In this document: positions 1 through 64,000 of the stretch, in pieces
Layout: the number at the start of each line of letters is the position of its first letter
How positions within the stretch are numbered: the first letter of the stretch is position 1
Assembly: GCA_025937785.1 (NCBI GenBank)
Contig: JAICQQ010000004.1
Coordinates: forward strand, 62,001-126,000
DNA from: Polyangiaceae bacterium
Lineage (GTDB): Bacteria > Myxococcota_A > Polyangia > Polyangiales > Polyangiaceae
DNA length: 64,000 nucleotides
Direction: 5' to 3'
The notes under the pieces: generated by a model
Database searches by the model: none
What the model saw: only the letters and a program-made list of their open reading frames with translations
What the model was told of the DNA's origin: nothing
Program-made: the position numbers and the translations under genes

Positions 1-485
1 TCGTCGAAGAGGAACACCTGAGGCTGCCGCACGATCGCCCGCCCCATCGCCACACGCTGCTGTTCGCCGCCGCTGAGCTCCGCCGGCACCCGCTCCAAGA
101 GCGGCGTGATATTCAAGAGCTCCGCTGCATCCCGCACCGCTCGCTCGCGTTCGGCGGCAGGCACTTTGCGCATCTTCAGCGGAAACTCCATGATTTGCCG
201 CGCGGTCATGTGCGGGTACAGGGCGAAGCCCTGAAACACCATCGCGACGTCGCGTGCCTGGGGCGGCAGGGCGACGACGTCCTTGCCCCCGATGCGAATG
301 GCACCGGAATCAGGGCGCTCGAGCCCGGCGATCATGCGCAGCGTCGTGCTCTTGCCGCACCCCGAAGGCCCCACCAGGCTCACGACTTCACCGGCCTCGA
401 CGGCGAGTGACAAGCCGTCCACCGCGGGGCGGGGCGCTCCAGAGAATTGCCGGATCAACGCTTCGAGCTCGACGGAGGACGCCAT
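1..485 (-). CDS. Sugar-type ABC transporter ATP-binding protein (3' part cut by window edge)
   Basis: This is the ATPase subunit of an ABC importer, most like the MalK/UgpC (CUT1 carbohydrate) group, and it would act at the inner face of the cytoplasmic membrane. About 161 codons are visible, starting from ATG at 485. Walker A (GPSGCGKST) lies at residues 39-47, the Q-loop (VFQGFALYPHM) around Gln85, the signature LSGGEQQ at 137-143, and Walker B (VFLFD) ends at the window edge. The C-terminal regulatory domain that separates MalK-like from other ATPases is outside the window, so the substrate cannot be told. No permease or binding protein is visible. It is divergent from the SUMF-like gene that starts 90 bases away. 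Confidence 0.9.
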   Translation of the reverse strand, partial: MASSVELEALIRQFSGAPRPAVDGLSLAVEAGEVVSLVGPSGCGKSTTLRMIAGLERPDSGAIRIGGKDVVALPPQARDVAMVFQGFALYPHMTARQIMEFPLKMRKVPAAERERAVRDAAELLNITPLLERVPAELSGGEQQRVAMGRAIVRQPQVFLFD

Positions 486-575
486 ACGGGTGCTGAAAAA
501 CGAAGAAGGGGCGAGCCCCGAGGAGCGCCGAGCAACGCTTGGCGAATCAGTCCCTCCTAGCGTAGTACAGGGACC

Positions 576-1835
576 TTGACGAATTCGTGGCAGAACCCGG
601 TGTACCTGGGGACCGCGCTCTTGCTTTTGGGGCAATGCCAGGCCTGCCAGTCCGGGCAACCCGCCGACCGAAGCGCAAAGCCGGCGCCCACTGCGCCTGC
701 GCCGCCAGCGAGCAGTCGCCCTCTGCTGCCGGTAGCCTCAGCACCCCCTCTGCCTGCTTCAGCCGCGAGCCCGGCCCCCGGGACGGCGTGCGCGGCGCGC
801 ATGCGGCGCATCCCCGGCGGAGAGTTCTGGGTGGGCGGCACGTTCAACGATGACGAAGGCCCGCTGTTCCTTGCAGACGTTGCTGACTTTTGCCTCGACG
901 AGACGGAGGTGACGCTCGCGAGCTACCACGAGTGCGTGGCCGCGGGCGCGTGCAGCCGCGCGGGCAAAGAGCGAGTCACGTGCTCCGAGTCGCGGGCGGC
1001 GTCGCGCGCCAACCATCCCGTCAACTGCGTCGACTTCCGCCAAGCCGAGAGCTACTGCCGTTGGCGTGACGCACGTCTGCCGAGCGAGGTGGAGTGGGAA
1101 TATGCGGCGCGGGGCGGCAGCAAGTACTACGACTACTCGTGGGGGAACGAAGAGCCCGATGGGCACGCCTGCTGGAAGCAAGGCCAGGCCTGCGCCGTCA
1201 AGAGCTTCGCGCCTGGCGCCTTCGGCTTGTATGACATGACCGGCAACGTCTGGGAGTGGACCAGCGACTGGTATGGACCGTACCCGTGGTCGCGCCTCGA
1301 GGGTCACGCCCGCGTCTATCGGGGCGGCAGCTGGAGCCGTCGGTTCGTCAAATGGATGCGTCCCCAGTTGCGCAACCGCTACCCCGAATGGGAGTCAGGA
1401 TCGCACCTTGGGTTTCGCTGTGCAGCGACGCCGCCGCGCGTCAATTGTGCGCGCGACCCCAACCACCCGGATCGCTGTTTGCGCGTCGTCAAGGATGTCC
1501 GTTGCAGCAAAGGCAAGAGCTTCAATGGGGCCCGCTGCGCGGCGCCGGGAGAACCCCGCTGCAGCCAGGGCTTCGAGGAGCGAGCGGGCCACGGCTGCGT
1601 TCGATCCGGCGCCGCCCCCGATACGCAAGTCCTCAAAAACGTGGCGGATACACAGGGGGTCGTGGGTGTGCGGTCGCCGGAGTTTGACGAGGACTGCTCG
1701 ACCAACTATCTCGGGCGTCCGCGCGCTTTTCGCTACACCGGTGGCGATCACCACGGGCGCAACGCCGTCAGTCGGAACGTAGGATGCAAGAATCGAGACG
1801 TCGGAGCCGGATGGAACTCGTGCTGCTGCCCCTGA
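576..1835 (+). CDS. SUMF/FGE-fold lipoprotein with Cys-rich C-terminal region
   Basis: A probable exported protein of 419 residues. A short hydrophobic segment (about 9-19) is followed by Cys21 and Cys24, suggesting a lipoprotein signal, although the lipobox is poor. An Ala/Pro-rich linker reaches residue 75. The formylglycine-generating-enzyme (SUMF1) fold spans about 77-283, with the family landmarks RLPSEVEWEYAARGG, GNVWEW, RGGSW and GFRC. The two catalytic Cys of true FGE, expected just after RGGSW, are replaced by Arg255 and Trp260, so it is unlikely to oxidise sulfatases. Residues 285-419 are Cys-rich and end in SCCCP. The start is TTG at 576; GTG at 600 is an alternative. Its 3' end overlaps the next gene by 52 bases. 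Confidence 0.8.
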   Translation: MTNSWQNPVYLGTALLLLGQCQACQSGQPADRSAKPAPTAPAPPASSRPLLPVASAPPLPASAASPAPGTACAARMRRIPGGEFWVGGTFNDDEGPLFLADVADFCLDETEVTLASYHECVAAGACSRAGKERVTCSESRAASRANHPVNCVDFRQAESYCRWRDARLPSEVEWEYAARGGSKYYDYSWGNEEPDGHACWKQGQACAVKSFAPGAFGLYDMTGNVWEWTSDWYGPYPWSRLEGHARVYRGGSWSRRFVKWMRPQLRNRYPEWESGSHLGFRCAATPPRVNCARDPNHPDRCLRVVKDVRCSKGKSFNGARCAAPGEPRCSQGFEERAGHGCVRSGAAPDTQVLKNVADTQGVVGVRSPEFDEDCSTNYLGRPRAFRYTGGDHHGRNAVSRNVGCKNRDVGAGWNSCCCP

Positions 1836-2596
1836 GTGCGGCCTGCACGCTGGCGCTCTCGTGCAGTTCCTGGCTCGGAGCCAGCGAGCCGACGACGCAG
1901 CAGGCGACAGAGGGGGAAACGCCGGATACAGCGGTACTGGTCGCGGCTCCTGACGGAACTCCGCGGGCCATGCGGGGCACGGGGCCGAGCGTGCGGTCGA
2001 TCGACAAGAGCCGCCACACGCCCATCGCGACCGCCAACGCGACCCCACCCAACCTCCCTGCGCTGCCGCAGGGGACCACGGTGCTGCACGTCGGCGATTC
2101 GTTCGCCGGCGCATTGGGCATTCCTCTGAACAAGCACCTCAAAGACGCCGGGGTGCGTGGCGTGCTCAAGTACCGGACAGCCAGCTTCATCGTCGAGTGG
2201 GCCCACCAGCCCGCGCTCGACACGTACTTGAGTCAGTATCACCCCGATCTGGTTCTGATCACGCTCGGCGCGAACGAGCTCGAGATCGAGGAGCCGGAGC
2301 GACGGATTCCGGCGATCCGAAAGATCGTCGACAAGGTCGGCGACCGACCCTGCGTCTGGGTCGGCGTACCGCTCTGGTCGGACGAGCACAACGGCCTCAT
2401 GGACATCGTGCGCGACAATGCAGCCCCTTGCCGGTTCATGGACTCGGCCGCATTGTTTCCCGACATGCCGCGGGCCCACGACCGGATCCATCCCACGATG
2501 CAAGCTCGGGAAGACTGGGCGGTGCGCGTCCTGTCGTGGTTGGCCCGGCAGCGCCGCCCTACCGAAAGGCAGGCGTGGGAGCTGGCCCGCCCGTAA
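1784..2596 (+). CDS. SGNH/GDSL-type hydrolase, putative lipoprotein
   Basis: A 270-residue exported hydrolase of the SGNH superfamily (esterase/acyltransferase fold). The N-terminus has a basic stretch (RRRSR), a hydrophobic core and Cys near residue 27, consistent with a lipoprotein signal. Block I is VLHVGDSF with the nucleophile Ser; block III is LITLGANE, with Glu after GAN instead of the usual Asp; block V is DRIHP with the catalytic Asp-x-x-His. It resembles DUF459-like proteins that modify cell-surface glycans, but the substrate is unknown. It overlaps the preceding SUMF-like gene in another frame, so the two are probably co-translated. ATG at 1811 is a possible later start with a better Shine-Dalgarno sequence, but it would lose the basic n-region. 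Confidence 0.75.
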   Translation: MQESRRRSRMELVLLPLSAACTLALSCSSWLGASEPTTQQATEGETPDTAVLVAAPDGTPRAMRGTGPSVRSIDKSRHTPIATANATPPNLPALPQGTTVLHVGDSFAGALGIPLNKHLKDAGVRGVLKYRTASFIVEWAHQPALDTYLSQYHPDLVLITLGANELEIEEPERRIPAIRKIVDKVGDRPCVWVGVPLWSDEHNGLMDIVRDNAAPCRFMDSAALFPDMPRAHDRIHPTMQAREDWAVRVLSWLARQRRPTERQAWELARP

Positions 2597-2704
2597 CTCT
2601 ATGGAAGTCCTTGGGTCGCTCGGCTCGAAAATGGTAGTGAGGCTCGACAAGCCACGGAGGCGACTCCAGACTTGGTGCCTCTCTTCCAGGTTATTAGGTG
2701 CCCG

Positions 2705-3766
2705 ATGACAATCACCATGGTCAAGAAACGCCTGGCCAACGGCGGCGCGTGCAGGAAGTGCGACCAAGCCGAAGACATGCTGAAGACCCGACAGCTGTGG
2801 GACAAGATCGGTCGGGTCGCGTGGGCGGACGAGACCAACCCGGATTCGGAAGGAAACCGTTTGGCCCGTGAGCACGGGGTCGAGCTCGCACCGTTCTTCA
2901 TCATCGAAGACAACGGCGACACCAAAGTGTACACCAGCACGGTGAAATTCGCGAAAGACCTGGCCGCGCTGAACGGGTCGGCGCCGGTGTCGGCAGAAGC
3001 CCCGGCTCGCGCCACGCCGGCGTTCAACGATCCTTCGGTGGTGCGCTACCAGATTCCGGCGGACGGGCTCGAGCGCGTCCCCCCCCGCGACGTGGTGAAA
3101 CAAGCGTTGCTGGCGTTCGGCGAAAAGTGCGGCATCGCGTTCAGCGGAGCCGAAGATGTGGTGCTGATCGACATGGCTCTGAAGACGGGGTTGCCGTTTT
3201 CGGTTTTCTCCATCGATACCGGCCGCCTCCACCCCGAGACTTACCGCTTCCTCGACAAGGTGCGCGAGCACTACGGCATCGACATCCACGTGGTCACGCC
3301 CGAACCGCTCCCGGTCGAAGCGCTGGTCCGAAAAAAGGGGCTCTACAGCTTCTATCAAGACGGCCACCAGGAGTGCTGCGAAGTCCGCAAAGTGAGCTCG
3401 CTGCGCCGCGTGCTGCGGGGCTACGAAGCCTGGATGACCGGGCAGCGCCGCGATCAAAGTCCGACGCGTACCGACCTGGCGGTCGTCGCGTGGGACACCA
3501 CCCAGCAGCGGAGCCCCGGCGAGCTCGCCAAGTTCAATCCGCTCGCCACCTGGAGCCTCAGCGAAACCTGGGACTACATCCGCGCCAACGGTGTCCCCAC
3601 CAACGAACTGCACGAGCGCGGCTTCATCTCGATCGGCTGCGAGCCTTGCACGCGTGCCACGCGCCCCGGCGAACACGAACGCGCAGGCCGCTGGTGGTGG
3701 GAAGACGCCACCAAGCGTGAGTGCGGCCTGCACGTCCCCCACGTCGACCGCGGCGCGGGTATCTGA
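2705..3766 (+). CDS. cysH: Adenylyl-sulfate (APS) reductase, 4Fe-4S type, with N-terminal thioredoxin-like domain
   Basis: Reduces activated sulfate (APS) to sulfite in assimilatory sulfur metabolism in the cytoplasm. The CysH domain covers about residues 115-345. The iron-sulfur ligands are Cys224-Cys225 and Cys312-x-x-Cys315, the pattern of 4Fe-4S APS reductases rather than PAPS reductases, and the catalytic Cys is Cys340 in RECGLH. Residues 1-90 form an extra domain with Cys16-x-x-Cys19 (ACRKC), like a thioredoxin or glutaredoxin; this may serve as a built-in reductant (inference). ATG at 2705 is chosen because AGGTG sits 5 bases upstream; an in-frame start at 2672 lacks that support. No ATP sulfurylase or sulfite reductase gene is nearby. 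Its stop abuts the convergent hydrolase gene. Confidence 0.92.
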   Translation: MTITMVKKRLANGGACRKCDQAEDMLKTRQLWDKIGRVAWADETNPDSEGNRLAREHGVELAPFFIIEDNGDTKVYTSTVKFAKDLAALNGSAPVSAEAPARATPAFNDPSVVRYQIPADGLERVPPRDVVKQALLAFGEKCGIAFSGAEDVVLIDMALKTGLPFSVFSIDTGRLHPETYRFLDKVREHYGIDIHVVTPEPLPVEALVRKKGLYSFYQDGHQECCEVRKVSSLRRVLRGYEAWMTGQRRDQSPTRTDLAVVAWDTTQQRSPGELAKFNPLATWSLSETWDYIRANGVPTNELHERGFISIGCEPCTRATRPGEHERAGRWWWEDATKRECGLHVPHVDRGAGI

Positions 3767-4582
3767 CTACTTCGCGAGACCGTCGCGCAGCAGGGCCACG
3801 AGCCCCGTCGGGTTGTCGACGTGCAGCCAGTGGCCGGCGTCGGGCAGCGTGTAGCGGTGCACCTGGCGCTGATCGGCGCGAGCGCCGAGGCGCGCACGGG
3901 CTTCGTCGTCGAGGCGCCGGCTGCGCTCGGCGACGACGAGGTGTACCTCCAGATTCGGGGGAGGGTGCTCCACGACTGGCCAGAGGTCGCGCCGAAAGTA
4001 GTCGGCGAGCAGCTCGCTGACCGCAGGTAGGTCCAGGCGGAACCAGTAGCGCTCGCTCTCGCGCACGAGGTTCTGGCTGAGCCAGTTGGCGATCCCGAGG
4101 GAGAGGTCGCGCTCGATCAGGGCATCGACGAAGGCCTCGCGCGTGTCGAAATCGCGACCTACGGCCTCGAGCGTGCGAAGCACGCGGATGACCTCGTGAT
4201 CATCGCCCGGGGTGTGGGCTCCCGGGTACGAGTCGAGCACCCACACTTGCTGGAGGCTCGCGGGCGGCTGTTCGGCGAAGGTGAGCGCGACCTTGCCGCC
4301 GAACGAATGACCGATGACGGCAGCCGGGCTCAGCGCGAGCGAGCGGGTCAGCTCGGCCAGATCCTGCGCGCACGCCGCGAGCGTGTGCGGTGGGGGAGCG
4401 TCCAGGGATCGGCCGTGCAATCTGAGGTCGACGAGCACGAAACGCCACTCGGGTCGCTCGGCGGCCAGCGACTTCATCAGACTTCTGAAGTTACTGCCGC
4501 TGCCGAAGACGCCGTGTAGCACCAGCGCGACGCGCGGGGCCGCGGCATTGCCGACGCTGGCATGGTGCAGGACGAAGGTCAT
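3767..4582 (-). CDS. Alpha/beta hydrolase (YbfF-like esterase)
   Basis: A 271-residue cytoplasmic alpha/beta hydrolase. The oxyanion-side motif is LHGVFGSG (about 22-29), the nucleophile elbow is GHSFGG with Ser93, and the catalytic His is in GHWLHVDNP near the C-terminus. Overall order and length fit the YbfF/abhydrolase-11 group of short-chain acyl-CoA or carboxyl esterases; the true substrate is unknown. ATG at 4582 is preferred because homologous proteins start close to the first strand and the upstream 24 codons are rich in Arg/Pro. Its stop codon is directly adjacent to that of cysH on the other strand, with no room for a separate terminator. Confidence 0.85.
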   Translation of the reverse strand: MTFVLHHASVGNAAAPRVALVLHGVFGSGSNFRSLMKSLAAERPEWRFVLVDLRLHGRSLDAPPPHTLAACAQDLAELTRSLALSPAAVIGHSFGGKVALTFAEQPPASLQQVWVLDSYPGAHTPGDDHEVIRVLRTLEAVGRDFDTREAFVDALIERDLSLGIANWLSQNLVRESERYWFRLDLPAVSELLADYFRRDLWPVVEHPPPNLEVHLVVAERSRRLDDEARARLGARADQRQVHRYTLPDAGHWLHVDNPTGLVALLRDGLAK

Positions 4583-4650
4583 GCCGACAGCCTTAGTGCG
4601 AGTCTTCGTCGCGGGCGACTCGAAACGTCGGCCCGGTCGAGGACAGGTGC

Positions 4651-5118
4651 TCACTCCTTGATTCTGACGATCATGTCGACTTCGACGCTTGCGCCGAGTG
4701 GCAGTCCCGCTACACCCATCGCTGAGCGCGCATGGCGTCCGGCCTCGCCCAAGACGGCCACCAAGAGCTCGGAGGCACCGTTGATCACGACGTGTTGCTG
4801 GGTGAAGTCGGGATCACTGCTTACGTAACCACCGACCCTGAGCACGCGCTCTACGCGCTCGAGGGAGCCCAGCTCATGGGCCAGAACCCTGAGCAGATTG
4901 GCGGCACACAGCGCTGCGGCTCGTTGTGCCTCCGCGACGGGCAACTGCGACGGCACATTGCCGGAGAATGCGAGCTGTTGGCCACCGTCGAGGGGTATCG
5001 CCCCGGAAAGGTATCCGATGGATCCATCGATCACGAGCGGTCGATAGCTCGCGGCCGGCGTGGGGAGTCGATCCAGAGGGAAGCCCAGGGCTTCCAACTT
5101 CTGCGCGCGTTCGCTCAT
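4651..5118 (-). CDS. RidA/YjgF/YER057c/UK114 family protein
   Basis: A 155-residue member of the RidA (Rid) family, whose founding members hydrolyse reactive enamine/imine intermediates formed by PLP enzymes. The C-terminal part has the family pattern with the substrate-carboxylate-binding Arg (ARSAMGVAGLPLGASVEVDM). It is longer at the N-terminus than classical RidA (about 130 residues), as in the subgroup beginning with a SERAQKLEALG-like stretch. ATG at 5118 is chosen because residues before it (ending PSSGTFAC) look non-coding. It lies upstream of the alpha/beta hydrolase with 68 bases between them and may be co-transcribed. Confidence 0.85.
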   Translation of the reverse strand: MSERAQKLEALGFPLDRLPTPAASYRPLVIDGSIGYLSGAIPLDGGQQLAFSGNVPSQLPVAEAQRAAALCAANLLRVLAHELGSLERVERVLRVGGYVSSDPDFTQQHVVINGASELLVAVLGEAGRHARSAMGVAGLPLGASVEVDMIVRIKE

Positions 5119-5316
5119 GCATGCGAAGGTACCAGAGCTCGGCGTTGCTGACGCGCGGCAACGTTTGGTCCGAGAGCCGAGCCTTTTTCGAGTCTCCGCA
5201 CACACCTTCGCACCCGTTCGCTCACGTTCAGCGCTGGTTGCATGATGCGATTCGACGATGGTCACGAGCGACTTCGGGGGCTGCCTCGCGGGAGCGCGTG
5301 CGCTATGGTTCGCAGC
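5119..5316. other. Divergent intergenic region with a hairpin
   Basis: This 198-base spacer separates the leftward RidA gene from a rightward hypothetical gene and should hold both promoters. A 6-bp inverted repeat (CGTTGC at 5143-5148, GCAACG at 5158-5163, 9-base loop) lies 25 bases upstream of the RidA start and could be an operator or a leader hairpin. I found no convincing -35/-10 pair. Confidence 0.3.
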
Positions 5317-5724
5317 ATGGGTAGTTCAACGGACGAACTGTTCGCGCTCTTGGGGGACTTGAAAACACATTGGCCCAAAGGCGGTTGGAGCTGGGACTAT
5401 CGCTTCAGTACCGTCGCGTCCTCGTTCCACGTAGACCTTACGAAAGAGGCTGAAAAGGCAGTTCTAAAGTTCATGCCCAGCGAGTGGAACTATCGCTCGA
5501 TCGCCAGTGCGCCACCGACGGTTCGCGAAGTAGTCGAAGCAGCGGGCGGCGTACGTACCGACCAACGGGTCTTCGCAACGGCGCAGAGCGGGCGCCTCTT
5601 GGCTTACGGGTTGTGGTGGCCCTGGGGCGACGAGATCACCATCTCGCTGCGCGTGGGCCTCGCAGGTTACGTGAGCGACAGCGATCAAGGGCGGTTGCAA
5701 GAGTTGTTCAACGCGCTCAGCTGA
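5317..5724 (+). CDS. Conserved-looking hypothetical protein (135 aa)
   Basis: I do not recognise this protein. It is 135 residues, without signal peptide or membrane segment, so it is probably cytoplasmic. The pattern of alternating hydrophobic residues, with Trp-rich stretches (GGWSWDYRF, LLAYGLWWPWGDEITISLRVGL), suggests a compact alpha/beta fold. The amino-acid composition looks genuine rather than random. ATG at 5317 is used; an in-frame ATG at 5242 would add 25 residues with Arg/Gly-rich content. It stands alone between the RidA gene and the fibro-slime gene, with a convergent neighbour 35 bases downstream. Confidence 0.55.
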   Translation: MGSSTDELFALLGDLKTHWPKGGWSWDYRFSTVASSFHVDLTKEAEKAVLKFMPSEWNYRSIASAPPTVREVVEAAGGVRTDQRVFATAQSGRLLAYGLWWPWGDEITISLRVGLAGYVSDSDQGRLQELFNALS

Positions 5725-5759
5725 GTCCGACCCGATCGACGGTCGGCGCTTGCGCTGCG

Positions 5760-6599
5760 CTACTTGATGATGATGTCGCAGCGCTGCAGATCGAGCGACG
5801 TCTCGATCCTGAAGTTCGACTGGGTCACGTGACGTTCCGCGAAGAAGAAATCGAGCGGGTAGGTCTCGCCCGGCACCAGGTCGGGGAGGCGTTCGTGGAC
5901 GTTCACGACCTGTTCTTCGGCCTCGTGCACACCTCCGAGATCGACGACGAGCTCGTTGTCGATGAAGGTGAAGACGTCGTCGTCACCGCGGAAAGAGAAG
6001 GTTTGGTCGCGCTTCTTGTCGCCGTCGTAGCGAAACACGGTGTGAAGCTCGAGCGTGAAGTGAAAGTTGTGCGGCACGCCTTGGTCGTCGATGCCTGACC
6101 AATCGCCGAAGCCCTTGCCATCCGCAGGAAAGAACGCAGCGCTCTCGAAGCGCCAGCGACCCGGTGCTACCTCTTCCATCACCAGCGGTACCTCGAAGCC
6201 GACGTTCACTCCCTCGACGTCGTTGTACCACTGCCAAAAGTTCTCGGCCGTGGTCGTCGTGGGCGTGGCACGATTGAAGATCGGCTTGCGGTCGGCCCCC
6301 AACAAAGTCTTCACGATGCCTGTTTCGACGTCGCCGCTGTAGGCAGCGTGATCGCGTCCGAAGCGCTCCATGTCGGGATGGCTTTCGCGAAAGTCGCGCA
6401 CGTAGGCGAGCACGACACCGTTGCACGAGTCCTCGCCGCCACGACTCCCCGAGGTCGCATCCGCGGAGCCAGCGGCTCCGCCTGTCGCAGTCGTGGTGGG
6501 CTCGTCATCCAGATCCGGGTGGGCGAGCGTTTGCGCGGTGCAGCCCGCCAGCACCAGCGCCAGGACCCCACCCGCAATCAGGCCGTTAGGTCGCGTCAT
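5760..6599 (-). CDS. Fibro-slime domain lipoprotein
   Basis: An exported lipoprotein of 279 residues carrying a fibro-slime domain, a fold named from Dictyostelium surface proteins and common in myxobacterial secreted proteins. A lipoprotein signal ends in LAGC (Cys near residue 20), followed by a Thr/Ala/Gly linker. The domain covers about 60-275, with the hallmark segment FSFRGDDDVFTFIDNELVVD followed by DFFFAERH near the end. The Asp-rich loop suggests calcium or carbohydrate binding, as in related PA14-like domains (inference). ATG at 6599 is used; GTG at 6605 is also in frame. An 18-bp palindrome lies about 120 bases upstream. Confidence 0.82.
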   Translation of the reverse strand: MTRPNGLIAGGVLALVLAGCTAQTLAHPDLDDEPTTTATGGAAGSADATSGSRGGEDSCNGVVLAYVRDFRESHPDMERFGRDHAAYSGDVETGIVKTLLGADRKPIFNRATPTTTTAENFWQWYNDVEGVNVGFEVPLVMEEVAPGRWRFESAAFFPADGKGFGDWSGIDDQGVPHNFHFTLELHTVFRYDGDKKRDQTFSFRGDDDVFTFIDNELVVDLGGVHEAEEQVVNVHERLPDLVPGETYPLDFFFAERHVTQSNFRIETSLDLQRCDIIIK

Positions 6600-6718
6600 G
6601 ACCACGGATTTCCGTCAGGCGGCCGCAAGGCCAAGCGAGATTGAGTCAGCACCGCGAGTGGCAGCGTTAGCCCAGCTGCGGGGCAGGGTACCAAGCATAA
6701 GCATGACTGTAGTGTTAC

Positions 6719-6736
6719 CGCATTCGATCGAATGCG
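6719..6736. promoter_or_regulatory. 18-bp perfect palindrome, candidate operator
   Basis: CGCATTCGATCGAATGCG reads identically on both strands. It lies between the stop of the DUF362 gene (6771) and the start of the fibro-slime gene (6599), so a role as an operator for the latter is plausible. A separate GC-rich hairpin (7-bp stem CCCGCCC/GGGCGGG, 3-base loop) follows at about 6743-6760 and may end the DUF362 transcript; neither has a T-run. Confidence 0.4.
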
Positions 6737-6770
6737 CAACGCCCCGCCCACCGGGCGGGCGCCGCCAACT

Positions 6771-8282
6771 TCACGAAGCAGGCAGAACCGGCGCGGCGGC
6801 ACCCCTGGGTGCCGGCGTGCCTGCGTGCTGGTAGGCGTGGCCCGTCAAGCGCCGCTGCAGGGTCCCTGCTCGCCAGCTCGCGTAATGCTTCGCGAACGGG
6901 AGCGCCAGATTGCTGGTGAGATAGGGATTCGGCAACTTACCCAGTTCCGCCAGGATCAGCATCAGATCGGCGACGCTGACAGGACATCCCTCGAGGCGCA
7001 GGTAAGGTCGATGCTTCGCTGCACGGATTTCGCCAAGGGTGGTCAGCATCTTTTTGAAGATGTCCTGGTGAACCGCGTGGCGAGGCTCGACCGCCCTCCG
7101 CTCGCGATACAGGCTTTCGAGCTTCACGAGCTGGTCGCCGACCGTGCCCTCGAAGGTCGCACAATCCCCGACGAAGATGACCTTTTCGCCGTACGCGGCC
7201 TCGATCGGGCCGCGGTAGTCGCCGAAAACGAAGTGCAAACGGGGCATGTGGAGCTCGGCTTGGGCGTCGAACCGGCGCAACACTTCCATTGCCTCTTCGA
7301 GCGCACCAGGACAGCCCCCCGAACAAGTTTGGTCCGCGGATTGTCCGGGGGCCGGGCCCGCGTACGCCGAGACGCGCGTCCCCTCGAAGAACTTGTCGAC
7401 GCGCACCAGTCCAACTCGGAACCCGTGCGCACGCTCTCGGGCCTCCGCGAGCGAGACGTCTCCGCTGAGCGCGATCCGATCCAGCTCGACGGGTCCAAAG
7501 CCGTCCTCGTGCGCGAAACGAATGTGGTCGATCGCGCGCGGATCGAGGCCCAGAATGCGGGAGCACACGCTATCGACCGCCACCTGGTTGTTGCCCATCA
7601 CGATCAGGTTCAACTGGCGCGGCGTGGGCGCCAGCATCGTCGAGCCCTCGCCGGCGACGATGGCGTCGATCGCAATGAACTGGGGCTGGATCACGTGCTG
7701 CAGATCGGCCACCTTGCGGCTCAGCGCTTGATCATGATCGACCATGCGATGCCGGTCGTCTTGCAGGCCGATGTAGTTCTTCATGGAGAACGTCACGGTG
7801 GTCCAGGGGTGCGACTTGAACTTGGGAATGTTGACGAAGAAGTCGGCACTGGCGACGGGCTCGGGCACGAACACGTAGTCGCGCAAGCGACGCGCGTGCG
7901 TATACGGGACCTCGACCTGGGTCACCTCGTCGAAACAGTAGCGTTTGACCTCCAGCCGCTCCAGCATCTCGCTGTAGCCGCTTTCTTCATACACGAAGCG
8001 CGTGGGAATCGTGATGGCGCAGCGTTCCCCGACCGCCAACTCGCGGACGCGGCCCGAAGCTCGCTCGCGCAGCGCCGCCAGCACGCCCTCGGCGAACTCG
8101 ACCCGGGTCCACGCGGGATCGAAGCGCGGACCGGCGATCACGAGGTTCGGCTTCACCAACGTCCGCCCGAACGGCGCTAGTCCAAGCTCGTCGAGTCCTT
8201 CGCCGATGACGCCCTGAATGAGCTTCGGGTCGTAGCGATCGGCGTGCCGGAGAATGACGCGGGCGTCCTGGGCCGGGTGCAT
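6771..8282 (-). CDS. DUF362 domain protein
   Basis: A 503-residue protein of the DUF362 family, whose biochemical function is not established; members are found in anaerobic and metal/redox contexts, often with ferredoxin domains. The recognisable block is NIPKFKSHPWTTVTFSMKNY with the following GLQDD (about residues 150-180), plus VKPNL near residue 45. Unlike many relatives there is no clear CxxCxxCxxxC cluster. The only clustered Cys pair is TCSGGC in the middle, which also appears beside a Gly-rich stretch. The last 40 residues are Ala/Pro-rich. ATG at 8282 is used; in-frame codons upstream of it look non-coding. The fibro-slime gene follows 171 bases downstream on the same strand. Confidence 0.8.
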   Translation of the reverse strand: MHPAQDARVILRHADRYDPKLIQGVIGEGLDELGLAPFGRTLVKPNLVIAGPRFDPAWTRVEFAEGVLAALRERASGRVRELAVGERCAITIPTRFVYEESGYSEMLERLEVKRYCFDEVTQVEVPYTHARRLRDYVFVPEPVASADFFVNIPKFKSHPWTTVTFSMKNYIGLQDDRHRMVDHDQALSRKVADLQHVIQPQFIAIDAIVAGEGSTMLAPTPRQLNLIVMGNNQVAVDSVCSRILGLDPRAIDHIRFAHEDGFGPVELDRIALSGDVSLAEARERAHGFRVGLVRVDKFFEGTRVSAYAGPAPGQSADQTCSGGCPGALEEAMEVLRRFDAQAELHMPRLHFVFGDYRGPIEAAYGEKVIFVGDCATFEGTVGDQLVKLESLYRERRAVEPRHAVHQDIFKKMLTTLGEIRAAKHRPYLRLEGCPVSVADLMLILAELGKLPNPYLTSNLALPFAKHYASWRAGTLQRRLTGHAYQHAGTPAPRGAAAPVLPAS

Positions 8283-8861
8283 GGGTGGAGGGTAGCACCA
8301 GCTGGCGGCGTTCTGCCCCAGGCGTCGGATTGCGCTGGCGCCACACGCTGCATCGGCCGCGCGAAAGGTCGCGGCGCCTCGACAAAGTCGGCGGGTGCGC
8401 GATCCTCCCAGGGATGTCGGTGCCCGCCCCACACGCGGCAGCGCCCAGACCACGGGTCGCACCGTGGCGCCGAGCGTGCGGCCGCATGGTCGAAGTGCGT
8501 GCCCCGGCCCAGTGGCGCTTAGTGAGCGCGCGCTTTGGAGCGTTCTGTGATGAGCCGATGTCGATCTGCGGAAGCTCGCGGCTTTTTTTCGCGCACCCAC
8601 CTGTGCATCCGGCTAGCGAGCGCGCGCCGCCGCTAACGGCAGGCACGAGCCTCCACACATCCGGTGGGTCGGTACGCGCCGCTGCGAACGTTTGCCCGAT
8701 CCAGGGCGCGGAAAAGTGACACGGGCAGGCTCGCGAAGCACCCGGTCGAGCCCCGGGTCTGGTACCCTGCAAGCTCATGGAATCATTACGGCGGATGGAG
8801 CCGTTGCGAGCACCCGCTGCATCATTACGGCTCACGCGAGCCTCCAAGGTCTGACGGATAC
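8283..8861. other. Long intergenic region upstream of the giant TPR gene
   Basis: This 579-base stretch between divergent genes has no credible coding region: the open frames are Arg/Pro-rich on both strands. It contains a 6-bp hairpin (CCACGG/CCGTGG, 8450-8467), a weak terminator-like element (AAGC-TCGCG-GCTT then a T-run, 8572-8589), and the direct repeat listed separately. It probably holds the promoters for the DUF362 gene and the TPR gene. Confidence 0.4.
8782..8830 (+). repeat. 10-bp direct repeat upstream of the TPR gene
   Basis: ATCATTACGG occurs at 8782-8791 and again at 8821-8830, 39 bases apart (close to four helical turns), ending 31 bases before the chosen GTG start of the TPR gene. 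The spacing on one face of the helix is what paired activator or repressor sites would show, but chance cannot be excluded. Confidence 0.35.
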
Positions 8862-11800
8862 GTGACGAACGAGAAGGTGACACGCGCTTCAGAGAAGCTG
8901 CTGAGCAAGCTGCAAGAAACGCATACCGCGCTCGAACGTGCGCTCGACGCGCCCTTCGAGGTCCTCGATCTGTTGGTCACCGCCGTGTCCAAGGGTGAAG
9001 AGCCCACCGAAACCTGGGAGCTGTTGCACCAGGCGGCGGAGCGCGATGGCAAGATCCAAGAGCTGGGGTTCGCCTACGAAAGCATGGCGGCGGACAAGCG
9101 CGTTCGGCTGCTCACCGCCGACCAGCAAGCGTACATCTACCTGTGGGCCGTGCATTTCTTCGGCGGTCAGTTCGGGGATGCCGAAGGCGCGCTGACCTAC
9201 GGGCAGCGCGCGCTCGCGGTAGATCCTGCGCACCAAGCGACCTTCGAAGCGCTCGAGTACTTCCTCGCGGAAAGTCCTGCCATCGAGCGCCTGGCGCCGC
9301 TGTACCTCAAGGCCGCGCAACACGAGACAGAGCCCACCCGCCGGCTCGCGCTGCTCACACGGGCGACCGAGCTCGTGAGCGGTCGCCCTGCCGATGACGA
9401 CCTCGCTCGAGCCGCCTACGAGCAATTGTTGGCCGAGAACCCGCGCGACCTCGCGGCGCGCGAAGCGCTGGCAGCGCGGCACCTGCAGGTGCACCAGCCA
9501 CAGGAGGCGGTGCGGCTGTTCGAGTTCGCACTCGAAGTGACTCCACCCCTCGATGCTGCACAGCAGCGCGACGTGCGCGAGCGCTTGATCGACATGTACC
9601 AGTCGACGCTGAAACAGCCGGAGCGCGCGTTGCCCCACGTCGAAGGGTTGCTCCAGGTCGAGCCGAACCACCCGACCGCGCTCGCGATCGCCGAGTCGCT
9701 GCGCGAGCATCGCAGCGTCGGCCTCCGAGCCACGGCGGCGCTCTCGGACGCCTACTCTGCTGCGGGTCAAGCCGAGCGCGCGATCGAGATGCTCAACATC
9801 GAGCTGTCCCGCGTGCGCGGGCCGCGCCGCGTGGAAGTGGGCCGGCGTCTGGCCATCTATCGTCAAGATCTGCTGAACGACCCGGCCGGCGCTCTCGAGC
9901 TCTTGGGCCCCGTCGTGGCGGGCGACCCGGGCAACGACGAGATGCGCCAGCGTTTCGTAGCGCTGAGCCTCGCGCTCGACCAGACACAGCAAGCGTCGCG
10001 GCTGTTGTCGCGGGCGCTGTCGACGACGCGCGACCCGAACGTGCGGGCACGGGTCGGGGTGGATGTGGGCGAGGTGTTCCTGAAGACCGGCGATCTCAAG
10101 CGCGCTGAGGCGGCGTTTCTTCAGGTCCTCGAGACTCGAGAAGACCCGCCCTCGATCTTGAGAGCGGCACGCCGGCTCGTCGAGCACGAGTCGCCCGACC
10201 CAGCCCAGCGTGCGCGCGTGCTTGCCTTGCTCGTCGAACACGAGTCCGAGAAGGAACGCCGCCAGGCTGCGGCACGCCGGCTCGCCAAGCTTTGCGAAAC
10301 CGAGATCGAAGACGAGCGACTCGCGATCACCGCCTATCGTGCATTGCTCGGTTCACCCTACAGTGACGAGGCGTTGGCGAAGCTCGAAGCGTTGTACCAG
10401 CGACATAGTTCGCCGGAGGGCATGGCCGAGGTGCTCACGTACCGCGCCGAACGCAGCAAGGATCCCGCCGAAGCGCGCGAGCTCGCGTTCCGCGCCGCGG
10501 AGCTGCGCTCGGAACAGGGCAGCGACTACGCCGCCGCCCTCGACGCTTGGCGACAAGTGGTCGAGAAGCATGGCCCCAGTCGCGAAGCCTACGATCGCAT
10601 CCTGCCGCTATTGGAAAAGCTGGAGGACTACGAGGGGCTGGCGGAAGCCCTCGCCGAGACGGCGAAGCTCCAGCCGGCCGACGAAGCCTCGGCCACGCTG
10701 GCGCGGCTCGGGCAGCTGCGCATCGAGTTCTTGGGCGACGCTCGCGGGGCAGTCGCCGCCTTCCACGCGGCGTTGCAGGCGGATCCGGAGAACCGAGCCA
10801 GCCGGCAAGCGCTGGAGCGGCTGGTGCAAGTGGCCGGGCTCGAACTCGAAGCCGCTCGAGTGCTCGAGCCGTTGTATCGCGCGGAGCAGAACGCGACGGG
10901 ACTGGTGACGCTGCTGAAGGCGCGCGCTGGGGTGGCTGCCACTCCGGACGAACGTTTGGCAGCGCTTTCGGAGGCCGTCACCCTGGCCCACGAGTCGCTC
11001 GCCGACGGCGCGCTGGCGTTCGATCTCGCCGGTCGCGGATTGCTGGTGGCCGCAGAGCAGGATCCGCCGAGTGTGGCGCCGTGGCTGGAGCGGGTCCAAT
11101 CGCTCGGGGCCTCGACCGGCGACACCACGCGGCTCGCGGACGTGCTCCAGCGGGCCTTCGGCAAGGAGCCCGTCACGAGCCACGAACGACTGGCGCTGGC
11201 GCGCGCTGCGGCCGACGCCCTCGCGCAGGCAGGACGCATCGAAGACTCGGTCGCCGTCTATCGCAGAGCGCTCGCGTTCCAGCGTTCTCCGGATCTCGTC
11301 GAGCGCGTGGATCAACTCTTGGTGCAGCTCGGCAATCCCGGCGAGCGCCTCGAGCTCTATGAGTCGGCGCTCACGAGCGAGGCGGACCCCCTGCGGCGCG
11401 CCGCGCTTCACAAGGCGCTGGCCGAGCTCTACCGGCGTGAGCTCGAAAACCCGGCGCGTGCCATCGAACACTGGCGTGCCGCGCTGGAGCAAGCGCCCGG
11501 CGACACCGGGGCCAGAATGTCGCTGGTCGATCTGCTCACCGAGGGTGGGGAGCTCGAGGCCGCGTACGCGGAGCTCGAGCACGGCCTCTCGCTCGGGGCT
11601 GGGTCCGAGCGCCAGCCGACGTTGGAGCGGCTCGCGGAGCTCGCCGCGCAAAGCGGCTCGCTCTCCAAGGCGCTCGAGCACTATCGCGAGATCTTGCAAA
11701 TCGATGCCGTCAGCGACGCGCTGCTCGAACGCATTCAGGGCGTCGCCGAGCAGCTCGCGGACGGGACCACGGTGCAAGCGGTGATCGAGCGCAGGATCAA

Positions 11801-14800
11801 GACCGCGACCGACCCAGGCCAAAAGGTGGCGCTGCTCGAAAGCGCAGCCGAGAATGCGCTCGAACGCCTCGCGGATACGAATGCTGCGATCGAGCAGTTT
11901 CTGTCTGCCGCGAAGCTCGCGATCGCAGAGCTCGCCGACGATCCGACAGCCGTGCGGCTGTACGAGCGCATCCTGGCGCTCGACCCCAACTCGCGGCCCA
12001 CGGCGGAGCGCTTGGTGGAACTCTACTCGCGCACCAATCTCTGGAGCAAGCTTGCGGTTCCGTTCCAGATCCTGCGCCGCCAGCTCGAGGCTGATGAGAC
12101 CGCCCAGCTCTTGCTCTCTCTCGAAGAGCGCGCCGTGACCGCTGGTGCGGCAGAAGTCTTCGTAGAGCTGGCCGACAGCGTGTTGGGCGACGCCAAGCTC
12201 CATGAGCACGCGCGTCCCATCGCGCTAGCGAAGGTCAGGGTTCTCAGCAGCGACCCCGCCCGCGCCGACGAGGCCGCGGAGCACTACAAGGAACTCATCG
12301 AGTCGAGTCGTCCAGAATCGACGACGGAGCTGGACGCCTTCGAGCAGTTTCTGGCCACCAGCCCCCCGAGCGCCACCAAGAACATCCACCAGCGCTGGCT
12401 GTTCGGCGTCCGCGCCACGCGAGCCACCGACCCTATCCCGACACTGCTGGAGTGGGCCGAGGTCGAAGAGCGCCAGCTCGGGGACCCGGAGCGGGCGCTC
12501 GAGCTCTACCAACGGGTGGTGGGGCTCGCGCCCGGTCGCGTCGATGCGCTGACCGAGCTGGCACGCCTGCAGTCCGAACAGGGGCAGGGCGAGGCAGCGC
12601 TCGAGAGCTTGCGGTCGCTCGCCGAGGAGCTAGACGGCGATGCCAAGGCTAAGGTCGAGCTGCGCATCGCGAAGCTCTTGATGGATCCCTTGCAGCGCCC
12701 GGTCGAGGCGCTCGAGGTCGCCGAGGCGACGCTGCGGCGCTCGCCGGGGGATCCGGATGGGCTCGATCTCGCGCTCCGCGCTCTACATTTCCCGGCGTCG
12801 CGCACGCGCGCCGCCCAGCACTTGGAGAACGCCGCCGAGTTCTTCGCGGATCCGGCGGAACGGGCGCGCGTCCTGGAAACGCTGCTTTCGTTGTCCGAGG
12901 ACAACCCCGAGTTGCGCGAGGCGCGCGGCCGCTGGCTGAAAGGACTCTTGGCAATTAAATCTGACGACCCCCGCGGCTCGCTCGAGGTGGCGCTCCGAGC
13001 AGCCCAAGCCGACCCTGCCGACGACGAGCTCTGGAGCGCCGCGGAGCGCTTCGCACGCCAGCTCGACTTGCCCGACCCGGTGGCCCTGGCGTACTCGCGG
13101 GCGATCGCGGAGGACCTGCCTCCCGAGCTCGCTGAAACGCTCGGGCGCCGCGTGGTGGAATTTCACGAAGAGTGGTTCGAGGACAACCAGCGGGTCGTCG
13201 AGCTCTTGCGCCGCGTGCTCGAGCTCTCGCCCAGCGCCACGTGGGCCTTCGATCGTCTCAAGCTCGAGTTCAATGCCACCGCGAAATGGCAGGACCTGTT
13301 CAGCCTCTACGATAAGGCGCTGGAGCATGCCAAGGACGACGTCGCGCGCACCGAGTTGCTGCGTGAGGTCAGCATGGCAGCGAAAGATTTCGCGGGCGAC
13401 GCCGAGAAGGCCATCTACTACCTCGAGAAGCTGCACACGCTGAACCCGAAGGACGACCGTGTCGAGGCGTCGCTAGAACGACTCTACGAGCGCAACAACC
13501 ACTACCGGCCGCTGATCGAGCTTTTGTCGGCGCGCCTGACAGCCGCCAACGGAGCCGACGACATGGCGCTACGCGAGCGCATGGCCCGGCTTTGGATGGA
13601 GCTCGACGAGCCACTGGCCGCGCTCGAACTGGTGCAACACATCCTCGAGAAGGGTCAGGCCGAGCGCGTGGTCGATCTCCTGGAGAGTCTGGTGGCCTTG
13701 CCGGCCGCTCGCGACTCCATGACACCGGCGCCTTCGGACGAACAGGAAAGCCGATCCAGGAAGCGCAAGCAACGGGTGATCACCGTGCGTGAACGCGCCT
13801 CGCAGCACCTCAGGACCTACTATCAAGAGACCGGCAGCATCCCCGACGTGGTGCGCATGCTGGAGGTAGCAGTCGAGACCGCGCAGAACGACGAACAACG
13901 CGTCAAGCGGCTCAAGCAAATCATCAAGGTTCGACTCAACGAGCTCGAAGATTCGGCCGGTGCCTTCGAGAACGTCAGCCAGCTTGTGGGTCTGGAACCG
14001 CACGAGGCACAGTTTCGCAAGCTACTGCACCAGCTCGCAGAGCGCCTGGGCGCCCATGATCGGCAGGCGGAGCTGCTGGTGAGCGTGGGTGACCTCGCCA
14101 GCGACCCGAAGCTCAAGGTGGTGTTGTGGTCGGAGGCCGCCGCAGTACAGAAAGAGCAGCTCTTCGACGCTCCCAAGAGCATCGAGCTTTTTCTGCGCGT
14201 GCTCGAGCTGGCCCGCGTCGACGAACGGGCCGCGCTCGCGGCAGCTCGCCAGCTCGACCCCATGCTGGAAGAGGCGCGGCGCTTCGCCGAGCGCTGCAGC
14301 GTGCTGGAACGACTGGCGGACTTGGAGACGGACGCGGACGCTCGCCGAGCGGCTCAGTCCGCCGCGGCGCGCGTCGCGTTTCAGGAGCTCGGGGACCCGG
14401 CGCGCTCGATTCGGAACTGGCAGGCCCGGCTGGCCAGCGACCGCGAGGACGTCGAGGCGTTGGACGGGCTGGTGCTGGCGTACACCGCAGCGGAAGCTTG
14501 GGACGACCTGGTGCAGACGCTGGCGCAGCGCTCCGCGCTCCAGGCCGACCCCGCGCTGAAGCGCGCTGATCTCGTCAGCGTCGCGCGGGTGCACGTCGAT
14601 CGGCGAGGCGACGTACCTTCGGCGATCGATACTTGGCGCAGCGTGTATCAGATGCTGCCGGACGATGGCGAAGCCTTCGACGCGCTGATCAGCCTGCTGA
14701 CCCACGAAGAGCGCTGGTCTGAGCTGGCGACGCTGCTCGACGAACGCGCCGTTCTCGAAGACTCCGAAGAGCGCAAGAGCGCGTTGAACCGGCAGCTCGG

Positions 14801-17800
14801 TGAGGTGCACAAGAGCAAGACCGGTAACGCTCGTGCCGCTCTCGACGCGTTCGTGAAGGCGCGCGACTGGGCGAGCGCGATGGAGGTCGCGAGCACGGAT
14901 CAGGCGGATCCGATGTTGAGCCAAGACGTGTGCCGCTCGCTGCTCGACCAAGCCGTCAGTATCTGGCTCAGCGCGCCCGACGCCGAAGAAACAGCGTGCG
15001 CCGCCGCGCAGTTCGCGATCGCCCAGCTGAGCCAGCGCCTGCTCGCCAGTAAGAGCTACGCGGACGTAGTCGACTTGTTGCTCAAAGGTGCCGAGCTGCC
15101 GTTCGACGACACCTACAGCCGACAGTTGCGCCGACAGGCCGCCTTCCTGTGCGCGGACGAGCTCGACGATGCCCCGCGTGCCATCGTCGTGTTCAAGGGC
15201 TTGTTTGCCGAGGACCCGCAAGACGCCGTTGCGGCCTCTTCCGTGGCGCGCTTGGCGACGCTATTCGAGATCGCGGAGCAGTACGACGACTTGGTGAGCT
15301 TGTGGGAGCAGCAAGCGGGCTGTCACGAGAGCGCGCGGGACACGGCCAAAGCTGCTGAGCTGTGGACCCTGGCGGGTGAGCTTTCGGAGCAGCGCCTGCT
15401 CGATGTCGATCGTGCGATGTTGGACCACCGTCGCGCGGCCGCTCTGCGCGGGGAGCCGTCGCTCGAGGCACTGGCGCGACTCCACGCCGCGCGCGGAGAA
15501 CCGCTCGACGCTGCCCACGTGCTCGAGTGGCTGTGCTCGCAATCGACCCCCGCCGAGCTCGCGTCGCGAGCGCTGGTGATGGCCGAGCAGTACCTGAAAG
15601 CGGGCAGGCCCAAAGTGGCTCGCGCGCGCCTGGAGCAAGCGATGCAGGTTGCCGCCGACCCGGCGCCGCTCCGCAAGCGCCTGGCGGAGCTGTACCGCGA
15701 CGCCAAGCAATTCACCCCGCTGGCGACGCTGCTCGCGCTCGAGGCGACATTTGCCCCGGACCTGGCCACCCGCCTCGGGCTCTTGCGTGAGGCGGCGCGC
15801 CTGCACGTGCTCGAACGCCAAGATCCGAACAGCGCTGTGCCGCTGCTGGCACAGGCCGTCGAACTCGATCCGGAAGACACCGAGCTCAGGCTATCACTGG
15901 CCGACGCGTACCGGCGCGCCGCCCGCTATGACGAAGCCATCTTGACGCTGCGCACCCAGATCGACCGCTACGGCGCGCGCCGACCGAAAGAGCGCGCGCT
16001 CGTGCACTACCGCCTGGGGCAGGTGTGTATCGCCGCCAGCAGGCGCGCCGAAGCGCTGGCCGAGCTCGACGCGGCGAACAAGATCGATCCGGCCCACGCC
16101 GGCGTTTCGCAGGCGCTGGCACGGCTCGCCTTCGAAGAGGGCGACCTCGACCGAGCCGAACGCATGTACCGGGCGCTCTTGTTCGTGCTCGGCACCGCCG
16201 ACTCGGAAGATGCGCCCAGTCGCGCCACAGCGCTGTTGGATCTGAGTGAGATCGCCGAGAAAAAAGGCGACGCAGTGCGTGCCGAGGAATTCATCGAATC
16301 CGCGTTCGAATCCGCCCTGGAGCACCAACACGAAGCACGGGCGCTCGAGAAAGCCTTGAAAGAGCGCGGGCGGGTGGGCCTCTTGGCGCGAGCGCTCGAG
16401 AGCCGCCTGAAAGAGAACTTGTCCCCCGCGGAAGCCGCGCGCGCGATGGGTACTCTGGTACAACTAGCGAGCACTGGGCATGTCAAGGAGCTCGACGAGC
16501 GCGCTCTGAAGCGGCAGGCCGAGACCGTGTTGAAGGGGCTCGAGCAGGAACGCACCAGCGACGCTTCGGCTTGGACCGCGCTGTCGATGGTGTTCGACCA
16601 CCTGGGGGACCGCCAGAAAGAGGCTTTGATCCTCGAGCAACAGGTCGCAAGCTGGGCGGAGGCCGGCGAACAACCCGATAGCGCCGAGCCCTATTACCGC
16701 CTCGCCGCTGCTCGGCTCAAGACGGAGCCCGGCCAGAGTGAGGCCGTCGACCTGCTGGAGCAGGCCCTGGCGATCGACAACGACGTGAATCGCGTCGAAA
16801 GCTTGTTGCGCGAGGCGCTCAGTGCGGGGACCACGGATGCTCGCACGATTCGCCTGTTCGAGCGCGTCGCGAGGACCGCCGGCAACAAGCGCAGCTTGCT
16901 CGAAGCCCTGACGATGGCGGCGGCGCTGCCGGACGCGGGCATCAAGGTACTGCGCGAGGGGGTCATGCTGGCGGAGCAGCTGGGGGCCGAACCTTTGAAG
17001 CAGGCCATTTTGGAGCGAGGGGCGGCGCGCAATGAAGGCACGTTGGAGCCCCAAGACCACGCCTGGGTGCTGATGGAGCTCGCGCAAGTGCGTGAAATGT
17101 CTGGAGATTCTGCGTCGGCCTTCGACCTGCGTGAGACCGCGGCCGAGCGTCTGCCTCTGGAAGAGGGGCGCACGCTGCTGCTCGCGGTGGCCCAAACCGC
17201 TCGAGCGCAAGGGGCACTGGCGCGCGCGGCGCGCCTGCTGGAACGCCTGCGCGAACGCGAGCCTCAAGACCGGGAGGTTTGGGAGCCGCTGCTTTCGGTC
17301 TATCACGAGCTGGAAGATCCGGAGCGGATCGCGACCCTGCTGCAAGAAACGATACCGTTGGTGGACAGCGCGCTCGACCGCAGCAAGCTCCGACTCGAGC
17401 AGGCCAACGTCGTGCTGAACGCAGGTGACGAAGACCGAGCCATCCAAATTTTGCGTGACACGCTGGAAGAAGACCCCCGGCACTTGGAGGCCGCAGAGAC
17501 GCTCACCAGTCTGCTGAAGCGCACGGGGCGCACCACGGAGCTCGCCGAGCTCTTGCGGGTGCAACTCGACGCCGCAAAAGACCGGCAGAAGGTGGACTCG
17601 ATCGTGGCAGCGTCGATGCAACTCGGGCAGCTGCTCGAGACGAAGGACCATCATCGCGACGCCTCGGACGTATACCGCGCGGTGCTCGATTGGGATCACG
17701 GCAATCGCGACGCCCTGCGTGGGGTGGTGCGCATGGCGGAGCTGACCGGCGACAACTACGCGATCGCCGACTCTCTCGAAGCGCTGCTTCGGGTGGAAAC

Positions 17801-19301
17801 GGCCGAACATTCGATGCCGCTCGTGAAGCGCCTGATTCAGTTGCGCGAAGAGACCCACGACACGGAGGGGGTCGAGCGCGCGCTGGAACTCGCGGTGCAC
17901 GCGAACCCCCTCGACGTCGACCAGCGAGAGGCGCTCGTCGCGCGTTACAAGAAGCGGGGCGAGCCGGCGCGAGCCGCAGAGCTGCTGGCCCGCGCGCTCG
18001 AGCTTGCGCCAGACGACTGGGACCTCATGCGCCAGGTTCTGGCAGCGTTCCGCGAAAGTGGGGAGCTCGCCCGCGCCCTCACGACGATCGACCGCCTGAT
18101 CCAGGCATCGCCTGACTCTGCAGACCTGCTGCGCCAGCGGGCAGAGATCCGCGCTGAAATCCGCGATCTCGACGGCGCGTTGGAGGATCTCGAGCGTGCG
18201 TATCGGCTGGACCCGAGCGACCACGAGCAGCTCCTAGCTGCGCTTCAGCACCGCCTCGAATTACGCCCCGATGACCAAGCTACCGTGCTCGAGCTCGTGA
18301 ACGTGCTGCTCTCGGCGCGAAGGCCCGACGAGGCTCGGGACAGATTGCGCGAGTTCGTCAAGGCGCAACCCAGCGACAAAGCCACGCTGATCAAGCTGGC
18401 AGAGCTCGATCGAAATGCCGAAGACTGGGATGCTGCCACCGACTCCCTGAAGCGGCTGATCACGGTCGAGCGCGGCGAGGGGATCGTTCCCTTGGCCTTC
18501 GAGCTCGCTCAGGTGGCGGAGGCGGCGGGACGCCCCGCAGACGCCCGCAGCGCGCTGGAGCGAGCGCTCAGCGTGGACCCGACGAACACGAAGCTCGCCG
18601 AGCTCTTGCGGCGCATGTACGAGGCCATGGGCGCGCACCGTGAACTCGCGGAGCTGCTGCTGCACGATGCTGGACAGAGCCAGGACGACGAAGCTCGCTT
18701 GCAGGCGCTGCTCGGGGCGGCGGGCTTCCTGCTCGAGGAAGACGACGAGGCCGAACGCGCCATCGAAGTCTTGGAGCAAGCGCGACAGCTGGCGCCTCAG
18801 GACCTGGACGTGGCCACGCTCTTGGCGCGCGCCTATGCGGGCCTCGGCAGGCAACAAGAAGCGTTGATGATCCTGGAGGATGCAGCGAACAATCAGCGCG
18901 GCCGCCGCCAGAAGGGGCTCGTCGGCGTCTACGTCGAAATGGCCAACATCCTGCAGGAAGGTGACGCGGCGGCGGAAGCGCTCCAGGCGCTGACCAAGGC
19001 GCACGAGCTGGATCTTAAGAACCCGCACCTGGCGATGCGCCTCGGGCGTCTAGCGCTCACGCTCGGCGAGGACCAACAGGCACTCCGCGCCTTCCGCTCG
19101 GTGACCATCATGAAGCCGAGCGAAGACGTCTCGAACGAGGACATTGCGCGCATGAAGGGCGACGCCCATTACCACCTCGCACTCCTCGCTGAACGCCAGG
19201 GCGATCCCAGAAAAGCCAAGATCCTCTGCAGCAAGGCTCTCTCCGAGGATCCGAGCCACGCAGGAGCTGCCCAGCTCCTCGACCAACTCAGCCAAAGCTG
19301 A
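8862..19301 (+). CDS. Giant tetratricopeptide-repeat protein (3,479 aa)
   Basis: A very large, probably cytoplasmic protein built almost entirely of TPR-like helical hairpins from about residue 90 to the end. Units carry the usual small/large pattern (A..Y...L...P....A...LA) with frequent DP, NP or ADP turns, for example DPAHQATFEALEYFLA near the start and DPSHAGAAQLLDQL at the end. There is no signal peptide, membrane helix or catalytic domain. Such superhelices act as protein-binding scaffolds; the partner is unknown. GTG at 8862 is chosen because the first TPR helix soon follows; a second GTG at 8877 is possible, and residues encoded upstream of 8862 look non-coding. The reading frame is intact over 10.4 kb. 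It is a single-gene unit facing a convergent gene. Confidence 0.85.
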   Translation: MTNEKVTRASEKLLSKLQETHTALERALDAPFEVLDLLVTAVSKGEEPTETWELLHQAAERDGKIQELGFAYESMAADKRVRLLTADQQAYIYLWAVHFFGGQFGDAEGALTYGQRALAVDPAHQATFEALEYFLAESPAIERLAPLYLKAAQHETEPTRRLALLTRATELVSGRPADDDLARAAYEQLLAENPRDLAAREALAARHLQVHQPQEAVRLFEFALEVTPPLDAAQQRDVRERLIDMYQSTLKQPERALPHVEGLLQVEPNHPTALAIAESLREHRSVGLRATAALSDAYSAAGQAERAIEMLNIELSRVRGPRRVEVGRRLAIYRQDLLNDPAGALELLGPVVAGDPGNDEMRQRFVALSLALDQTQQASRLLSRALSTTRDPNVRARVGVDVGEVFLKTGDLKRAEAAFLQVLETREDPPSILRAARRLVEHESPDPAQRARVLALLVEHESEKERRQAAARRLAKLCETEIEDERLAITAYRALLGSPYSDEALAKLEALYQRHSSPEGMAEVLTYRAERSKDPAEARELAFRAAELRSEQGSDYAAALDAWRQVVEKHGPSREAYDRILPLLEKLEDYEGLAEALAETAKLQPADEASATLARLGQLRIEFLGDARGAVAAFHAALQADPENRASRQALERLVQVAGLELEAARVLEPLYRAEQNATGLVTLLKARAGVAATPDERLAALSEAVTLAHESLADGALAFDLAGRGLLVAAEQDPPSVAPWLERVQSLGASTGDTTRLADVLQRAFGKEPVTSHERLALARAAADALAQAGRIEDSVAVYRRALAFQRSPDLVERVDQLLVQLGNPGERLELYESALTSEADPLRRAALHKALAELYRRELENPARAIEHWRAALEQAPGDTGARMSLVDLLTEGGELEAAYAELEHGLSLGAGSERQPTLERLAELAAQSGSLSKALEHYREILQIDAVSDALLERIQGVAEQLADGTTVQAVIERRIKTATDPGQKVALLESAAENALERLADTNAAIEQFLSAAKLAIAELADDPTAVRLYERILALDPNSRPTAERLVELYSRTNLWSKLAVPFQILRRQLEADETAQLLLSLEERAVTAGAAEVFVELADSVLGDAKLHEHARPIALAKVRVLSSDPARADEAAEHYKELIESSRPESTTELDAFEQFLATSPPSATKNIHQRWLFGVRATRATDPIPTLLEWAEVEERQLGDPERALELYQRVVGLAPGRVDALTELARLQSEQGQGEAALESLRSLAEELDGDAKAKVELRIAKLLMDPLQRPVEALEVAEATLRRSPGDPDGLDLALRALHFPASRTRAAQHLENAAEFFADPAERARVLETLLSLSEDNPELREARGRWLKGLLAIKSDDPRGSLEVALRAAQADPADDELWSAAERFARQLDLPDPVALAYSRAIAEDLPPELAETLGRRVVEFHEEWFEDNQRVVELLRRVLELSPSATWAFDRLKLEFNATAKWQDLFSLYDKALEHAKDDVARTELLREVSMAAKDFAGDAEKAIYYLEKLHTLNPKDDRVEASLERLYERNNHYRPLIELLSARLTAANGADDMALRERMARLWMELDEPLAALELVQHILEKGQAERVVDLLESLVALPAARDSMTPAPSDEQESRSRKRKQRVITVRERASQHLRTYYQETGSIPDVVRMLEVAVETAQNDEQRVKRLKQIIKVRLNELEDSAGAFENVSQLVGLEPHEAQFRKLLHQLAERLGAHDRQAELLVSVGDLASDPKLKVVLWSEAAAVQKEQLFDAPKSIELFLRVLELARVDERAALAAARQLDPMLEEARRFAERCSVLERLADLETDADARRAAQSAAARVAFQELGDPARSIRNWQARLASDREDVEALDGLVLAYTAAEAWDDLVQTLAQRSALQADPALKRADLVSVARVHVDRRGDVPSAIDTWRSVYQMLPDDGEAFDALISLLTHEERWSELATLLDERAVLEDSEERKSALNRQLGEVHKSKTGNARAALDAFVKARDWASAMEVASTDQADPMLSQDVCRSLLDQAVSIWLSAPDAEETACAAAQFAIAQLSQRLLASKSYADVVDLLLKGAELPFDDTYSRQLRRQAAFLCADELDDAPRAIVVFKGLFAEDPQDAVAASSVARLATLFEIAEQYDDLVSLWEQQAGCHESARDTAKAAELWTLAGELSEQRLLDVDRAMLDHRRAAALRGEPSLEALARLHAARGEPLDAAHVLEWLCSQSTPAELASRALVMAEQYLKAGRPKVARARLEQAMQVAADPAPLRKRLAELYRDAKQFTPLATLLALEATFAPDLATRLGLLREAARLHVLERQDPNSAVPLLAQAVELDPEDTELRLSLADAYRRAARYDEAILTLRTQIDRYGARRPKERALVHYRLGQVCIAASRRAEALAELDAANKIDPAHAGVSQALARLAFEEGDLDRAERMYRALLFVLGTADSEDAPSRATALLDLSEIAEKKGDAVRAEEFIESAFESALEHQHEARALEKALKERGRVGLLARALESRLKENLSPAEAARAMGTLVQLASTGHVKELDERALKRQAETVLKGLEQERTSDASAWTALSMVFDHLGDRQKEALILEQQVASWAEAGEQPDSAEPYYRLAAARLKTEPGQSEAVDLLEQALAIDNDVNRVESLLREALSAGTTDARTIRLFERVARTAGNKRSLLEALTMAAALPDAGIKVLREGVMLAEQLGAEPLKQAILERGAARNEGTLEPQDHAWVLMELAQVREMSGDSASAFDLRETAAERLPLEEGRTLLLAVAQTARAQGALARAARLLERLREREPQDREVWEPLLSVYHELEDPERIATLLQETIPLVDSALDRSKLRLEQANVVLNAGDEDRAIQILRDTLEEDPRHLEAAETLTSLLKRTGRTTELAELLRVQLDAAKDRQKVDSIVAASMQLGQLLETKDHHRDASDVYRAVLDWDHGNRDALRGVVRMAELTGDNYAIADSLEALLRVETAEHSMPLVKRLIQLREETHDTEGVERALELAVHANPLDVDQREALVARYKKRGEPARAAELLARALELAPDDWDLMRQVLAAFRESGELARALTTIDRLIQASPDSADLLRQRAEIRAEIRDLDGALEDLERAYRLDPSDHEQLLAALQHRLELRPDDQATVLELVNVLLSARRPDEARDRLREFVKAQPSDKATLIKLAELDRNAEDWDAATDSLKRLITVERGEGIVPLAFELAQVAEAAGRPADARSALERALSVDPTNTKLAELLRRMYEAMGAHRELAELLLHDAGQSQDDEARLQALLGAAGFLLEEDDEAERAIEVLEQARQLAPQDLDVATLLARAYAGLGRQQEALMILEDAANNQRGRRQKGLVGVYVEMANILQEGDAAAEALQALTKAHELDLKNPHLAMRLGRLALTLGEDQQALRAFRSVTIMKPSEDVSNEDIARMKGDAHYHLALLAERQGDPRKAKILCSKALSEDPSHAGAAQLLDQLSQS

Positions 19302-19329
19302 GCCTGGTGAGACCGTTCGAGCCAGGCGC
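19287..19329. terminator. Candidate bidirectional terminator hairpins
   Basis: Two adjacent inverted repeats sit between the convergent TPR and LysM-esterase genes: CTCAGC-CAAA-GCTGAG (19287-19302), which overlaps the TPR stop codon, and GCCTGG/CCAGGC (about 19303-19328). Neither has a T-run, so factor-independent termination is uncertain. Confidence 0.35.
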
Positions 19330-19343
19330 TGGCGGGCGCGTGC

Positions 19344-20315
19344 TCAGCCTTCGTTGAGCCAAACGAGGGCGGCGCGGTAGAGCTCACGGCGCCCGTCGAG
19401 ATCGATCTTGTGCCCGAGGTCGCTCGGGGTCGTGATGCGCGTCGCTACCTCGGCTTTGCGCAGGATTTCTCGGACGTTGCGGGTCCCCTCGACGACTTGA
19501 TCGAGTTCACCGGTGATCAGGTAAACCTTGCGCACGCGGCTCTTGACGTCCCCTAGCAACTCTTGGCCCAGAGCGCCCCAGTAGGTGGAGTTCGCCGCCA
19601 GGATCAGCCAGCGATTGAAGGCCCGCGGCTCCCGCAAACCGACGTTCATCGCGGCGTAGGCACCCTCGCTGAAGCCGATCAGCGTGTTTCCGTAGAGTTG
19701 GACACGGCGCCCGTACTTGTTGCGGAGTTCGTTCAACGTGGCGACCGCGATGCGATGGGCGGTCGCCCAGTTGTTGTTCCAGCCACGCCCGTTGCCCATC
19801 GCGCCAGGACCACTCGGACACACCAGCCAGCCCAGGGGACGGGCAACCGCAGCCCAGCGCTTGCAATCAGCGTCCGGGTGGCCGCCGCGACCGTGCAGGT
19901 ACATCATCACCGGCCGGAGCGTGAGCCGGCCTGGGCCGGTGGGCTCGTAATAGTAAGCGTTGCCGTAGCCCGGAACCTTGAGCACCTGCATGCCAGCGCT
20001 GTGCGTGGCGGGCGCCTTCGGGGCTTTCGGATTCTCGTCCGGCGCGACCTTGGCCTGCTGATCCCGCCGGCGCGACGCGCGAGCGCGGCTGCCGTCTTCG
20101 TCGCTCGGGTCGGGGATGACGAGCTTCTGGCCAGGCTTGATCGGTTCGTTACGCCGGATGTCGTTGGCGTTGCAGATCGCAGCGATGGAGACGTGGTACC
20201 GCTTGGCAATCTTGCCCAAGGTCTGGCCGGAACCCACCTCGTGGGTCCGCTCGGCCGCCGCCGGGGTCACCAACAACAAGGCCAGCAGCAGCCAGCGCCA
20301 CGCGAAGTGCTTCAC
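19344..20315 (-). CDS. LysM-domain alpha/beta hydrolase, exported
   Basis: A 323-residue exported enzyme with a signal peptide (residues 1-21, cleavage after an AAA-type site), one LysM domain (about 24-68; GQTLGKIAKRY and KPGQKLVIP), a basic linker, and an alpha/beta hydrolase (PHB-depolymerase/Esterase-D like) from about 108. The LysM would tether it to peptidoglycan. The oxyanion region is YLHGRGG, the nucleophile Ser216 is in IGFSEGAY, and a candidate catalytic His lies in DLGHKID near the end. GTG at 20315 is chosen because it starts a clean signal peptide; the longer open frame upstream lacks one. It is the last gene of a leftward envelope gene run. Confidence 0.8.
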   Translation of the reverse strand: MKHFAWRWLLLALLLVTPAAAERTHEVGSGQTLGKIAKRYHVSIAAICNANDIRRNEPIKPGQKLVIPDPSDEDGSRARASRRRDQQAKVAPDENPKAPKAPATHSAGMQVLKVPGYGNAYYYEPTGPGRLTLRPVMMYLHGRGGHPDADCKRWAAVARPLGWLVCPSGPGAMGNGRGWNNNWATAHRIAVATLNELRNKYGRRVQLYGNTLIGFSEGAYAAMNVGLREPRAFNRWLILAANSTYWGALGQELLGDVKSRVRKVYLITGELDQVVEGTRNVREILRKAEVATRITTPSDLGHKIDLDGRRELYRAALVWLNEG

Positions 20316-20404
20316 GACCAACCGTGCTAGCACAGCTATCCTCGCGCCGACAAATACTCGACACTCGCCGGTCAAGCTCGCGAATCGCCTCGCGAAATTG
20401 CAAC

Positions 20405-20962
20405 TCAACCGCGGGTGAGTTCCACCCCGGTCGCGACCAGCCGGACTTCATCCGCGGTGCCGTCCGCGTTCTTGGCCTTGAAGCTCGCGCCTTCTTGCTC
20501 GAGATGCTGGACGAAGTCGGCCTCCACCTGTTTGACCTGCACCTCGCCCTGCACGCGCGCTCGTGACCCGTCCGAATCCTTCGGAACGAAGAACTGGTGG
20601 GCGCCAAAGAACACCCGGCAACCGGGCGCGGCCTCGCTCTTGTCAGTGGCCAGCTCCATCCAGCAGCCCATCTTCTTGCAGACCCGCCGCACGTCGCCGG
20701 ACACGGTAACGGTCTTGCCCTCGAACTCGCGTGGGTTCGCGAGCACCTTGGCCAGCGCTACCTCGGGGCCGGCGCTGATGGCGCTGCCATGCACGCTCGT
20801 CTTGGAGGTCGCGGGTCTCACCGAAGCCGCAGCGGCAAGAGGCTCGGCAGCGGAGGCCACGGGCTCGGGGGCAGGCGCTGCACCTTTGCAACCGGTGAGC
20901 AAGAGTAGGGCTGCCAGCAACCGGCTGCGCTGCGCGCGCCAGGAGTTCCTCGTTTGGTTCAT
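20405..20962 (-). CDS. DUF4920-like lipoprotein
   Basis: A 185-residue lipoprotein: signal peptide with lipobox LLTGC (Cys near residue 25), an Ala/Pro-rich spacer, then a small beta-barrel from about residue 70. The core segment EGKTVTVSGDVRRVCKKMGC followed by WMEL matches DUF4920, an OB-fold-like family of unknown function in which the paired Cys suggests metal or redox chemistry. ATG at 20962 is used; the same frame stays open upstream but without coding character. It lies 55 bases downstream of the outer-membrane protein gene and 89 bases upstream of the LysM-esterase gene. Confidence 0.72.
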   Translation of the reverse strand: MNQTRNSWRAQRSRLLAALLLLTGCKGAAPAPEPVASAAEPLAAAASVRPATSKTSVHGSAISAGPEVALAKVLANPREFEGKTVTVSGDVRRVCKKMGCWMELATDKSEAAPGCRVFFGAHQFFVPKDSDGSRARVQGEVQVKQVEADFVQHLEQEGASFKAKNADGTADEVRLVATGVELTRG

Positions 20963-21017
20963 GCAGCCTCGAGTATAGTGCAAGCTCGCCCGGCGCCAAC
21001 CCAACGGGAACGTGCCT

Positions 21018-22736
21018 TCAGAAGTCGAGCTCTTCGACGTCCTCGTCACCGGGATCTTCGACTTCGCTGTCCTCCGACTCGCTCGCGCCGGAGTCGCTGT
21101 CTTCGGAATCGCTGTCTTCTGAGGCGGCGTCCGAAGGCTCCCCGCCGGAAGTCGTGATCTCGGAGCCGGGGAACCGCACGCCCAGCGCGATCCACCCCGA
21201 AAGGTACGTGTCGGTCGCGCCACCGGCGACGCGGGCCACCGGGATCGATGGCAGGTTTTGCGCGCTGCGTTCAGCGGCGGTCGGGATGTGATTGAAGTCG
21301 AAGCCGTAGCGTGTGAAGTCGCCACCGATCAAGATCTCGAAGACGGGGGAGATCGCGTAACCGAGCTGGACGCCGGCGCTGACGCCGGCCCCCTTGGCGT
21401 TCGGGTACCACGTGTCGTAGGGCTGATCAGCGGGACCTACCTGCTGCAGCCCTCCAGTGTCGTTCACGAGCCGGTAAGCGGCGCGGCCGCCCACGCTGAA
21501 CTCTCCGAACTGAAATCGGGGCTGGATCCCCAGATCGATGTACTCGTAGCCCACGTCGGGGAGCGCGTCGTAGTAGCCGTCGAGATCATCCGTGCCGGGG
21601 CTGAGGTAGGGGTACTTGTCATCGTAGATGAGGAACGAGTGCTTGCCGAACACGACGTAGGGCACGATTTCGTGCGGACCAAGCATGAGGCGGTACCGAG
21701 CCCCGACGTAGACGTCGGTGTGCGACTGGTCGAGCTGCCGTTCCGGGACGTTGGGGTCGTACGGATCGGGCAAGGTGGTCGTGGTCAGAAAGCCCTGCTC
21801 GTAGCCGAACATCACGCCGAGGTGGGCGAGCGGGCCATCGACGAAGAAGGCGAGCGGGTAGAGGTTGGCCGAAAACATCAGCATCGGCGAGCCGGCGGCC
21901 GTGTTGTGCTCGAGCGGGCGGTCGTAGGCCGGATCGAAGTCGTTCAGCGTGTCGCTGTACAAGAAATTGCGCTGGTAGAAGCGGAGCCCGAGCTTGAGAT
22001 CCAGAGGGGAGGCCCCGGTCGCCGTCGTCGGCGCCGGCTCCTCCGCTTCGTCTTCTTCGGGAGGCAGCACCTCGTCCTCCATGGAAGCCCCTGCGGGCTC
22101 TTCTTCGAGAGTGACGGGCTCGGCCCCTTCCGTGCTGGCCTCGGGCTTGGGCTTTGCCTTGGGTTTGGGTTTGGGGGCAGCGGCGGCGGCAGCGGCTCCG
22201 ACGGAAGCCGAATCGTCGCTCTTCCCTGCTTTCTTCAACGGCGGCGCCAGAATTGCTCCGAGCTTCGTCTCGAGCTTCTTCTTCATCTCCGGGAGCAGGC
22301 CTCCGCGGACGGTGAGCTTCTCGATGAGTTTGCCAGTCGAACCGTCGTGCACCCACAAGGTGAGGCTCCAGCCGACCTTTTTCTGGAGATTCACACGCCC
22401 GAGCACGACCGCGGCGGCGCCGCTGCTGGCGGCCACCGAAGCGTAGTCCGAGTCCGAGGATCCTTGGGCCACGCTCGCGGCAGCTTCGTCTTGGATCAGC
22501 GCGATGTTGTCGGCGTTCTTGAGCCCCTTGGTGGCCCACTTGCGCATTTCTTCCGACTTCGGACCCACGAATGCGCCGAGCACCACCTTGGTCCGTGCTG
22601 CCCTGGCGATCTGGCCCTTGCTCGCTTCGACCTTGTCTTGTTTGGCAGCGAGCGCCGCACCCGACATCAGAGCCAGGGAGCTTGCCACAGCCAAGAGTAG
22701 AGCTTGCCGTCCTGCGCGACCCGCAATCGTCTGCAT
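21018..22736 (-). CDS. Predicted outer-membrane barrel protein with N-terminal periplasmic domain
   Basis: A 572-residue exported protein. Signal peptide 1-31 (AALA cleavage); residues about 40-190 form a soluble alpha/beta domain reminiscent of CsgG/LpoB-like or TolB-like lipoprotein domains (GAFVGPKSEEMRKWA, VVLGRVNL, LTLWVHDGSTGKLIEKL); then an Ala/Lys/Pro and acidic low-complexity linker (about 195-245); then a beta-barrel-like region with alternating aromatic residues (about 250-520). It ends with an unusual Ser/Asp/Glu tail of roughly 45 residues and a terminal Phe. ATG at 22736 has AGGAA about 7 bases upstream and lies 23 bases after the CX4CH lipoprotein gene, so the two are probably co-transcribed. 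The function is unknown. Confidence 0.65.
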   Translation of the reverse strand: MQTIAGRAGRQALLLAVASSLALMSGAALAAKQDKVEASKGQIARAARTKVVLGAFVGPKSEEMRKWATKGLKNADNIALIQDEAAASVAQGSSDSDYASVAASSGAAAVVLGRVNLQKKVGWSLTLWVHDGSTGKLIEKLTVRGGLLPEMKKKLETKLGAILAPPLKKAGKSDDSASVGAAAAAAAPKPKPKAKPKPEASTEGAEPVTLEEEPAGASMEDEVLPPEEDEAEEPAPTTATGASPLDLKLGLRFYQRNFLYSDTLNDFDPAYDRPLEHNTAAGSPMLMFSANLYPLAFFVDGPLAHLGVMFGYEQGFLTTTTLPDPYDPNVPERQLDQSHTDVYVGARYRLMLGPHEIVPYVVFGKHSFLIYDDKYPYLSPGTDDLDGYYDALPDVGYEYIDLGIQPRFQFGEFSVGGRAAYRLVNDTGGLQQVGPADQPYDTWYPNAKGAGVSAGVQLGYAISPVFEILIGGDFTRYGFDFNHIPTAAERSAQNLPSIPVARVAGGATDTYLSGWIALGVRFPGSEITTSGGEPSDAASEDSDSEDSDSGASESEDSEVEDPGDEDVEELDF

Positions 22737-22759
22737 CGTATTTCCTAAGCCTTCAAGTT

Positions 22760-23281
22760 TCAGGGCGCGGCGGCCACCAAACTGTAAACCCACTGTTCGA
22801 TGCACGTGTGCTCGGGGTCAGGGATGTCGATACCCTTGGGCATCTCGATGCCGCAGGCTTCAGGCGTCGTCTTGTTCATCGAAGTGAGGATCAGGCTTCT
22901 CTCCGGGCTCGCCGTGTTGATGATGAGCTCGGTGGTGCACCCCGCTTCGGTCGCGGGCAGATTCAACAGTTCGGTGGATCGGTTGGGCGAGAACAACCAG
23001 AGGGGCGCGGAAGTTTCGTTCGACTCCGGGGTGCCGTGGCAGGTCTTCGTGCCACACCAGTAGTACATCCCCCCCTCGTTCACGGTCGTGTCGTCGCAGC
23101 CCTCGTTCGGGGACGTGGTCGACGACGTGACGTTGTTGTTGGTAACGACGGTGGGGATCGGTTCGTATTCGTCGTAGGGAGTGTCGAGGTCCGCGGCAGT
23201 CGGGCACCCGGTGAGGCCGAGACCGACGAGCATCGCCCACCCCAGTGAGGTGCGGTGGGATGCGGTCACGGCCTGCTTCAC
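22760..23281 (-). CDS. Lipoprotein with CX4CH motif, cytochrome c-like (copy 1)
   Basis: A 173-residue lipoprotein: signal with lipobox LTGC (Cys26), then a Thr/Ser/Asn-rich spacer, then a small Cys-rich domain. Cys76-GTKT-Cys81-His82 is a CX4CH arrangement, followed about 65 residues later by GIEMPKG with Met147 and by CIEQW near the end. The order CH, then MP, then W matches the heme-binding and Met-ligand pattern of class I-like c-type cytochromes, here with four residues between the Cys. Four other Cys could form disulfides. Heme binding is an inference; it could instead be a disulfide-stabilised domain. GTG at 23281 gives a proper signal peptide. It is a paralogue of the gene at 23718-24263. 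Confidence 0.65.
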   Translation of the reverse strand: MKQAVTASHRTSLGWAMLVGLGLTGCPTAADLDTPYDEYEPIPTVVTNNNVTSSTTSPNEGCDDTTVNEGGMYYWCGTKTCHGTPESNETSAPLWLFSPNRSTELLNLPATEAGCTTELIINTASPERSLILTSMNKTTPEACGIEMPKGIDIPDPEHTCIEQWVYSLVAAAP

Positions 23282-23717
23282 AGCTCGAGCTGATCCGCGT
23301 GTGCGCTTACCTCGTCGTATGTTCGTGATCGTATTGTTGCTCACCACAGCCGGGGTCATCCTCCAACATTTCCGCGCGCCAAGTCCAGGGGGCAACTTGA
23401 CTCGGGTTGATTAATCTCGCGTCTTTGTGAAAGCCAAGCAGTGTACGAAGAGGCCCGTCAGATTTCCAGGTCGGTTCGGACTCGCGCGTTGTCGTCATCG
23501 AACGCGGCTGCACGGGCGAAGCCTGCTCAGTGTGGCGCGTGAGCCGTGCGTGTCCACTAGCGCCGGCAGCTTCGTGAGCAATGGCCGCTGTTGCCGTAAT
23601 TTTCTAGTTGATGCTCTGTCTGACGGCTGCAACACGGCCGCCGCCAAGATCTCGTCTGGAGCTTCGCTTCGAAGCAGCGACGATCTGCAACCGTTACCGG
23701 GTTGCGCGGCGACCCAC
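23282..23717. other. 436-base spacer between paralogous lipoprotein genes
   Basis: No coding region is supported here. Reading leftward from the upstream gene stop, there is a hairpin GCAACC/GGTTGC (23687-23705, 7-base loop) and a 10-bp palindrome GCTTCGAAGC nearby, possibly ending the first transcript. The rest probably carries a promoter for the downstream lipoprotein/barrel genes, but I cannot place its elements. Confidence 0.35.
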
Positions 23718-24263
23718 TCACTCAGCGGCGACGGCCAGACCGAGCGCCCACTCTTCGATGCAAGCTTGTTGCTCCGGGGAGCTGAGCGCGAAGCCCTTCG
23801 GCATCTCGATTCCGCACGGCGAGGTCCCTCGCAGCGACGTGATGAGCAGGCTTGCTTCGGGATCTACCGTGTCGATGATGAGTTCGGCGCTGCAACCGGC
23901 GGCCGCGGCGGGTCGATTCAGCAGCTCCGTGCTGCGAGCGGGTGAGAACAGCCAGAACGCGTCGCTGTACTGCTGGTTCACGTTACCGTGGCACGACGGC
24001 CCTGAACACCAATCCTGCAGCGCGGGGGTCACGTTCGAGTCGTCGCAAGCACCGACACCCGAGGTCGTGGACGACGTGCTGGTGCTGGTGCTCGGGCCCA
24101 CGGGTTCAGGGGCGTACTCCGCGTACGGGGTATCGAGGTCTGCCCCCGTCGAGCACCCCGCGAGAGCCAGCGCCAGGATCACGCCGAAGCCGTTCTTCCT
24201 TGTCAGCGCCGTGCGACTCGGCCACCCTTTTCGAATCGATGAACATTGCGCTCTTGCCACCAC
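23718..24263 (-). CDS. Lipoprotein with CX4CH motif, cytochrome c-like (copy 2)
   Basis: A 181-residue paralogue of the lipoprotein at 22760-23281. Lipobox LAGC with Cys37; spacer rich in Ser/Thr; Cys86-SGPS-Cys91-His92 (CX4CH); GIEMPKG with Met154; CIEEW near the end. Both copies share ADLDTPYxEY just after the lipidated Cys, LFSPxRSTELLN in the middle, and the Cys spacing outside the CX4CH motif. GTG at 24263 is well supported by GGGAGGAAG a few bases upstream. It is divergent from the thioesterase gene (139 bases between starts). Likely role: surface-exposed or periplasmic electron carrier, not proven. Confidence 0.68.
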   Translation of the reverse strand: MVARAQCSSIRKGWPSRTALTRKNGFGVILALALAGCSTGADLDTPYAEYAPEPVGPSTSTSTSSTTSGVGACDDSNVTPALQDWCSGPSCHGNVNQQYSDAFWLFSPARSTELLNRPAAAAGCSAELIIDTVDPEASLLITSLRGTSPCGIEMPKGFALSSPEQQACIEEWALGLAVAAE

Positions 24264-24402
24264 TACTTCCTCCCGTCCGCGCCGTCAGTGCGCGCTGTTT
24301 GTCAGTTGTCACCAGCACGCCCGGTCCCACACGGCGCGACGCTGGCGGAGCTCGCAGCTCGCTGCGGTCATTGGCTCTTCGTTATGCCCACGAGGTCCTG
24401 CC

Positions 24403-24852
24403 GTGTATCGCTACGACCGACAGACTCTGTTGAGCGTGACTCGTGAGGGGTTCGTTCGCACGCGCCGCGTCCGGTTTCAGGACGTGGACGCTGCTGGCGT
24501 AATTTTCTACGCGGCGGTCTTCGAGTACTGCCACGATCTCTACGTCGAGTACCTGGAGGCTCACGGCGTTTCGCTGGTGGAGGTGCTGAAGCAGCGCCAA
24601 TGGGCCGCGCCCATCCGGCACGCCGAAGCGGACTACCTGCGGCCGCTGCGTTTCGGTGACGAGATCATGGTCAGCCTGCCGGTCGCACACCTTGCGGAGA
24701 GCGAGCTGACGCTGGGTTATCGGATTTCGCTGGCTGGGACGCGCGAGGTGGCGGTAGTGGCGCAATCCGTGCACACGTTCGTGGCGCTCCCGGACTTCAA
24801 GCGCTGTCCGGTCCCGGAGGGTGTATTCATGGCCTTTCAGCCGCTCGTGTAG
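24403..24852 (+). CDS. Hotdog-fold acyl-CoA thioesterase, candidate DHNA-CoA thioesterase
   Basis: A 149-residue hotdog thioesterase of the 4HBT/YbgC class. The N-terminal block RRVRFQDVDAAGVIFYAAVF contains the catalytic Asp of this family (D in FQDVD), followed by helix EYCHDLYVEYL. In the menaquinone pathway a hotdog enzyme (MenI type) hydrolyses 1,4-dihydroxy-2-naphthoyl-CoA; the position beside menE and the other men genes supports that role, but a fatty acyl-CoA thioesterase cannot be excluded. GTG at 24403 is chosen because GAGGT lies 6 bases upstream. Its last 16 bases overlap the 3' end of menE on the opposite strand. Confidence 0.75.
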   Translation: MYRYDRQTLLSVTREGFVRTRRVRFQDVDAAGVIFYAAVFEYCHDLYVEYLEAHGVSLVEVLKQRQWAAPIRHAEADYLRPLRFGDEIMVSLPVAHLAESELTLGYRISLAGTREVAVVAQSVHTFVALPDFKRCPVPEGVFMAFQPLV

Positions 24853-26288
24853 CCAGAACCTGGCGGGGAGCCGAGGGGCGTGAGCGCCAGCGAGCTGGAG
24901 TCTTTCAGCGTGCGCCGCAGCAGCTTGCCTGACGCGAGCTCGGGGAGCTGCTCCACGAAGGTGACGGCGCGCGGGCGTTTGAAGGCCGCCAGCGCTTGGG
25001 ATGCGAGCAGCAAGCGATCGATCAGGGTGGGGTCCGCGGCTCCCTCGATGGCCACGGCGACTTGCTCTCCCCAGAGCGCGTCGTCACGACCGAACACGCA
25101 GAGTCGCCGCGGCGCTACGGCAGGCGCGAGCACCTGCTCGACCTCGAGCGGGTTCACGTTCTCGCCCCCGCTGATGATTCGGTCCGCCAGGCGCCCGAGG
25201 ACGTGCAGACAGCCAGCGGCATCGATGTGCCCCAGATCGCTGGTCGCAAACCAGGTCGAGGGCCCGTACACCTCCGCCTCCCCCCAGTAGCCGCTGAATA
25301 GCATGCTGCCGCGCGCGTAGATCTCGCCGTCCACGATCTCGACCTCGACGCCGGGGAGCGGGTGTCCGACACCAGCCTCCGGGGGGTCGGCGCGTAGGGC
25401 TTGCGTGCAGATCTGTGAACAGGTTTCGGTCATGCCATAGCTCGCCAGCACCGGCAGTCCGCGAGCGCGGGCTCGTTCCAGCGTCGCCACGCTCGCGGCA
25501 GCGCCCCCCACGAGCACCGCCCGAAGCGTGCTAGGTGCGCTCCAGCCGCGCAGTTCGAGGAGCTGCTCGAGTTGTGTGGGCACCAGCGACAGCAATGAGA
25601 CCTCGAGCCGCGCCAAGCTCTCAGCCACGCGCGCGGCATTCTGGCCGGGGCCACCCCGTGGGGCCAGCGTGGGGAGGGGGAGGGCGATCGCGCTGCGCGC
25701 GGCCAGACAACGGGTCAGGATCGACAGCCCGCCGATGTGCGCGAACGGCAACGCCAAGAGCCAGCGGTCGTTCGGAGTCCAGCCGAGATGTGCGGCGCTC
25801 GCCGCAGCGGAGGCTTGGAAGGCGCGGCGACTCAAGCATGCGAGGCGTGGACCCGCTGTCGTCCCGGACGTTTGAACCAGCGCCAGCGGAGCCTCGGGCC
25901 CGTGGCTGTGACGGAGCGTGGTCGCCGCGGGCGCGACCACGGGCGCGTGCTGCCAAGTCGTGTCTACGTAGAGCGGTGACTGCGCGCGCGCGAGCAACGC
26001 ACTGCGCTCGGACTCCGTGAGTCGCGGATGCACCGGCAGGCAGGGTACACCCGCGGCCAGCAAGGCAAACGTCATCGCGATCTGGTGGGGAGTCGGCTCC
26101 GCCAACACGGCCACGGCGCTCTCCGCAGCGCCCGCGGCGAGCGCCACGCCGTGCGCCTGCAGCCAGCCCAGCGCGCGCGCCGAGAGCGCGGCCATTTCCG
26201 CATAGGTCCAGTGGCGCTCGGGCTCGGCCAGGGCCAGGCGCTCAGGCGCCTGACGGGCCGCCGCGAACACGTCGAACGGGTCAGTCAC
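24837..26288 (-). CDS. menE: O-succinylbenzoate--CoA ligase
   Basis: Activates o-succinylbenzoate to its CoA thioester in menaquinone synthesis. This 483-residue ANL-superfamily ligase has the ATP-binding loop QTSGTTAGPRLA, the motif YGMTETCS, the hinge region SGGENVNPLEVE, and the C-terminal ASGKLLRRTL with the catalytic Lys. The loop has Arg where most ANL enzymes have Lys, a tolerated change. GTG at 26288 overlaps the last 8 bases of menC and is preceded by AGGAG with 5-base spacing, so translation is probably coupled. It is the last gene of the leftward men operon. Confidence 0.9.
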   Translation of the reverse strand: MTDPFDVFAAARQAPERLALAEPERHWTYAEMAALSARALGWLQAHGVALAAGAAESAVAVLAEPTPHQIAMTFALLAAGVPCLPVHPRLTESERSALLARAQSPLYVDTTWQHAPVVAPAATTLRHSHGPEAPLALVQTSGTTAGPRLACLSRRAFQASAAASAAHLGWTPNDRWLLALPFAHIGGLSILTRCLAARSAIALPLPTLAPRGGPGQNAARVAESLARLEVSLLSLVPTQLEQLLELRGWSAPSTLRAVLVGGAAASVATLERARARGLPVLASYGMTETCSQICTQALRADPPEAGVGHPLPGVEVEIVDGEIYARGSMLFSGYWGEAEVYGPSTWFATSDLGHIDAAGCLHVLGRLADRIISGGENVNPLEVEQVLAPAVAPRRLCVFGRDDALWGEQVAVAIEGAADPTLIDRLLLASQALAAFKRPRAVTFVEQLPELASGKLLRRTLKDSSSLALTPLGSPPGSGYTSG

Positions 26289-27387
26289 CGAGCTCCTGCC
26301 AGTAGTCGATCGGGCTGATGCCTGTGCAAAAAGAGCCCGGATCGATGCCACGGCCAAGGCCCGAAGGCGGCGGCACGCAAGCCTGCGGCGCGCGGGGCCA
26401 GGCGCCGAGCCCTGCGTGCGGAGCCAAGCCAGCGGCTAGCCGTGGACTCTGCACGACACAGGCCAGCGCGGAGGCTGCGGCCAGCGCGACCGGACCGTCG
26501 AACAAGTGCGTCACCACCACGGCGCAGCCGGTCGTGTGCGCCGCGTCGGCCAGGCGCAGACACTCAGAGAACCCGCCGAGGGCCATGGGCTTTAGCACGA
26601 TGACATCGGCGTGCGCTTGGCGGAGCAGCGCGGGCAGCTGCTCGCTGCTGGCGCTGCCCAGCGTTTCATCCAGCGCGATCGGCGGGCGGGTCGCTGGCAG
26701 CGAGGGCCACAGCTCGGGAGCGCAGGGCTCTTCCAAAAACTCCAAGCCGAGCGCGACCATGCGCGGCAGCGCACACTCGAGGGCTTCGGCGCCGAGCTTG
26801 CGATTGGCGTCGGCGCGGAGCTGGATCCCGCCGCGCTGCCGCAAGTGCGTCAGCGTGTCGAGCGCCGGTTCCCAGCGCGATCCGAACTTCAGCTTCAGAG
26901 TGGTGTAGCCCTGCCCGATCAGATCGAGCGCGCGCTCGCGGGCCTCGGGCAGGGTGGCGTCGAGGACTGCGTTGAGCTCCACGCGCGGCAGCGCCGGGCG
27001 TCCGAGCAGCTCGAACGGGGAGCGCCGTTCTCTGCGGCAAACCAGGTCGAGCAGCGCCGTCTCGAGCGCGAACGCCGCGGCGGGCAGGCTGGGATCCAGC
27101 AACCTGCGAGCGCGAGCCAGTGCCGCGAGCACGCTCTCGGGGCCCGGGTCGTCAAAGCAGTCGGCGAGGTCGCGGGTGTCGAGTCCCGCCAGGGCCGTCC
27201 TGCACGAGGCCAGCGAGTCCTGGCTGAAGCCAGGCAGCGGCGAGGCTTCGCCCAGGCCGACGTTGCCCTCCGCATCTCGTAGCCTCAGGAGCAGCCCCGC
27301 GCGCCGCCGCTCGGGAGCCTCGGGGCTGCCCACCGGGCGGGCCAGGGAGCTCGACACTTCACGGATCGAAAGATCGAAGAGCCTCAT
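26281..27387 (-). CDS. menC: o-Succinylbenzoate synthase
   Basis: Dehydrates SHCHC to o-succinylbenzoate in the menaquinone pathway. A 368-residue enolase-superfamily enzyme: KLKFGS holds the KxK acid/base pair, then metal ligands in ADANRKL, FLEEPC and ALDET, and the opposite-face Lys in [12 protein letters not shown] at 27387 overlaps the menA stop (ATGA) and the gene overlaps menE by 8 bases. Length and motif order are normal for MenC. Confidence 0.9.
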
Positions 27388-28331
27388 GGCTGGCTCGCAT
27401 CAGCAGCGAGCCCTAGCGTGAACAGCACGCCGAACGTCAGCAGCAGCTTTGCCGTGCCAGTCAAGGTTTGGTTCAACGGTGTGCCGCGGTCGCGGAAGAC
27501 TCGACGCGTCAGGACCACCGCCCACGGCAACGTCACCCACGGTAGCAACGCGCTCTTCCCGATCTCGCCGCGGGCCACCAACAACAGCGGCACGAAATAG
27601 GCTGCGGCGAGCAGCAGCAGGTACTCGTACTGACCGGCGCGCCTACCAAAACGCACCGCGAGCGTGCGTTTGTTCGCGAGCACGTCCGTGTCGCGGTCGC
27701 GCACGTTGTTCACCACCAGGATGGCCGTGGCCAGGCCACCCACGGGTACGGACGCCCAGATCGCGAGCGCTGGGACCGCGTGCAGCTGCACGAAGACGGT
27801 GCCGCACACCGCGACGAACCCGAAGAACATCAGGACGAACACGTCACCCAGGCCGTGGTACCCGAGCGGGTAGGGGCCCGCCGTGTAGGCGATCGCCGAA
27901 GCGATCGACAACAGGCCGATCACCACGATGGCTGGACCGGCGACGGCGGTCAGGTACACGCCCACGAGCAGGGCCAAGCCGAAGACAACCCCCATCCCGA
28001 GGCGCATCGCGCGCGGGCTGATCAGGCCCGCCTGCACCGCCCGCAATGGGCCCAGGCGGGCGGCGGTGTCCGCACCTTTCTCGAAATCGAACACGTCATT
28101 GGCGAAGTTGCTGCCTATCTGGAGCAACAGCGCGCCGACGAGCGCTGCCAGCGCAGGCTGCCAAGCGAAGCCTCCGAGCCGGTAGGCGACCGCACTGCCG
28201 ACCGCGACGGGCACGGCAGCGGCGCTCAGCGTCTTCGGGCGGCAGGCGATCCACCAGGCGAGCACGGAGTGCGCGCGCACGCCGGGTGACGTGCCGCCGG
28301 TGCCAGCGACGCTCGGCTCGTGTGTCAACAC
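27384..28331 (-). CDS. menA: 1,4-Dihydroxy-2-naphthoate polyprenyltransferase
   Basis: Integral membrane UbiA-family enzyme that prenylates DHNA to demethylmenaquinone. 315 residues with eight or nine hydrophobic segments. The first Asp-rich motif is [11 protein letters not shown] (about 85-95) and the second is VRDRDTD followed by [10 protein letters not shown]; both bind Mg-prenyl diphosphate. GTG at 28331 is chosen because it overlaps the menH stop by 7 bases and has a GAGG sequence just upstream; the in-frame upstream extension is Arg/Ala-rich and overlaps menH almost entirely. The menA stop overlaps the menC start. Confidence 0.9.
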
Positions 28332-29077
28332 GCACCCTCGCTCTGGCGCTGCATCACCTGAGCGAGCCACTCCGGTTGTTCGAGCACGACGTTGTGCCCC
28401 GCCCGGGGAGCCAGCTCGAGTCGTGCTCTGGGGAACAGCTGCAGCATGGTTTCGCCGAGACGCCGGAACTTGGCGTCTTCTGCGCCTACCACGAGCGCGA
28501 CGGGTAGGTCGAGCGCTGCCAGGCGCGGCCAGTAATCGGGCATCTCGCCGAGGCCGAGCGCGGCGAGCGCGTGCGCGAGTCCCTCGGCGGTGTGTGTCAG
28601 CCGCGCGCGTCGCTGCTCGGCGCGCACGGCTGGCTCGAGCGCTGCCTGTGTCGCGAACAGGGGCAACCGCTCCCACTCGTCGACGAACGCCGTTAGCCCG
28701 TGCTCGAGCAAGCGTTTCCGGAGCTGCTCGTCGGCGTGCTTGCGCGCGCGGCGCTCGCTGTCGCTGCGCAGACCGGGGTTGGCGCCGATGAGCACAGCCC
28801 CGGCGAAACGATCCGGGGCTGCGGCGAGGAGACCGAGCGCGAGCCGCGCTCCGAGCGAGTAGCCGAGCAGAAAGGTCGGGCCGTGCTGGCGTTCGGCGAG
28901 CCAGCGCGCGAGGCGCTCCAGCTCGGCCTCGAAGCTAGGTGCCCACGCGGCCGGCGGCGACCCGTGGCCGGTCAGCGTGGGACTGAGGAAGCGGGCACCT
29001 GGCGCGCTCGCTGCCGCCAGCGCCCGGAAACACTCGGGGGTACCGGTGAATCCGTGCAGGCACAGCCAAGTCGTCAT
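28325..29077 (-). CDS. menH: SHCHC synthase (alpha/beta hydrolase fold)
   Basis: Converts SEPHCHC to SHCHC in menaquinone synthesis. 250 residues; [11 protein letters not shown] near the N-terminus, nucleophile Ser74 in LGYSLGAR, and the His in [11 protein letters not shown] near the C-terminus are the MenH pattern. Position between menD and menC-side genes supports this over a generic hydrolase. Its ATG shares one base with the menD stop (TGATG), so translation is coupled. Confidence 0.88.
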
Positions 29078-30870
29078 CAGCGGGCCTCGGCCTCCGAGAG
29101 CGCACGGAGCCTGGCGCCGAGCAGTTCCGTAGCTTCTTGGTAGCTATTCGGTGCCACGCGCACGTGCACCAGCGTCGCTCCCGGCTTGGCGTAGGCGGCC
29201 CGCAAGGCACGCGCGACTTGAGCGGCGTCTTCGGCCAGCTGGTAGCCGATGCCATAGCCTCGAGCGATGGCATCGAGCGCCAGATCGGGCGGTGTACGCC
29301 AGAAGCGTCTGTCGCGCTCGGAAGCGGTGCTGGCGTCGCCCATGGGCAGGCCGTCGAAAATGCGCCCGCCAGCGTTGTCGATCACCACGATCGCAAGTGA
29401 AACTCCGCTGCTGCGGGCCAGCAACAGACCGCCGACGTCGTGGGCAAAGCTCACGTCACCGAGGACGAGCGTGGTCGGGCGCGCGCCCGCGCTGGCGATC
29501 CCGGCAGCGCCGGACACCAGCCCGTCGATGCCGTTCGCGCCCCGCTGTACGAGCGTGGTCACGCCCACCGCGCGCGGTCGGGCGAAGGCATCGGCCGCAC
29601 GTAGAGGCAGACTGTTCCCGAGGAACAGCAGCGACTCGGCAGGCAACTCGTCGATCACGGCTCGCACCGCGTGGGCTTCGCCGAACGGCAGCGCCGCTAG
29701 CAGCTCGTCTTGTGCGGTCGTCACGCGTGCGCGCGCGACACTGAGCCGCTCGCCCCACGCGGTGCGAGCCGCAGCCAAGGCTCCGTCCGGCGCCGGCCGC
29801 GCCCGCACCAGCTCCGCCAGACGAGCCGCGAAGGCACCGGGGTCACTCGCGTGGAGCCAGCTCGCGGAGGCGGCGACGTCGGGCCAGCCGTGGCGAGCCA
29901 CCAGGTGCCGCCGCGCAACGGAGAGGCTCGCCTCGAACGCCAGCCACGCCTGGCTCGTCAGGGGGGGGCCGAACTGCAGCACGAAGTCGGGTTCGCTCCC
30001 GCGCAGCCCCGCGAGGGCAAGCACGCTGCCGACCGCGGGCGATACGGGAGCCGCCACGTGCCCGAGGACGAGTTGGCTCGGCACTTCGGCGATCAGCGGG
30101 AGGCCTGTGACCCGAGCCAGGGTGCACACCGACTCCGCTGCGCCAGCGTCGCCCGCGGGTAACGCTCCGCATACGATGAGGCCACGCTCGACCCGCGCGA
30201 GCTCCAGCGCCACGGCCTCGACGCCGGTAGCATCCACGCCGCGTCCGTCGCGGCTGAAACGTGTCGGACCGCGTTCGATGAGCGCTTGCACGCTGGCTTC
30301 CAGCGCGACGTCGTCGGCGCTCGCCGCGCGCATCGGAAACAGGGGCTTGGCGGCCGGCGCGTTGAGATGCACCGGGCCCGGCAGCGGCCCCGCCGCCAAG
30401 CGCACGGCTTGGGCCACGGTCGCCGTCAGCGCCAGGAGCTGCTGCTCGGTCGAGCCCGGCGCACCGAGGTCGAACGAACCGCGCACCACGTTGCCGAACA
30501 CCCCCAGCTGATCGATGGTCTGCGGAGCGGCTCGGTGCTGCAGCTCGACGGGGCGATCGGCGGTGAGCGCGAGGAGCGGAATGTGGGAATAGCTGGCTTC
30601 GACGAAGGCGGGGCAGTAGTGGGCCATCGCGCTGCCTGAGGTCGCGATCAAGAGCGATGGGCGGCCCGTCAGCTTGGCCTGGCCCAGCGCGAAGAACGCC
30701 GCGCTGCGTTCATCGATCGCGCTGTGGCAGGTGAGTCCCGGGTGCTTGAGCGCCGCCCAAGTGAACGGTGTGGAGCGCGAGCCGGGACTGATCACCGCGT
30801 GCTCGAGGCCGCTCTGGACCAGCGTGTCGATGAGCAACCGGGCCCACTGAGTGAGCAGGACCGCCGGCAT
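29077..30870 (-). CDS. menD: SEPHCHC synthase
   Basis: Thiamine-diphosphate enzyme that adds a succinic-semialdehyde unit from 2-oxoglutarate to isochorismate. 597 residues with the three ThDP-enzyme domains in order. The activating Glu lies in DERSAAFFALG (about residue 55) and the cofactor/Mg motif runs from GDVSFAHDVGG to VVIDNAGGRIF near residues 470-510. The start is ATG at 30870, three bases after the menF stop. The gene overlaps menH by one base. Confidence 0.92.
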   Translation of the reverse strand: MPAVLLTQWARLLIDTLVQSGLEHAVISPGSRSTPFTWAALKHPGLTCHSAIDERSAAFFALGQAKLTGRPSLLIATSGSAMAHYCPAFVEASYSHIPLLALTADRPVELQHRAAPQTIDQLGVFGNVVRGSFDLGAPGSTEQQLLALTATVAQAVRLAAGPLPGPVHLNAPAAKPLFPMRAASADDVALEASVQALIERGPTRFSRDGRGVDATGVEAVALELARVERGLIVCGALPAGDAGAAESVCTLARVTGLPLIAEVPSQLVLGHVAAPVSPAVGSVLALAGLRGSEPDFVLQFGPPLTSQAWLAFEASLSVARRHLVARHGWPDVAASASWLHASDPGAFAARLAELVRARPAPDGALAAARTAWGERLSVARARVTTAQDELLAALPFGEAHAVRAVIDELPAESLLFLGNSLPLRAADAFARPRAVGVTTLVQRGANGIDGLVSGAAGIASAGARPTTLVLGDVSFAHDVGGLLLARSSGVSLAIVVIDNAGGRIFDGLPMGDASTASERDRRFWRTPPDLALDAIARGYGIGYQLAEDAAQVARALRAAYAKPGATLVHVRVAPNSYQEATELLGARLRALSEAEAR

Positions 30871-30873
30871 GAT

Positions 30874-32253
30874 TCACGTGGCCCCGAGGGCGTTGCTCAT
30901 GGCGGCCAGCTTCAGCTCGGTCTCGCGGAACTCGAGATCGGCATCCGATTCCGCGACGATGCCGGCGCCGGCGAAGATGTGGGCCACGTTGTCGACCAAG
31001 AGCGCCGAGCGCAGCGCTACGACGAACTCGCCGTCGCCCGCCCGGTCGACCCAACCCACCGGGCTCGCATACCACCCGCGCTTTTCAGGCTCGTGCTCAG
31101 CAATCCAGCGCTGAGCGCCGAGCCGCGGGGCGCCGCCGACCGCGGGCGTCGGGTGCAGGCGCTCGACCAGATCGAGGACGTCCGTCGCTTCGCGCAAGCT
31201 GCCTGCGATGGGGGTGTGCAGGTGCAGGATGTCGCGCAGCCGTCGAATCGCGGGCCGCTGCGGCGTGCCGATTTCATTCGTCAACGGCTCGAACGCCCGC
31301 AGGATCTCTTCGACGACCAGACTGTGCTCGCGCAAATCTTTCTGGCTCGAGAGCAGCTCGCGCTCGGCGTCAGGATCGCGCGACGAGCGTGAGCCTGCCA
31401 GGGCCTCGGTCTGAAAGCCATTGCCCTGTTTGCGGATCAGCCACTCCGGAGTCGCCCCCAGGAAAAGCTTGTCGCCGCGACGCACGGCAAACCTCGCGCA
31501 ATCACCCGCGATCTCTCCCAAACGTTCGAGGACTTGCTGCGGCGCCGGCATCGGGTCGAGCCGGCACACGGCTCGGCGCGCGGCGACGATCTTCTGAAAG
31601 CGGCCGGCCGCGATTTCGTTTTGGATCGCCGCCACCAGCCGCTGCCAGCCGTCGAGATCGGGCACGTTCGAGATGCGAAGACTCGCGGGCGGCGCCGCAG
31701 GCAAGCTCACGCGCCGGGCCATCAAGCCTTCCAGCCAAGCGATGCCGTGCCCGACGTGCTCGCGGACTAGCGTTGGTTCGTTCAGATCGCCGACGCGAAC
31801 GCAGAGGCTGACCCAGGCCTGGTCCTGGGCCCGCGCGTAGCAAGTGCGCGGCAGCACGAAATGCGCGGCGTGAAAGCCTTCCCAGAGCGGGCCGGAAGGC
31901 GCCTCGGGGTGAAACGAAAAGCCACCGAACACCCGCGGCGACGGGCCGCCGTCGCCGGCGCATTTCACGCGATCCAGCAGCGCTTGCAGCTCGATCCGCA
32001 CGCGCGAGAAGCGTTCCTCACCGTCTGCGATCACCTCGGCCGCGACGCCCTGACCTACGAATTGAGTGCTGCCCGAGGGTGCCCATAGAAACGAGTGCTC
32101 GCCCTGCCCAGCGGCGAACACGTTCTCGAGCGGGGCGAGCGGGGCCGGGACCGAGACCAAAGCGAACCCGTCTTCCTGAGCACGCGGCGGCCGCCATCCT
32201 TCCAGGGCTCGCGAGAGTTGGGGGGCGAGGTGCGACAAAGAAGCGGACTGCAT
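30874..32253 (-). CDS. menF: Isochorismate synthase
   Basis: Isomerises chorismate to isochorismate, the first committed step to menaquinone. 459 residues of the chorismate-utilising enzyme family; the C-terminal half shows FQKIVAARR with the general-base Lys, FLGATPEWLI, TEALAGSR, LHPTPAVGG and GAGIVAESD. ATG at 32253 lies 20 bases after the menG stop; in-frame sequence further upstream overlaps menG and is unlikely to be translated. An enzyme for siderophore or salicylate synthesis is possible by sequence alone, but the operon makes the menaquinone role clear. Confidence 0.9.
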   Translation of the reverse strand: MQSASLSHLAPQLSRALEGWRPPRAQEDGFALVSVPAPLAPLENVFAAGQGEHSFLWAPSGSTQFVGQGVAAEVIADGEERFSRVRIELQALLDRVKCAGDGGPSPRVFGGFSFHPEAPSGPLWEGFHAAHFVLPRTCYARAQDQAWVSLCVRVGDLNEPTLVREHVGHGIAWLEGLMARRVSLPAAPPASLRISNVPDLDGWQRLVAAIQNEIAAGRFQKIVAARRAVCRLDPMPAPQQVLERLGEIAGDCARFAVRRGDKLFLGATPEWLIRKQGNGFQTEALAGSRSSRDPDAERELLSSQKDLREHSLVVEEILRAFEPLTNEIGTPQRPAIRRLRDILHLHTPIAGSLREATDVLDLVERLHPTPAVGGAPRLGAQRWIAEHEPEKRGWYASPVGWVDRAGDGEFVVALRSALLVDNVAHIFAGAGIVAESDADLEFRETELKLAAMSNALGAT

Positions 32254-32273
32254 ACGGAGCGGGATCAGCAGCG

Positions 32274-32987
32274 CTACGAGGCCGGGGTGGCCACGTACAG
32301 GTGACAGACTCCAAAGGTGAGGGGTTCGACGCGCAGGACGTCGAGGCCGTGTTCTTGCATCAGCCGAGCAAATTCGGTGGCGCTCGGAAAGGCGGCGATC
32401 GAACGTTGCAAATAGCGGTACTCGGCCGCGCCGGAGATGAGCGAGCCGACCCACGGCACCAGCGTGTGCACGTGGAAGCGCGCGAGCGGTCCGAGCAGCC
32501 CGCCGCTTTCGGGCTCCGACAACTCCAGCACCGCGACGCGGCCGCCGGGCTTGGTGACGCGGGCCATCTCGCGCAGCGCGCGAGCCCGATCGGGCACGTT
32601 GCGGATGCCGAAGGCAATCGACACGCCGTCGAAGCTCGAGTCGGCGAACGCGAGAGCCTGGGCGTCGCCCACCACCAACTCCACGTGCTCGTGGAGCATG
32701 GCTTCGTGGACCTTGCGGCGTCCGATCGCGAGCATCCGGGGCGACGGGTCGACGCCCACGACGTCGCTGCCCTCTTTGGCGATCTGGATCGCGAGATCTG
32801 CAGTGCCCGTGGCGAGATCGAGCACCCGGGCGCCCTGCGCCAGGTTCAGCGCAGCGACGGTCTTCTCACGCCAGCTCTGGTCGATGCCGAGCGAGATGAT
32901 CCGATTCACCAGATCGTAGCGCTCGGCGATGGCGTCGAACATCGCTCCTGAGCCGTCGGATCGAGTGGGGGTGCTGTTCGTGTTCAC
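32274..32987 (-). CDS. menG: Demethylmenaquinone methyltransferase (UbiE/MenG)
   Basis: SAM-dependent methyltransferase for the last step of menaquinone synthesis. 237 residues with the UbiE signature YDLVNRIISLGIDQSWR (about 24-40), SAM motif I VLDLATGTADLA, post-I GVDPSPRML, and the family block AFGIRNVPDR. GTG at 32987 overlaps the regulator stop as GTGA, so it is translated right after the regulator. It is the first biosynthetic gene of the operon. The symbol ubiE is used in organisms that also make ubiquinone. Confidence 0.92.
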   Translation of the reverse strand: MNTNSTPTRSDGSGAMFDAIAERYDLVNRIISLGIDQSWREKTVAALNLAQGARVLDLATGTADLAIQIAKEGSDVVGVDPSPRMLAIGRRKVHEAMLHEHVELVVGDAQALAFADSSFDGVSIAFGIRNVPDRARALREMARVTKPGGRVAVLELSEPESGGLLGPLARFHVHTLVPWVGSLISGAAEYRYLQRSIAAFPSATEFARLMQEHGLDVLRVEPLTFGVCHLYVATPAS

Positions 32988-33514
32988 TTGCTGGCCTGTT
33001 CAATCTGGGCAGGATCGACGGCCTGGCCGGCGACGAGCGCGGATAGCAGGTTTTCACCCAACTTGGACAGCTCCAAAAGGCGCTCGACCCGCTCTTTCTT
33101 GAAGCTGCGAACCTCCGGATCCAGATCCGCGACAGCGAGCGCGCTATCGGCGGCGCCGAGGGCCTCGCTGAACTCTCGCACCAACGTGAGCTCGCGATCC
33201 CCGATCACCCGTCGCACGAGCTTCCAAACACTGGTCTCGGCTTCGTAGAAGTCGCGGCGCTCTCCCGGGCGCCAGGTCTTCTTCACGGCGCCCCATTTGT
33301 TCAGCTCGTTCAGAGTCATGCTCACCGCTCCAGCGCTCATCTGCAGGCTCTGGGCGATGTCCGCCGCGGTGAGCGGCTCGGGAGCCAAATAGAGCAGCGT
33401 CCACAAGCGCCCCATCGGGCGCTTGAACCCCCAGAACTGCATCAGGCGCCCGACCCTATCGGCCACCTGGAGCTCTGCATCGGAGCAAGCGGTGAACTTT
33501 GCAGCGGAGTTCAT
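32984..33514 (-). CDS. GbsR/MarR-like winged-helix transcriptional regulator
   Basis: A 176-residue DNA-binding protein of the GbsR subgroup of MarR-like regulators. The winged helix covers about residues 30-100 (RPMGRLWTLLYLAPEPL, TAADIAQSLQMSAGAVSMTL, then the wing WRPGERRDFYEAE); the C-terminal half is helical and probably dimerises. Relatives control choline/glycine betaine genes or archaeal and bacterial metabolic operons. Here it is the first gene of the men operon, overlapping menG by four bases, which suggests it regulates quinone synthesis (inference). A promoter and a perfect inverted repeat lie just upstream, suggesting autoregulation. Confidence 0.82.
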   Translation of the reverse strand: MNSAAKFTACSDAELQVADRVGRLMQFWGFKRPMGRLWTLLYLAPEPLTAADIAQSLQMSAGAVSMTLNELNKWGAVKKTWRPGERRDFYEAETSVWKLVRRVIGDRELTLVREFSEALGAADSALAVADLDPEVRSFKKERVERLLELSKLGENLLSALVAGQAVDPAQIEQASK

Positions 33515-33589
33515 TCAGCGGCGAAGAGCGGGATCGTCACCTCGAGCCAGCCTGCGGCGGACACACTCGGCTCGAAGCGACGTTTGAGG

Positions 33590-33607
33590 TTTCAAAATCT
33601 GTTGAAA
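33590..33607 (-). promoter_or_regulatory. Inverted repeat overlapping the promoter, candidate regulator binding site
   Basis: TTTCAA and TTGAAA form a perfect 6-bp inverted repeat with a 6-base spacer. It starts inside the proposed -10 box and covers the likely transcription start of the regulator/men operon, the classical position for repression. A further half-site-like CTTTCA is at 33649-33654. Confidence 0.55.
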
Positions 33608-33634
33608 GATAGAACCGGCCCTGCAGCCGGTCAA
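33606..33634 (-). promoter_or_regulatory. Sigma70-like promoter of the regulator/men operon
   Basis: On the minus strand TTGACC (33634-33629) and TATCTT (33611-33606) are separated by exactly 17 bases. They match the consensus -35 in five of six positions and the -10 in four of six. The pair lies just after the stop of the CblC-like gene and about 90 bases before the regulator start. Confidence 0.55.
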
Positions 33635-33651
33635 GGCCATTCGCCTACCTT

Positions 33652-34347
33652 TCAGTGGGTTGGGGGTGGATCTCCTCGCAGTAGGCTGAGGTCCTTCGTG
33701 TAGTGATACCGGATCTGAAGCTCGTCGTAGCGGGCATCGCGTCCGACGGGGCAGCTGTCGCGCACCGCCAGCCACCTCTGCCAGGCCGCCTCGGGCGCAT
33801 CGACAGCCCTCTGAAAGGGGCCCAAGCAAGGTCCCGGGCAGCGCGCGCACGGGCGCTCCAACACCGGCTCGGACTCGCCGCTGTACTGCTCGGCGAAGAC
33901 GACCACGGCTCTCAGTCCGAGCCAGGGACCCACGCGCGGGTGGACGCTGAGGTGGCTCGGCGAGAGCCCCGCCAGCCCCGCGACGTCGGCGATGCGCTGG
34001 ATGGGGATCACGGGGTCGGTGTGGTGCGAGAAAAAGGCGGCGCTCGGCCGGGGAGTCGCGCGCTGCAGCTCGGCCACGACGCGTTCGGTGTACGCGTCCA
34101 GCGGATGCGCGGCGGCACACAGCCGCGCGTCCTCGCGGACCGCGGCGCGCAGTACTTGCCACAACGCCGCCCCGTGAGCGATGACGATCCCGAGAGGTTT
34201 TGGCAGTGCGAACTCCGGCAAGCGAAAGGAGCTACCCAGCGCGCGCGGCGAACGGTTGTAGCTGGCGGCGTCGAAGCTCTGCACCAGATCGAAACCGCGA
34301 ACCCGTAGCACCTCCGTCCAGCGAGTGACGATCTCCACAGCGGTCAC
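33652..34347 (-). CDS. CblC/MMACHC-like protein, candidate cobalamin-processing protein
   Basis: A 231-residue protein resembling animal MMACHC (CblC), a flavin-dependent protein that removes upper ligands from cobalamin. Shared features in order: a GFDL start followed by SYN and FRLP (about 18-45), a central DPVIPIQRIADVAGLAG where MMACHC has its AHVAG stretch, and SVHPRVGPWLGLRAVVV, matching the MMACHC SGVCIHPRFGGWFAIRGVV block. The His of AHVAG is Asp here. The C-terminal third contains three extra Cys (CARCPGPC). GTG at 34347 overlaps the upstream gene as GTGA. Identification is from memory of the human protein, so moderate. Confidence 0.65.
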   Translation of the reverse strand: MTAVEIVTRWTEVLRVRGFDLVQSFDAASYNRSPRALGSSFRLPEFALPKPLGIVIAHGAALWQVLRAAVREDARLCAAAHPLDAYTERVVAELQRATPRPSAAFFSHHTDPVIPIQRIADVAGLAGLSPSHLSVHPRVGPWLGLRAVVVFAEQYSGESEPVLERPCARCPGPCLGPFQRAVDAPEAAWQRWLAVRDSCPVGRDARYDELQIRYHYTKDLSLLRGDPPPTH

Positions 34348-35330
34348 GCTTCAGCTCCAGTTTCCGCGTACGGCAGCGAGCTCTGCGCCGCTCGCGTTGC
34401 CTGGGCGGGTTCGCGAGCGGGCGCAACGACGAGCACGTCCACGAGTCGCCGCAGCGTGCCCCGAAAGTGGGGATCGCGCTCGATCTGTTGCACGCAGTCG
34501 AACTGGAGCTGGCGTTCTATACGACGCGAGTAACCGAACTTGCACAAGAACAAGCGGGCGGTGTCCACCCGAAACGCTCGGCTCATCTTGATAGCCTCGG
34601 ACACGGCTCGCCGCAGCGCGCTGAGCTGTCGTCGCTGCGGCAGCGTGTGGGGCGGGACGTGTTCGAGCAACGCGCACACCTCGCGCTCTTTCAGCGACTC
34701 GCGCAACGTATTGCTGGCTACGAACCCCGAGAGCAGCGCCCACACGACCGGCACCTCGCCGAGCTCGAGCATCAGATCGCCGATGGCGCGCTTGGCTTGA
34801 GTGCGGTGCCGATAGCTGTTGATGGAGAAGAACCATCGATGCAACGAGCCGCCCACGCAGCAGGCCGCGAGGTACTCGGCCGCCATCGCAAACGCCTCAC
34901 CCGCGAGCACCCAGGGCAAATGACCTGGATCGGCGAAAGCTTCGCGCACCGGGCGTGAACCGAACGCCACGGCATAGGCGACGGCGTGAGCCGCTTCGTG
35001 AAGCACGTAGTTGGGGCTAGGCCGATTCGACGACAACTCGGCCAGCGTGAAGAACCCCGGACGAGCGGCTTCGAGCCGTTCCAGCGCGGTCACGTTGTCG
35101 CGATACGGGATCTTCCGGCTCTCGAGCACCAGGTCGAGCCCCAGCAGCGGAAACCCGAAGTACCCGCCGGGGTCGCGTTCGCTGAAGCCGTAGCCGCGCG
35201 CGAGCGCCTCGCTGCGGATGCGAGCGAAGAACGGATTGTGGGCACACAGGTAGCCGTCGCCGAGGTTTCTGGGCAGGCCGCCCGTGGCCAAGCTGCGCTG
35301 GTGCTGCTCGAGCACGAGCGCGAGCTTCAT
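34344..35330 (-). CDS. HExxH-containing protein, possible zinc metalloprotease
   Basis: A 328-residue protein, not otherwise recognised. His111-Glu112-Ala-Ala-His115 (VLHEAAHAVAYAV) is a zincin-type HExxH on a hydrophobic helix, and Glu145 or Glu152 downstream could be the third zinc ligand. No signal peptide is seen; a few hydrophobic stretches occur around 140-200. ATG at 35330 overlaps the phosphoesterase stop (ATGA), and its own stop overlaps the CblC-like gene, so these three genes are translationally coupled. Peptidase activity is an inference from the motif only. Confidence 0.6.
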   Translation of the reverse strand: MKLALVLEQHQRSLATGGLPRNLGDGYLCAHNPFFARIRSEALARGYGFSERDPGGYFGFPLLGLDLVLESRKIPYRDNVTALERLEAARPGFFTLAELSSNRPSPNYVLHEAAHAVAYAVAFGSRPVREAFADPGHLPWVLAGEAFAMAAEYLAACCVGGSLHRWFFSINSYRHRTQAKRAIGDLMLELGEVPVVWALLSGFVASNTLRESLKEREVCALLEHVPPHTLPQRRQLSALRRAVSEAIKMSRAFRVDTARLFLCKFGYSRRIERQLQFDCVQQIERDPHFRGTLRRLVDVLVVAPAREPAQATRAAQSSLPYAETGAEA

Positions 35331-35935
35331 CCTCGCTCCAACGCTGGGATCCGCACGAAATGCTCGGACAACGTCGTAGTGTCGAGCACGCCGACGCATG
35401 GGTCGTAGCTTCGATGCAGGGTCCCAGCGTTGACCAGCACGAGCTCGCCGATACGCCGCAACATCGGTAGATGCGTATGGCCTGCGATCAGGATGCGGTG
35501 TTCGCCGCTCGTGAGCAAGCGCTGGAGCGCGTCGTTCGAGTCGAGCGCGTAGCCGAAATCGTCGGGCCTCACCCCGAGCATGTCATCGTACGCCGTGCCG
35601 TGGCAGAGCAGGGCGCTGCCAGCGGGGGTCTCGATGCTGGCGGTCACCGGCAGCCCGCTCAGCCACTCGCGGCTTTCGGGGCTGGCCGCTCCCAGTGACG
35701 ACGCCTGTGGCAAGTCGCGCATCTTTTGTGCGAGGAACCAGCGATCGTGGTTGCCACGTACCGTGATCACCCCATGTGAATCGAGGAGCTCGCAACAGGC
35801 GTCGAGATCGCCGAATCCGTCCGCAATGTCACCGACGCACACGCACAAGTCGACGCCTTGGTCCGCGAGCCACGCTAGCGCCCACGCGAGCGCCAAGTCT
35901 TCTTGATGCACGTCCCCGATGAGCCCGATCCGCAT
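35327..35935 (-). CDS. Calcineurin-like metallophosphoesterase (YfcE/MJ0936-like)
   Basis: A 202-residue two-metal phosphoesterase. Motifs in order: GLIGDVH (about 4-10), VGDIADG, VRGNHD, LLCHGT and ILIAGHTHLP, which provide the conserved Asp, Asn and His metal ligands. Small proteins of this size often act as phosphodiesterases; the substrate is unknown. ATG at 35935 begins directly with the first strand; an in-frame ATG six codons upstream is less likely. First gene of a leftward coupled trio. The 137 bases upstream are AT-rich for this genome (36040 region) and probably hold the promoter. Confidence 0.85.
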   Translation of the reverse strand: MRIGLIGDVHQEDLALAWALAWLADQGVDLCVCVGDIADGFGDLDACCELLDSHGVITVRGNHDRWFLAQKMRDLPQASSLGAASPESREWLSGLPVTASIETPAGSALLCHGTAYDDMLGVRPDDFGYALDSNDALQRLLTSGEHRILIAGHTHLPMLRRIGELVLVNAGTLHRSYDPCVGVLDTTTLSEHFVRIPALERG

Positions 35936-36072
35936 GAGGCACGCTTCTAGCACGACCCAGACGCGAAACGAGCCCAGCGACTAGCGTGCTGTCTCCATAT
36001 TTCGAACTCTGGCGTCCGATTGAGACTAGGAAAGCGTTGTTTATTTTCGTGGCGAATCGAAGATGCACCACA

Positions 36073-37017
36073 CTAGCGAGCGTCGCCGACGCTGCCTGCC
36101 AAAGGCAACGCGCCAGCGACGATACGTTCCGAAACCTGCCAGAGCCTCTCCGCGACCGCCATGTCTCGCGCGGCCCGCCGCGGCTGCCTCACGTTGCAGT
36201 CCACGAAATATTCACCGTTTTGGCTCATGGACGGGTGCACTGCCACGTAACATTGCGTGGCGGCGCCTTGCGCGGGTGTTTTCAGGAACAGCGGTTCGCC
36301 GAGCTGCATTAGCGTGCGCATCACCGGCGTCAGGCTGCGCTGCAGATTGGTCATGATCACTCCGGGATGCACTGCGTTGGCGGACTGCCCGGGCGGCAAA
36401 CGTCGGGCCAGCGCCTTGGCGAACAAAAGATTTGCGATCTTGCTGCGCCCATAAGCGCTCCAGGCGCTGTAACTCCGTTCGCCGGCCAGGTTGTCGAAAT
36501 CGATGCCGCCGCGCGGCGCCATGCGGTGCGCGTCGCTGCTCACCATGACGATGCGGCCCGCTGGAGCGAGGCGCGGCAAGAGCCGGGTGACGAGCAAGAA
36601 ATGGCCGATGTGGTTGGTGAAAAACTGCTTTTCGTAGCCGCACACGAGCTCCAGCCGAGGCAACGCCATGATGCCCGCGTTGCAGATGACGGCGTCGAGC
36701 AGCGCTCCGCTGGCAGTGACCGTGTCCACGCACGCCAACACCGAAGCGGGGTCGGCCAGATCGCAAGCCAATGGCAGCGCTTCGCCCCGGAGCGTGCGAC
36801 ACAGCGCTTCGGCTTTCTCGCTGGTGCGGGCCGCCGCGAAGATGCGCGCGCCGCGCTCGGACAGCACCCGAGCGCTGACTTCCCCGAGGCCAGAGGTCGC
36901 ACCGGTCACGAGCAGGTTCTTTCCAGTAAGATCTAGGCCGGCGGTCACCTCGTCGGCGGTGGAGCCGAAGCCGAAGCCGTTCGAACCCTTCTGCAGTATC
37001 AGCGATGCTAGTGACAC
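36073..37017 (-). CDS. Short-chain dehydrogenase/reductase (retinol-dehydrogenase-like)
   Basis: A 314-residue NAD(P)-dependent SDR. TGATSGLG (about 39-46) binds the cofactor, NAG follows at about 113, the catalytic Ser is in VMVSSDAH and the active-site Tyr-x-x-x-Lys is YGRSKIA. The layout matches the WW-domain oxidoreductase/retinol dehydrogenase-like group that acts on lipophilic alcohols or ketones. GTG at 37017 has GGAGGG upstream with about 10-base spacing. It follows the kinase gene on the same strand, separated by a hairpin. Confidence 0.85.
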   Translation of the reverse strand: MSLASLILQKGSNGFGFGSTADEVTAGLDLTGKNLLVTGATSGLGEVSARVLSERGARIFAAARTSEKAEALCRTLRGEALPLACDLADPASVLACVDTVTASGALLDAVICNAGIMALPRLELVCGYEKQFFTNHIGHFLLVTRLLPRLAPAGRIVMVSSDAHRMAPRGGIDFDNLAGERSYSAWSAYGRSKIANLLFAKALARRLPPGQSANAVHPGVIMTNLQRSLTPVMRTLMQLGEPLFLKTPAQGAATQCYVAVHPSMSQNGEYFVDCNVRQPRRAARDMAVAERLWQVSERIVAGALPLAGSVGDAR

Positions 37018-37049
37018 GCTTTTGCGACCCTCCGGTCAAGCTTCATGCG

Positions 37050-37068
37050 GCGTTCCTCGCGAGAACGC
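37050..37068 (-). terminator. Hairpin between kinase and SDR genes
   Basis: GCGTTC/GAACGC forms a 6-bp stem with a 7-base loop, 19 bases after the kinase stop on the same strand. There is no T-run, so this may be a weak or factor-dependent terminator. Confidence 0.3.
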
Positions 37069-37086
37069 AAGTCGCTTGCCACCCGG

Positions 37087-39240
37087 TCAGTCGCCGCTGC
37101 CGGTCTTGACCGTCCCCGAGCGCTGCGTCGCGCGCTTTTGAGCGAGGTTCTTCGCCTGACTGAAGATGTTTCCGCCGGTCTTCGGCGCGGCTTTGGCGGC
37201 TTGGCGCCGTGGCGCCACCGTCCCACCCGAGCGAGCGCCCGGCGCCGAGGTCGCGTCGGCGGACAGGACCGGCAACGCTTCGAGATCGACCGCTTGTCCC
37301 ACCGGCGCGGTCGTGCGCGTGGGCGCGTCGGTTCGCTTGGGAGCTGTCGCCTTCTTGGCTTTGGGAGCGCGCGCCGTGGTGCGTTTGGGCTGGGGTGCGC
37401 TGGGGACAGGAGGCGGCGCCGCGGCAGGCAACGCGACGAGCGCGCTGTCTGAGGGGGCGGCTTCGGCTTCGGCCTCGGCTTCGTCGTCGCCACCCATCGC
37501 GGCCACCAACATCACCAACAGGACCAGCACGAGCACTGCGCCGCCAATCAACGACCACTGCTGGCGACTGGGCGCCCGCACCGCTGCCGTGAGCGCCGAG
37601 CGTGCGGTGGTCGTTTCGGTCGGGCGGGTGACGACCGCGCCCGCGACCGGCACGTCAGAGAAGGGCACCACCCGGCGCGCGGGCAACGCGGAGTCGTGAG
37701 GTGGGGGAGAGCTGGGGGCTGACGGAGGGGCCTCTGCGCGCGCGGCGGCAAAGGCCGCGAGCGCTGCGCTGGTTGTTTGCACGGAGGACGGGCTCTGGTA
37801 GACCGGCGTGGGGATGCGCGCGCCCGGATCTCCGTCATCGTGATCATGCGCGGGGACCGCGTGGGCCCCAGCCTCAGCGGCAGCAAGGTCGTGGGCTGGC
37901 GCCTCGAGGGACGGGGCACTCGCTGCTTGCAAGGGCGGAGACGCCGCCAGCAGTGCCGTGGGCGGCGGGGGTCTCGAAGGCTGGCTGGCGGCAGTCGTTG
38001 GTCGCCGAGGCGGCGGCTGCTGCGACGGACGCGGGGGCGACGGAGGGCGAGGCGGTGGCTGCGAGGCATGAGCCGGGCGAGTCCCCGTGCTGCGGGCCTC
38101 CTGCGGGCTCACCGGACTCGTCGGCGGATCGCTGGGCGCTGGCGGCGGCACGGACGCGACCGGCGGTACCGAGGGCGCTGACGTGACGGACGGCACCGAC
38201 GCGGCCGACGGGGCGCTGGCGCTGCCCTCTGGCTCCGCAAGTTCCGCGTCGACGACGCTCTCGATGTAGGTGTCGGAGGCGTCGTGTTCGGCAACGAAGA
38301 GATCGGGCTGCGAGTCCGAATGCACGGCACGGGCAGCAGCTGCCGCCTCGACATCGAGCGTTTCGTCCTCGAGTCGAGAGCTGGCACGGCGCACGGCCAG
38401 CAACATCACGGTCGCATTCGGCCAGCGATCTTTCTTCTCGAACTCGAGCGCCTTGTTCACGAGCTCGATCAGCGACGCCGGCAGCTCGGCGCGGTACTCT
38501 TCGAGCTTGGGTGCGTGCCGCATCATCGCCACGGCCAGGGCCTCGTTGGTAGTGGCGGCTTGATGCACGTTGCGCCCGGTGAGCAACGTGAACATGGTGG
38601 CGCCGAGTGCCCACACGTCGCTCTGCGCATCCACCTCTTCCCAGCGACCGCGCGCCTGTTCCGGCGGCATGAACGCGGGGGTACCCATCAGGCCGTCCGT
38701 GAGCGTTTTGGTAGGATCGGTGCTGAGAGCGCGGGCGCGGGCGATACCGAAGTCGAGCAGCTTGACTTCGCCATTTTGCGCCAGCAGCATGTTTTCTGGC
38801 TTGAGGTCGCGGTGCACGACGCCGCGCGTGTGCGCGGTCGCCAAGGCATGCAGCACCTGATCCATGAAGCTCAGCACCTCTTCGGCCGGCAGCGGACCCT
38901 TCCGCCGCAGACGCGCCTCGAGGGTTTCACCTTCGACCAGCTCCATGACCAAGTAGGCGCAGCCGTCTTCGGTGATGTCGTCGTCGTCGATGCTCACGAC
39001 ACCCGGGTGATCGACCATGTTGGCCAGGTAACCCTCGCGCAGAAAGCGCTCGCGGATCGTGGCTTGCGCGGACAGCTCCGGATGCATGATCTTCAAGGCA
39101 GCGCGCTTGGAATTCCGATGGGTGGCGGCATACACCGAAGCCATGCCGCCCACGCCAATCAGGCGATCGACGGTCCACTTGCCGTTGATGACGGTGCCGA
39201 CCCGAGCCAGCGATATCTTTTCGGTCTCGTTGTCACGCAT
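37087..39240 (-). CDS. Membrane-anchored serine/threonine protein kinase
   Basis: A 717-residue eukaryote-like (Pkn2/PknB type) kinase. The kinase domain covers about 20-285: Gly loop GVGGMASV (29-36), Lys50 in ALKIM, HRDLKPEN with catalytic Asp145, DFG at 163-165 and TPAFMPPEQ in the activation segment. A Pro/Ser/Ala-rich linker of about 270 residues follows, then one membrane helix (about 564-582), then a 135-residue Ala/Lys/Thr-rich basic tail that would be periplasmic. There is no PASTA or other known sensor domain, so the signal is unknown. ATG at 39240. Divergent from the C45-type hydrolase gene. Confidence 0.92.
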   Translation of the reverse strand: MRDNETEKISLARVGTVINGKWTVDRLIGVGGMASVYAATHRNSKRAALKIMHPELSAQATIRERFLREGYLANMVDHPGVVSIDDDDITEDGCAYLVMELVEGETLEARLRRKGPLPAEEVLSFMDQVLHALATAHTRGVVHRDLKPENMLLAQNGEVKLLDFGIARARALSTDPTKTLTDGLMGTPAFMPPEQARGRWEEVDAQSDVWALGATMFTLLTGRNVHQAATTNEALAVAMMRHAPKLEEYRAELPASLIELVNKALEFEKKDRWPNATVMLLAVRRASSRLEDETLDVEAAAAARAVHSDSQPDLFVAEHDASDTYIESVVDAELAEPEGSASAPSAASVPSVTSAPSVPPVASVPPPAPSDPPTSPVSPQEARSTGTRPAHASQPPPRPPSPPRPSQQPPPRRPTTAASQPSRPPPPTALLAASPPLQAASAPSLEAPAHDLAAAEAGAHAVPAHDHDDGDPGARIPTPVYQSPSSVQTTSAALAAFAAARAEAPPSAPSSPPPHDSALPARRVVPFSDVPVAGAVVTRPTETTTARSALTAAVRAPSRQQWSLIGGAVLVLVLLVMLVAAMGGDDEAEAEAEAAPSDSALVALPAAAPPPVPSAPQPKRTTARAPKAKKATAPKRTDAPTRTTAPVGQAVDLEALPVLSADATSAPGARSGGTVAPRRQAAKAAPKTGGNIFSQAKNLAQKRATQRSGTVKTGSGD

Positions 39241-39629
39241 ACGACCCCCTCATGCCGCCCATCACTGCTCGAGCTGGGGGTTAGCCCCAAGGGTTCCGGG
39301 GGTAGAAATGCGGTTTCTGCGTGTGCGAAAACACCGTGCCGTTCGCGGACGGGAGTACAACGTCATCCGATTTCGTGCAAGCTTGCGCTGCAAACCTCGT
39401 ACGGCGGCCATGGTAAGAAGGGCTCAAGCATGGCCCCGTGCGTTCCAAGAATCACGACATTTCAACCCTCGCGCGCGCCGAAGACGGGCCGGGTCGGCCC
39501 CAGGTTCGCGCAGGAATGACCTTTTTCCACACCGCCGGACGTGTTTCTGAACCGTTACGCAGCAAACCGGGGGCTCCGGGGCTCCGGTTGTGGCACGGGC
39601 GGCTGGGAACTACGATCCGCGGAGCGACG
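39241..39629. other. 389-base divergent intergenic region
   Basis: No gene is supported here. It holds a small stem (TGGGG/CCCCA) near 39280 and a hairpin AACCGG/CCGGTT at 39565-39589 containing a GGGGCTCC tandem duplication, 40 bases upstream of the hydrolase start. Promoters for both flanking genes are expected but not recognised. Confidence 0.35.
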
Positions 39630-40721
39630 ATGAGCAAAGAACCGTACGAACTTCGACAGATCCACTGCCAAGGAACGCCCACCGAAATGGGGCACGCTCA
39701 CGGCGAACAGCTGCGTGAGGAAATCCATCGCTTCGTGGCGCAGAGGTTCGAGGCGCTCGAGGCCTACATGGTCGAACGAAACCAGCTCGACATCCCTGGC
39801 TTCCTCGCGGTGGGCAGCGAATGCTTACGCATCGCCGAGGTCTGGGATCCGGAGGGCACTCGGGAACTGGTAGCCACTGCCGAAGCTGCGAACGTCGACG
39901 CCGTGCGCCTGTACGCCGCCGGGAACATGACCGATCTGCGGGACGTCGTGCTTTTGCCGTCGGCCGCCGCGGACGAGGGTTGCTCGGCGCTGGTCGTTCC
40001 GCCGAACCTGAGCGCCGACGCGCGGCTGTATGCCGCACAGACTTGGGATCTCAATCCGACGGATCTCGACTTCGTGGTGGCGGTGCACCGCAAGCCCGCG
40101 CGCGGACCGGAGAGCTGGTCCGTCACCTGCACCGGTTGCCTGTCGTTGATGGGCATGAACGAAGCTGGGCTGACCGTGGGCACCACGAACATCAAGGCCA
40201 AGGACACGCGACCGGGCGTCGGGTACCTGAGCCTGCTCCACCGCGCGCTCGCCACCAGCAGCGTCGCGGAAGCGAAGGCGCTGATCCAGAGCGCGCCCCG
40301 CGCCGCCGCGCACACCTACTGGCTCGCCGACGCGGACGCTGCGGTGGAGCTCGAGTGCGGAGGCCGTCGAATCAGCGAGCGGCGCCTCGACTCCCGGGCG
40401 CTCACGCGCACCAATCACTGCATGGAGCCGGGTCTCGTCGCCCTGCAGGGCGAGCCGACCAGCGTATCGAGCGCGAAACGCCTCGAGAAGCTCGATGCCT
40501 GGCTGGAGCAGGGCAACCAGAACTTGGCAACCCTGCGAGCGCTGTTCAGCGATCGCTCCGAAGGGCTCGACAGCATCAACCGTTATCTCGAGGATGGCAC
40601 GGGCACGAGCACGAACGCCTGCATGATCGGCGTACCTGCGCGCCGAGAGCTATGGGCCTGCCGCGGGCCCGCCGATCGCAGCAGCTGGGTACGCCTCGCG
40701 TTCGAAGCGGCGCGGGGCTGA
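39630..40721 (+). CDS. C45-family (acyl-CoA:6-APA acyltransferase-like) Ntn hydrolase
   Basis: A 363-residue protein of the peptidase C45/penicillin acyltransferase family. The nucleophile is probably Cys118 in ADEGCSALVV, matching the DxGCT-type cleavage site where family proenzymes self-process, followed by TWDLNP, which resembles the usual QNWDW-like block. Relatives hydrolyse or transfer acyl groups on amides; a role in beta-lactam synthesis is not implied. The N-terminus (GTPTEMGHAHGEQL) also matches the family. ATG at 39630 has GGAG with 6-base spacing; a longer in-frame upstream extension is Arg/Gly-rich and unlikely. Confidence 0.82.
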   Translation: MSKEPYELRQIHCQGTPTEMGHAHGEQLREEIHRFVAQRFEALEAYMVERNQLDIPGFLAVGSECLRIAEVWDPEGTRELVATAEAANVDAVRLYAAGNMTDLRDVVLLPSAAADEGCSALVVPPNLSADARLYAAQTWDLNPTDLDFVVAVHRKPARGPESWSVTCTGCLSLMGMNEAGLTVGTTNIKAKDTRPGVGYLSLLHRALATSSVAEAKALIQSAPRAAAHTYWLADADAAVELECGGRRISERRLDSRALTRTNHCMEPGLVALQGEPTSVSSAKRLEKLDAWLEQGNQNLATLRALFSDRSEGLDSINRYLEDGTGTSTNACMIGVPARRELWACRGPADRSSWVRLAFEAARG

Positions 40722-40743
40722 ACGACTTGCTGCTTGGTGGCGC

Positions 40744-42816
40744 TCAAGCGCGGGTCGGCTTGCGCGGCGCCGACGCGGCTGCCTTCTTGCGGGTCTTCTT
40801 GGCGCTGACGGGGGCCTTCGGCGGCTCGGCGAAGAGCTCCTGCGACTGCTCGGCGATGCGGCGGGCTCGCTCGGTTTCTCCGCGCATTTCCATGACGAAC
40901 CGGCTCACCAGGCTCGGCCTCGGCTTGCCCCACTTCATGCGGGTCTTGCTCATCGTGATGGTCAAGAACTCTTGGGCGCGCGTCACGCCGACGTAGCAAA
41001 GCCGCCGCTCTTCGTCGATGTTGCGTGCGCCATCGGTCACGGAACGCTGATGGGGCAACAGCCCCTCTTCCATGCCCACCAGGTACACGTGCGGGAACTC
41101 GAGGCCCTTGGCGCTGTGCAGCGTCATCAGCGTGACGGCGTGTACCTTGCGCTCTTTGTCGTCGTTCTTCAGATCCTCGCGGCCGCTCAGCACCGTCTCT
41201 TCCAAAAATCCGAGCAGGGTGGGGGCAGGCGTGCGTGATTCGTACAACGCGATCGAGTTGACGAGTTCTTCGACGACAGCCCAGCGCGCTTCGACGTCGC
41301 CCGAGGTCTTGTACACCCGCTCCAGCTCGGCTCGATACGCGACTTCCTCCAGCAGCTTCTGGAACAGCTCGGACAAGGGTCGCTTCCCGAGGTCGGCGCG
41401 ATAGCGTTCGATGAGCTGCCGGAACTGCTCGATGCGCTCACTCACGGCGTGGCTCAAGCTGCCGTCGGCGCCAGCGTCGGGCAGCAGGCTCCAGAGCGGC
41501 TTTCCAGCGGCGACCGCCTTCTCGAGCAAGGCTTCGATCGACCCCGTGCCGATGCCGCGCGGCGGCGTGTTGATGATCCGGAGCAGCGAAACCTCGTCCG
41601 CGGGGTTTGCCAGGACCTTCATGTAGCCGAGCAGGTCTTTGACCTCTTTGCGGTCGTAAAATGACATGCCTCCGATCAGCACGTACGGCACCTTCTCGCG
41701 CCTGAGCTCGAGTTCGAACGCCCGCGGTTGTTCGTTGGTGCGGAACAGGATCGCGATGTCGCTCGGGCTCACGCGCTCCTCGCCGCCAGCTGCGAGCTTG
41801 CTGCGAATGTCGCGCACCACGGCTTCGGCTTCCTTGGTCTCGTCGTCGAAGCGAAAGAAGCGCGGCGCTGGGCCGGGGGGCCGCATGCTCTTCAATGTCT
41901 TCTGATGGCGGGTGCTGTTGTGGGCGATGAGCGTGTTCGCCAGGCCCAAGATGCCGGGTGTCGAGCGGTAGTTCTCTTCCAGGCGCACGACCTTGGCGTC
42001 TTGCCAGTCGCGCTTGAAGTTGAGGATGTGCGTCACCTCTGCCCCGCGCCAGCCGTAGATCGACTGATCATCGTCGCCGACGACGCACAGGTTGCGGTGC
42101 CCCTGAGCCAGCGCCTTGACGATGCGGTACTGGAGCCCGTTGGTGTCCTGGTACTCGTCGATCAGCAGGTGATCGAAGCGCGACGCTTCCGCGTAGCGGG
42201 CCTCCGGGTGGTCCCGAAACAGCTCCTCCGTCAAGAGCAGAAGGTCGTCGAAGTCGACGGCGCCCGCGGCCTTCAGCGCCGCTTGATAGCGGACATACGC
42301 CATCGCGCACAGGTGCTGCACGTCGCCCTCCGCGCGTGCTTCAGCCTCGCCTGGCCGCAGCGACTGGCTCTTCAAGCCCGAGATCATGGACAAGAGCTCA
42401 CCTGGCTTCAGGGTCTGATGGCCGACGCGAATGTCCCGCAAGGCCGTGCGCGCGAGCGTCTCTTGGTCACCGCGATCGTAAATCGTGAACTCTTTGGGGT
42501 AGCCAAGGCGGTCGATGTGACGCCGCAAGATGCGCACGCACAGCGCGTGGAACGTCGAAATCTCGGGCGGCTCGGTCTTCTTGGGGCGGCCGAGCAGGTG
42601 CAGCGCGCGCTCTTTCATCTCGCGAGCGGCTTTATTGGTGAAGGTCACCGCGAGGATGCGGTGCGGCTGAATGCGGTTTCGTATCAGCTCGGCGATGCGA
42701 TAGGTGATGACGCGGGTCTTCCCGGTCCCCGCTCCGGCGAGCACCAGCAGGGGACCCTGGCGCGTCATCACCGCTTCGCGTTGCGCTGGGTTGAGGTCAG
42801 GCACGCGCCACCCCAT
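40744..42816 (-). CDS. UvrD/PcrA/Rep-type ATP-dependent DNA helicase
   Basis: A 690-residue superfamily 1A helicase. Motif Q/I: NPAQREAV and LAGAGTGKT; motif Ia FTNKAAREM; II DEYQDTN; III VVGDDDQSIYGWRGA; IV LEENYRST; V/VI MTLHSAKGLEFPHVYLVGMEEGLLP and EERRLCYVGVTRA. It unwinds DNA in repair and restart of replication. The C-terminus is a basic Lys/Ala/Arg tail. ATG at 42816 is used; a GTG at 42804 is close. An exceptional inverted repeat lies 35 bases upstream. I do not assign uvrD versus pcrA versus rep. Confidence 0.93.
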   Translation of the reverse strand: MGWRVPDLNPAQREAVMTRQGPLLVLAGAGTGKTRVITYRIAELIRNRIQPHRILAVTFTNKAAREMKERALHLLGRPKKTEPPEISTFHALCVRILRRHIDRLGYPKEFTIYDRGDQETLARTALRDIRVGHQTLKPGELLSMISGLKSQSLRPGEAEARAEGDVQHLCAMAYVRYQAALKAAGAVDFDDLLLLTEELFRDHPEARYAEASRFDHLLIDEYQDTNGLQYRIVKALAQGHRNLCVVGDDDQSIYGWRGAEVTHILNFKRDWQDAKVVRLEENYRSTPGILGLANTLIAHNSTRHQKTLKSMRPPGPAPRFFRFDDETKEAEAVVRDIRSKLAAGGEERVSPSDIAILFRTNEQPRAFELELRREKVPYVLIGGMSFYDRKEVKDLLGYMKVLANPADEVSLLRIINTPPRGIGTGSIEALLEKAVAAGKPLWSLLPDAGADGSLSHAVSERIEQFRQLIERYRADLGKRPLSELFQKLLEEVAYRAELERVYKTSGDVEARWAVVEELVNSIALYESRTPAPTLLGFLEETVLSGREDLKNDDKERKVHAVTLMTLHSAKGLEFPHVYLVGMEEGLLPHQRSVTDGARNIDEERRLCYVGVTRAQEFLTITMSKTRMKWGKPRPSLVSRFVMEMRGETERARRIAEQSQELFAEPPKAPVSAKKTRKKAAASAPRKPTRA

Positions 42817-42850
42817 GACAAAGGCGGACCGCAATCGCAAGCTTGACAAT

Positions 42851-42921
42851 GCCAGCGCCCCTTAAATAGCTAGATTTGGGCGCCTCCCGCGAGGGCGCGC
42901 GCCCATCTAGCGGGCGCTGGC
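42851..42921. repeat. Large multi-segment inverted repeat
   Basis: Three paired segments fold around one centre: GCCAGCGCCC (42851-42860) with GGGCGCTGGC (42912-42921); GCTAGAT (42869-42875) with ATCTAGC (42905-42911); GGGCGC (42878-42883) with GCGCCC (42899-42904). That gives 23 base pairs with all unpaired bases on one side (CTTAAATA and TT) and a 15-base loop. It sits downstream of the Gly/Pro-rich protein gene and upstream of the helicase gene, so it could be a terminator, an operator or a mobile palindromic element. Confidence 0.6.
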
Positions 42922-42938
42922 TGGGCTCGAAAGGCCCC

Positions 42939-42959
42939 GCCGCGGCGCTATGCCGCGGC
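42939..42959 (-). terminator. GC-rich hairpin at the end of the Gly/Pro-rich protein gene
   Basis: GCCGCGGC pairs with GCCGCGGC (8-bp stem, 5-base loop) across the stop codon at 42948. With the larger inverted repeat next to it, it may end transcription of that gene. No T-run is present. Confidence 0.4.
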
Positions 42960-43496
42960 CGCAAGCATGTACGAGATGGCGTACCCGATGCCGCCGAGCA
43001 CGCCGAGGGCGACGCCCACGATCGTGATGATCTTGCCCCACTTGAGCTTGGCTTCTGCGTCGGTGATGTTGCCTTGATCCGCTGCCTGCATCGCGAGGTA
43101 GCAAAACACGGCACCGACGACACCGAAGCAACCGGTGCAGCAAATCGCCGAGACCGCGGAGATGATGAGCCAGGTCTTCGCCTGCTTGGACAGCTCGGGG
43201 TTGCCGCCACCGGGCGCGCCGCCCAGCATGCCGCCACCGCCGGGGGGCGCCATCGGCTGACCGTACCCCGCGCCAGGTGGTCCGCCCATGGGTGGAGCAC
43301 CGGGTGGGCCGTAGCCCGCGGGGCCACCCGGAGGCCCATACCCGCCGCCGCCCGGAGGCCCATACCCGCCGCCGCCCGGAGGCCCATACCCGCCGCCGCC
43401 CGGAGGCATTCCGCCGGGAGGTCCATAGCCGCCTGGCGGGGGACCGTAGCCCCCTCCTTGTGTGACGACGGTGTGCTGCCATTCCTCTTGCATCAT
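42948..43496 (-). CDS. Gly/Pro/Tyr-rich repeat protein with C-terminal membrane segments
   Basis: A 182-residue membrane protein. Residues about 13-105 are a low-complexity region of GGGGYGPP-type repeats; residues about 115-180 have two hydrophobic helices (WLIISAVSAICCTGCFGVVG and IITIVGVALGVLGGIGYAIS) typical of DUF4190-like small membrane domains, with Cys in the first. Between them is a short polar segment. The tail organisation suggests the disordered, probably cytoplasmic N-terminus could bind partners or self-associate; function unknown. ATG at 43496 is used (ATGATG). The DNA of the repeats contains three perfect 24-bp copies. Confidence 0.75.
   Translation of the reverse strand: MMQEEWQHTVVTQGGGYGPPPGGYGPPGGMPPGGGGYGPPGGGGYGPPGGGGYGPPGGPAGYGPPGAPPMGGPPGAGYGQPMAPPGGGGMLGGAPGGGNPELSKQAKTWLIISAVSAICCTGCFGVVGAVFCYLAMQAADQGNITDAEAKLKWGKIITIVGVALGVLGGIGYAISYMLAAAA
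43327..43398. repeat. Three perfect 24-bp tandem repeats inside the Gly/Pro-rich gene
   Basis: The unit beginning CCCGGAGGCCCATACC is repeated without any change at 43327-43350, 43351-43374 and 43375-43398 and encodes an eight-residue GGGGYGPP unit. Exact identity even at third codon positions points to recent slippage or recombination, so copy number may vary between strains. Confidence 0.85.
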
Positions 43497-43620
43497 TGAT
43501 ACTCCTGCGTTCGCACTCGAACTCGACGCCAGCAACATCGCTTCCGAGGCTACGAGCGTTTCGTAAGGTTAAACCGAAAGCTCTATTTGAAACCAGCGTT
43601 TCGGCGGGGTTCAATTCGGC

Positions 43621-44553
43621 ATGCCCTTGCACGACCCCAGCGCCAGCGCGCCCCGACGCGCGCCGAGCGCCAGCTCCAGCGTCCGACTGGTCGGCTGGCT
43701 CTGCGCATTCACCCCGACTTTGTTCACGCTAAGCAGCGCGTGTCGTCGCAACGAATCTGCGGCCTCCGACGCGAAACCCGTGGAGTCCGCGGCACCCGTA
43801 CAGCGCGGCGTTCACGTGATCGTCGAACGGACTGCCGGCAATTTCATCGAGGCTACCGTGCTCGAAGAGCAAGGCGAGCACCTTCGCCTACAGAGCGCCG
43901 ACGGTAGCCATTCACTGCGCGCGTCCAAGACCAGTGTCTACTCCCTCTCGCCACCGATCACGGAAGCGACTCCCGGAGAGTTCGCAATCTGCGCGGTCCA
44001 GCGCTTGGTATGGAAGGGCTGCAAGGTGCTGAGCGCGCAAGCGAACGAGGTCGCCGTGGTGACCGCCCAAGCCCAACAGTATCGACTCGCGCAGACCGAG
44101 GTTCTGCGAGCCGGCGAGCTCACGCGCATGAACGTGAAACAAACCTTCGCCAAGGCCGAGCTTCGTGCTCGGTTCCTACGCGAGCTCCGCCTCGCCGGTA
44201 CTCCTCTGGCTCCCCCCGGCTGGCGGCCGGGTCCACGAGAACGCGTGATCGCAAAACGGCAGAACGACTGGTACGCAGCGCGTGTGCACGAGATCGAAGA
44301 GGACGGCGTGCGCGTGAGTTGGCAGGACAACCCCAACACCGAGAAGGTCGGGAGCGACGAGCTCATCCCCGAACCGCCGTATCCCGGGCAGCTCACGCGG
44401 GGACAATTCGCGCTCATGCGGCCGCGCGTCGAGTCGGAGCCCTGGGTCTACGTGAAGGTGCGTGCAGCGAGCGGCGACTACAAGGTGGAGGACATCAAGG
44501 GTGAAACGAGCCACGTGGGCCATACGGCGCTGATCCCCCTGACGCGCCGCTGA
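43621..44553 (+). CDS. Lipoprotein with four Tudor/agenet-like repeats
   Basis: A 310-residue probable lipoprotein (hydrophobic segment about 21-38, then SSAC with Cys41). The mature part seems to contain four small SH3-like beta-barrels: about 63-110 (VIVERTAGNFIEATVLE), 119-163 (FAICAVQRLVWKGCKVL), 204-250 (VIAKRQNDWYAARVHEIE, then DGVRVSW) and 260-307 (FALMRPRVESEPWVYVKVR). The third matches the Tudor/agenet pattern best. In eukaryotes such domains bind methylated residues; in an exported bacterial protein the ligand is unknown, and plain SH3-like wall-binding is equally possible. ATG at 43621. Divergent from the Gly/Pro-rich gene. Confidence 0.6.
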   Translation: MPLHDPSASAPRRAPSASSSVRLVGWLCAFTPTLFTLSSACRRNESAASDAKPVESAAPVQRGVHVIVERTAGNFIEATVLEEQGEHLRLQSADGSHSLRASKTSVYSLSPPITEATPGEFAICAVQRLVWKGCKVLSAQANEVAVVTAQAQQYRLAQTEVLRAGELTRMNVKQTFAKAELRARFLRELRLAGTPLAPPGWRPGPRERVIAKRQNDWYAARVHEIEEDGVRVSWQDNPNTEKVGSDELIPEPPYPGQLTRGQFALMRPRVESEPWVYVKVRAASGDYKVEDIKGETSHVGHTALIPLTRR

Positions 44554-44563
44554 CCTGGGCTCA

Positions 44564-46249
44564 TCATCGGCGAGGTGCCAACATGCGCGTCGCGACGAGT
44601 CCCACGGCTGCGCCGCTGCCGACCCTGAGCTCCACGGTGACGTTCAATGTATCCGGGCGATCGAGGGCGCAAGCGCGGGTACTCGTGGCTTGGGGGCCGC
44701 GCGCGAGCGCGACTTCGTGACCATTCGCCTTGTCGATCAGGCGGATCTCCGCGCCGTTCGCGCCGGCATCGAGCGCGAGCGTGATGTCCACACAACGACC
44801 GACCGGGATCAGGACATCCAAACGCGCGAGCTTGGTGCTGGCGAGCTGGAACTTTTGCGGTGCGCCCACCTGATGCGCGGTCTTGATCACGCCGCGGGCA
44901 AACATCCTCGCCAAGAGCCGACTGGCCGCGAGCGGAAGCTCATTGAGCACCTCGGGGGTCTCGCGCTCTTCGCGCAGCTCTACCTCGTAGTTGCCAGGGC
45001 GCACCAGCGCCTCGGCGTCCAGCCGCGTTTTTGCGCCGCGCGTGCAGGCGAACAAAGTGGCGTTGGTGCCGCTGCGCTCGTTGGCGATCAGCGAGCCTTC
45101 CGCCGACCAGAGCCAGGCTTCGACCCCGTGCATCGGGTGCTGACTCCAGACGTCGAGCCGGTAGCAGCCCTTTCGGAGGTCGAGATCGAAGCTCTGACGG
45201 CGCCCCACCGAGAGCGTGCCCTTGGCGACGGAGCGCGCTTTCGCGTAGCCAGCGGCGTCGAGCCGTTCGGCGTTTTGGCGGCGAGCTTCCGCCATATCCA
45301 GCGGGGGCAACAGGTCGAAGCGCAGCGAGTGCGCGTTGATGTCTTGCTCGGTGCCCTTCTTGCTCTTCGAAAGCACGACGACGGCGAGCCCACGCCCGGC
45401 GTGCGGGCGCACCTCGAAACTGACACGCCCGCGCGTCGGCGAGCACACGATGAGCGAACGCTCGCGCCCCGCGGCGTTGGCCCTGCCGACGATGCGCCCC
45501 TCGAGATCTTTCGCGAGCACGTCGAGGTGCGAAACTTCGTCCGCCGGGATCACGAGCGCGTCGAGGCACTGATCGGCCTCGATGTCGCCACCAACGTGCG
45601 AGGCGACGCGAGCGTCGACCGGCAACGCAACCCGCCGCAGATCTTCCCAGGCGCCACCGATCTGCTCTCGATGGCGCGTGATGCTCTCTTCCAAGCCCGG
45701 CCACGACTCCGCGTCCCGCGCGCCTTCCCGGTTGCGTGCGCCGATGGCCTCTGCCACGCGGTCGGCTTCGCGTGCGTCCACGCGTTGCGCCCCGATCGCC
45801 ACGACGCCGTTGCCCTGCGCGATGCGCGCGACCACGTACAAGCGCTGCGCTTGCCCGGGGCACACCATCAGGGTGGGGCGCTTGTCGGGAGCTTCGTCGG
45901 ATCCGTACGAGGTACCGTCGTCGGCGTAGACGAACAGATCGATGTCTTCGACGCCTTCGGTGCCGCGCGCGATCAGCGCCACGCACGAGCGCTCGGGCAC
46001 TCGCACCATGCCCTCGACGCGATCACCCGGCATGCCCGCCTGCACCGCGATCACCTGCGAGGCGTCCGCCCCCGCGGTCGTCGCCTTCTTCGAGTCGCCG
46101 GCGAGCCACTCGGCGGCGTCCAGCTCGACACGGGTCGCACCAAAACCTCCGCGGGCGCCGGTCTTGGGCTGCGACTTCGACGCCCCCGAACAGCCGCTCA
46201 TTGCGAGCAAGGCACAGCCCAACAGCACCCCTCGAGCCAGACGCTTCAT
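44564..46249 (-). CDS. Lipoprotein with four paired-Cys beta repeats
   Basis: A 561-residue lipoprotein of unknown function: signal peptide with lipobox MSGC (Cys20). Four modules each carry two Cys about 40 residues apart: Cys89/Cys130, Cys228/Cys269, Cys362/Cys402 and Cys485/Cys526. Each begins with C plus a strand (for example CVALIA, CLDALV, CYRLDV, CVDITL), has a turn such as DIDLFVYADDG or VEAWLWSAEG, and reaches the second Cys in a LxVC or LFAC strand, followed by a further VxVxV strand. This resembles PPC-like jelly-roll domains, but I do not recognise the family. ATG at 46249 overlaps the stop of the upstream gene (ATGA), which encodes three more such modules. Convergent with the Tudor-like lipoprotein gene. 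Confidence 0.7.
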   Translation of the reverse strand: MKRLARGVLLGCALLAMSGCSGASKSQPKTGARGGFGATRVELDAAEWLAGDSKKATTAGADASQVIAVQAGMPGDRVEGMVRVPERSCVALIARGTEGVEDIDLFVYADDGTSYGSDEAPDKRPTLMVCPGQAQRLYVVARIAQGNGVVAIGAQRVDAREADRVAEAIGARNREGARDAESWPGLEESITRHREQIGGAWEDLRRVALPVDARVASHVGGDIEADQCLDALVIPADEVSHLDVLAKDLEGRIVGRANAAGRERSLIVCSPTRGRVSFEVRPHAGRGLAVVVLSKSKKGTEQDINAHSLRFDLLPPLDMAEARRQNAERLDAAGYAKARSVAKGTLSVGRRQSFDLDLRKGCYRLDVWSQHPMHGVEAWLWSAEGSLIANERSGTNATLFACTRGAKTRLDAEALVRPGNYEVELREERETPEVLNELPLAASRLLARMFARGVIKTAHQVGAPQKFQLASTKLARLDVLIPVGRCVDITLALDAGANGAEIRLIDKANGHEVALARGPQATSTRACALDRPDTLNVTVELRVGSGAAVGLVATRMLAPRR

Positions 46250-47676
46250 GGACGCGGCTCCCCGAGAGCGACACTGCCGACCTGCCACACCCCGAGCAAC
46301 CAGCCGAGTCCGGACCCGTGTGCCTCGACTTCGAGCACGGCGCGATCGGAACCTTCGGCGCAGAAGGCCAGGCTGGTACTGGTTTGGTCGGGCTGGCTCT
46401 GGTTTTGGCCGAGTGAACCGCCACCCTGCGCGGCGATCGCGATCCCATGGGTCGCTCCGCGAATCGCTGCAACCACCACCAGGTAACACGCTTCGGGCAG
46501 CACCTCGACGGGCAAGAAGGTCGGGCCCTGTACGCCCAACGTGGCGAACACGGGGCTCTCGGTGAGCGCAGGGAACTGCGCCTTGCCCACGGCCTCGGCC
46601 ATGCTGGCGCGGGCACGGGTTCCCCACGCTTCGGGCAGCCCCGGCGGCAGCTGCCAGCTCGCCAGCACCACCGCCACCTCCGTGCGCGGCGCCGCGCCCT
46701 GAAACGTGAGCTTGACGATCTCTTGCTGCCCCACGCAAAATTCGACGCTGGCGTCGGGATTGTCCGAGCGGTCTTCGGCCAAAACCAGCTCGTCGGAGAC
46801 GGATTTGATCAGCAGATCCAGGTCCGTCGGATGTTCGTCGTCGTCGCTGGCTTCGCCGAGCACGTCGAAGCGATGGCACCCCGCATCCAGCCGGAACAAC
46901 TTGGTGCCCGTGCCCGATCGCGAGCTCGCCAGCTTGCGCTCGTACGGGTCGAGGCCGTTGTTCTGAGCGTTCCTGTGCTGCACGCGAGCGACGCGTTCGG
47001 CGAGCGGTGCGAGCGAAGCTTGCGGCCCCGTCTCACGGCGACGCCCCGGGGGGCCTGGATCGCGATGCGGCAAGGTCTTCAAGAGCGAGGGCATCGGTTC
47101 GGACGAGCGTGCCACCACGAACTCCAGCACCCCCCGCGGCGAGCGCATTTCGACGGCCACTCGGCTCAGCATCGCCTTCCGCGCCCCGCAACGCGTGACC
47201 TGCGCGGCGCCCGCGATGCTGGGCTCGGGCCAGTCACGGCTCGCGGCACCCTCGCCGCTGGCAGGCAGAAACCTCAGCACGAAGTTGGTGCTGGGCGCCC
47301 CGAGCACGGCCACCGTGGTGCACTCCTCGCTGGTCGGATCGATATCCTCCCTGGCCAAGAACAAGCGCCGGATCGTGCCGCGTTCGAGGAGGCGAGGCTT
47401 CACGTCGGTAAGCTTCGCGTGCTTTGCCCACGCGAGCTTCACGCGCTCCACGTCCGCTCCCAGATCCGCGGACGCGACACTCGAGAGCGAGAGCGCCACG
47501 ACCAGTGCACCGAGGCCCGGGCCAATCCCGCGTCGCCTCAGACCACCCTCGCCTAGAGCCGTCGCCGAGTAGGCCCTGCTGGGCGGCAGCGTCTTTTTCC
47601 ACCGCCAAGACGCCGATAACGCCAAGCCTCGCCAAGCGAATCTAGTTGGATCGGCGCATCGGACCAAGGCGTTCAT
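46246..47676 (-). CDS. Exported protein with three paired-Cys beta repeats
   Basis: A 476-residue exported protein, related in architecture to its downstream neighbour. A signal-like hydrophobic stretch (about 52-70, ending SVASA) is preceded by an unusually long 50-residue N-terminus, so the true start may lie further in. Paired Cys modules: Cys119/Cys163, Cys267/Cys314 (DLDLLIKSVSDELVLAED within) and Cys397/Cys439. A Pro/Arg-rich spacer lies at about 200-235. Function unknown; the coupled neighbour suggests they form one complex. ATG at 47676 is used provisionally. The GC-rich region upstream (47677-47861) shows no gene. Confidence 0.6.
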   Translation of the reverse strand: MNALVRCADPTRFAWRGLALSASWRWKKTLPPSRAYSATALGEGGLRRRGIGPGLGALVVALSLSSVASADLGADVERVKLAWAKHAKLTDVKPRLLERGTIRRLFLAREDIDPTSEECTTVAVLGAPSTNFVLRFLPASGEGAASRDWPEPSIAGAAQVTRCGARKAMLSRVAVEMRSPRGVLEFVVARSSEPMPSLLKTLPHRDPGPPGRRRETGPQASLAPLAERVARVQHRNAQNNGLDPYERKLASSRSGTGTKLFRLDAGCHRFDVLGEASDDDEHPTDLDLLIKSVSDELVLAEDRSDNPDASVEFCVGQQEIVKLTFQGAAPRTEVAVVLASWQLPPGLPEAWGTRARASMAEAVGKAQFPALTESPVFATLGVQGPTFLPVEVLPEACYLVVVAAIRGATHGIAIAAQGGGSLGQNQSQPDQTSTSLAFCAEGSDRAVLEVEAHGSGLGWLLGVWQVGSVALGEPRP

Positions 47677-47861
47677 TCGAGTCGCTCTCGTTGCCTGTAC
47701 GTCATGATTTCACGCAACGCCGAGCCCGTTCTGCGAGAAAACGTCGTGTAACTAAGCCCCTGTCCTCGAATTCGGCTGAATGACCCCGGAAACGTAAACG
47801 CGCCCGTGCCCGTGCCCGAAAAAGCGCAACCGATGCCAAGATGGGGCCGATGACCGGCGCA
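47677..47861. other. Intergenic region
   Basis: This spacer, with the gene remnant that follows it, makes about 300 bases without an intact gene. I see only a short palindrome (CGAATTCG, near 47775) and a tandem CCCGTG run near 47800. A promoter for the leftward exported-protein pair is expected here. Confidence 0.3.
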
Positions 47862-47981
47862 TGCTGCTCGATCATGAGGGACGGGAAGTGTATCAAGTCG
47901 CACTGGATTTTCTCGTCATCGCGAAGCGATCATCGAAGGACTACCGCGAGCACAGCCCTTTCCTCGACTTCTCGGCCTAGG
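47862..47981 (+). pseudogene. Remnant of a four-helix-bundle (S23/IVP-like) protein gene
   Basis: An open frame of 39 codons reading MLLDHEGREVYQVALDFLVI and ending DFLDFSA-like after a short divergent stretch. The beginning matches the first helix of four-helix-bundle proteins related to those encoded in 23S rRNA intervening sequences (H-E-x-x-x-V-Y-x-x-A-x-x-F), normally about 120 residues. Here the frame stops after one helix and runs into the 3' end of the JAMM gene on the other strand, so it is best read as a decayed fragment. A random match is possible because it is short. Confidence 0.45.
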
Positions 47982-48489
47982 CGTCGACTTCGTGAAACGG
48001 TGACTCGACGAAGGACTTGGTGTCGCCCTGCCAGATGAACAAGCGATGTTTGGTGACCTGGCCTTGGTCGACCGCCGTCACCAGGTAACAAAGCTCGTAG
48101 CTGGGCTGTGAGCCATCGCCCATGGTCATGCTCGCGGCGTCCTCGGCGCTGAAGTATGCGCCGCAGTCGAGGTGCGAATGAAAGAAGACCTTGATCGGGC
48201 GACCCGTACGCTCGCCTTCAGCGAGCGCACGCTCGAACTTCAGCCCGTTGATCTTGAAGTAATCGTGGCCAGTGCGAGGGTGCCCCACGGGATCGACCGC
48301 GTGGTACTTGTTGGCCAGATTCTCGAGCTCGACGGCGTGATCCGCCAAGAGGGCGTCGTCCGCGGGACCGGCGACGTAGCCGCAGGCCTCCTCGTTGCGG
48401 GCGTAGGCAGCGCGGGCGGCTGCTTCGATGACTTGTAGGGCCGGGCGCGTGATGCGGACACGGCCTTCGATCCAGGGACGTTTCACCAT
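47977..48489 (-). CDS. mec: JAMM/MPN+ metallopeptidase (Mec-like)
   Basis: A 170-residue JAB/MPN+ zinc peptidase. The JAMM motif is complete: Glu33 or Glu34 in RNEEACGYV, His104-Ser-His106, Ser114 and Asp117 (HSH then seven residues then S-x-x-D). In actinobacteria Mec cleaves cysteine from the CysO-Cys adduct made by CysM. Here it is coupled to a cysM-like gene (7-base overlap) and lies four genes from a CysO-like carrier, so the same role is likely; trimming of the Gly-Gly-Arg tail of the carrier is a second possible task. ATG at 48489. Confidence 0.85.
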   Translation of the reverse strand: MVKRPWIEGRVRITRPALQVIEAAARAAYARNEEACGYVAGPADDALLADHAVELENLANKYHAVDPVGHPRTGHDYFKINGLKFERALAEGERTGRPIKVFFHSHLDCGAYFSAEDAASMTMGDGSQPSYELCYLVTAVDQGQVTKHRLFIWQGDTKSFVESPFHEVDA

Positions 48490-49433
48490 GTGTAGCGTTT
48501 CTCCCAGCGGATGGGGGCAAAGTAGCGGTCGCCGCGGTCGCACGCGACCGTCACCACACAGCCTCCACCTTGCTCCTTGTGGGCCCGTTCTGCCAGCTTC
48601 ACTGCCGCGAAGATGTTGGCGCCGGTCGAGTGCCCGACGTGCAAGCCTTCTTCGGCGGCGACCCGATCGGCCATGTCCCAGCCGTCATCGGTGGTGACAG
48701 GCATGATTTCGTCGGGCAAGTTCGGATCGTAGATGCCGGGCACGATGCTCGAAGCCATGTGCTTCAGGCCCTCGAGCCCGTGCAGCGCCTCGGCGGGCTC
48801 GGCCGCGACGCAATGGATCTTTCGGTGATGCTCGTGCAGCCGGCGCGTGGTGCCCATCGCCGTACCGCTCGTTCCGAGCGAGGTGACGAAGTGTGTGATG
48901 CGGTCGCCCAAGGCCTCCAGAATCTCTCGGCCGGTGCCGTGGTAATGCGCCAACGGATTGGAGGGATTGTTGTACTGATCGGGGTAAAAATATTTGTCGG
49001 GGTCGTGGTCGACGATCTCGCGCACCTTGCGGATCGCTCCGTCCGACCCCTCCATCGGGTCACTGAAGATGAGCTCGGTGCCGAAGGCCCGGGTGATGTC
49101 CTTGCGCGCTTTGGTCACGTTCTTGGGCATCACGAGCTGCACCCGGTAACCGAGCGCAGCGCCCAACATCGAGTAGGCCACTCCCGTATTGCCGCTGGTC
49201 GAGTCGATCAGGATCTTGTCTTGGGTGAGGCGGCCGTCTTCGATGGCGTCGAGCATCATGCGCAGGGCGGGGCGGTCTTTCACCGATCCACCCGGGTTCA
49301 TGAACTCGAGCTTGACGTAGACCTCCACGCTGGGGGCGCTCGCCGCGACCTTGTTGAGTTTCAAGAGGGGAGTGTTCCCCACTGCTTCGACGACAGAAGC
49401 CAGGCGGCGCGAACGATGCAGGCGAAGACCCAT
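48483..49433 (-). CDS. cysM: CysM-like cysteine synthase, probably CysO-thiocarboxylate dependent
   Basis: PLP enzyme of 316 residues making cysteine from an O-activated serine and a sulfur donor. Internal-aldimine Lys52 is in NPGGSVKDR, and TSGNTG (78-83) binds the substrate carboxylate. Segments such as DPMEGSDGAIRK, YQYNNPSN-like DQYNNPSNPLAHYHGTG and LGTSGTAMGTTRRL resemble mycobacterial CysM, which takes sulfur from CysO thiocarboxylate, more than CysK. The C-terminus is long, as CysM uses its tail to close the site. ATG at 49433, 21 bases after the 94-residue gene. A cystathionine beta-synthase-like activity is not excluded. Confidence 0.85.
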   Translation of the reverse strand: MGLRLHRSRRLASVVEAVGNTPLLKLNKVAASAPSVEVYVKLEFMNPGGSVKDRPALRMMLDAIEDGRLTQDKILIDSTSGNTGVAYSMLGAALGYRVQLVMPKNVTKARKDITRAFGTELIFSDPMEGSDGAIRKVREIVDHDPDKYFYPDQYNNPSNPLAHYHGTGREILEALGDRITHFVTSLGTSGTAMGTTRRLHEHHRKIHCVAAEPAEALHGLEGLKHMASSIVPGIYDPNLPDEIMPVTTDDGWDMADRVAAEEGLHVGHSTGANIFAAVKLAERAHKEQGGGCVVTVACDRGDRYFAPIRWEKRYTW

Positions 49434-49454
49434 GAGTGCTGTTCCTCCGAAGCT

Positions 49455-49739
49455 TCAGTGCGCCAAGATCTCGCGGATCTGGCCGAGCGCGAGCCAGGCG
49501 CCGAACGCGACGTCGCGGCTGGTCTCGTGCCGGAAGTGTTCCTCGTGCGGAAAGGCCGGGGGAGGCTGGGCGCTCGGCGTGACGCACCGAACCCCGGCTC
49601 GCAACAGGTAGCTCGTCTGAATCGAAGCTCCGCTGGAGTCTGCGATGGCAGGCTCGGCTGCGCACAGCCGAGCCTGACCCGGTGCACCCACGTCCGCGAG
49701 GCGAACTTGTCGACTGAAACGCGGATCGTCCAACTTCAT
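49455..49739 (-). CDS. 94-residue degenerate E1-like (ThiF/MoeB-type) protein
   Basis: A small protein that looks like an E1 domain with its middle deleted. Residues 7-25 (RFSRQVRLADVGAPGQARL) match the N-terminal RYSRQILLPEVGxxGQxxL helix of ThiF/MoeB enzymes. Residues 26-52 (AAEPAIADSSGASIQTSYLL then RAGV) follow the first Rossmann unit, but DSSGAS replaces the GAGGLG nucleotide loop. The last 20 residues (DVAFGAWLALGQIREIL) resemble the final helix of the fold. No CxxC or adenylation residues remain. It overlaps the carrier gene as ATGA. Possible non-catalytic E1 subunit; alternatively a decaying duplicate. Confidence 0.6.
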   Translation of the reverse strand: MKLDDPRFSRQVRLADVGAPGQARLCAAEPAIADSSGASIQTSYLLRAGVRCVTPSAQPPPAFPHEEHFRHETSRDVAFGAWLALGQIREILAH

Positions 49740-50011
49740 CGGCCGCCCGCGATGGCCGGCACAATGCTGACCTCGTCGCCGGCCTTCAGCTCGGTGGCGA
49801 GTCCGTCGAGGAAGCGAATGTCCTCTTCGCCGACGTAGATGTTCACGTGCCGTTGCACGCCCTTGGCGTCGAGCAGCCGGCCCTTGATGCCAGGGTGCTT
49901 GCTTTCCAGCTCGTCGATCAGGGCTGCCACGGTGGCGCCTGAAGCCTTCACGCTCTCTTCACCGCCGGTCAGCGGCCTGAGAACTGCAGGAATACGTATG
50001 GTTACCTCCAT
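49736..50011 (-). CDS. cysO: CysO/MoaD/ThiS-like sulfur-carrier protein ending Gly-Gly-Arg
   Basis: A 91-residue ubiquitin-fold sulfur carrier. The closing segment DEVSIVPAIAGGR matches mycobacterial CysO (IIPAVAGG) with one extra Arg after the diglycine. Activation by an E1 needs a free C-terminal Gly, so this residue would have to be removed. The carrier would receive sulfide as a thiocarboxylate and hand it to CysM. ATG at 50011 overlaps the E1 gene by 10 bases and has GGAGAAG upstream. MoaD or ThiS roles are less likely given the neighbours, and a separate thiS is at 56555-56755. Confidence 0.85.
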   Translation of the reverse strand: MEVTIRIPAVLRPLTGGEESVKASGATVAALIDELESKHPGIKGRLLDAKGVQRHVNIYVGEEDIRFLDGLATELKAGDEVSIVPAIAGGR

Positions 50012-50802
50012 GGGTCTTCTCTCCTTGAATGCGGCGGCGGGGCGCCTTGGGTGATCGCACAGTTGGGTGCCAGATAACGCGCTTCATCGATATCGACAAT
50101 GCTCGGACGCGGCCCGCAGAGCGGGCAGTCGGTCCTGCCCGTCACGGCGACGCGTCGCAAGCGGTCGAGTTTACCATCGTACGCAAAGATACTGCCTTGG
50201 CGGTCGTAGGACCCAAGCAGGCACGACAGCGCCAGGTCGGCCATCAGCGCGCCGGCGACCCCCAGCACTGGTCCCATCACGCCGGCTTCGTCGCAGTTCA
50301 GGCCCACTTCCGCGGACGGGACGTCCTCGAACAGGCAGCGGTAACAGGGCCGTCCCCCGCGGCCGACCGCGAACACCGTGGTCGTCCAGCGCACGCCCGC
50401 GCCGTGGACTACTGGGCGCCCAGTCAAAAATGCAGCGTCGGCGGTCAAGAACTTGGTGGCGAAGTTGTCCGCACCCTCGACCAACAGATCGACCGAGTTC
50501 GCCAGATCGAGGGCATTGTCCGGCAAGAACCGCGAGTGGGCGAGCTCCACCGTGAGGCCGGTGTCGAGCGCCCCAAGCTTTTGGCGGGCCAGCGTGGCCT
50601 TGTCCTTGCCGACATCTTCGGGACCGAACAATAGCTGGCGGTGGAGGTTCGACAGCGACACCTCGTCATCGTCCGCCAGCACCAGGCGCCCGATGCCCGA
50701 GCGAGCGAGGGCGAGCAGCGTCGGGCAGCCGAGCCCGCCCACGCCGATGACCAGCGCGCTCTTCCGGCTCAATGTCTGAGCGTGCTCGCGGGACTCGGAC
50801 AT
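50002..50802 (-). CDS. E1-like adenylyltransferase (ThiF/MoeB family) lacking the N-terminal Arg helix
   Basis: A 266-residue enzyme that should adenylate the carrier C-terminus. GVGGLG (20-25) is the nucleotide loop, DDDEVSLSNLHRQ holds the Asp and Arg/Gln of the active site, and Cys153-x-x-Cys156 plus Cys226-x-x-Cys229 form the zinc site. Normal relatives begin with RYSRQ, whose Arg reaches into the active site of the partner subunit. Here only about 15 residues precede the first strand, and an in-frame stop codon shortly upstream prevents any longer protein. ATG at 50802 has AGGGAG with about 8-base spacing; GTG at 50811 overlaps the cysK stop. Confidence 0.88.
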   Translation of the reverse strand: MSESREHAQTLSRKSALVIGVGGLGCPTLLALARSGIGRLVLADDDEVSLSNLHRQLLFGPEDVGKDKATLARQKLGALDTGLTVELAHSRFLPDNALDLANSVDLLVEGADNFATKFLTADAAFLTGRPVVHGAGVRWTTTVFAVGRGGRPCYRCLFEDVPSAEVGLNCDEAGVMGPVLGVAGALMADLALSCLLGSYDRQGSIFAYDGKLDRLRRVAVTGRTDCPLCGPRPSIVDIDEARYLAPNCAITQGAPPPHSRREDPWR

Positions 50803-50807
50803 CTGCG

Positions 50808-51788
50808 TCACTCCCTAAAATACTCATCCAAACTGAAATAACGCTCGCCGGTGTCGCACAACACCGTCACGACGTTCGCACCGGGTCCGAGCTCGCGGGC
50901 CACGTCCAACGCGATCGCGACGTTGGCGCCAGCGCTGATCCCGGTGAGTAGCCCCTCGCGCGTCGCGAGCGCGCGCTTGGTGCGATAGGCGCGATCGTCG
51001 GTCACCGTGCGCACCTCGTGAGGCACCTCCCGATCGTAGTTGCCCGGCACGAAGCCGGCGGCGATGCCCTGGATCTTCGAGGGGCCACGTTCACCGCGGG
51101 AAATCGTGGCGCACGACTCGGGCTCGACGGCGATCACGCGGCAGCGCGGGTACACCTCGCGCAGGCGCTGGCCGACCCCGCTCACCGTGCCGCCGGTGCC
51201 CACCGCGGCCACGAAGGCGTCGATCGAAAGTCCGCTCATCGCTTTCAGGATTTCTTCGCTGGTGGCCGCGTAATGCACGCTCGGGTTCGCATGGTTCTCG
51301 AACTGTTGCGGCATGAAGGCCTTGGGGGTCTCTGCCACCAATTGCTTCGCCCGCTCGATCGCGCCCTCCATCTGGTCGGCTTCGGGCGTGAGCACCAGCT
51401 CGGCACCGAACGATTCGAGCAGCTGGCGCCGCTCGAGGCTCATGCTTTCGGGCATCGTGAGCACACAGCGGTAGCCACGTTGCGCGCATACGAGCGCGAG
51501 CCCGATCCCAGTGTTGCCGCTGGTCGGTTCGATCACGACGCCCCCCGGGCCAAGTGTGCCGGCCCGCTCGGCAGCCTCGATCATGGCCAGGCAAATCCGA
51601 TCCTTCACCGACCCACCCGGGTTCAGCGCTTCGAGCTTGCCGAAGACGCGCCCGCGCGGCAGCTCGGTCTCGAGCTGCCGCACCTCGACCAGCGGGGTAT
51701 CGTGAATCAGCTCGAGGACGTGTTGGTAGACGAGCGGATGCGTCGGCGCTGGGCGCCCGTCCGCTGGCGAGTGGGTCTCAGATGACAT
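50808..51788 (-). CDS. cysK: Cysteine synthase A-like O-acetylserine sulfhydrylase
   Basis: PLP enzyme (326 residues) that makes cysteine from O-acetylserine and sulfide. Lys62 in NPGGSVKDR binds PLP; TSGNTGIGLA, GTGGTVSGVG and LTGISAGANVAIAL follow in the usual order, and LCDTGERYFS is near the end. The first 20 residues are an extra Ser/Pro-rich extension. It starts at ATG 51788, overlapping the regulator gene by 11 bases, and its stop overlaps the possible GTG start of the E1 gene. Presence of both this and a CysM-type enzyme gives two routes to cysteine in one operon. Confidence 0.9.
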   Translation of the reverse strand: MSSETHSPADGRPAPTHPLVYQHVLELIHDTPLVEVRQLETELPRGRVFGKLEALNPGGSVKDRICLAMIEAAERAGTLGPGGVVIEPTSGNTGIGLALVCAQRGYRCVLTMPESMSLERRQLLESFGAELVLTPEADQMEGAIERAKQLVAETPKAFMPQQFENHANPSVHYAATSEEILKAMSGLSIDAFVAAVGTGGTVSGVGQRLREVYPRCRVIAVEPESCATISRGERGPSKIQGIAAGFVPGNYDREVPHEVRTVTDDRAYRTKRALATREGLLTGISAGANVAIALDVARELGPGANVVTVLCDTGERYFSLDEYFRE

Positions 51789-52251
51789 AAACGTAGGGCT
51801 GCGAGCCGGGGCGCTTCAGCCCAAGGCTGTCGGCCTTAGCGCAGATATCCTGGATACTGACCGCGTCAAAGCAACTTTCGACTTTGCTCGAAAGGTCTTT
51901 GAACACAGCTTCTGTGACGAGCTTGGAATCGTCGGTCAGAGCGCGCCGGCCCCCGCCCACGCGTTCGCCGAGCACGATAGGGCCTTCCAGCGCACGCACG
52001 ACGTCACCCAGGGTGATGCGCTCGGCGGGCACCGAAAGGCTGTAACCACCCTGTGGGCCCCGCTTCGAACCGACGATCCCCGCTCGCTTGAGATCTTGGA
52101 AGATTTGCTCCAGAAAGCGCGGAGGAATGCTCTGGCGCTCGGCAATGTCGCGAACCTGAGTCGGGCGGCCGGAGTTGAAAAACGCGATATCGAAGAGCGC
52201 TCGGACGGCGTAGCGCCCCTTGTTGGAGAGCTTCACGCTGGGCTTATGCAT
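51778..52251 (-). CDS. Rrf2-family transcriptional regulator (CymR/IscR-like)
   Basis: A 157-residue winged-helix regulator heading the cysteine operon. KLSNKGRYAVRALFDIAF, PPRFLEQIFQDLKRAGIV and GPQGGYSL are the Rrf2 landmarks. The three closely spaced Cys that bind a cluster in IscR are absent (only Cys around 128 and 137), so it is more like CymR, which senses cysteine availability through partners. It overlaps cysK. ATG at 52251 is listed; GTG at 52236 gives the V/MKLS start usual for the family, and the promoter position below favours it. Autoregulation is likely. Confidence 0.85.
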   Translation of the reverse strand: MHKPSVKLSNKGRYAVRALFDIAFFNSGRPTQVRDIAERQSIPPRFLEQIFQDLKRAGIVGSKRGPQGGYSLSVPAERITLGDVVRALEGPIVLGERVGGGRRALTDDSKLVTEAVFKDLSSKVESCFDAVSIQDICAKADSLGLKRPGSQPYVYVI

Positions 52252-52271
52252 TCTTACATCGGTTTTGTCAA
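52243..52271 (-). promoter_or_regulatory. Sigma70-like promoter of the cysteine operon
   Basis: TTGACA (52271-52266), a perfect -35 match, and CATAAG (52248-52243), four of six for -10, are 17 bases apart on the minus strand. Transcription would start near 52236, exactly at the alternative GTG start, so the regulator may be read from a leaderless message. If translation starts at 52251 instead, the promoter must lie elsewhere. Confidence 0.45.
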
Positions 52272-52388
52272 GAACCCGCGTAGCCCAGAGAATCCGCAGG
52301 AATGCTGCGGCTGTGGAACGAAAAAGGGTGTGCCAGCAACCGGCGCGCGCTCGAACTTGCTACGCTTCGGGGTTATAGGTCCACCGCT

Positions 52389-52658
52389 ATGAATTCGATG
52401 ACCCGGGAATGCCTGAGTGTGCTGCTCTTCAGCCTGCTCGCTGGTTGCGAAAAGGACACGATCGTCGCGGAAAAGCCCGCAGAGGCTACCGCCAAGACCA
52501 GCGCGGCCGCAGCCGAAGGGTCCGCGAAGGCGGCGCCAGGACCTAGCGCCGCGAGCAGCGTCGGCGCCAGTGAGGTCACGCCAGACGCCTCCGGCAAGGC
52601 CGAGGGAGTCGAGAAAAAGTGCGCGCCGGGCGGCTGTGCGCCGGGCAAATGCGGCTAG
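52389..52658 (+). CDS. Small lipoprotein with Cys-rich C-terminal tail
   Basis: An 89-residue lipoprotein: signal peptide with lipobox LLAGC (Cys near 20), an Ala/Ser/Lys-rich unstructured middle, and a tail with three Cys, KKCAPGGCAPGKCG. The evenly spaced Cys-Gly pattern recalls copper-binding peptides, but this is inference. It starts at ATG 52389, about 140 bases from the divergent Rrf2 gene and converges with the acyl-CoA synthetase gene (4 bases between stops). Confidence 0.6.
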   Translation: MNSMTRECLSVLLFSLLAGCEKDTIVAEKPAEATAKTSAAAAEGSAKAAPGPSAASSVGASEVTPDASGKAEGVEKKCAPGGCAPGKCG

Positions 52659-52662
52659 CGCC

Positions 52663-54423
52663 TCACTTCGAGTACAACGCTTCGAGCGCGGACTCGTACT
52701 TGGCGAGCACGTGCCGGCGCTTGAGCTTCAGGCTCGGGGTAAGCATGCCGTTTTCCTGCGTGAAGTCATCGGCGATCAGCACGAACTTACTGGGCCGCTC
52801 GTAGTTTCTGAAATCGGCCCCGTAGTGGGCGAGCTCATCCTTGATCAAGGTGCGCACGACCTCGCTATCGGTCGGATCGCCCAACGTCGTTCCAGTGCTC
52901 GCGGCCCAGTCCTTCAAGGCGTCGACGTCGAGCACCACCAGCGCCACGTTGTAGGGCTTGTTCGCGCCGTAAAGCATGACGTTCAGAATGTAACGGGAGA
53001 GCTTCAGCTGCTCTTCGAGCACCGACGGAGCCACGTACTTGCCGGTCTCGAGCTTGTACTGCTCCTTGATGCGACCCGTGATGTACAAATAGCCCTCGTC
53101 GTCGAGGTACCCGAGATCGCCGGTTCGGAAGCCGCCATCGGGCAGCAGCACCGCCGCCGTCTCCTCGGGTTTGTTGTAGTAGCCCTGCATCACGTTGGGG
53201 CCGCTGATGATGATCTCGCCGATCTTGTCCTCGCCGGTGACTTCTTTGTCGATGCGAAGCGAGACGCCGGGCAGGGCTTTGCCCACGCTGCCGATCTTGC
53301 GATTGTGCGGATAGTTGGTGCTGGCGACGGGGCTGGTCTCGGTGAGGCCGTAGCCTTCGAACACGTCGATGCCGAGCGCGTCGATGAACTGCGCCACTTC
53401 GGTCGAGAGCGCGGCGCTGCCGCTGACGACGAAGCGTAAGCGACCGCCGAAACGCGCGCGGACCTTCTTGAAGATGAGCTTGTTGGCCAGGTTGAGGCTG
53501 ACGCCCTGGAGCCAGCTCACGGGTTTGCCCTGACTCTTCGCGGTCGCGGCCTCGATCGCCGACGTGAACAGCTTACGAATCAGCGCCGGCCGCGAGTCCA
53601 TCTGCTTGTTCACGCGGTCGTAGATACGATTGAAGATGCGTGGAACGGCTACCAACACCGTGGGCTTCACCACAGCGAGGTTGTCGACCAGGTTCGGCAC
53701 CTCGTCGTTGATCGCCATCGAACAGCCGACGCTGATGAAGGTGTAGAGCTCGGCGGTCTGTCCGTACGAATGAGCCCAGGGCAAGAAGCAGAGCGCGCGA
53801 TCGGTCTGATCGAACTCGAAGCGGCTGCCGGACGCGATCACGTTCGTGCAGAAGTTCGAGTGCGAGAGCATCACCCCCTTGGGGCTGCCCGTCGTCCCCG
53901 AGGTATACACGAGTCCAGCAATGTCTTTTCCGGTGACGGGGTGCAACTCGGCGTTGCCCTCCGTTGCGAGTAGCGCCCGGAACGATGCCTCGTCGGCTTC
54001 GGGCAAGTCGAGACCGATCACGCGTGCCGCGTGACCCACTCGCGCCACGATGGCCTGCATCTCCGTGTGCGCCCCGCCGCTCGCGAGCACCAGCTTCGGG
54101 TTGCAGTCGCCCAGGATGTATTCCCATTCCTTGGGCGGCTGCGCGGGATACATCGGCACGAACTGCGCGCCGATGCCGTAGCTGGCAAACGCGGCCGCCG
54201 CCCATTCCACCCGATTGTCGGCAACGATCGCGACGCGGTCATTGTAACCGATCCCGAGCGCCCGGAACCCCGCGCGGCAGCGGGCGACCATTTGCGCGAA
54301 ATCGCCGTAGCTCAGCCAAGTCCAGCTGCCGTCGGGCTGTTTGGTCCCGAACAGATCATTGTCCTTGAATTTCCCGGCACTCTGCTCCAGAAGTTGCGAA
54401 AGTGTCTCAAAACTCTGCGCCAT
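52663..54423 (-). CDS. Long-chain fatty acid--CoA ligase (FadD15-like AMP-binding enzyme)
   Basis: A 586-residue acyl-CoA synthetase. AMP-binding motif YTSGTTGSPKGVMLSH, linker motif GYGLTETSPV, and the hinge/C-terminal motifs TGDLGYLDDEGYLYITGRIK and YKLETGKYVAPS are those of long-chain ligases of the FadD15/ACSL type. It traps fatty acids as CoA esters for degradation or lipid synthesis at the inner face of the membrane. ATG at 54423 is chosen; the upstream in-frame ATG adds an Arg-rich segment overlapping the miaB promoter. Divergent from miaB, 98 bases apart. Confidence 0.92.
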   Translation of the reverse strand: MAQSFETLSQLLEQSAGKFKDNDLFGTKQPDGSWTWLSYGDFAQMVARCRAGFRALGIGYNDRVAIVADNRVEWAAAAFASYGIGAQFVPMYPAQPPKEWEYILGDCNPKLVLASGGAHTEMQAIVARVGHAARVIGLDLPEADEASFRALLATEGNAELHPVTGKDIAGLVYTSGTTGSPKGVMLSHSNFCTNVIASGSRFEFDQTDRALCFLPWAHSYGQTAELYTFISVGCSMAINDEVPNLVDNLAVVKPTVLVAVPRIFNRIYDRVNKQMDSRPALIRKLFTSAIEAATAKSQGKPVSWLQGVSLNLANKLIFKKVRARFGGRLRFVVSGSAALSTEVAQFIDALGIDVFEGYGLTETSPVASTNYPHNRKIGSVGKALPGVSLRIDKEVTGEDKIGEIIISGPNVMQGYYNKPEETAAVLLPDGGFRTGDLGYLDDEGYLYITGRIKEQYKLETGKYVAPSVLEEQLKLSRYILNVMLYGANKPYNVALVVLDVDALKDWAASTGTTLGDPTDSEVVRTLIKDELAHYGADFRNYERPSKFVLIADDFTQENGMLTPSLKLKRRHVLAKYESALEALYSK

Positions 54424-54521
54424 GCATTCCCGTCTCGCGTGGGTGGTTCGGCCCCCTGGCAGGGCCGGGCGCACGATAGGGTGTCGGACACGGCTGGTCA
54501 ATCTTTGCCGCACGGAATTGC

Positions 54522-56027
54522 ATGCAACACTTCGCGATCGTCACCTTTGGCTGCCAAATGAATCAGCACGATTCGGACCGCATCGCCGAGGTGTTGCGCG
54601 GCGCCGGGTTATCACAGGTGCCCGAGCCCGAGGCGGCAGATTTCGTGCTGCTCAACACCTGCAGCGTGCGCGAAAAAGCCGAGCAGAAGCTGCGCAGCGA
54701 AGTGGGGCGCCTAGGCGTGCTCAAGCGTGAGCGGCCGGGTCTCGTGATCGGGGTCGCAGGCTGCGTCGCGCAGCAAGAGGGCGAGCGGCTCTTGAAAAAA
54801 CTGCCTCAGATCGACCTCATGATCGGTCCCGACAACATCCCGGAGCTCCCGGCGTTGCTAGCGGATTGCGAGGCAGGCGGCCCGCCGCGCGTGCGCGCCG
54901 AGTTCGACCTGGCCGCCCCCAGCTTCCTGGCGCACAACCTGGCGCAAGGGCCCGCGCTCGGTTCCCCGAGCAGCGCGGGCCGCTCCACGAGCGCGTTCGT
55001 CACCGTGATGAAAGGGTGCAACGAGCGTTGTTCGTTCTGCATCGTCCCCTACACACGCGGGCCCGAGCGTTACCGTCCCGCGCGTGAAATCTTGGAAGAG
55101 ATCGCGCAGCTGACCCAGGTGGGCGTGCGCGAAGTGACGCTGCTCGGGCAAACCGTCAACAGCTACACCGACCCGAGCGCGTCGTTCGCGCCTGCGGCTG
55201 GTGAGCGAGCGAGTGACTGGCAACACACGGCGCACGAGCGAGCGCGGGCCGACGAGAGCGAGTTTCCCGAGCTCTTGCACGCCATCGCCCGGCGCGCCCC
55301 CAAGCTCGCGAGGCTGCGTTACACGAGTCCGCATCCCCACCACCTGACGCGATCCTTGATCAGAGCGCACCGCGAGCTCGACGTGCTCAGCCGGCACGTG
55401 CACATGCCCGTTCAGTCCGGAAGCGATCGCATCCTCAAGCGCATGATCCGCCGCTATACCGTGGCCGAGTACCTCGAGCGTGTCACGGCGCTCCAGGGCG
55501 CGGTGCCTGGGCTCACGCTGTCGACGGACATCATCGTGGGTTTCCCGGGCGAAACCAGGAGCGACTTCGAACAAACGCTCGATCTCGTCGCGCGCGCGGG
55601 GTTCGTCGGCGTGTTCGCCTTCAAGTACTCCGAACGGCCCTTCACGCCGGCGCTGAAGCTCGGCGACGACGTGCCCGAAAGTGAAAAGAGCGCGCGGCTC
55701 GCGGAGCTCTTCGAGGTCTCCAACGCGATCCGCCAGCGCTACCTGAGCTCGCTCGAAGGCAGCGAGCTCAGCGTGTTGGTCGAAGGCCGCGGCAAGGGAG
55801 GGCAGTGGGGTGGCCGCAGCGAGCGCAACGAGATCGTCCACTTCTCGTCACCGCATGAGCTTGCGGGGCGCCTGGTCCAAGTGCGGATCGTGCGCGCCAA
55901 CAAGAACTCGTTGCTCGGCGAACTGGCGGAGACCGTCGACGCGCTCGCGCCGGCCGAATTCGCGGCAAGCGTCGCCGAACCCATGGCAGCCAAGCCCCTG
56001 CGGCGGTTGCCGCTGTCACCCGTATGA
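54522..56027 (+). CDS. miaB: tRNA-2-methylthio-N6-dimethylallyladenosine synthase
   Basis: Radical-SAM methylthiotransferase acting on A37 of tRNAs. UPF0004 domain with Cys11, Cys47 and Cys81 for the auxiliary 4Fe-4S cluster; radical-SAM Cys166, Cys170 and Cys173 in GCNERCSFC; C-terminal TRAM domain. Total 501 residues, longer than the usual 440-470 because of an Asp/Glu/Ser-rich insertion around 220-245 after the NSYTDP motif. Its stop overlaps the start of the carbonic-anhydrase-like gene (ATGA). Assignment to miaB rather than mtaB/rimO is based on CNERCSFCIVPYTRG and QNVNSY-like GQTVNSY. Confidence 0.92.
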   Translation: MQHFAIVTFGCQMNQHDSDRIAEVLRGAGLSQVPEPEAADFVLLNTCSVREKAEQKLRSEVGRLGVLKRERPGLVIGVAGCVAQQEGERLLKKLPQIDLMIGPDNIPELPALLADCEAGGPPRVRAEFDLAAPSFLAHNLAQGPALGSPSSAGRSTSAFVTVMKGCNERCSFCIVPYTRGPERYRPAREILEEIAQLTQVGVREVTLLGQTVNSYTDPSASFAPAAGERASDWQHTAHERARADESEFPELLHAIARRAPKLARLRYTSPHPHHLTRSLIRAHRELDVLSRHVHMPVQSGSDRILKRMIRRYTVAEYLERVTALQGAVPGLTLSTDIIVGFPGETRSDFEQTLDLVARAGFVGVFAFKYSERPFTPALKLGDDVPESEKSARLAELFEVSNAIRQRYLSSLEGSELSVLVEGRGKGGQWGGRSERNEIVHFSSPHELAGRLVQVRIVRANKNSLLGELAETVDALAPAEFAASVAEPMAAKPLRRLPLSPV

Positions 56028-56551
56028 GTCAGCTCGTCGATTTCCAGGGCTATCGTCCCCGCGTAGGGGCGCGCGTGTTCATCGCCGACAGCGCCCGAGT
56101 GATCGGCAACGTGGAGCTGGGCGACGACGTGAACCTCTGGTTCGGCAGCGTACTCCGGGGCGACGTCGGCAAGATCACGGTGGGCGCCCGCTCGAACGTC
56201 CAGGACCTCGCGTGTTTGCACATGACGCGCGAAGTTTCGAACGTCGTCGTGGGCGCGGATGTCACCATCGGGCACGGTGCCATCGTACACGGCGCGATCA
56301 TCGGCGACGGCTGCCTGGTAGGCATGGGCAGCATCTTGCTCGACAACGTCGAGCTCGGCGCAGAATGCATCGTCGGAGCCGGCGCCATGCTCACGGCCAA
56401 CCAGCGGTTTTCGCCCCGAAGTCTGGTCCTCGGCAACCCCGGCCGTGTCGTGCGCGAGCTCTCCGAAAAAGAGTACCAATCCGGGCGGCTCGGCGCCGCG
56501 AGCTACCTCGAGCTCGTCGAACGCTACGGAGCGCCCAGCGGGGCGGCCTGA
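56024..56551 (+). CDS. Gamma-class carbonic anhydrase-like hexapeptide protein
   Basis: A 175-residue left-handed beta-helix protein of the gamma-carbonic anhydrase/YrdA/PaaY family. The three zinc-ligand His are present: His66 in ACLHM, His84 and His89 in GHGAIVHG. The Glu residues needed for high activity in the archaeal prototype are not evident, as in most bacterial YrdA-like proteins, so CO2 hydration is unproven. It is translationally coupled to miaB. Convergent with thiS, whose 3' end lies 3 bases away. Confidence 0.85.
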   Translation: MSQLVDFQGYRPRVGARVFIADSARVIGNVELGDDVNLWFGSVLRGDVGKITVGARSNVQDLACLHMTREVSNVVVGADVTIGHGAIVHGAIIGDGCLVGMGSILLDNVELGAECIVGAGAMLTANQRFSPRSLVLGNPGRVVRELSEKEYQSGRLGAASYLELVERYGAPSGAA

Positions 56552-56554
56552 GAT

Positions 56555-56755
56555 TCAGCCGCCGCCCACGAAATGAAGGATTTCGACCACGTCGTTGGCT
56601 GCCAGCGCGGTCGAGTCGTGCCGCGCCCGAGGCACCACCTCGCGGTTGAGCTCCACCGCCACGGGGCCCTCGACGAGCCCCAAATGCTCGATCAAGGCGC
56701 GTACCGTCAATTCGTCGGGGACGTCGCGGGTTTCACCGTTCACTGTAAGACGCAT
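56555..56755 (-). CDS. thiS: Sulfur-carrier protein ThiS
   Basis: A 66-residue ubiquitin-fold sulfur carrier for the thiazole half of thiamine. It starts MRLTVNGE and ends HFVGGG with the required C-terminal diglycine. The core [12 protein letters not shown] is typical of ThiS. No other thiamine gene is in the window. It is distinct from the carrier at 49736-50011, which has the Gly-Gly-Arg end. ATG at 56755; the in-frame open region upstream is antisense to the VanW gene and not coding. Confidence 0.88.
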
Positions 56756-56998
56756 GACTCGGCAAACGTAGACCACCCCACCAGCGCCTTCAAGCTGGGC
56801 CGGGCGCTGCGCGCGGAAACGCCTGCGCAGAGTGGCTGCGTCAACACGCCCCCGTGGCTCGGCCGCCACTGGAATTTCCCCGGTTGCTGCGGAAGCCGAG
56901 GCGCCACAACGGCGTTGACCGAATGAACGGAGAGCAGGCAAACTGGTTCGGCAACTTTGCAACCCGGGCCCAGTCGCTTGTAGGATCGGAGCGCCCTC

Positions 56999-58429
56999 AT
57001 GAAGTGGTTCGGTTGGACACTGACCGTGGTCTCGGCGATGGCCGGCAGCGCCGCCCTGAGCGCGCTCGTCGCGTTTCAGTACTTCGTCGGGGATCGTTCG
57101 GCCTTTCCGGGCACGGTCGTCCTCGACCATCGCTACGATCCCGAGCAGCACTCGCTGCCGGGCCACTGGCTCGAGCTCCGGCGGCGCCAGCTCGAAAAGC
57201 AGCCGATCTACTTGCGCACGCCCGACGACACCTACGAGTACACCTTCGCGGATCTGGGCGTCGAGCTCGACGCCGCAGAAATGCTGAGCGCGTTCGAGCA
57301 AACGGCCCGCAGCGGGAGTCCCTTCGGCAGGCTGGAACGAGCGCTGCGTGCCCGGCGCGGCACGCTGAGCGTGGACGCACGCTTCAGCTTCGACCGTGAG
57401 CGCGCGCGGGCTCTGCTGAAGCGGCTGGCCCCCAGCGTGCACCGCCCGGCGATCAACGCGGAGCTGGACTTCAGGAATCATCGCCGAGTGGAAAGTCAGT
57501 CGGGGCGCACCCTCGATCTGGAAGCCACGCTCCGGGCGATCGAGCAGGCGTCTCTCGTCGACGTGCCCGTGGTGGAGCTTGCGCTGCTCGAAATCGCGCC
57601 GACCGTCACCACCGACATGCTCGCTGACATCGACGTCTCCAAGGTGCTCGCGAGCTTCGAGACGAGCTTTCGCAACAAGGCCGGCAATCGCGGGGTCAAC
57701 ATCCGCAGGGCCGCGGAGTACCTCGACGGCACCATCGTGGCGCCGGGCGCCGAGCTCAGTTTCAACCAAGTCGTAGGCCCCCGCGAAGAAAGCCGGGGCT
57801 TCGTGTGGGCCCCGGTCATCGTCAACGACGAGATGGAGCCCGGGGTAGGGGGCGGCGTCTGTCAGGTCGCCACCACGCTCCACGCTGCAGCGGTCTACGG
57901 CATGCTGGAGGTCGAGCAGCGCCGCAGTCATAGCCGCCCGAGCGGGTACGCACCGCTGGGGCTCGACGCGACGGTCATCTACGGCAAAGTCGATCTGAAG
58001 ATCAAAAACCCGTACGACACGGCGCTGATCGTGCACGCCTACCTGCCGACCCGCACCACGTTGCGCGTCGAGCTGCTCGGTCGCGACCCCCCCGGCCTCG
58101 TGGAACACGTCTACGCGGTGACCGAGAAGCACGACTTCACGCGCCGGGTCGCCGCCAAATCGTTCCTGGCCCCTGGCGCCCAGGAGCGCAAGCAGAAGGG
58201 GACGCCTGGCTACGACGTGGTGAGCGTCGTGCGCGTGCGCTACCCGGACGGCACCGAAAAGCGCCGCAGCTATCGCAGCAAGTACTATCCGGTGCCCGAG
58301 GTGTACTGGGTCAGCGAAGGCTCCGATCTCAGTGAGCTGCCTGAACTGCCCGAGGGCGCCACGCACACCGAACACGCGGACGAGCCCTCCGCCGACACCG
58401 AGACCGCGGACAGCCCTTTCTTCGGTTGA
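56999..58429 (+). CDS. VanW-family protein with peptidoglycan-binding-like domain
   Basis: A 476-residue envelope protein. An N-terminal anchor helix (about 5-27) is followed by a PG_binding_4-like domain (about 60-200) and the VanW domain (about 225-365): [57 protein letters not shown] and [14 protein letters not shown]5-like beta segment follows, and the tail is acidic (Glu/Asp/Thr). VanW is accessory in vancomycin clusters but most homologues are chromosomal and of unknown function; no resistance is implied. ATG at 56999 with GGAG upstream. The next gene is an L,D-transpeptidase. Confidence 0.85.
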
Positions 58430-58469
58430 CGCCATGCCCATGCCGCGTGCCCGTGCCGGTCGACCGCCG

Positions 58470-58486
58470 GCGCTCGGGCGCTTTTT
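58470..58486 (+). terminator. Rho-independent terminator after the VanW gene
   Basis: GCGC-TCGG-GCGC followed by a TTTTT run, 41 bases after the VanW stop and 38 bases before the transpeptidase start. The stem is short, so termination may be partial. Confidence 0.45.
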
Positions 58487-58523
58487 GGGTTGATTTGCCG
58501 GCTCAGCGCGTTAAACCGCCGTC

Positions 58524-60371
58524 GTGCCCGCACGTTGCCCGGCCTCCGCGTGGATTCCGCTCCTGGGCGTGGTGGCGGGCTGCGCTCAGAGCGAAGCGGC
58601 AGCCACGACCGAAAACAAGGCTGCGCCCTCCGCGAGCGCGCCGGCGCTGGCTGCGTCCGTGCGCACCGCTCCGTTGTCGAGCGTGGTGGTCGACCACGGG
58701 GAGCTCGACACCCAGGCGCCGACCAGCGCGCCCAAACTCGTGGCGACCACCATCGCCACCACCGTCTACAAGCTGCCCAACCGCGACGCGCGGCGCCTCG
58801 GATACATCCGCTTGGGCGGGGTCGTGGCGCGCGATCCGGCGCCTGTGCCCGGCAAGGGATGCAAGGGCGCGTGGTACAAGATCTATCCGATGGGCTTCGT
58901 GTGCCTCGACGACGCCAGCATCAATCTGGACGATCCCTTGGTGCGCGCCACGCAGCAGCGGCCTCGATTGGAGCAGCCGCTCCCCTACCACTACGGCTTC
59001 GTGCGCGCGACCGCGCCCCAGTACCTCAAGATCCCGACGAAGAAGCAGCAAAGCGAGAGTGAGTTCAAGCTCGACGAACACATCGCCTGGTTCGAAGCGA
59101 ACCGCGCCGAGGTGCAGGGAGTGATCCCGGGCGCGAACGACGTGCCGCTCGACGCACGCGGTATCGCGGTCCCAGGCCTGAAGCAGCCCGCTGGCTTTCG
59201 CCCGGCGCCCGAGCTCTCGACGAACGAACTCTTCGGCGGGCGCCCGGGCGAGGGCGAGGTGCCGTTCTGGCTGAAGGCGGGCCGATCGATCCCCAACGTT
59301 TCGGGCTTCGACGTGCCGGAGTACGCGCTGTTCGCCGATCGCGTACGGCGCAAGACCGGGCTCTCGTTCGTCGATGCGTTCAACACCACGAGCGAGGGTT
59401 TGGAGCGCCGCTTCGCAGTCACCGTGGACATGCGCCTGATCCCGACCACCAAGGTCAAGCCCGACACGGGGTCGCCGTTTCACGGTATCGAGATCACGTC
59501 GGGTATGCACCTGCCGTTCGCGTGGGTGAACAAGCGCGACAAGACGACGTACACCTTGATCAAAGGCACCGACGAAGCGCGCCCGGCAGAAGCCGTGCCG
59601 CGGCGAGCGGTGGTGCCGCTGAGCGGCACGGCGCGCATCAAGGGCGGGGCGCGCTATTATCAGACGCTCAAGGACAAAACCCGCTGGCTGCGCGCTGACG
59701 ATCTCAGCATCGTGGCGTCCCCGCCGCGCTGGCCCGAGTACGCCGAGCGGGGGCAAAAATGGATCGACATTTCGATCCGCCAACAAACCCTGGTGCTCTA
59801 CGAGGGCAAACGCCCATGGTACGCGACCATGGTGTCCACCGGGCGTGACCGCTTCGGCGACCCCAAAAACTCGCTGGCTACGCCGATGGGCGAGTTCGAG
59901 CTGCAGAGCAAACACATCGCTGCGGCCATGGACTCGGAAGAGAACTCGACCGTGTCCGGAGGGCAGAAATCGAAAGCTCCGTCGATGGACGCCGAAGGAC
60001 AGGCCACCGCCGCGCGACTCAAGAAGGCGGTCGACGCCGGTCAGAAGCTGAACGAGGAGGACCAACGGCGCTGGCTCAACGTGCAGAAGGGGCGGCACCC
60101 TGAGTACGGTGTGACGCGCCGGCGCGGCTCGGCGAACTTCGAGCTGCGGGACGTCCCCTGGATCCAGTACTTCGCCGCGGGCTACGCGCTGCACGGCGCG
60201 TATTGGCATGACGTGTTCGGCATTCCGCGCAGCCACGGCTGTATCAACCTCGCGCCGATCGACGCGAGGTTGGTGTTCTCGTGGACGGACCCACCGCTGC
60301 CCGAGGGCTGGCACGGCATCAACATCGGCCACGACATGGGGCAGGGCACGCGCGTATTCATCCACGAGTAA
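58524..60371 (+). CDS. L,D-transpeptidase (YkuD), lipoprotein
   Basis: A 615-residue exported lipoprotein (lipobox VVAGC, Cys near 20). Residues about 70-130 look like an SH3-type domain (TVYKLPNRDARRLGYIRLGG). The YkuD catalytic domain lies near 415-615, with a family-typical HGAYWHDVFGIPRSHGCINL: catalytic His and Cys573 are both present. A charged insertion of about 55 residues (roughly 475-540, Lys/Glu-rich) separates the first strands of the domain from the active-site half. It forms or exchanges 3-3 crosslinks in peptidoglycan or attaches lipoproteins to it. GTG at 58524. Confidence 0.85.
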   Translation: MPARCPASAWIPLLGVVAGCAQSEAAATTENKAAPSASAPALAASVRTAPLSSVVVDHGELDTQAPTSAPKLVATTIATTVYKLPNRDARRLGYIRLGGVVARDPAPVPGKGCKGAWYKIYPMGFVCLDDASINLDDPLVRATQQRPRLEQPLPYHYGFVRATAPQYLKIPTKKQQSESEFKLDEHIAWFEANRAEVQGVIPGANDVPLDARGIAVPGLKQPAGFRPAPELSTNELFGGRPGEGEVPFWLKAGRSIPNVSGFDVPEYALFADRVRRKTGLSFVDAFNTTSEGLERRFAVTVDMRLIPTTKVKPDTGSPFHGIEITSGMHLPFAWVNKRDKTTYTLIKGTDEARPAEAVPRRAVVPLSGTARIKGGARYYQTLKDKTRWLRADDLSIVASPPRWPEYAERGQKWIDISIRQQTLVLYEGKRPWYATMVSTGRDRFGDPKNSLATPMGEFELQSKHIAAAMDSEENSTVSGGQKSKAPSMDAEGQATAARLKKAVDAGQKLNEEDQRRWLNVQKGRHPEYGVTRRRGSANFELRDVPWIQYFAAGYALHGAYWHDVFGIPRSHGCINLAPIDARLVFSWTDPPLPEGWHGINIGHDMGQGTRVFIHE

Positions 60372-60547
60372 CCGATCGATCGACCCCGGCCGGAGAGTTG
60401 GGCTGCCCCGAGGAGCTGGCGTTGGGGCGCGGAAAGGCCGCGACGCTCCACGTCAAAATCGCTCCCACGGGCCCACGGTCGCCCCAGGGCGACCCAGAAA
60501 GTCCGCGCGGCCGTTGACGTTTGGGGCAAGAGGCACATCGTGATCGG

Positions 60548-61390
60548 GTGCGAGCGCCGAAGCGACTTCGATGGGGGCTATTCCTCGCGGTACCCCTGTT
60601 GGGGGTCGAATGCGCCAAGCAGGACGCGCCCACAGCCCAGCCGAACTCCAGCCAACCTGCCCTACACGTGAACACCCCGCCCAAACCTGCCGCGTCCAGC
60701 GAGTCCAAACCGGGTCAGCATCCCGCGTTCCAGGAACGGATCGCGGAACGCGAGCGCTTGGTCAAGCACGCGCTGGAGGCGGAGGGGATCGAAGCGCCCC
60801 ACGTGCTCCAAGCCATGCGTAAGGTGCCCCGCCACCGCTTCGTGCCGGAAGCGAGTCGTGGCGAAGCGTACGCCAACCGGCCGCTGCCGATCGGCTACGG
60901 GCAAACCATCAGTCAGCCGTACATCGTGGCGGCGATGACCGAAGCCGTGCTCCCCGAGGAGACCGATCGCTGCTTGGAGATCGGGACCGGCAGTGGGTAC
61001 CAAGCTGCCGTGCTCGCTGAAGTATGCGAGCGCGTCTTCAGCATCGAGTACTTGCCCGACGTTGCCGCCTACGGCGCCGCCAACCTGCGTGCTCTCGGTT
61101 ACGTCGCGCCGCGCGTCGTGCTGCGGGTGGGCGATGGCTTCCAGGGGTGGCCCGAAGCGGCGCCCTTTCAGGCGATCGTGGTGACGGCGGCGCCGGAGGA
61201 AGTGCCCCAGCCGTTGCTCGATCAGCTGGCCATCGGCGGGCGGCTGGTGATCCCGGTCGGCCCGCGCGAAGGCGTGCAGCAGCTCGAGCGCTGGGTCCGT
61301 CTGCGCGCCGGCCGCGATCGCGAGGCGTTCCGCCGAGAAATACTCATGGGCGTCCGATTCGTGCCATTCCTAGGGGATGCGAAGAACTAG
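60548..61390 (+). CDS. pcm: Protein-L-isoaspartate O-methyltransferase, apparently exported
   Basis: Methylates isoaspartyl residues to start repair of aged proteins. The SAM-binding core is clear: ISQPYIVAAMTEAV, LEIGTGSGYQAAVLAE, VFSIEY and VVTAAPEEVP (family block with the catalytic Ser replaced by Ala/Pro variants). The N-terminus has a basic start, a hydrophobic stretch (GLFLAVPLLGVEC) and a Pro/Ala/Ser spacer before the enzyme begins near residue 60, which implies membrane or envelope localisation, unlike cytoplasmic Pcm. GTG at 60548 is provisional; TTG at 60521 is in frame. Overlaps the next gene by 14 bases. Confidence 0.82.
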   Translation: MRAPKRLRWGLFLAVPLLGVECAKQDAPTAQPNSSQPALHVNTPPKPAASSESKPGQHPAFQERIAERERLVKHALEAEGIEAPHVLQAMRKVPRHRFVPEASRGEAYANRPLPIGYGQTISQPYIVAAMTEAVLPEETDRCLEIGTGSGYQAAVLAEVCERVFSIEYLPDVAAYGAANLRALGYVAPRVVLRVGDGFQGWPEAAPFQAIVVTAAPEEVPQPLLDQLAIGGRLVIPVGPREGVQQLERWVRLRAGRDREAFRREILMGVRFVPFLGDAKN

Positions 61391-62306
61391 GGTCCGAAGG
61401 CACGGGCCCATCCAGCAGCTCGGCGCGCTGGCGCTCGGGGGCACCGTCTTGGCGTTCATGATGCCGTACCCGAGTCTGAGGCATCCCGCGGTGCTGACAC
61501 CGGAGCCCCCAGCGCCCCAGCGCGCCGAAGCAGCCGCGCCGCCGCGGCGCAACCCGCGCGACCCTCAAGCCGAGCCCACACCCGCGCCGGCCCCGGTGCA
61601 GGTCCCGGCAGCGTCCGCCCAGCCAGCGGCCTCGGCGGCCCCCGCGTCGAGCGACTGCCCCGCAGATATGGTGCTGGTGGAAGGGGAGTACTGTACGCAC
61701 GTGCGCCACACCTGCGAGCATTGGCTGGACGACGAGAAGCTTCCGTTCGCGCGTTGCGGTCGCTACGCCCCGCAGGCTCTCTGCGTGGGCAAGCGGGTCC
61801 CGAAGCGGTTCTGCATCGATCGCTTCGAATCCGCCGACGCCGACGGCCTCCCCGTCTACCACCAGAGCTTTCAGCTCGGTCGACAGCGCTGCGCAGCGCA
61901 GGGCAAGCGCCTCTGTAGCGAAAGCGAATGGAATTTCGCCTGTGAAGGCGAAGACATGCTGCCCTATCCCTACGGGACCACGCGACAGCCCGTCTGCAAC
62001 CAGGACAGGAGTGACTTGTTCGAGAACAACCCGAAGCGGCGCATCTTGCGCGATCTCAGGATTTCGAACGACCCGAGCAGCCGCTGCGTCAGCCCGTTCG
62101 GGGTCTACAACATGGTGGGCAATCTCGACGAACCGACGCAGCGCGAAACGGGTCAGCAGCCCAAGTTCAATAACGCGCTGAAGGGGGGGTGGTGGATGGC
62201 CGGGCGCAATCGCTGCCGGCCCGCGACCACCGCGCACGACGATTACTACACCGACATCCAAGTCGGAGTCCGCTGCTGCAAAGATCCGAGCAGCCAGCCG
62301 GGCTGA
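61377..62306 (+). CDS. SUMF/FGE-like secreted protein (membrane-anchored)
   Basis: A 309-residue protein: N-terminal hydrophobic anchor (about 14-34), Ala/Pro-rich stalk to about 90, then a SUMF1-type domain with KRLCSESEWNFACEGEDML, GVYNMVGN and GVRCC. It has many Cys (about 13 in the domain), likely disulfide-linked outside the cell. At the FGE active-site position GGWWMAGRNRC the first catalytic Cys is Ala and the second is Cys, so formylglycine formation is unlikely. ATG at 61377 overlaps the end of the pcm-like gene by 14 bases, suggesting co-translation. Confidence 0.8.
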   Translation: MRRTRVRRHGPIQQLGALALGGTVLAFMMPYPSLRHPAVLTPEPPAPQRAEAAAPPRRNPRDPQAEPTPAPAPVQVPAASAQPAASAAPASSDCPADMVLVEGEYCTHVRHTCEHWLDDEKLPFARCGRYAPQALCVGKRVPKRFCIDRFESADADGLPVYHQSFQLGRQRCAAQGKRLCSESEWNFACEGEDMLPYPYGTTRQPVCNQDRSDLFENNPKRRILRDLRISNDPSSRCVSPFGVYNMVGNLDEPTQRETGQQPKFNNALKGGWWMAGRNRCRPATTAHDDYYTDIQVGVRCCKDPSSQPG

Positions 62307-62499
62307 CGCTTTGACCCGACGGCCGCTCTCGCGAGAGGGCGTAGAATCTCCATTTAATGCAACGGATAAACAATTGATGTAATGGTGGTTTTTAGATGAT
62401 TCTCGGATCTGAGGCAGGTCGCCTCTTTGGGATCCCGCCCGGCAGGCCGTCAAAAGCGCTTGACCATGCTCCTGACTCGCCGAATGGTGCGGATCCAGC
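62307..62499. promoter_or_regulatory. AT-rich promoter region between two SUMF-like genes
   Basis: This 193-base gap starts with a 12-bp palindrome (CTCTCGCGAGAG, 62326-62337), which may end the upstream transcript. Bases 62350-62400 are strikingly AT-rich for this genome (for example TAAACAATTGATGTAATGG), typical of a promoter for the second SUMF-like gene. No reliable -35/-10 pair could be fixed. Confidence 0.4.
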
Positions 62500-63366
62500 G
62501 TGCGCTTCGCTAAGTTCATCGTTCTGCTCCCAGCGCTGGGTCTCACCGGGCTCGGCTGCGAACGCGACCTCGACCTACCGAGCTCTGCGTTGGAGCTACG
62601 CCTTCAGCTCCCCGAAACCGCGGCGGCGCAACCCGGCGCGGTCGAAGCGACTCCCGCCGGCAAGGCGGACTTTCTGGTCCGCTCCCGCGAGGAGCGCGCC
62701 ACGCCCGTGGCGGAAGCTGCCAAGGCGTGTCCAGAAGATATGGTCTTGGTCGAGGGCGAGTACTGCCCGAACGTCGAGCAGCGCTGCCTGCGTTACCTCG
62801 ATCCGCCGGGGCGGTACGAGCAGTTCCGCTGCGCGGAGTACGCGAAACCCGTCTGTCGCTCCAAGGAGCGCAAGCGGCTCCGCTATTGTATCGATCGCGA
62901 CGAATACGCGGAACCTGGCGAGCACCTGCCAGCCAACCACCGCTCTTTCACTCACGCTGAAAAGACCTGCGGGTCGCTCGGCAAGCGAGTCTGCCTGGAG
63001 AGTGAGTGGAACTTCGCCTGCGAAGGCGAAGAGATGCTGCCTTACCCCTACGGGACGAGCCGAGACCCGAGCGCCTGCAACGCCGACCGGACCGATATCT
63101 TGACCTCGGGTGGTGAGCTGCGAGATCTGCGAGCGCCCGCGGGCGCCTACCCGCGCTGCGTCAGCCCCTTCGGCGTCCGCAACCTCTCCGGCAACCTGGA
63201 AGAGTTCGTAGCCATCGATGGCCCTGGCCCCGCGCGGCCGGCCATGAAGGGGGCGTACTGGCAGCCCAGCCGCAACTTCTGCCGCGCCGCCCAGACCGCC
63301 CACGACCGTTTCTACAACGGCACCGAAACTGGCTTTCGCTGCTGCTCCGATCCCGAGGGCGGCTAA
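62500..63366 (+). CDS. SUMF/FGE-like lipoprotein
   Basis: A 288-residue paralogue of the preceding protein. Signal peptide with lipobox GLGC (Cys near 20), short linker, then a SUMF1-type domain: EDMVLVEGEYCPNV, KRVCLESEWNFACEGEEML, FGVRNLSGNLEEF, and GFRCC at the end. At the active-site position GAYWQPSRNFC the first catalytic Cys is Pro, so it is probably a binding protein of the C-type-lectin-like fold. GTG at 62500 gives a proper signal peptide. It converges on argC with the stops overlapping by three bases. Confidence 0.8.
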   Translation: MRFAKFIVLLPALGLTGLGCERDLDLPSSALELRLQLPETAAAQPGAVEATPAGKADFLVRSREERATPVAEAAKACPEDMVLVEGEYCPNVEQRCLRYLDPPGRYEQFRCAEYAKPVCRSKERKRLRYCIDRDEYAEPGEHLPANHRSFTHAEKTCGSLGKRVCLESEWNFACEGEEMLPYPYGTSRDPSACNADRTDILTSGGELRDLRAPAGAYPRCVSPFGVRNLSGNLEEFVAIDGPGPARPAMKGAYWQPSRNFCRAAQTAHDRFYNGTETGFRCCSDPEGG

Positions 63367-64000
63367 GGATAGCTGCCCGCGCCGTCGAGCGTGAGCGCCT
63401 CGTCCCAGCCGAACATCAGGTTCAGGTTCTGCACCGCCTGGCCTGCACCGCCCTTCACCAGGTTGTCGAGCGCGCCAAACGCGAGCACTTCGCGCCGCCC
63501 TCCTTGGAGCTCGCCGCACACCACGCCCACTTCGGCGATGTTCGAGGTGGCCACGGCCACGACCTCGGGTAAGCGGGCCTTCGGCACACGCACGAAGCGC
63601 TCGCCTGCATAAGCGCTCTCGAGCACGTCGCGGAGCTGGGCCTCCGAGACATCGGCGCTCACGGAAAAGAAGCTGGTTGCGAAGATGCCGCGGGTCAGCG
63701 GCACCGAAACTGGGACGAACGAAAGCTCCAGGCTGCGGCCACCCCACAGCTCGAGGTTCTCGACGATTTCCGGCGTGTGGGCGTGCTCGAGGGGCTTGTA
63801 GGTCCTGAGGTTGTGTGCGCGCGTCGGGTGGTGCGTGGTGGCGACGGGGCTGGCGCCCGCACCGCTCGAGCCGGTCAGGGCTACCGTGCGCACGGCCCCC
63901 GTGAGCCAGCCGGCACGCGCAAACGGCGCCAGGGACAGCTCGATGCAGGTCGCGAAGCAGCCCGGGCTGGCCACGTAGTGGGCGCCTGCGAGGCGGGAAC
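63363..64000 (-). CDS. argC: N-acetyl-gamma-glutamyl-phosphate reductase (N-terminus cut by window edge)
   Basis: Third enzyme of arginine synthesis. About 212 codons are visible, covering the C-terminal two thirds. The catalytic Cys is in YVASPGCFATC at the window edge; TGSSGAGASP, HHPTRAHNLRTYKPLEH and HTPEI follow, as in ArgC; FVPVSVPLTRGIF is the family block. The N-terminal NAD(P)-binding part lies beyond the window. No other arginine gene is seen. Confidence 0.9.
   Translation of the reverse strand, partial: SRLAGAHYVASPGCFATCIELSLAPFARAGWLTGAVRTVALTGSSGAGASPVATTHHPTRAHNLRTYKPLEHAHTPEIVENLELWGGRSLELSFVPVSVPLTRGIFATSFFSVSADVSEAQLRDVLESAYAGERFVRVPKARLPEVVAVATSNIAEVGVVCGELQGGRREVLAFGALDNLVKGGAGQAVQNLNLMFGWDEALTLDGAGSYP

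Follow-up and report, generated by a model that had tools for sequence, protein, structure and literature searches.

We analysed a window of 64,000 nucleotides from a Polyangiaceae assembly that comprises 9.4 Mb in 501 contigs and is 94.86% complete and 8.59% contaminated. On the reverse strand of the window lie the genes of two related lipoproteins, here called P1 and P2, and the gene of a predicted outer-membrane barrel protein of 573 residues, which begins 20 bases after P1. The features of the locus are as follows.

22760-23395, reverse strand: P1, lipoprotein with one CX4CH cytochrome c-like domain (open reading frame)
23718-24263, reverse strand: P2, lipoprotein with one CX4CH cytochrome c-like domain (open reading frame; 49% identity between P1 and P2)
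23204-23215, reverse strand: P1 lipobox LTGC, then the tail CPTAADLDTPYDEY (sequence; tail motif common to barrel-paired relatives)
24153-24164, reverse strand: P2 lipobox LAGC, then the tail CSTGADLDTPYAEY (sequence)
23036-23056, reverse strand: P1 predicted heme-attachment motif CGTKTCH (CX4CH; sequence and family alignment)
23988-24008, reverse strand: P2 predicted heme-attachment motif CSGPSCH (CX4CH; sequence and family alignment)
22832-22852, reverse strand: P1 GIEMPKG with the predicted distal Met ligand (sequence; column invariant in the family)
23793-23813, reverse strand: P2 GIEMPKG with the predicted distal Met ligand (sequence; column invariant in the family)
22763-23122, reverse strand: P1 predicted cytochrome c domain, 120 aa modelled (AlphaFold2 from 78 sequences, pLDDT 88.5, pTM 0.81)
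21018-22739, reverse strand: predicted outer-membrane protein with a TolB/FlgT-like N-terminal domain and a 10-strand barrel (open reading frame, model, conserved gene order)
22224-22601, reverse strand: N-terminal alpha/beta domain of the barrel protein, residues 47-172 (Z 14.4 to FlgT 3w1e)
21174-22004, reverse strand: predicted 10-strand transmembrane barrel, residues 246-522 (model strands; structure match)

P1 and P2 share one layout, in which a hydrophobic signal and a lipobox are followed by a short Ser/Thr-rich linker, the CX4CH domain, GIEMPKG and a final Trp helix. The lipobox cysteine follows a hydrophobic stretch in both proteins, as read by eye. The original prediction, which described two related lipoproteins with CX4CH, GIEMPKG about 60 residues further on and then a Trp, was accurate: both open reading frames are present at the coordinates listed above, the distance from His to Met is 65 residues in P1 and 62 in P2, and a search with P1 retrieved P2 at the listed identity (E 1.8e-44). 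The P1 reading frame is given from its longest possible start, a TTG at 23395; the true start is probably nearer the GTG at 23279-23281, which fits a signal peptide. No Pfam family was matched by P1 or P2 at E up to 10, PF07635 (PSCyt1) included, and neither protein matched an NCBIfam cytochrome model. The cysteine spacing is 4 in P1 and P2, as against 2 in canonical CXXCH cytochromes.

Profile-profile alignment (hhalign) was used to compare the family with canonical cytochrome c domains. The family profile, A1, consists of 25 domains, every one with a spacing of 3, 4 or 5, and was aligned with 12 CX2CH domains. The match had a probability of 99.6 and an E-value of 2.3e-24, which is flattering because the CX2CH set was picked among A1 hits. 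The alignment opens a two-residue gap between the cysteines, and the first Cys, the Cys-His, the Met-Pro and the Trp all line up. With the heme-motif and Met-Pro columns turned to X, the probability was still 99.0 (E 3.6e-18), and 20 column shuffles reached at most 0.6. The c-type cytochrome layout originally proposed for P1 and P2 is supported by this homology. Among 78 members of the family, Pfam matches at E up to 0.01 were to PF07635 (17 members), PF13442 (8) and PF00034 (5), and TIGR03806 was reached by 7 of 25 members at E up to 1. The PF07635 PSCyt1 domains and the SO2930-family diheme cytochromes of TIGR03806 have the motif, the Met-Pro and the Trp helix in the same order as the family, and CX2CH proteins of this kind from the window's own genome align to the family profile. 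In contrast to those CX2CH proteins, P1 and P2 have CX4CH and two extra cysteine pairs. A1 gave 13 domain matches in this genome: four are accounted for by P1, P2 and one protein with two CX4CH domains, and the rest are ordinary CX2CH cytochromes, some with two CX2CH sites and PSCyt1 domains. In the same genome, a reading frame at L003:916-2004 (reverse strand) encodes two CX4CH domains with a Thr/Gly-rich linker between them. These alignments place P1 and P2 in a large Myxococcota family that is related by descent to cytochrome c domains of the canonical CX2CH type.

Structure comparison provided leads rather than proof. A Foldseek search of the P1 model against the PDB returned no convincing match (best E 4.3). 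When seven PDB chains were re-compared with the model, only FoxE (Z 4.8 over 101 residues) and 8gy2 (Z 2.6) scored 2 or more, both below the level that the structure tool calls trustworthy. The 8gy2 match covers the end of chain A of a membrane alcohol dehydrogenase, which we take to be its cytochrome part. In a search of PDB sequences with the profile, FoxE was again the best match (E 0.0092); cytochromes c6 came next, with E-values of 0.14 or poorer. FoxE (PDB 5mab), from a phototrophic iron oxidiser, is the best PDB match by sequence and by structure and is weak on both; its chain of 291 residues carries the title of a putative iron oxidase, whereas P1 and P2 each present one domain on a lipid anchor.

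The family is widespread. Taking order and phylum as the groups drawn by the genome search, P1 has relatives at E up to 0.001 in 60 of the 183 genomes from its order, and A1 detects members at E up to 1e-4 in 197 of the 282 genomes that represent the phylum. A first motif table held 147 unique profile hits, two being fragments too short for the whole motif. The set used for the tree comprises the 139 domains that remained of 188 distinct domains after a similarity filter, with profile hits shorter than 85 residues dropped; a second alignment, A2, holds 78 domains hand-picked from the 139 plus two window domains. Conservation of the His and Met had been set beforehand as the test of the cytochrome proposal, and all 139 diverse domains have the first Cys, His, Met and Pro. 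As a guard against circularity, barrel- and lipoprotein-centred loci were searched with a motif-blind profile in which the heme-motif and Met-Pro columns were masked. CXnCH and MP were carried by 63 of 64 domains in the fetched loci; the one exception keeps the His and the Met-Pro and lacks the second Cys, so Met-Pro is present in 64 of 64. Degenerate non-heme relatives were sought in the same loci, and that one domain was all that the motif-masked profile found. Conservation and the masked-profile results together rule out P1 and P2 as chance lookalikes.

The spacing of heme-binding cysteines is usually regarded as a near-fixed signature. In this family it is 4 in 100 of the 139 domains, 2 in 25, 3 in 8 and 5 in 4, and the two outliers are one CXCH and one domain without a second Cys. 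CX4CH is therefore the usual form in the family, which does not support the original view of it as unusual for the single heme of a lipoprotein. On a tree inferred with the motif columns excluded, and with the CXCH and second-Cys-less domains left out of the counts, spacing changed at least 26 times and crossed between 2 and a longer value at least 15 times; these are rough numbers because the tree is poorly resolved, with 81 of 136 inner branches open. The repeated changes suggest that the spacing can vary freely, whereas CH and MP stay constant. If this is right, heme-cysteine spacing drifts freely in a large bacterial family in which the iron ligands stay fixed, and a motif scan that accepts only CXXCH would overlook the majority of these cytochromes. 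In iron oxidisers, CX4CH sites have been counted in heme scans, according to excerpts of PMC5566968 and PMC10734462. Tetraheme cytochrome c3, like P1 and P2, uses CXXXXCH, and does so twice (excerpt of PMC10454114); it has four hemes, whereas CX4CH is the sole site in P1 and P2 and is combined with a predicted His/Met pair. A family member with one residue between the cysteines lies at L159:151-447 (reverse strand). Another, at L261:3712-4077 (forward strand) and in the same place as L012, reads C-x4-G-H, having lost the second heme Cys and kept the His and the Met-Pro; it may possibly carry a single-thioether heme.

In the favoured reading, heme in P1 and P2 would be attached through both CX4CH cysteines, the His next to CX4C would be its proximal ligand, and the distal ligand would be supplied by the Met of GIEMPKG. 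It is improbable, in our judgement, that no heme is bound and that CX4C is instead a third disulfide, with the His and Met binding a metal such as copper, or nothing. Such a reading draws on the pairwise co-occurrence of the four other cysteines of the domain, and the literature searched yielded no characterised protein with CX4CH as its sole heme site. The His, however, directly follows the second Cys in 138 of the 139 domains whatever the spacing, CX2CH relatives occupy the same gene position, and the homology to CX2CH cytochromes survives masking of the motif. That CX4CH serves the function of CX2CH is best supported by the profile comparison and by the fact that both motifs occupy the same place beside the same partner. 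The mid-domain Cys and the Cys of the Met loop are both present in 87 of the 139 domains, both absent in 40 and single in 12; the N-terminal Cys and the Cys before the Trp are both present in 55, both absent in 68 and single in 16. Since the members of each pair come and go together, two disulfides are suggested, which leaves the CX4C pair for heme. One would join the Cys before the first helix to the Cys before the final Trp, and the other the mid-domain Cys to the Cys just before the Met loop. A phylogeny-aware test of the cysteine pairs had too few supported pairs to back the disulfides.

We next consider the barrel gene, whose association with the cytochrome genes is conserved and which carries more weight than the original proposal gave it. 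Adjacency was classified by domain coordinates. Among the loci recovered by the P1 search, 22 of 29 carry a barrel-family gene alongside, all on the same strand; among those recovered by the profile search, a set that overlaps the first, 19 of 29 do, and never on the opposite strand. Fifteen further loci around other lipoprotein hits include 8 with a barrel. The barrel comes first in a minority of paired loci. Approached from the other side, 64 loci around barrel hits have a cytochrome-family domain upstream on the same strand in 42 cases, downstream in 1 and not at all in 21, of which 7 are at contig ends and 14 are away from a contig end. The 21 loci without a cytochrome nearby indicate that the barrel does not always need one. 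The 48 domains located upstream of a barrel, a count that takes in both window domains as well as two loci reached through the cytochrome, have CX4CH in 42 cases, CX2CH in 4 and CX3CH in 2, with MP in all 48. A second barrel-family gene of the same genome (G000:C401:4348-5778; L195), 33% identical to the first, has no family cytochrome within the 9.8 kb around it. The recurrent lipoprotein-barrel pairing suggests a hitherto undescribed cell-surface device of two parts. The open-access literature searched, which leaves subscription journals mostly outside, contained no paper on the P1/P2 family or on a cytochrome-barrel gene pair, and the conserved pair is named here.

NCBIfam and Pfam give the barrel protein no name. 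Its relatives (E up to 1e-5) were found in 56 of 177 genomes of the order, and a barrel profile (E up to 1e-15) found members in 49 of 282 phylum genomes, 34 of the 49 being in the same order. The model consists, in order, of a signal helix, the alpha/beta domain, a low-confidence linker and 10 long strands. By VIA-align, the N-terminal match to FlgT 3w1e extends over 120 residues, and CT253 and TolB 7mx5 follow with Z 12.1 each. The barrel part is closest to pOmpT 7xw0 (Z 20.7, a fold match to the omptin proteases) and OpcA 2vdf (Z 20.5). We would place the TolB/FlgT-like domain in the periplasm and the 10-strand barrel in the outer membrane.

These properties bear on the original proposal that the lipoproteins form a set with the adjacent barrel, perhaps for small-molecule or extracellular electron transfer. 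The gene link was borne out by the 22 of 29 loci above; the extracellular conduit was not, the modelled barrel having only 10 strands. A conduit for extracellular electron transfer built like Cyc2 or MtrAB, in which the barrel encloses the cytochrome, would be suggested by a cytochrome gene that adjoins an outer-membrane barrel gene and by FoxE, a putative iron oxidase, as the closest PDB sequence match. We nevertheless consider it very improbable. The modelled 10 strands, with OmpT and OpcA as the closest structures, compare with 16 in Cyc2 and 26 in barrels of the MtrCAB type (excerpt of PMC8406198), and one heme is unlikely to span the membrane. A barrel of 10 strands, as modelled, would be too narrow to hold a cytochrome, which makes electron conduction through the membrane unlikely. 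Cyc2 resembles P1 and its barrel in linking one heme domain to an outer-membrane barrel, but in Cyc2 the two are fused, with CXXCH and the wider barrel (same excerpt), whereas here there are two genes, CX4CH and the narrower one.

A further link between lipoprotein and barrel may lie in the stretch directly after the lipid-bearing Cys. Barrel-paired lipoproteins tend to share a tail there that reads roughly C-P-G-x-L-x-N-P-E-x-F, of which P1 and P2 carry the variants listed above. A survey of 91 distinct proteins, 11 of them without a recognisable lipobox, found this tail in 36 of 43 lipoproteins with a lipobox encoded upstream of a barrel, 5 of 15 encoded downstream and 2 of 22 that were non-adjacent; the pattern was written after the upstream group had been viewed, and the counts ignore relatedness. 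In two genomes of one genus, the reading frames just before the barrel (L217:5635-6219, reverse strand; L225:2601-3176, forward strand) have the signal, the lipobox and a LEDPDRF tail and no cytochrome domain, and stop about 30 residues past the lipobox. These tail-only lipoproteins hint that the tail, not the heme, may tie the lipoprotein to the barrel. As a tentative extension that we regard as possible, the genes could encode a two-gene outer-membrane redox module, widespread in one Myxococcota order, in which a monoheme lipoprotein, its spacing drifting from CX2CH to CX5CH, docks through its tail onto a barrel with a TolB-like periplasmic domain.

The same observations bear on what we rank as the most serious rival, a stabilising role like that of TfcP. 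The heme would then be structural, with no electron transfer, and the lipoprotein would aid folding or stability of the barrel, as TfcP does for PilY1. TfcP is a precedent from Myxococcus xanthus: a small single-heme cytochrome c that, like P1 and P2, is encoded beside its surface-protein partner, which it stabilises, and for which electron transport was reported to be unlikely (excerpt of PMC8833165). The conserved pairing with one barrel family fits such a role, as do the two genomes that keep only the lipid tail before the barrel. We consider it unlikely all the same. Compared by description only, TfcP has CxxCH, a Cys as distal ligand with a very low potential, and PilY1 as its partner, whereas the distal ligand predicted here is an invariant Met; moreover, TfcP is soluble and not a lipoprotein.

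Collectively, these results favour a redox role. P1 and P2 are quite likely c-type cytochrome lipoproteins, each with a single heme ligated by His and Met and probably sited in the outer membrane, that work with the adjacent barrel protein. Methionine is the usual distal ligand for electron transfer. The cytochromes would be made together with the barrel protein and would probably act beside the barrel. The lipid-anchored heme domain could exchange electrons with a periplasmic donor or with a molecule that the barrel handles. Most likely, the heme would pass electrons one at a time, on the periplasmic side of the outer membrane, to something that the barrel handles, and not through the barrel.

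The genomic surroundings were also inspected. A CcmE match is present in the genome (E 6.6e-19) and ResB gave no match there, which is consistent, from gene content, with System I maturation, CcmE being the sole System I gene sought. Promoter and terminator scans gave nothing informative. After the barrel gene, on the same strand, lies a DUF4920 lipoprotein-like reading frame (20405-20800, reverse strand; PF16267, E 3.7e-14) with a CKKMGCWM stretch, which is a possible further member of the gene group. Beyond P2, the interval 24430-30870 holds a 4HBT thioesterase gene and genes for an AMP-binding enzyme and a MenC-like enzyme, and further reading frames in it resemble menaquinone synthesis genes. 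At a greater distance, 8664-19301 on the forward strand is occupied by a single reading frame of 3545 residues with tetratricopeptide-like repeats throughout, as read by eye.

Follow-up and report, generated by a model that had tools for sequence, protein, structure and literature searches.

The window, a stretch of 64,000 nucleotides from a Polyangiaceae bacterium, a soil myxobacterium (assembly of 9.4 Mb in 501 contigs, with an estimated contamination of 8.59%), carries on its minus strand two overlapping genes encoding the putative exported proteins P1 and P2. Upstream of P1 lie, in this order, genes for Mec, CysM, a small ThiF-like protein, CysO, ThiF, CysK and an Rrf2 regulator, a linkage to cysteine biosynthesis that had been missed in the preliminary description of this DNA. 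The features are as follows.

44564..46249 (-), P2, predicted lipoprotein (lipobox LAMSGC) with four Cys-pair modules, very probably PPC-type; overlaps P1 by ATGA
46246..47499 (-), P1, predicted exported protein with three Cys-pair modules; start uncertain, could reach 47676
47977..48489 (-), Mec-like JAB/MPN peptidase (Prok-JAB, E 4.1e-9)
48483..49433 (-), CysM-like cysteine synthase (PALP; Pfam/NCBIfam profile match)
49455..49739 (-), small protein like the N-terminus of ThiF/MoeB (E 0.0025, a weak match; conserved in the operon)
49736..50011 (-), CysO-like sulfur carrier of the ThiS family (E 1.6e-18)
50002..50802 (-), ThiF/MoeB-family adenylyltransferase (E 1.5e-54)
50808..51788 (-), CysK cysteine synthase A (TIGR01139, 382.5 bits, cutoff 351)
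51778..52251 (-), Rrf2-family regulator (Pfam/NCBIfam profile matches)
52257..52271 (-), TTGACAAAACCGATG, conserved promoter/operator-like element upstream of Rrf2 (by-eye comparison and window search)

The start of P1 may be ATG at 47676, CTG at 47541 or GTG at 47499. The four-base overlap (ATGA) and the coupling of the two genes, both proposed earlier, were borne out: the two genes lie on the minus strand and are adjacent in the relatives, with the same overlap in most of the close ones. Export, which PPC domains share and which had also been proposed, was supported by inspection, as a signal sequence was recognized in P1 and a lipobox in P2, both kept in the relatives, and the lipobox Cys was invariant among six family members. 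Just past the end of P2, a convergent gene (43621-44553, +) gave no match in Pfam or NCBIfam; its homologues occupy the same place in L043, L044 and L061.

The seven modules with two Cys about 40 residues apart, first noticed by eye, were found as described, three in P1 and four in P2, and the reported intervals proved exact, with 43, 46 and 41 residues between the paired Cys in P1 and 40, 40, 39 and 40 in P2. From first to second Cys, the pairs are located as follows.

47199..47333 (-), P1 module 1, the one with the weakest link to the other modules
46735..46878 (-), P1 module 2, DxD kept
46360..46488 (-), P1 module 3, from Cys positions and profile comparison
45860..45985 (-), P2 module 1, DxD kept (D102, D104)
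45443..45568 (-), P2 module 2, from Cys positions and profile comparison
45044..45166 (-), P2 module 3, from Cys positions and profile comparison
44669..44794 (-), P2 module 4, from Cys positions and profile comparison

The mature proteins contained no Cys outside these pairs except that of the P2 lipobox. The unpaired ones were C12 and C20 of P2 (signal sequence and lipobox) and C7 of P1, which lies in a doubtful N-terminal extension. When the same number of Cys was placed at random, a placement with every pair 40-47 apart arose 122 times for P1 and 6 times for P2, each in 400,000 trials. Furthermore, the eight paired Cys of P2 were invariant or almost invariant in relatives of 17-46% identity. 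A profile search at related loci, with a profile built from Cys-bearing modules and hence favouring them, yielded 251 distinct modules, many of them orthologous and so not independent events; both Cys were present in 248 and neither in three (in L019, L024 and L025), and no module had a single one. The spacing was exactly 41 positions in 155 of the 248 two-Cys modules. The random-placement trials and this survey ruled out a chance pattern. Each module is thus probably locked by one intra-domain disulfide, as judged from the sequences, and the all-or-none Cys pair offers a clean marker for one subfamily of PPC-type domains.

The modules had been called unrecognised, and this stood insofar as P1 and P2 matched no Pfam family at E values up to 10, did not reach the gathering score of PPC (PF04151) and matched no NCBIfam model; a sequence search of the PDB with P2 as the sole query returned chance matches only. 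It did not stand as to their nature, since the four-module relatives L056 (43.5 bits, E 6.1e-11) and L054 (35.3 bits) matched PPC above the cutoff of 25.9 bits, while L051 remained narrowly below it (25.1 bits). Profile comparison with hhalign matched six of the seven window modules to distant modules with probabilities of 95.7-98.8%. P1 module 1 was only weakly linked to them (36.6%), though in register. Direct matches were missing between many of the window modules, and the link passes via the distant members. The homology to PPC thus runs through intermediates, L056 and L054 lying above the cutoff and the window modules matching theirs. Additionally, a 22-module profile aligned over positions 14-100 of 103 with the C-terminal jelly-roll domain of the subtilisin-like protease Tk-SP, with E values of 0.015 (3afg) and 0.0099 (9ues) that are weak taken alone.

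The structures predicted by AlphaFold2 from small alignments showed repeated beta domains, with mean pLDDT and pTM of 82.5 and 0.67 for P2 (8 sequences) and 82.4 and 0.58 for P1 (9 sequences), and the modules were predicted to be beta sandwiches. Taken together, the PPC matches of the relatives, the alignment to the subtilisin jelly roll and the predicted beta sandwiches indicate that the modules of P1 and P2 are very probably distant PPC-type domains to which a Cys pair has been added. A wholly new fold was ruled out, given that relatives match PPC, and a likely fold is thereby assigned to two proteins outside the reach of all Pfam and NCBIfam models. The models also agreed with the reported pattern of modules that start with Cys plus strand and end with strand plus Cys. 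In P2 module 1 the first Cys opens the third strand and the second lies just past the sixth; much the same holds for the other modules. These two strands sit side by side in one sheet of a standard jelly roll. Hence, of the disulfide-closed beta sandwich put forward earlier, the sandwich is predicted, but the pair, going by the strand order, is more likely to link strands 3 and 6 within one sheet as a staple than to close the sandwich. Foldseek hits were many and generic, beside beta-rich modules of confident pLDDT. The collagen-binding domains of Hathewaya ColG (5iku) appeared among the hits of both models; many unrelated beta proteins scored as highly, however, whole-chain TM-scores were low and sequence support was absent.

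PPC-type domains are already known. P1 and P2 share with them distant homology via intermediates, a predicted beta sandwich, export and, in two modules, a DxD motif matched by pattern, whereas they add a Cys pair per module, lack an attached protease, occur in arrays of three and four modules whose genes are linked to a cysteine operon and remain below the Pfam cutoff. The literature searched, whose coverage was incomplete and gives no proof of novelty, contained no mention of the strictly paired Cys, the three-plus-four layout or the link to the cysteine operon throughout the order.

P2 had matches in 25 of the 144 genomes of the class and P1 in nine, these nine all belonging to the window's own family. 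The nine named P1/P2 loci come from metagenome-assembled genomes, mostly labelled Polyangiaceae and one Sorangium. In the genomes available in few contigs (G290, G401, G443 and G115), six to seven module clusters were counted per genome of 9.5-13.2 Mb, and arrays elsewhere in the same genomes lay away from cysteine genes. Four-module lipoproteins at other loci of the order adjoin FHA plus coaX-like, bamA-like or ddl-like genes, named from the starts of their sequences, and such neighbourhoods would fit an envelope role. A second kind of four-module lipoprotein was seen near FHA-like and coaX-like genes in L140, L151, L153 and L156, and two tandem four-module proteins stand just before bamA-, skp- and lpxD-looking genes in L054 (7611-11018) and L158 (6226-9719).

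The operon brings together a ThiS-family carrier, a ThiF-family enzyme, a CysM-like synthase and a JAB peptidase. The CysO-CysM-Mec cysteine pathway is known from mycobacteria, and the operon described here, a putative counterpart, has in common with it the sulfur carrier, the activating enzyme, the CysM-like synthase and the JAB peptidase; it differs in adding Rrf2, CysK, the small ThiF-like protein and P1-P2. CymR is the Rrf2-type cysteine regulator of Firmicutes, and the likeness consists of an Rrf2 regulator gene beside CysK. Against the NCBIfam equivalog of CymR, the window's Rrf2 scored 82.2 bits, below the cutoff of 195. In Polyangiaceae, the P1-P2 pair forms the last two genes of the Rrf2-CysK-ThiF-CysO-CysM-Mec operon, and in the close relatives L041, L042, L045 and L063 the whole is contiguous, with mostly overlapping genes. 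A gap of about 300-480 bases lies between Mec and P1 in the window itself, where the pair may or may not be transcribed with the operon.

Upstream of Rrf2, a TTGACAAnnCCGATG-like element was seen by eye in most relatives across the order, and one exact occurrence was found in the window. In appearance the element combines a -35 box with an operator, and it may control P1-P2. A large Rrf2 regulon was not retained as an explanation, since searches of six genomes with the strict pattern TTGACWWNYCCGATG turned up no more than one site per genome; this pattern is too narrow, having missed the window's own site TTGACAAAACCGATG, and the site counts therefore argue only weakly against many sites. Plasmid cargo was not retained either, as no match was found, and a demand for cysteine behind the linkage was not favoured, 14 paired Cys in two proteins of such size being, in our judgement, not unusual.

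Mec was present in 99 of the 116 genomes of the order, and the linkage was followed in a sample of 40 Mec loci, with up to 20 kb around each. Linkage was found in 26, with PPC-type modules nearby in 25 and P1 only in one. Ten of the 40 had already been seen to be linked from coordinates when they were chosen, and among the 30 without such prior knowledge 16 were linked. With the six to seven clusters per genome given above, chance alone would bring a module cluster to within 10 kb of a given gene about 1-1.5% of the time; the linkage counts were taken over related genomes that are not independent, and are hence given without a P value. Two arrangements were distinguished. In family f1 the arrays lie downstream of Mec, while in f2, f3, f4, f5 and f27 they are found upstream of Rrf2 or CysK at a distance of a few kb, in divergent orientation, often with a Ser/Thr kinase gene between arrays and operon. 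One conserved divergent set comprises a Ser/Thr kinase, another conserved protein, and one-module and four-module lipoproteins (L123 13844-18989, L139 1020-5980, L053 8690-13893). No linkage was found in the loci fetched from f26, f68, several f2, f4 (G135, G410 and G414) and f1 (G061 and G111), and a few contigs were too short for a decision.

P1-P2 could be general envelope components that owe their place beside the cysteine genes to an inherited gene order carrying no functional meaning, a view that agrees with the missing linkage in several genomes and with the similar four-module lipoproteins beside FHA/coaX-like, bamA-like and ddl-like genes. Nevertheless, the linkage is kept across families in two arrangements, the genes are tight and overlapping in Polyangiaceae, and in G013, where CysO, CysM and Mec were not found at this place any more, ThiF still adjoins P1-P2, all of which makes inherited order alone rather unlikely. 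Cysteine biosynthesis thus gives P1 and P2 a testable partner. If the linkage is functional, Polyangiales would have an envelope component in a cysteine pathway that is known from mycobacteria.

The reading we prefer, to which we give an even chance, is that P1-P2 are exported, disulfide-stapled PPC arms in the envelope, binding or structural, made together with the cysteine operon. P1 and P2 would form a conserved two-protein set of three plus four tandem PPC-type beta sandwiches with one staple each, P2 anchored as a lipoprotein and P1 exported by its signal sequence, presumably to the envelope. Being the last two operon genes in close relatives, they should be made whenever the operon is active, probably when cysteine is limiting or under oxidative stress. 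Like PPC domains elsewhere, they would most likely serve as rigid arms that bind protein or form layers. This role, as distinct from the architecture, is proposed tentatively and at somewhat less than even chances. The PPC domains of protease E495 bind protein via D26, D28, Y30 and Y/W65 (PMC3327674), and in Myxococcus the PPC part of FibA makes up Protein C of the spore cuticula (PMC3236237). A DxD motif at the equivalent position, equated with D26 and D28 of E495 by pattern, was conserved in P1 module 2 (8/8) and as the invariant D102 and D104 of P2 module 1; the other window modules were without it, save for isolated occurrences in P2 module 2. The two DxD modules may thus bind, and the remaining ones may be spacers.

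The help that PPC domains give proteases in binding protein substrates (PMC3327674), together with a likely co-expression with cysteine genes, would also suit the capture of proteins or peptides from outside to supply sulfur under cysteine limitation, which we consider highly improbable because the conserved neighbourhood holds neither a protease nor a peptide transporter. A redox or sulfur sensor outside the cytoplasm, or a thiol reservoir, whose cystines would respond to cysteine, sulfide or oxidants and whose state would be relayed, could explain the cysteine-operon linkage in two different arrangements and the Ser/Thr kinase genes that adjoin arrays in several families; the Cys pairs, however, with their fixed spacing and all-or-none presence inside domains, look structural and not reactive, and neither P1 nor P2 shows an evident signalling domain that spans the membrane, which makes this very unlikely. 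A broader proposal would extend P1-P2 to a dedicated, order-wide extracytoplasmic arm of the CysO-Mec system, in which stapled PPC arrays, standing beside a Ser/Thr kinase in several families, would work with the cysteine operon under Rrf2 control to handle or sense the sulfur or redox state of the cell's surroundings. It seems quite unlikely.

Within the operon, some variation was observed. The small protein at 49455-49739 resembles a detached N-terminus of ThiF/MoeB and lies between CysO and CysM in most relatives. In L048 (9942-11561, -), it apparently reads in frame into P1, with the P1 signal sequence inside; this seeming fusion was left out of the evidence. In L114 and L115, from G452 and G443, very large genomes of the window's family, a gene that looks like an APS kinase from the start of its sequence lies between Mec and P1.
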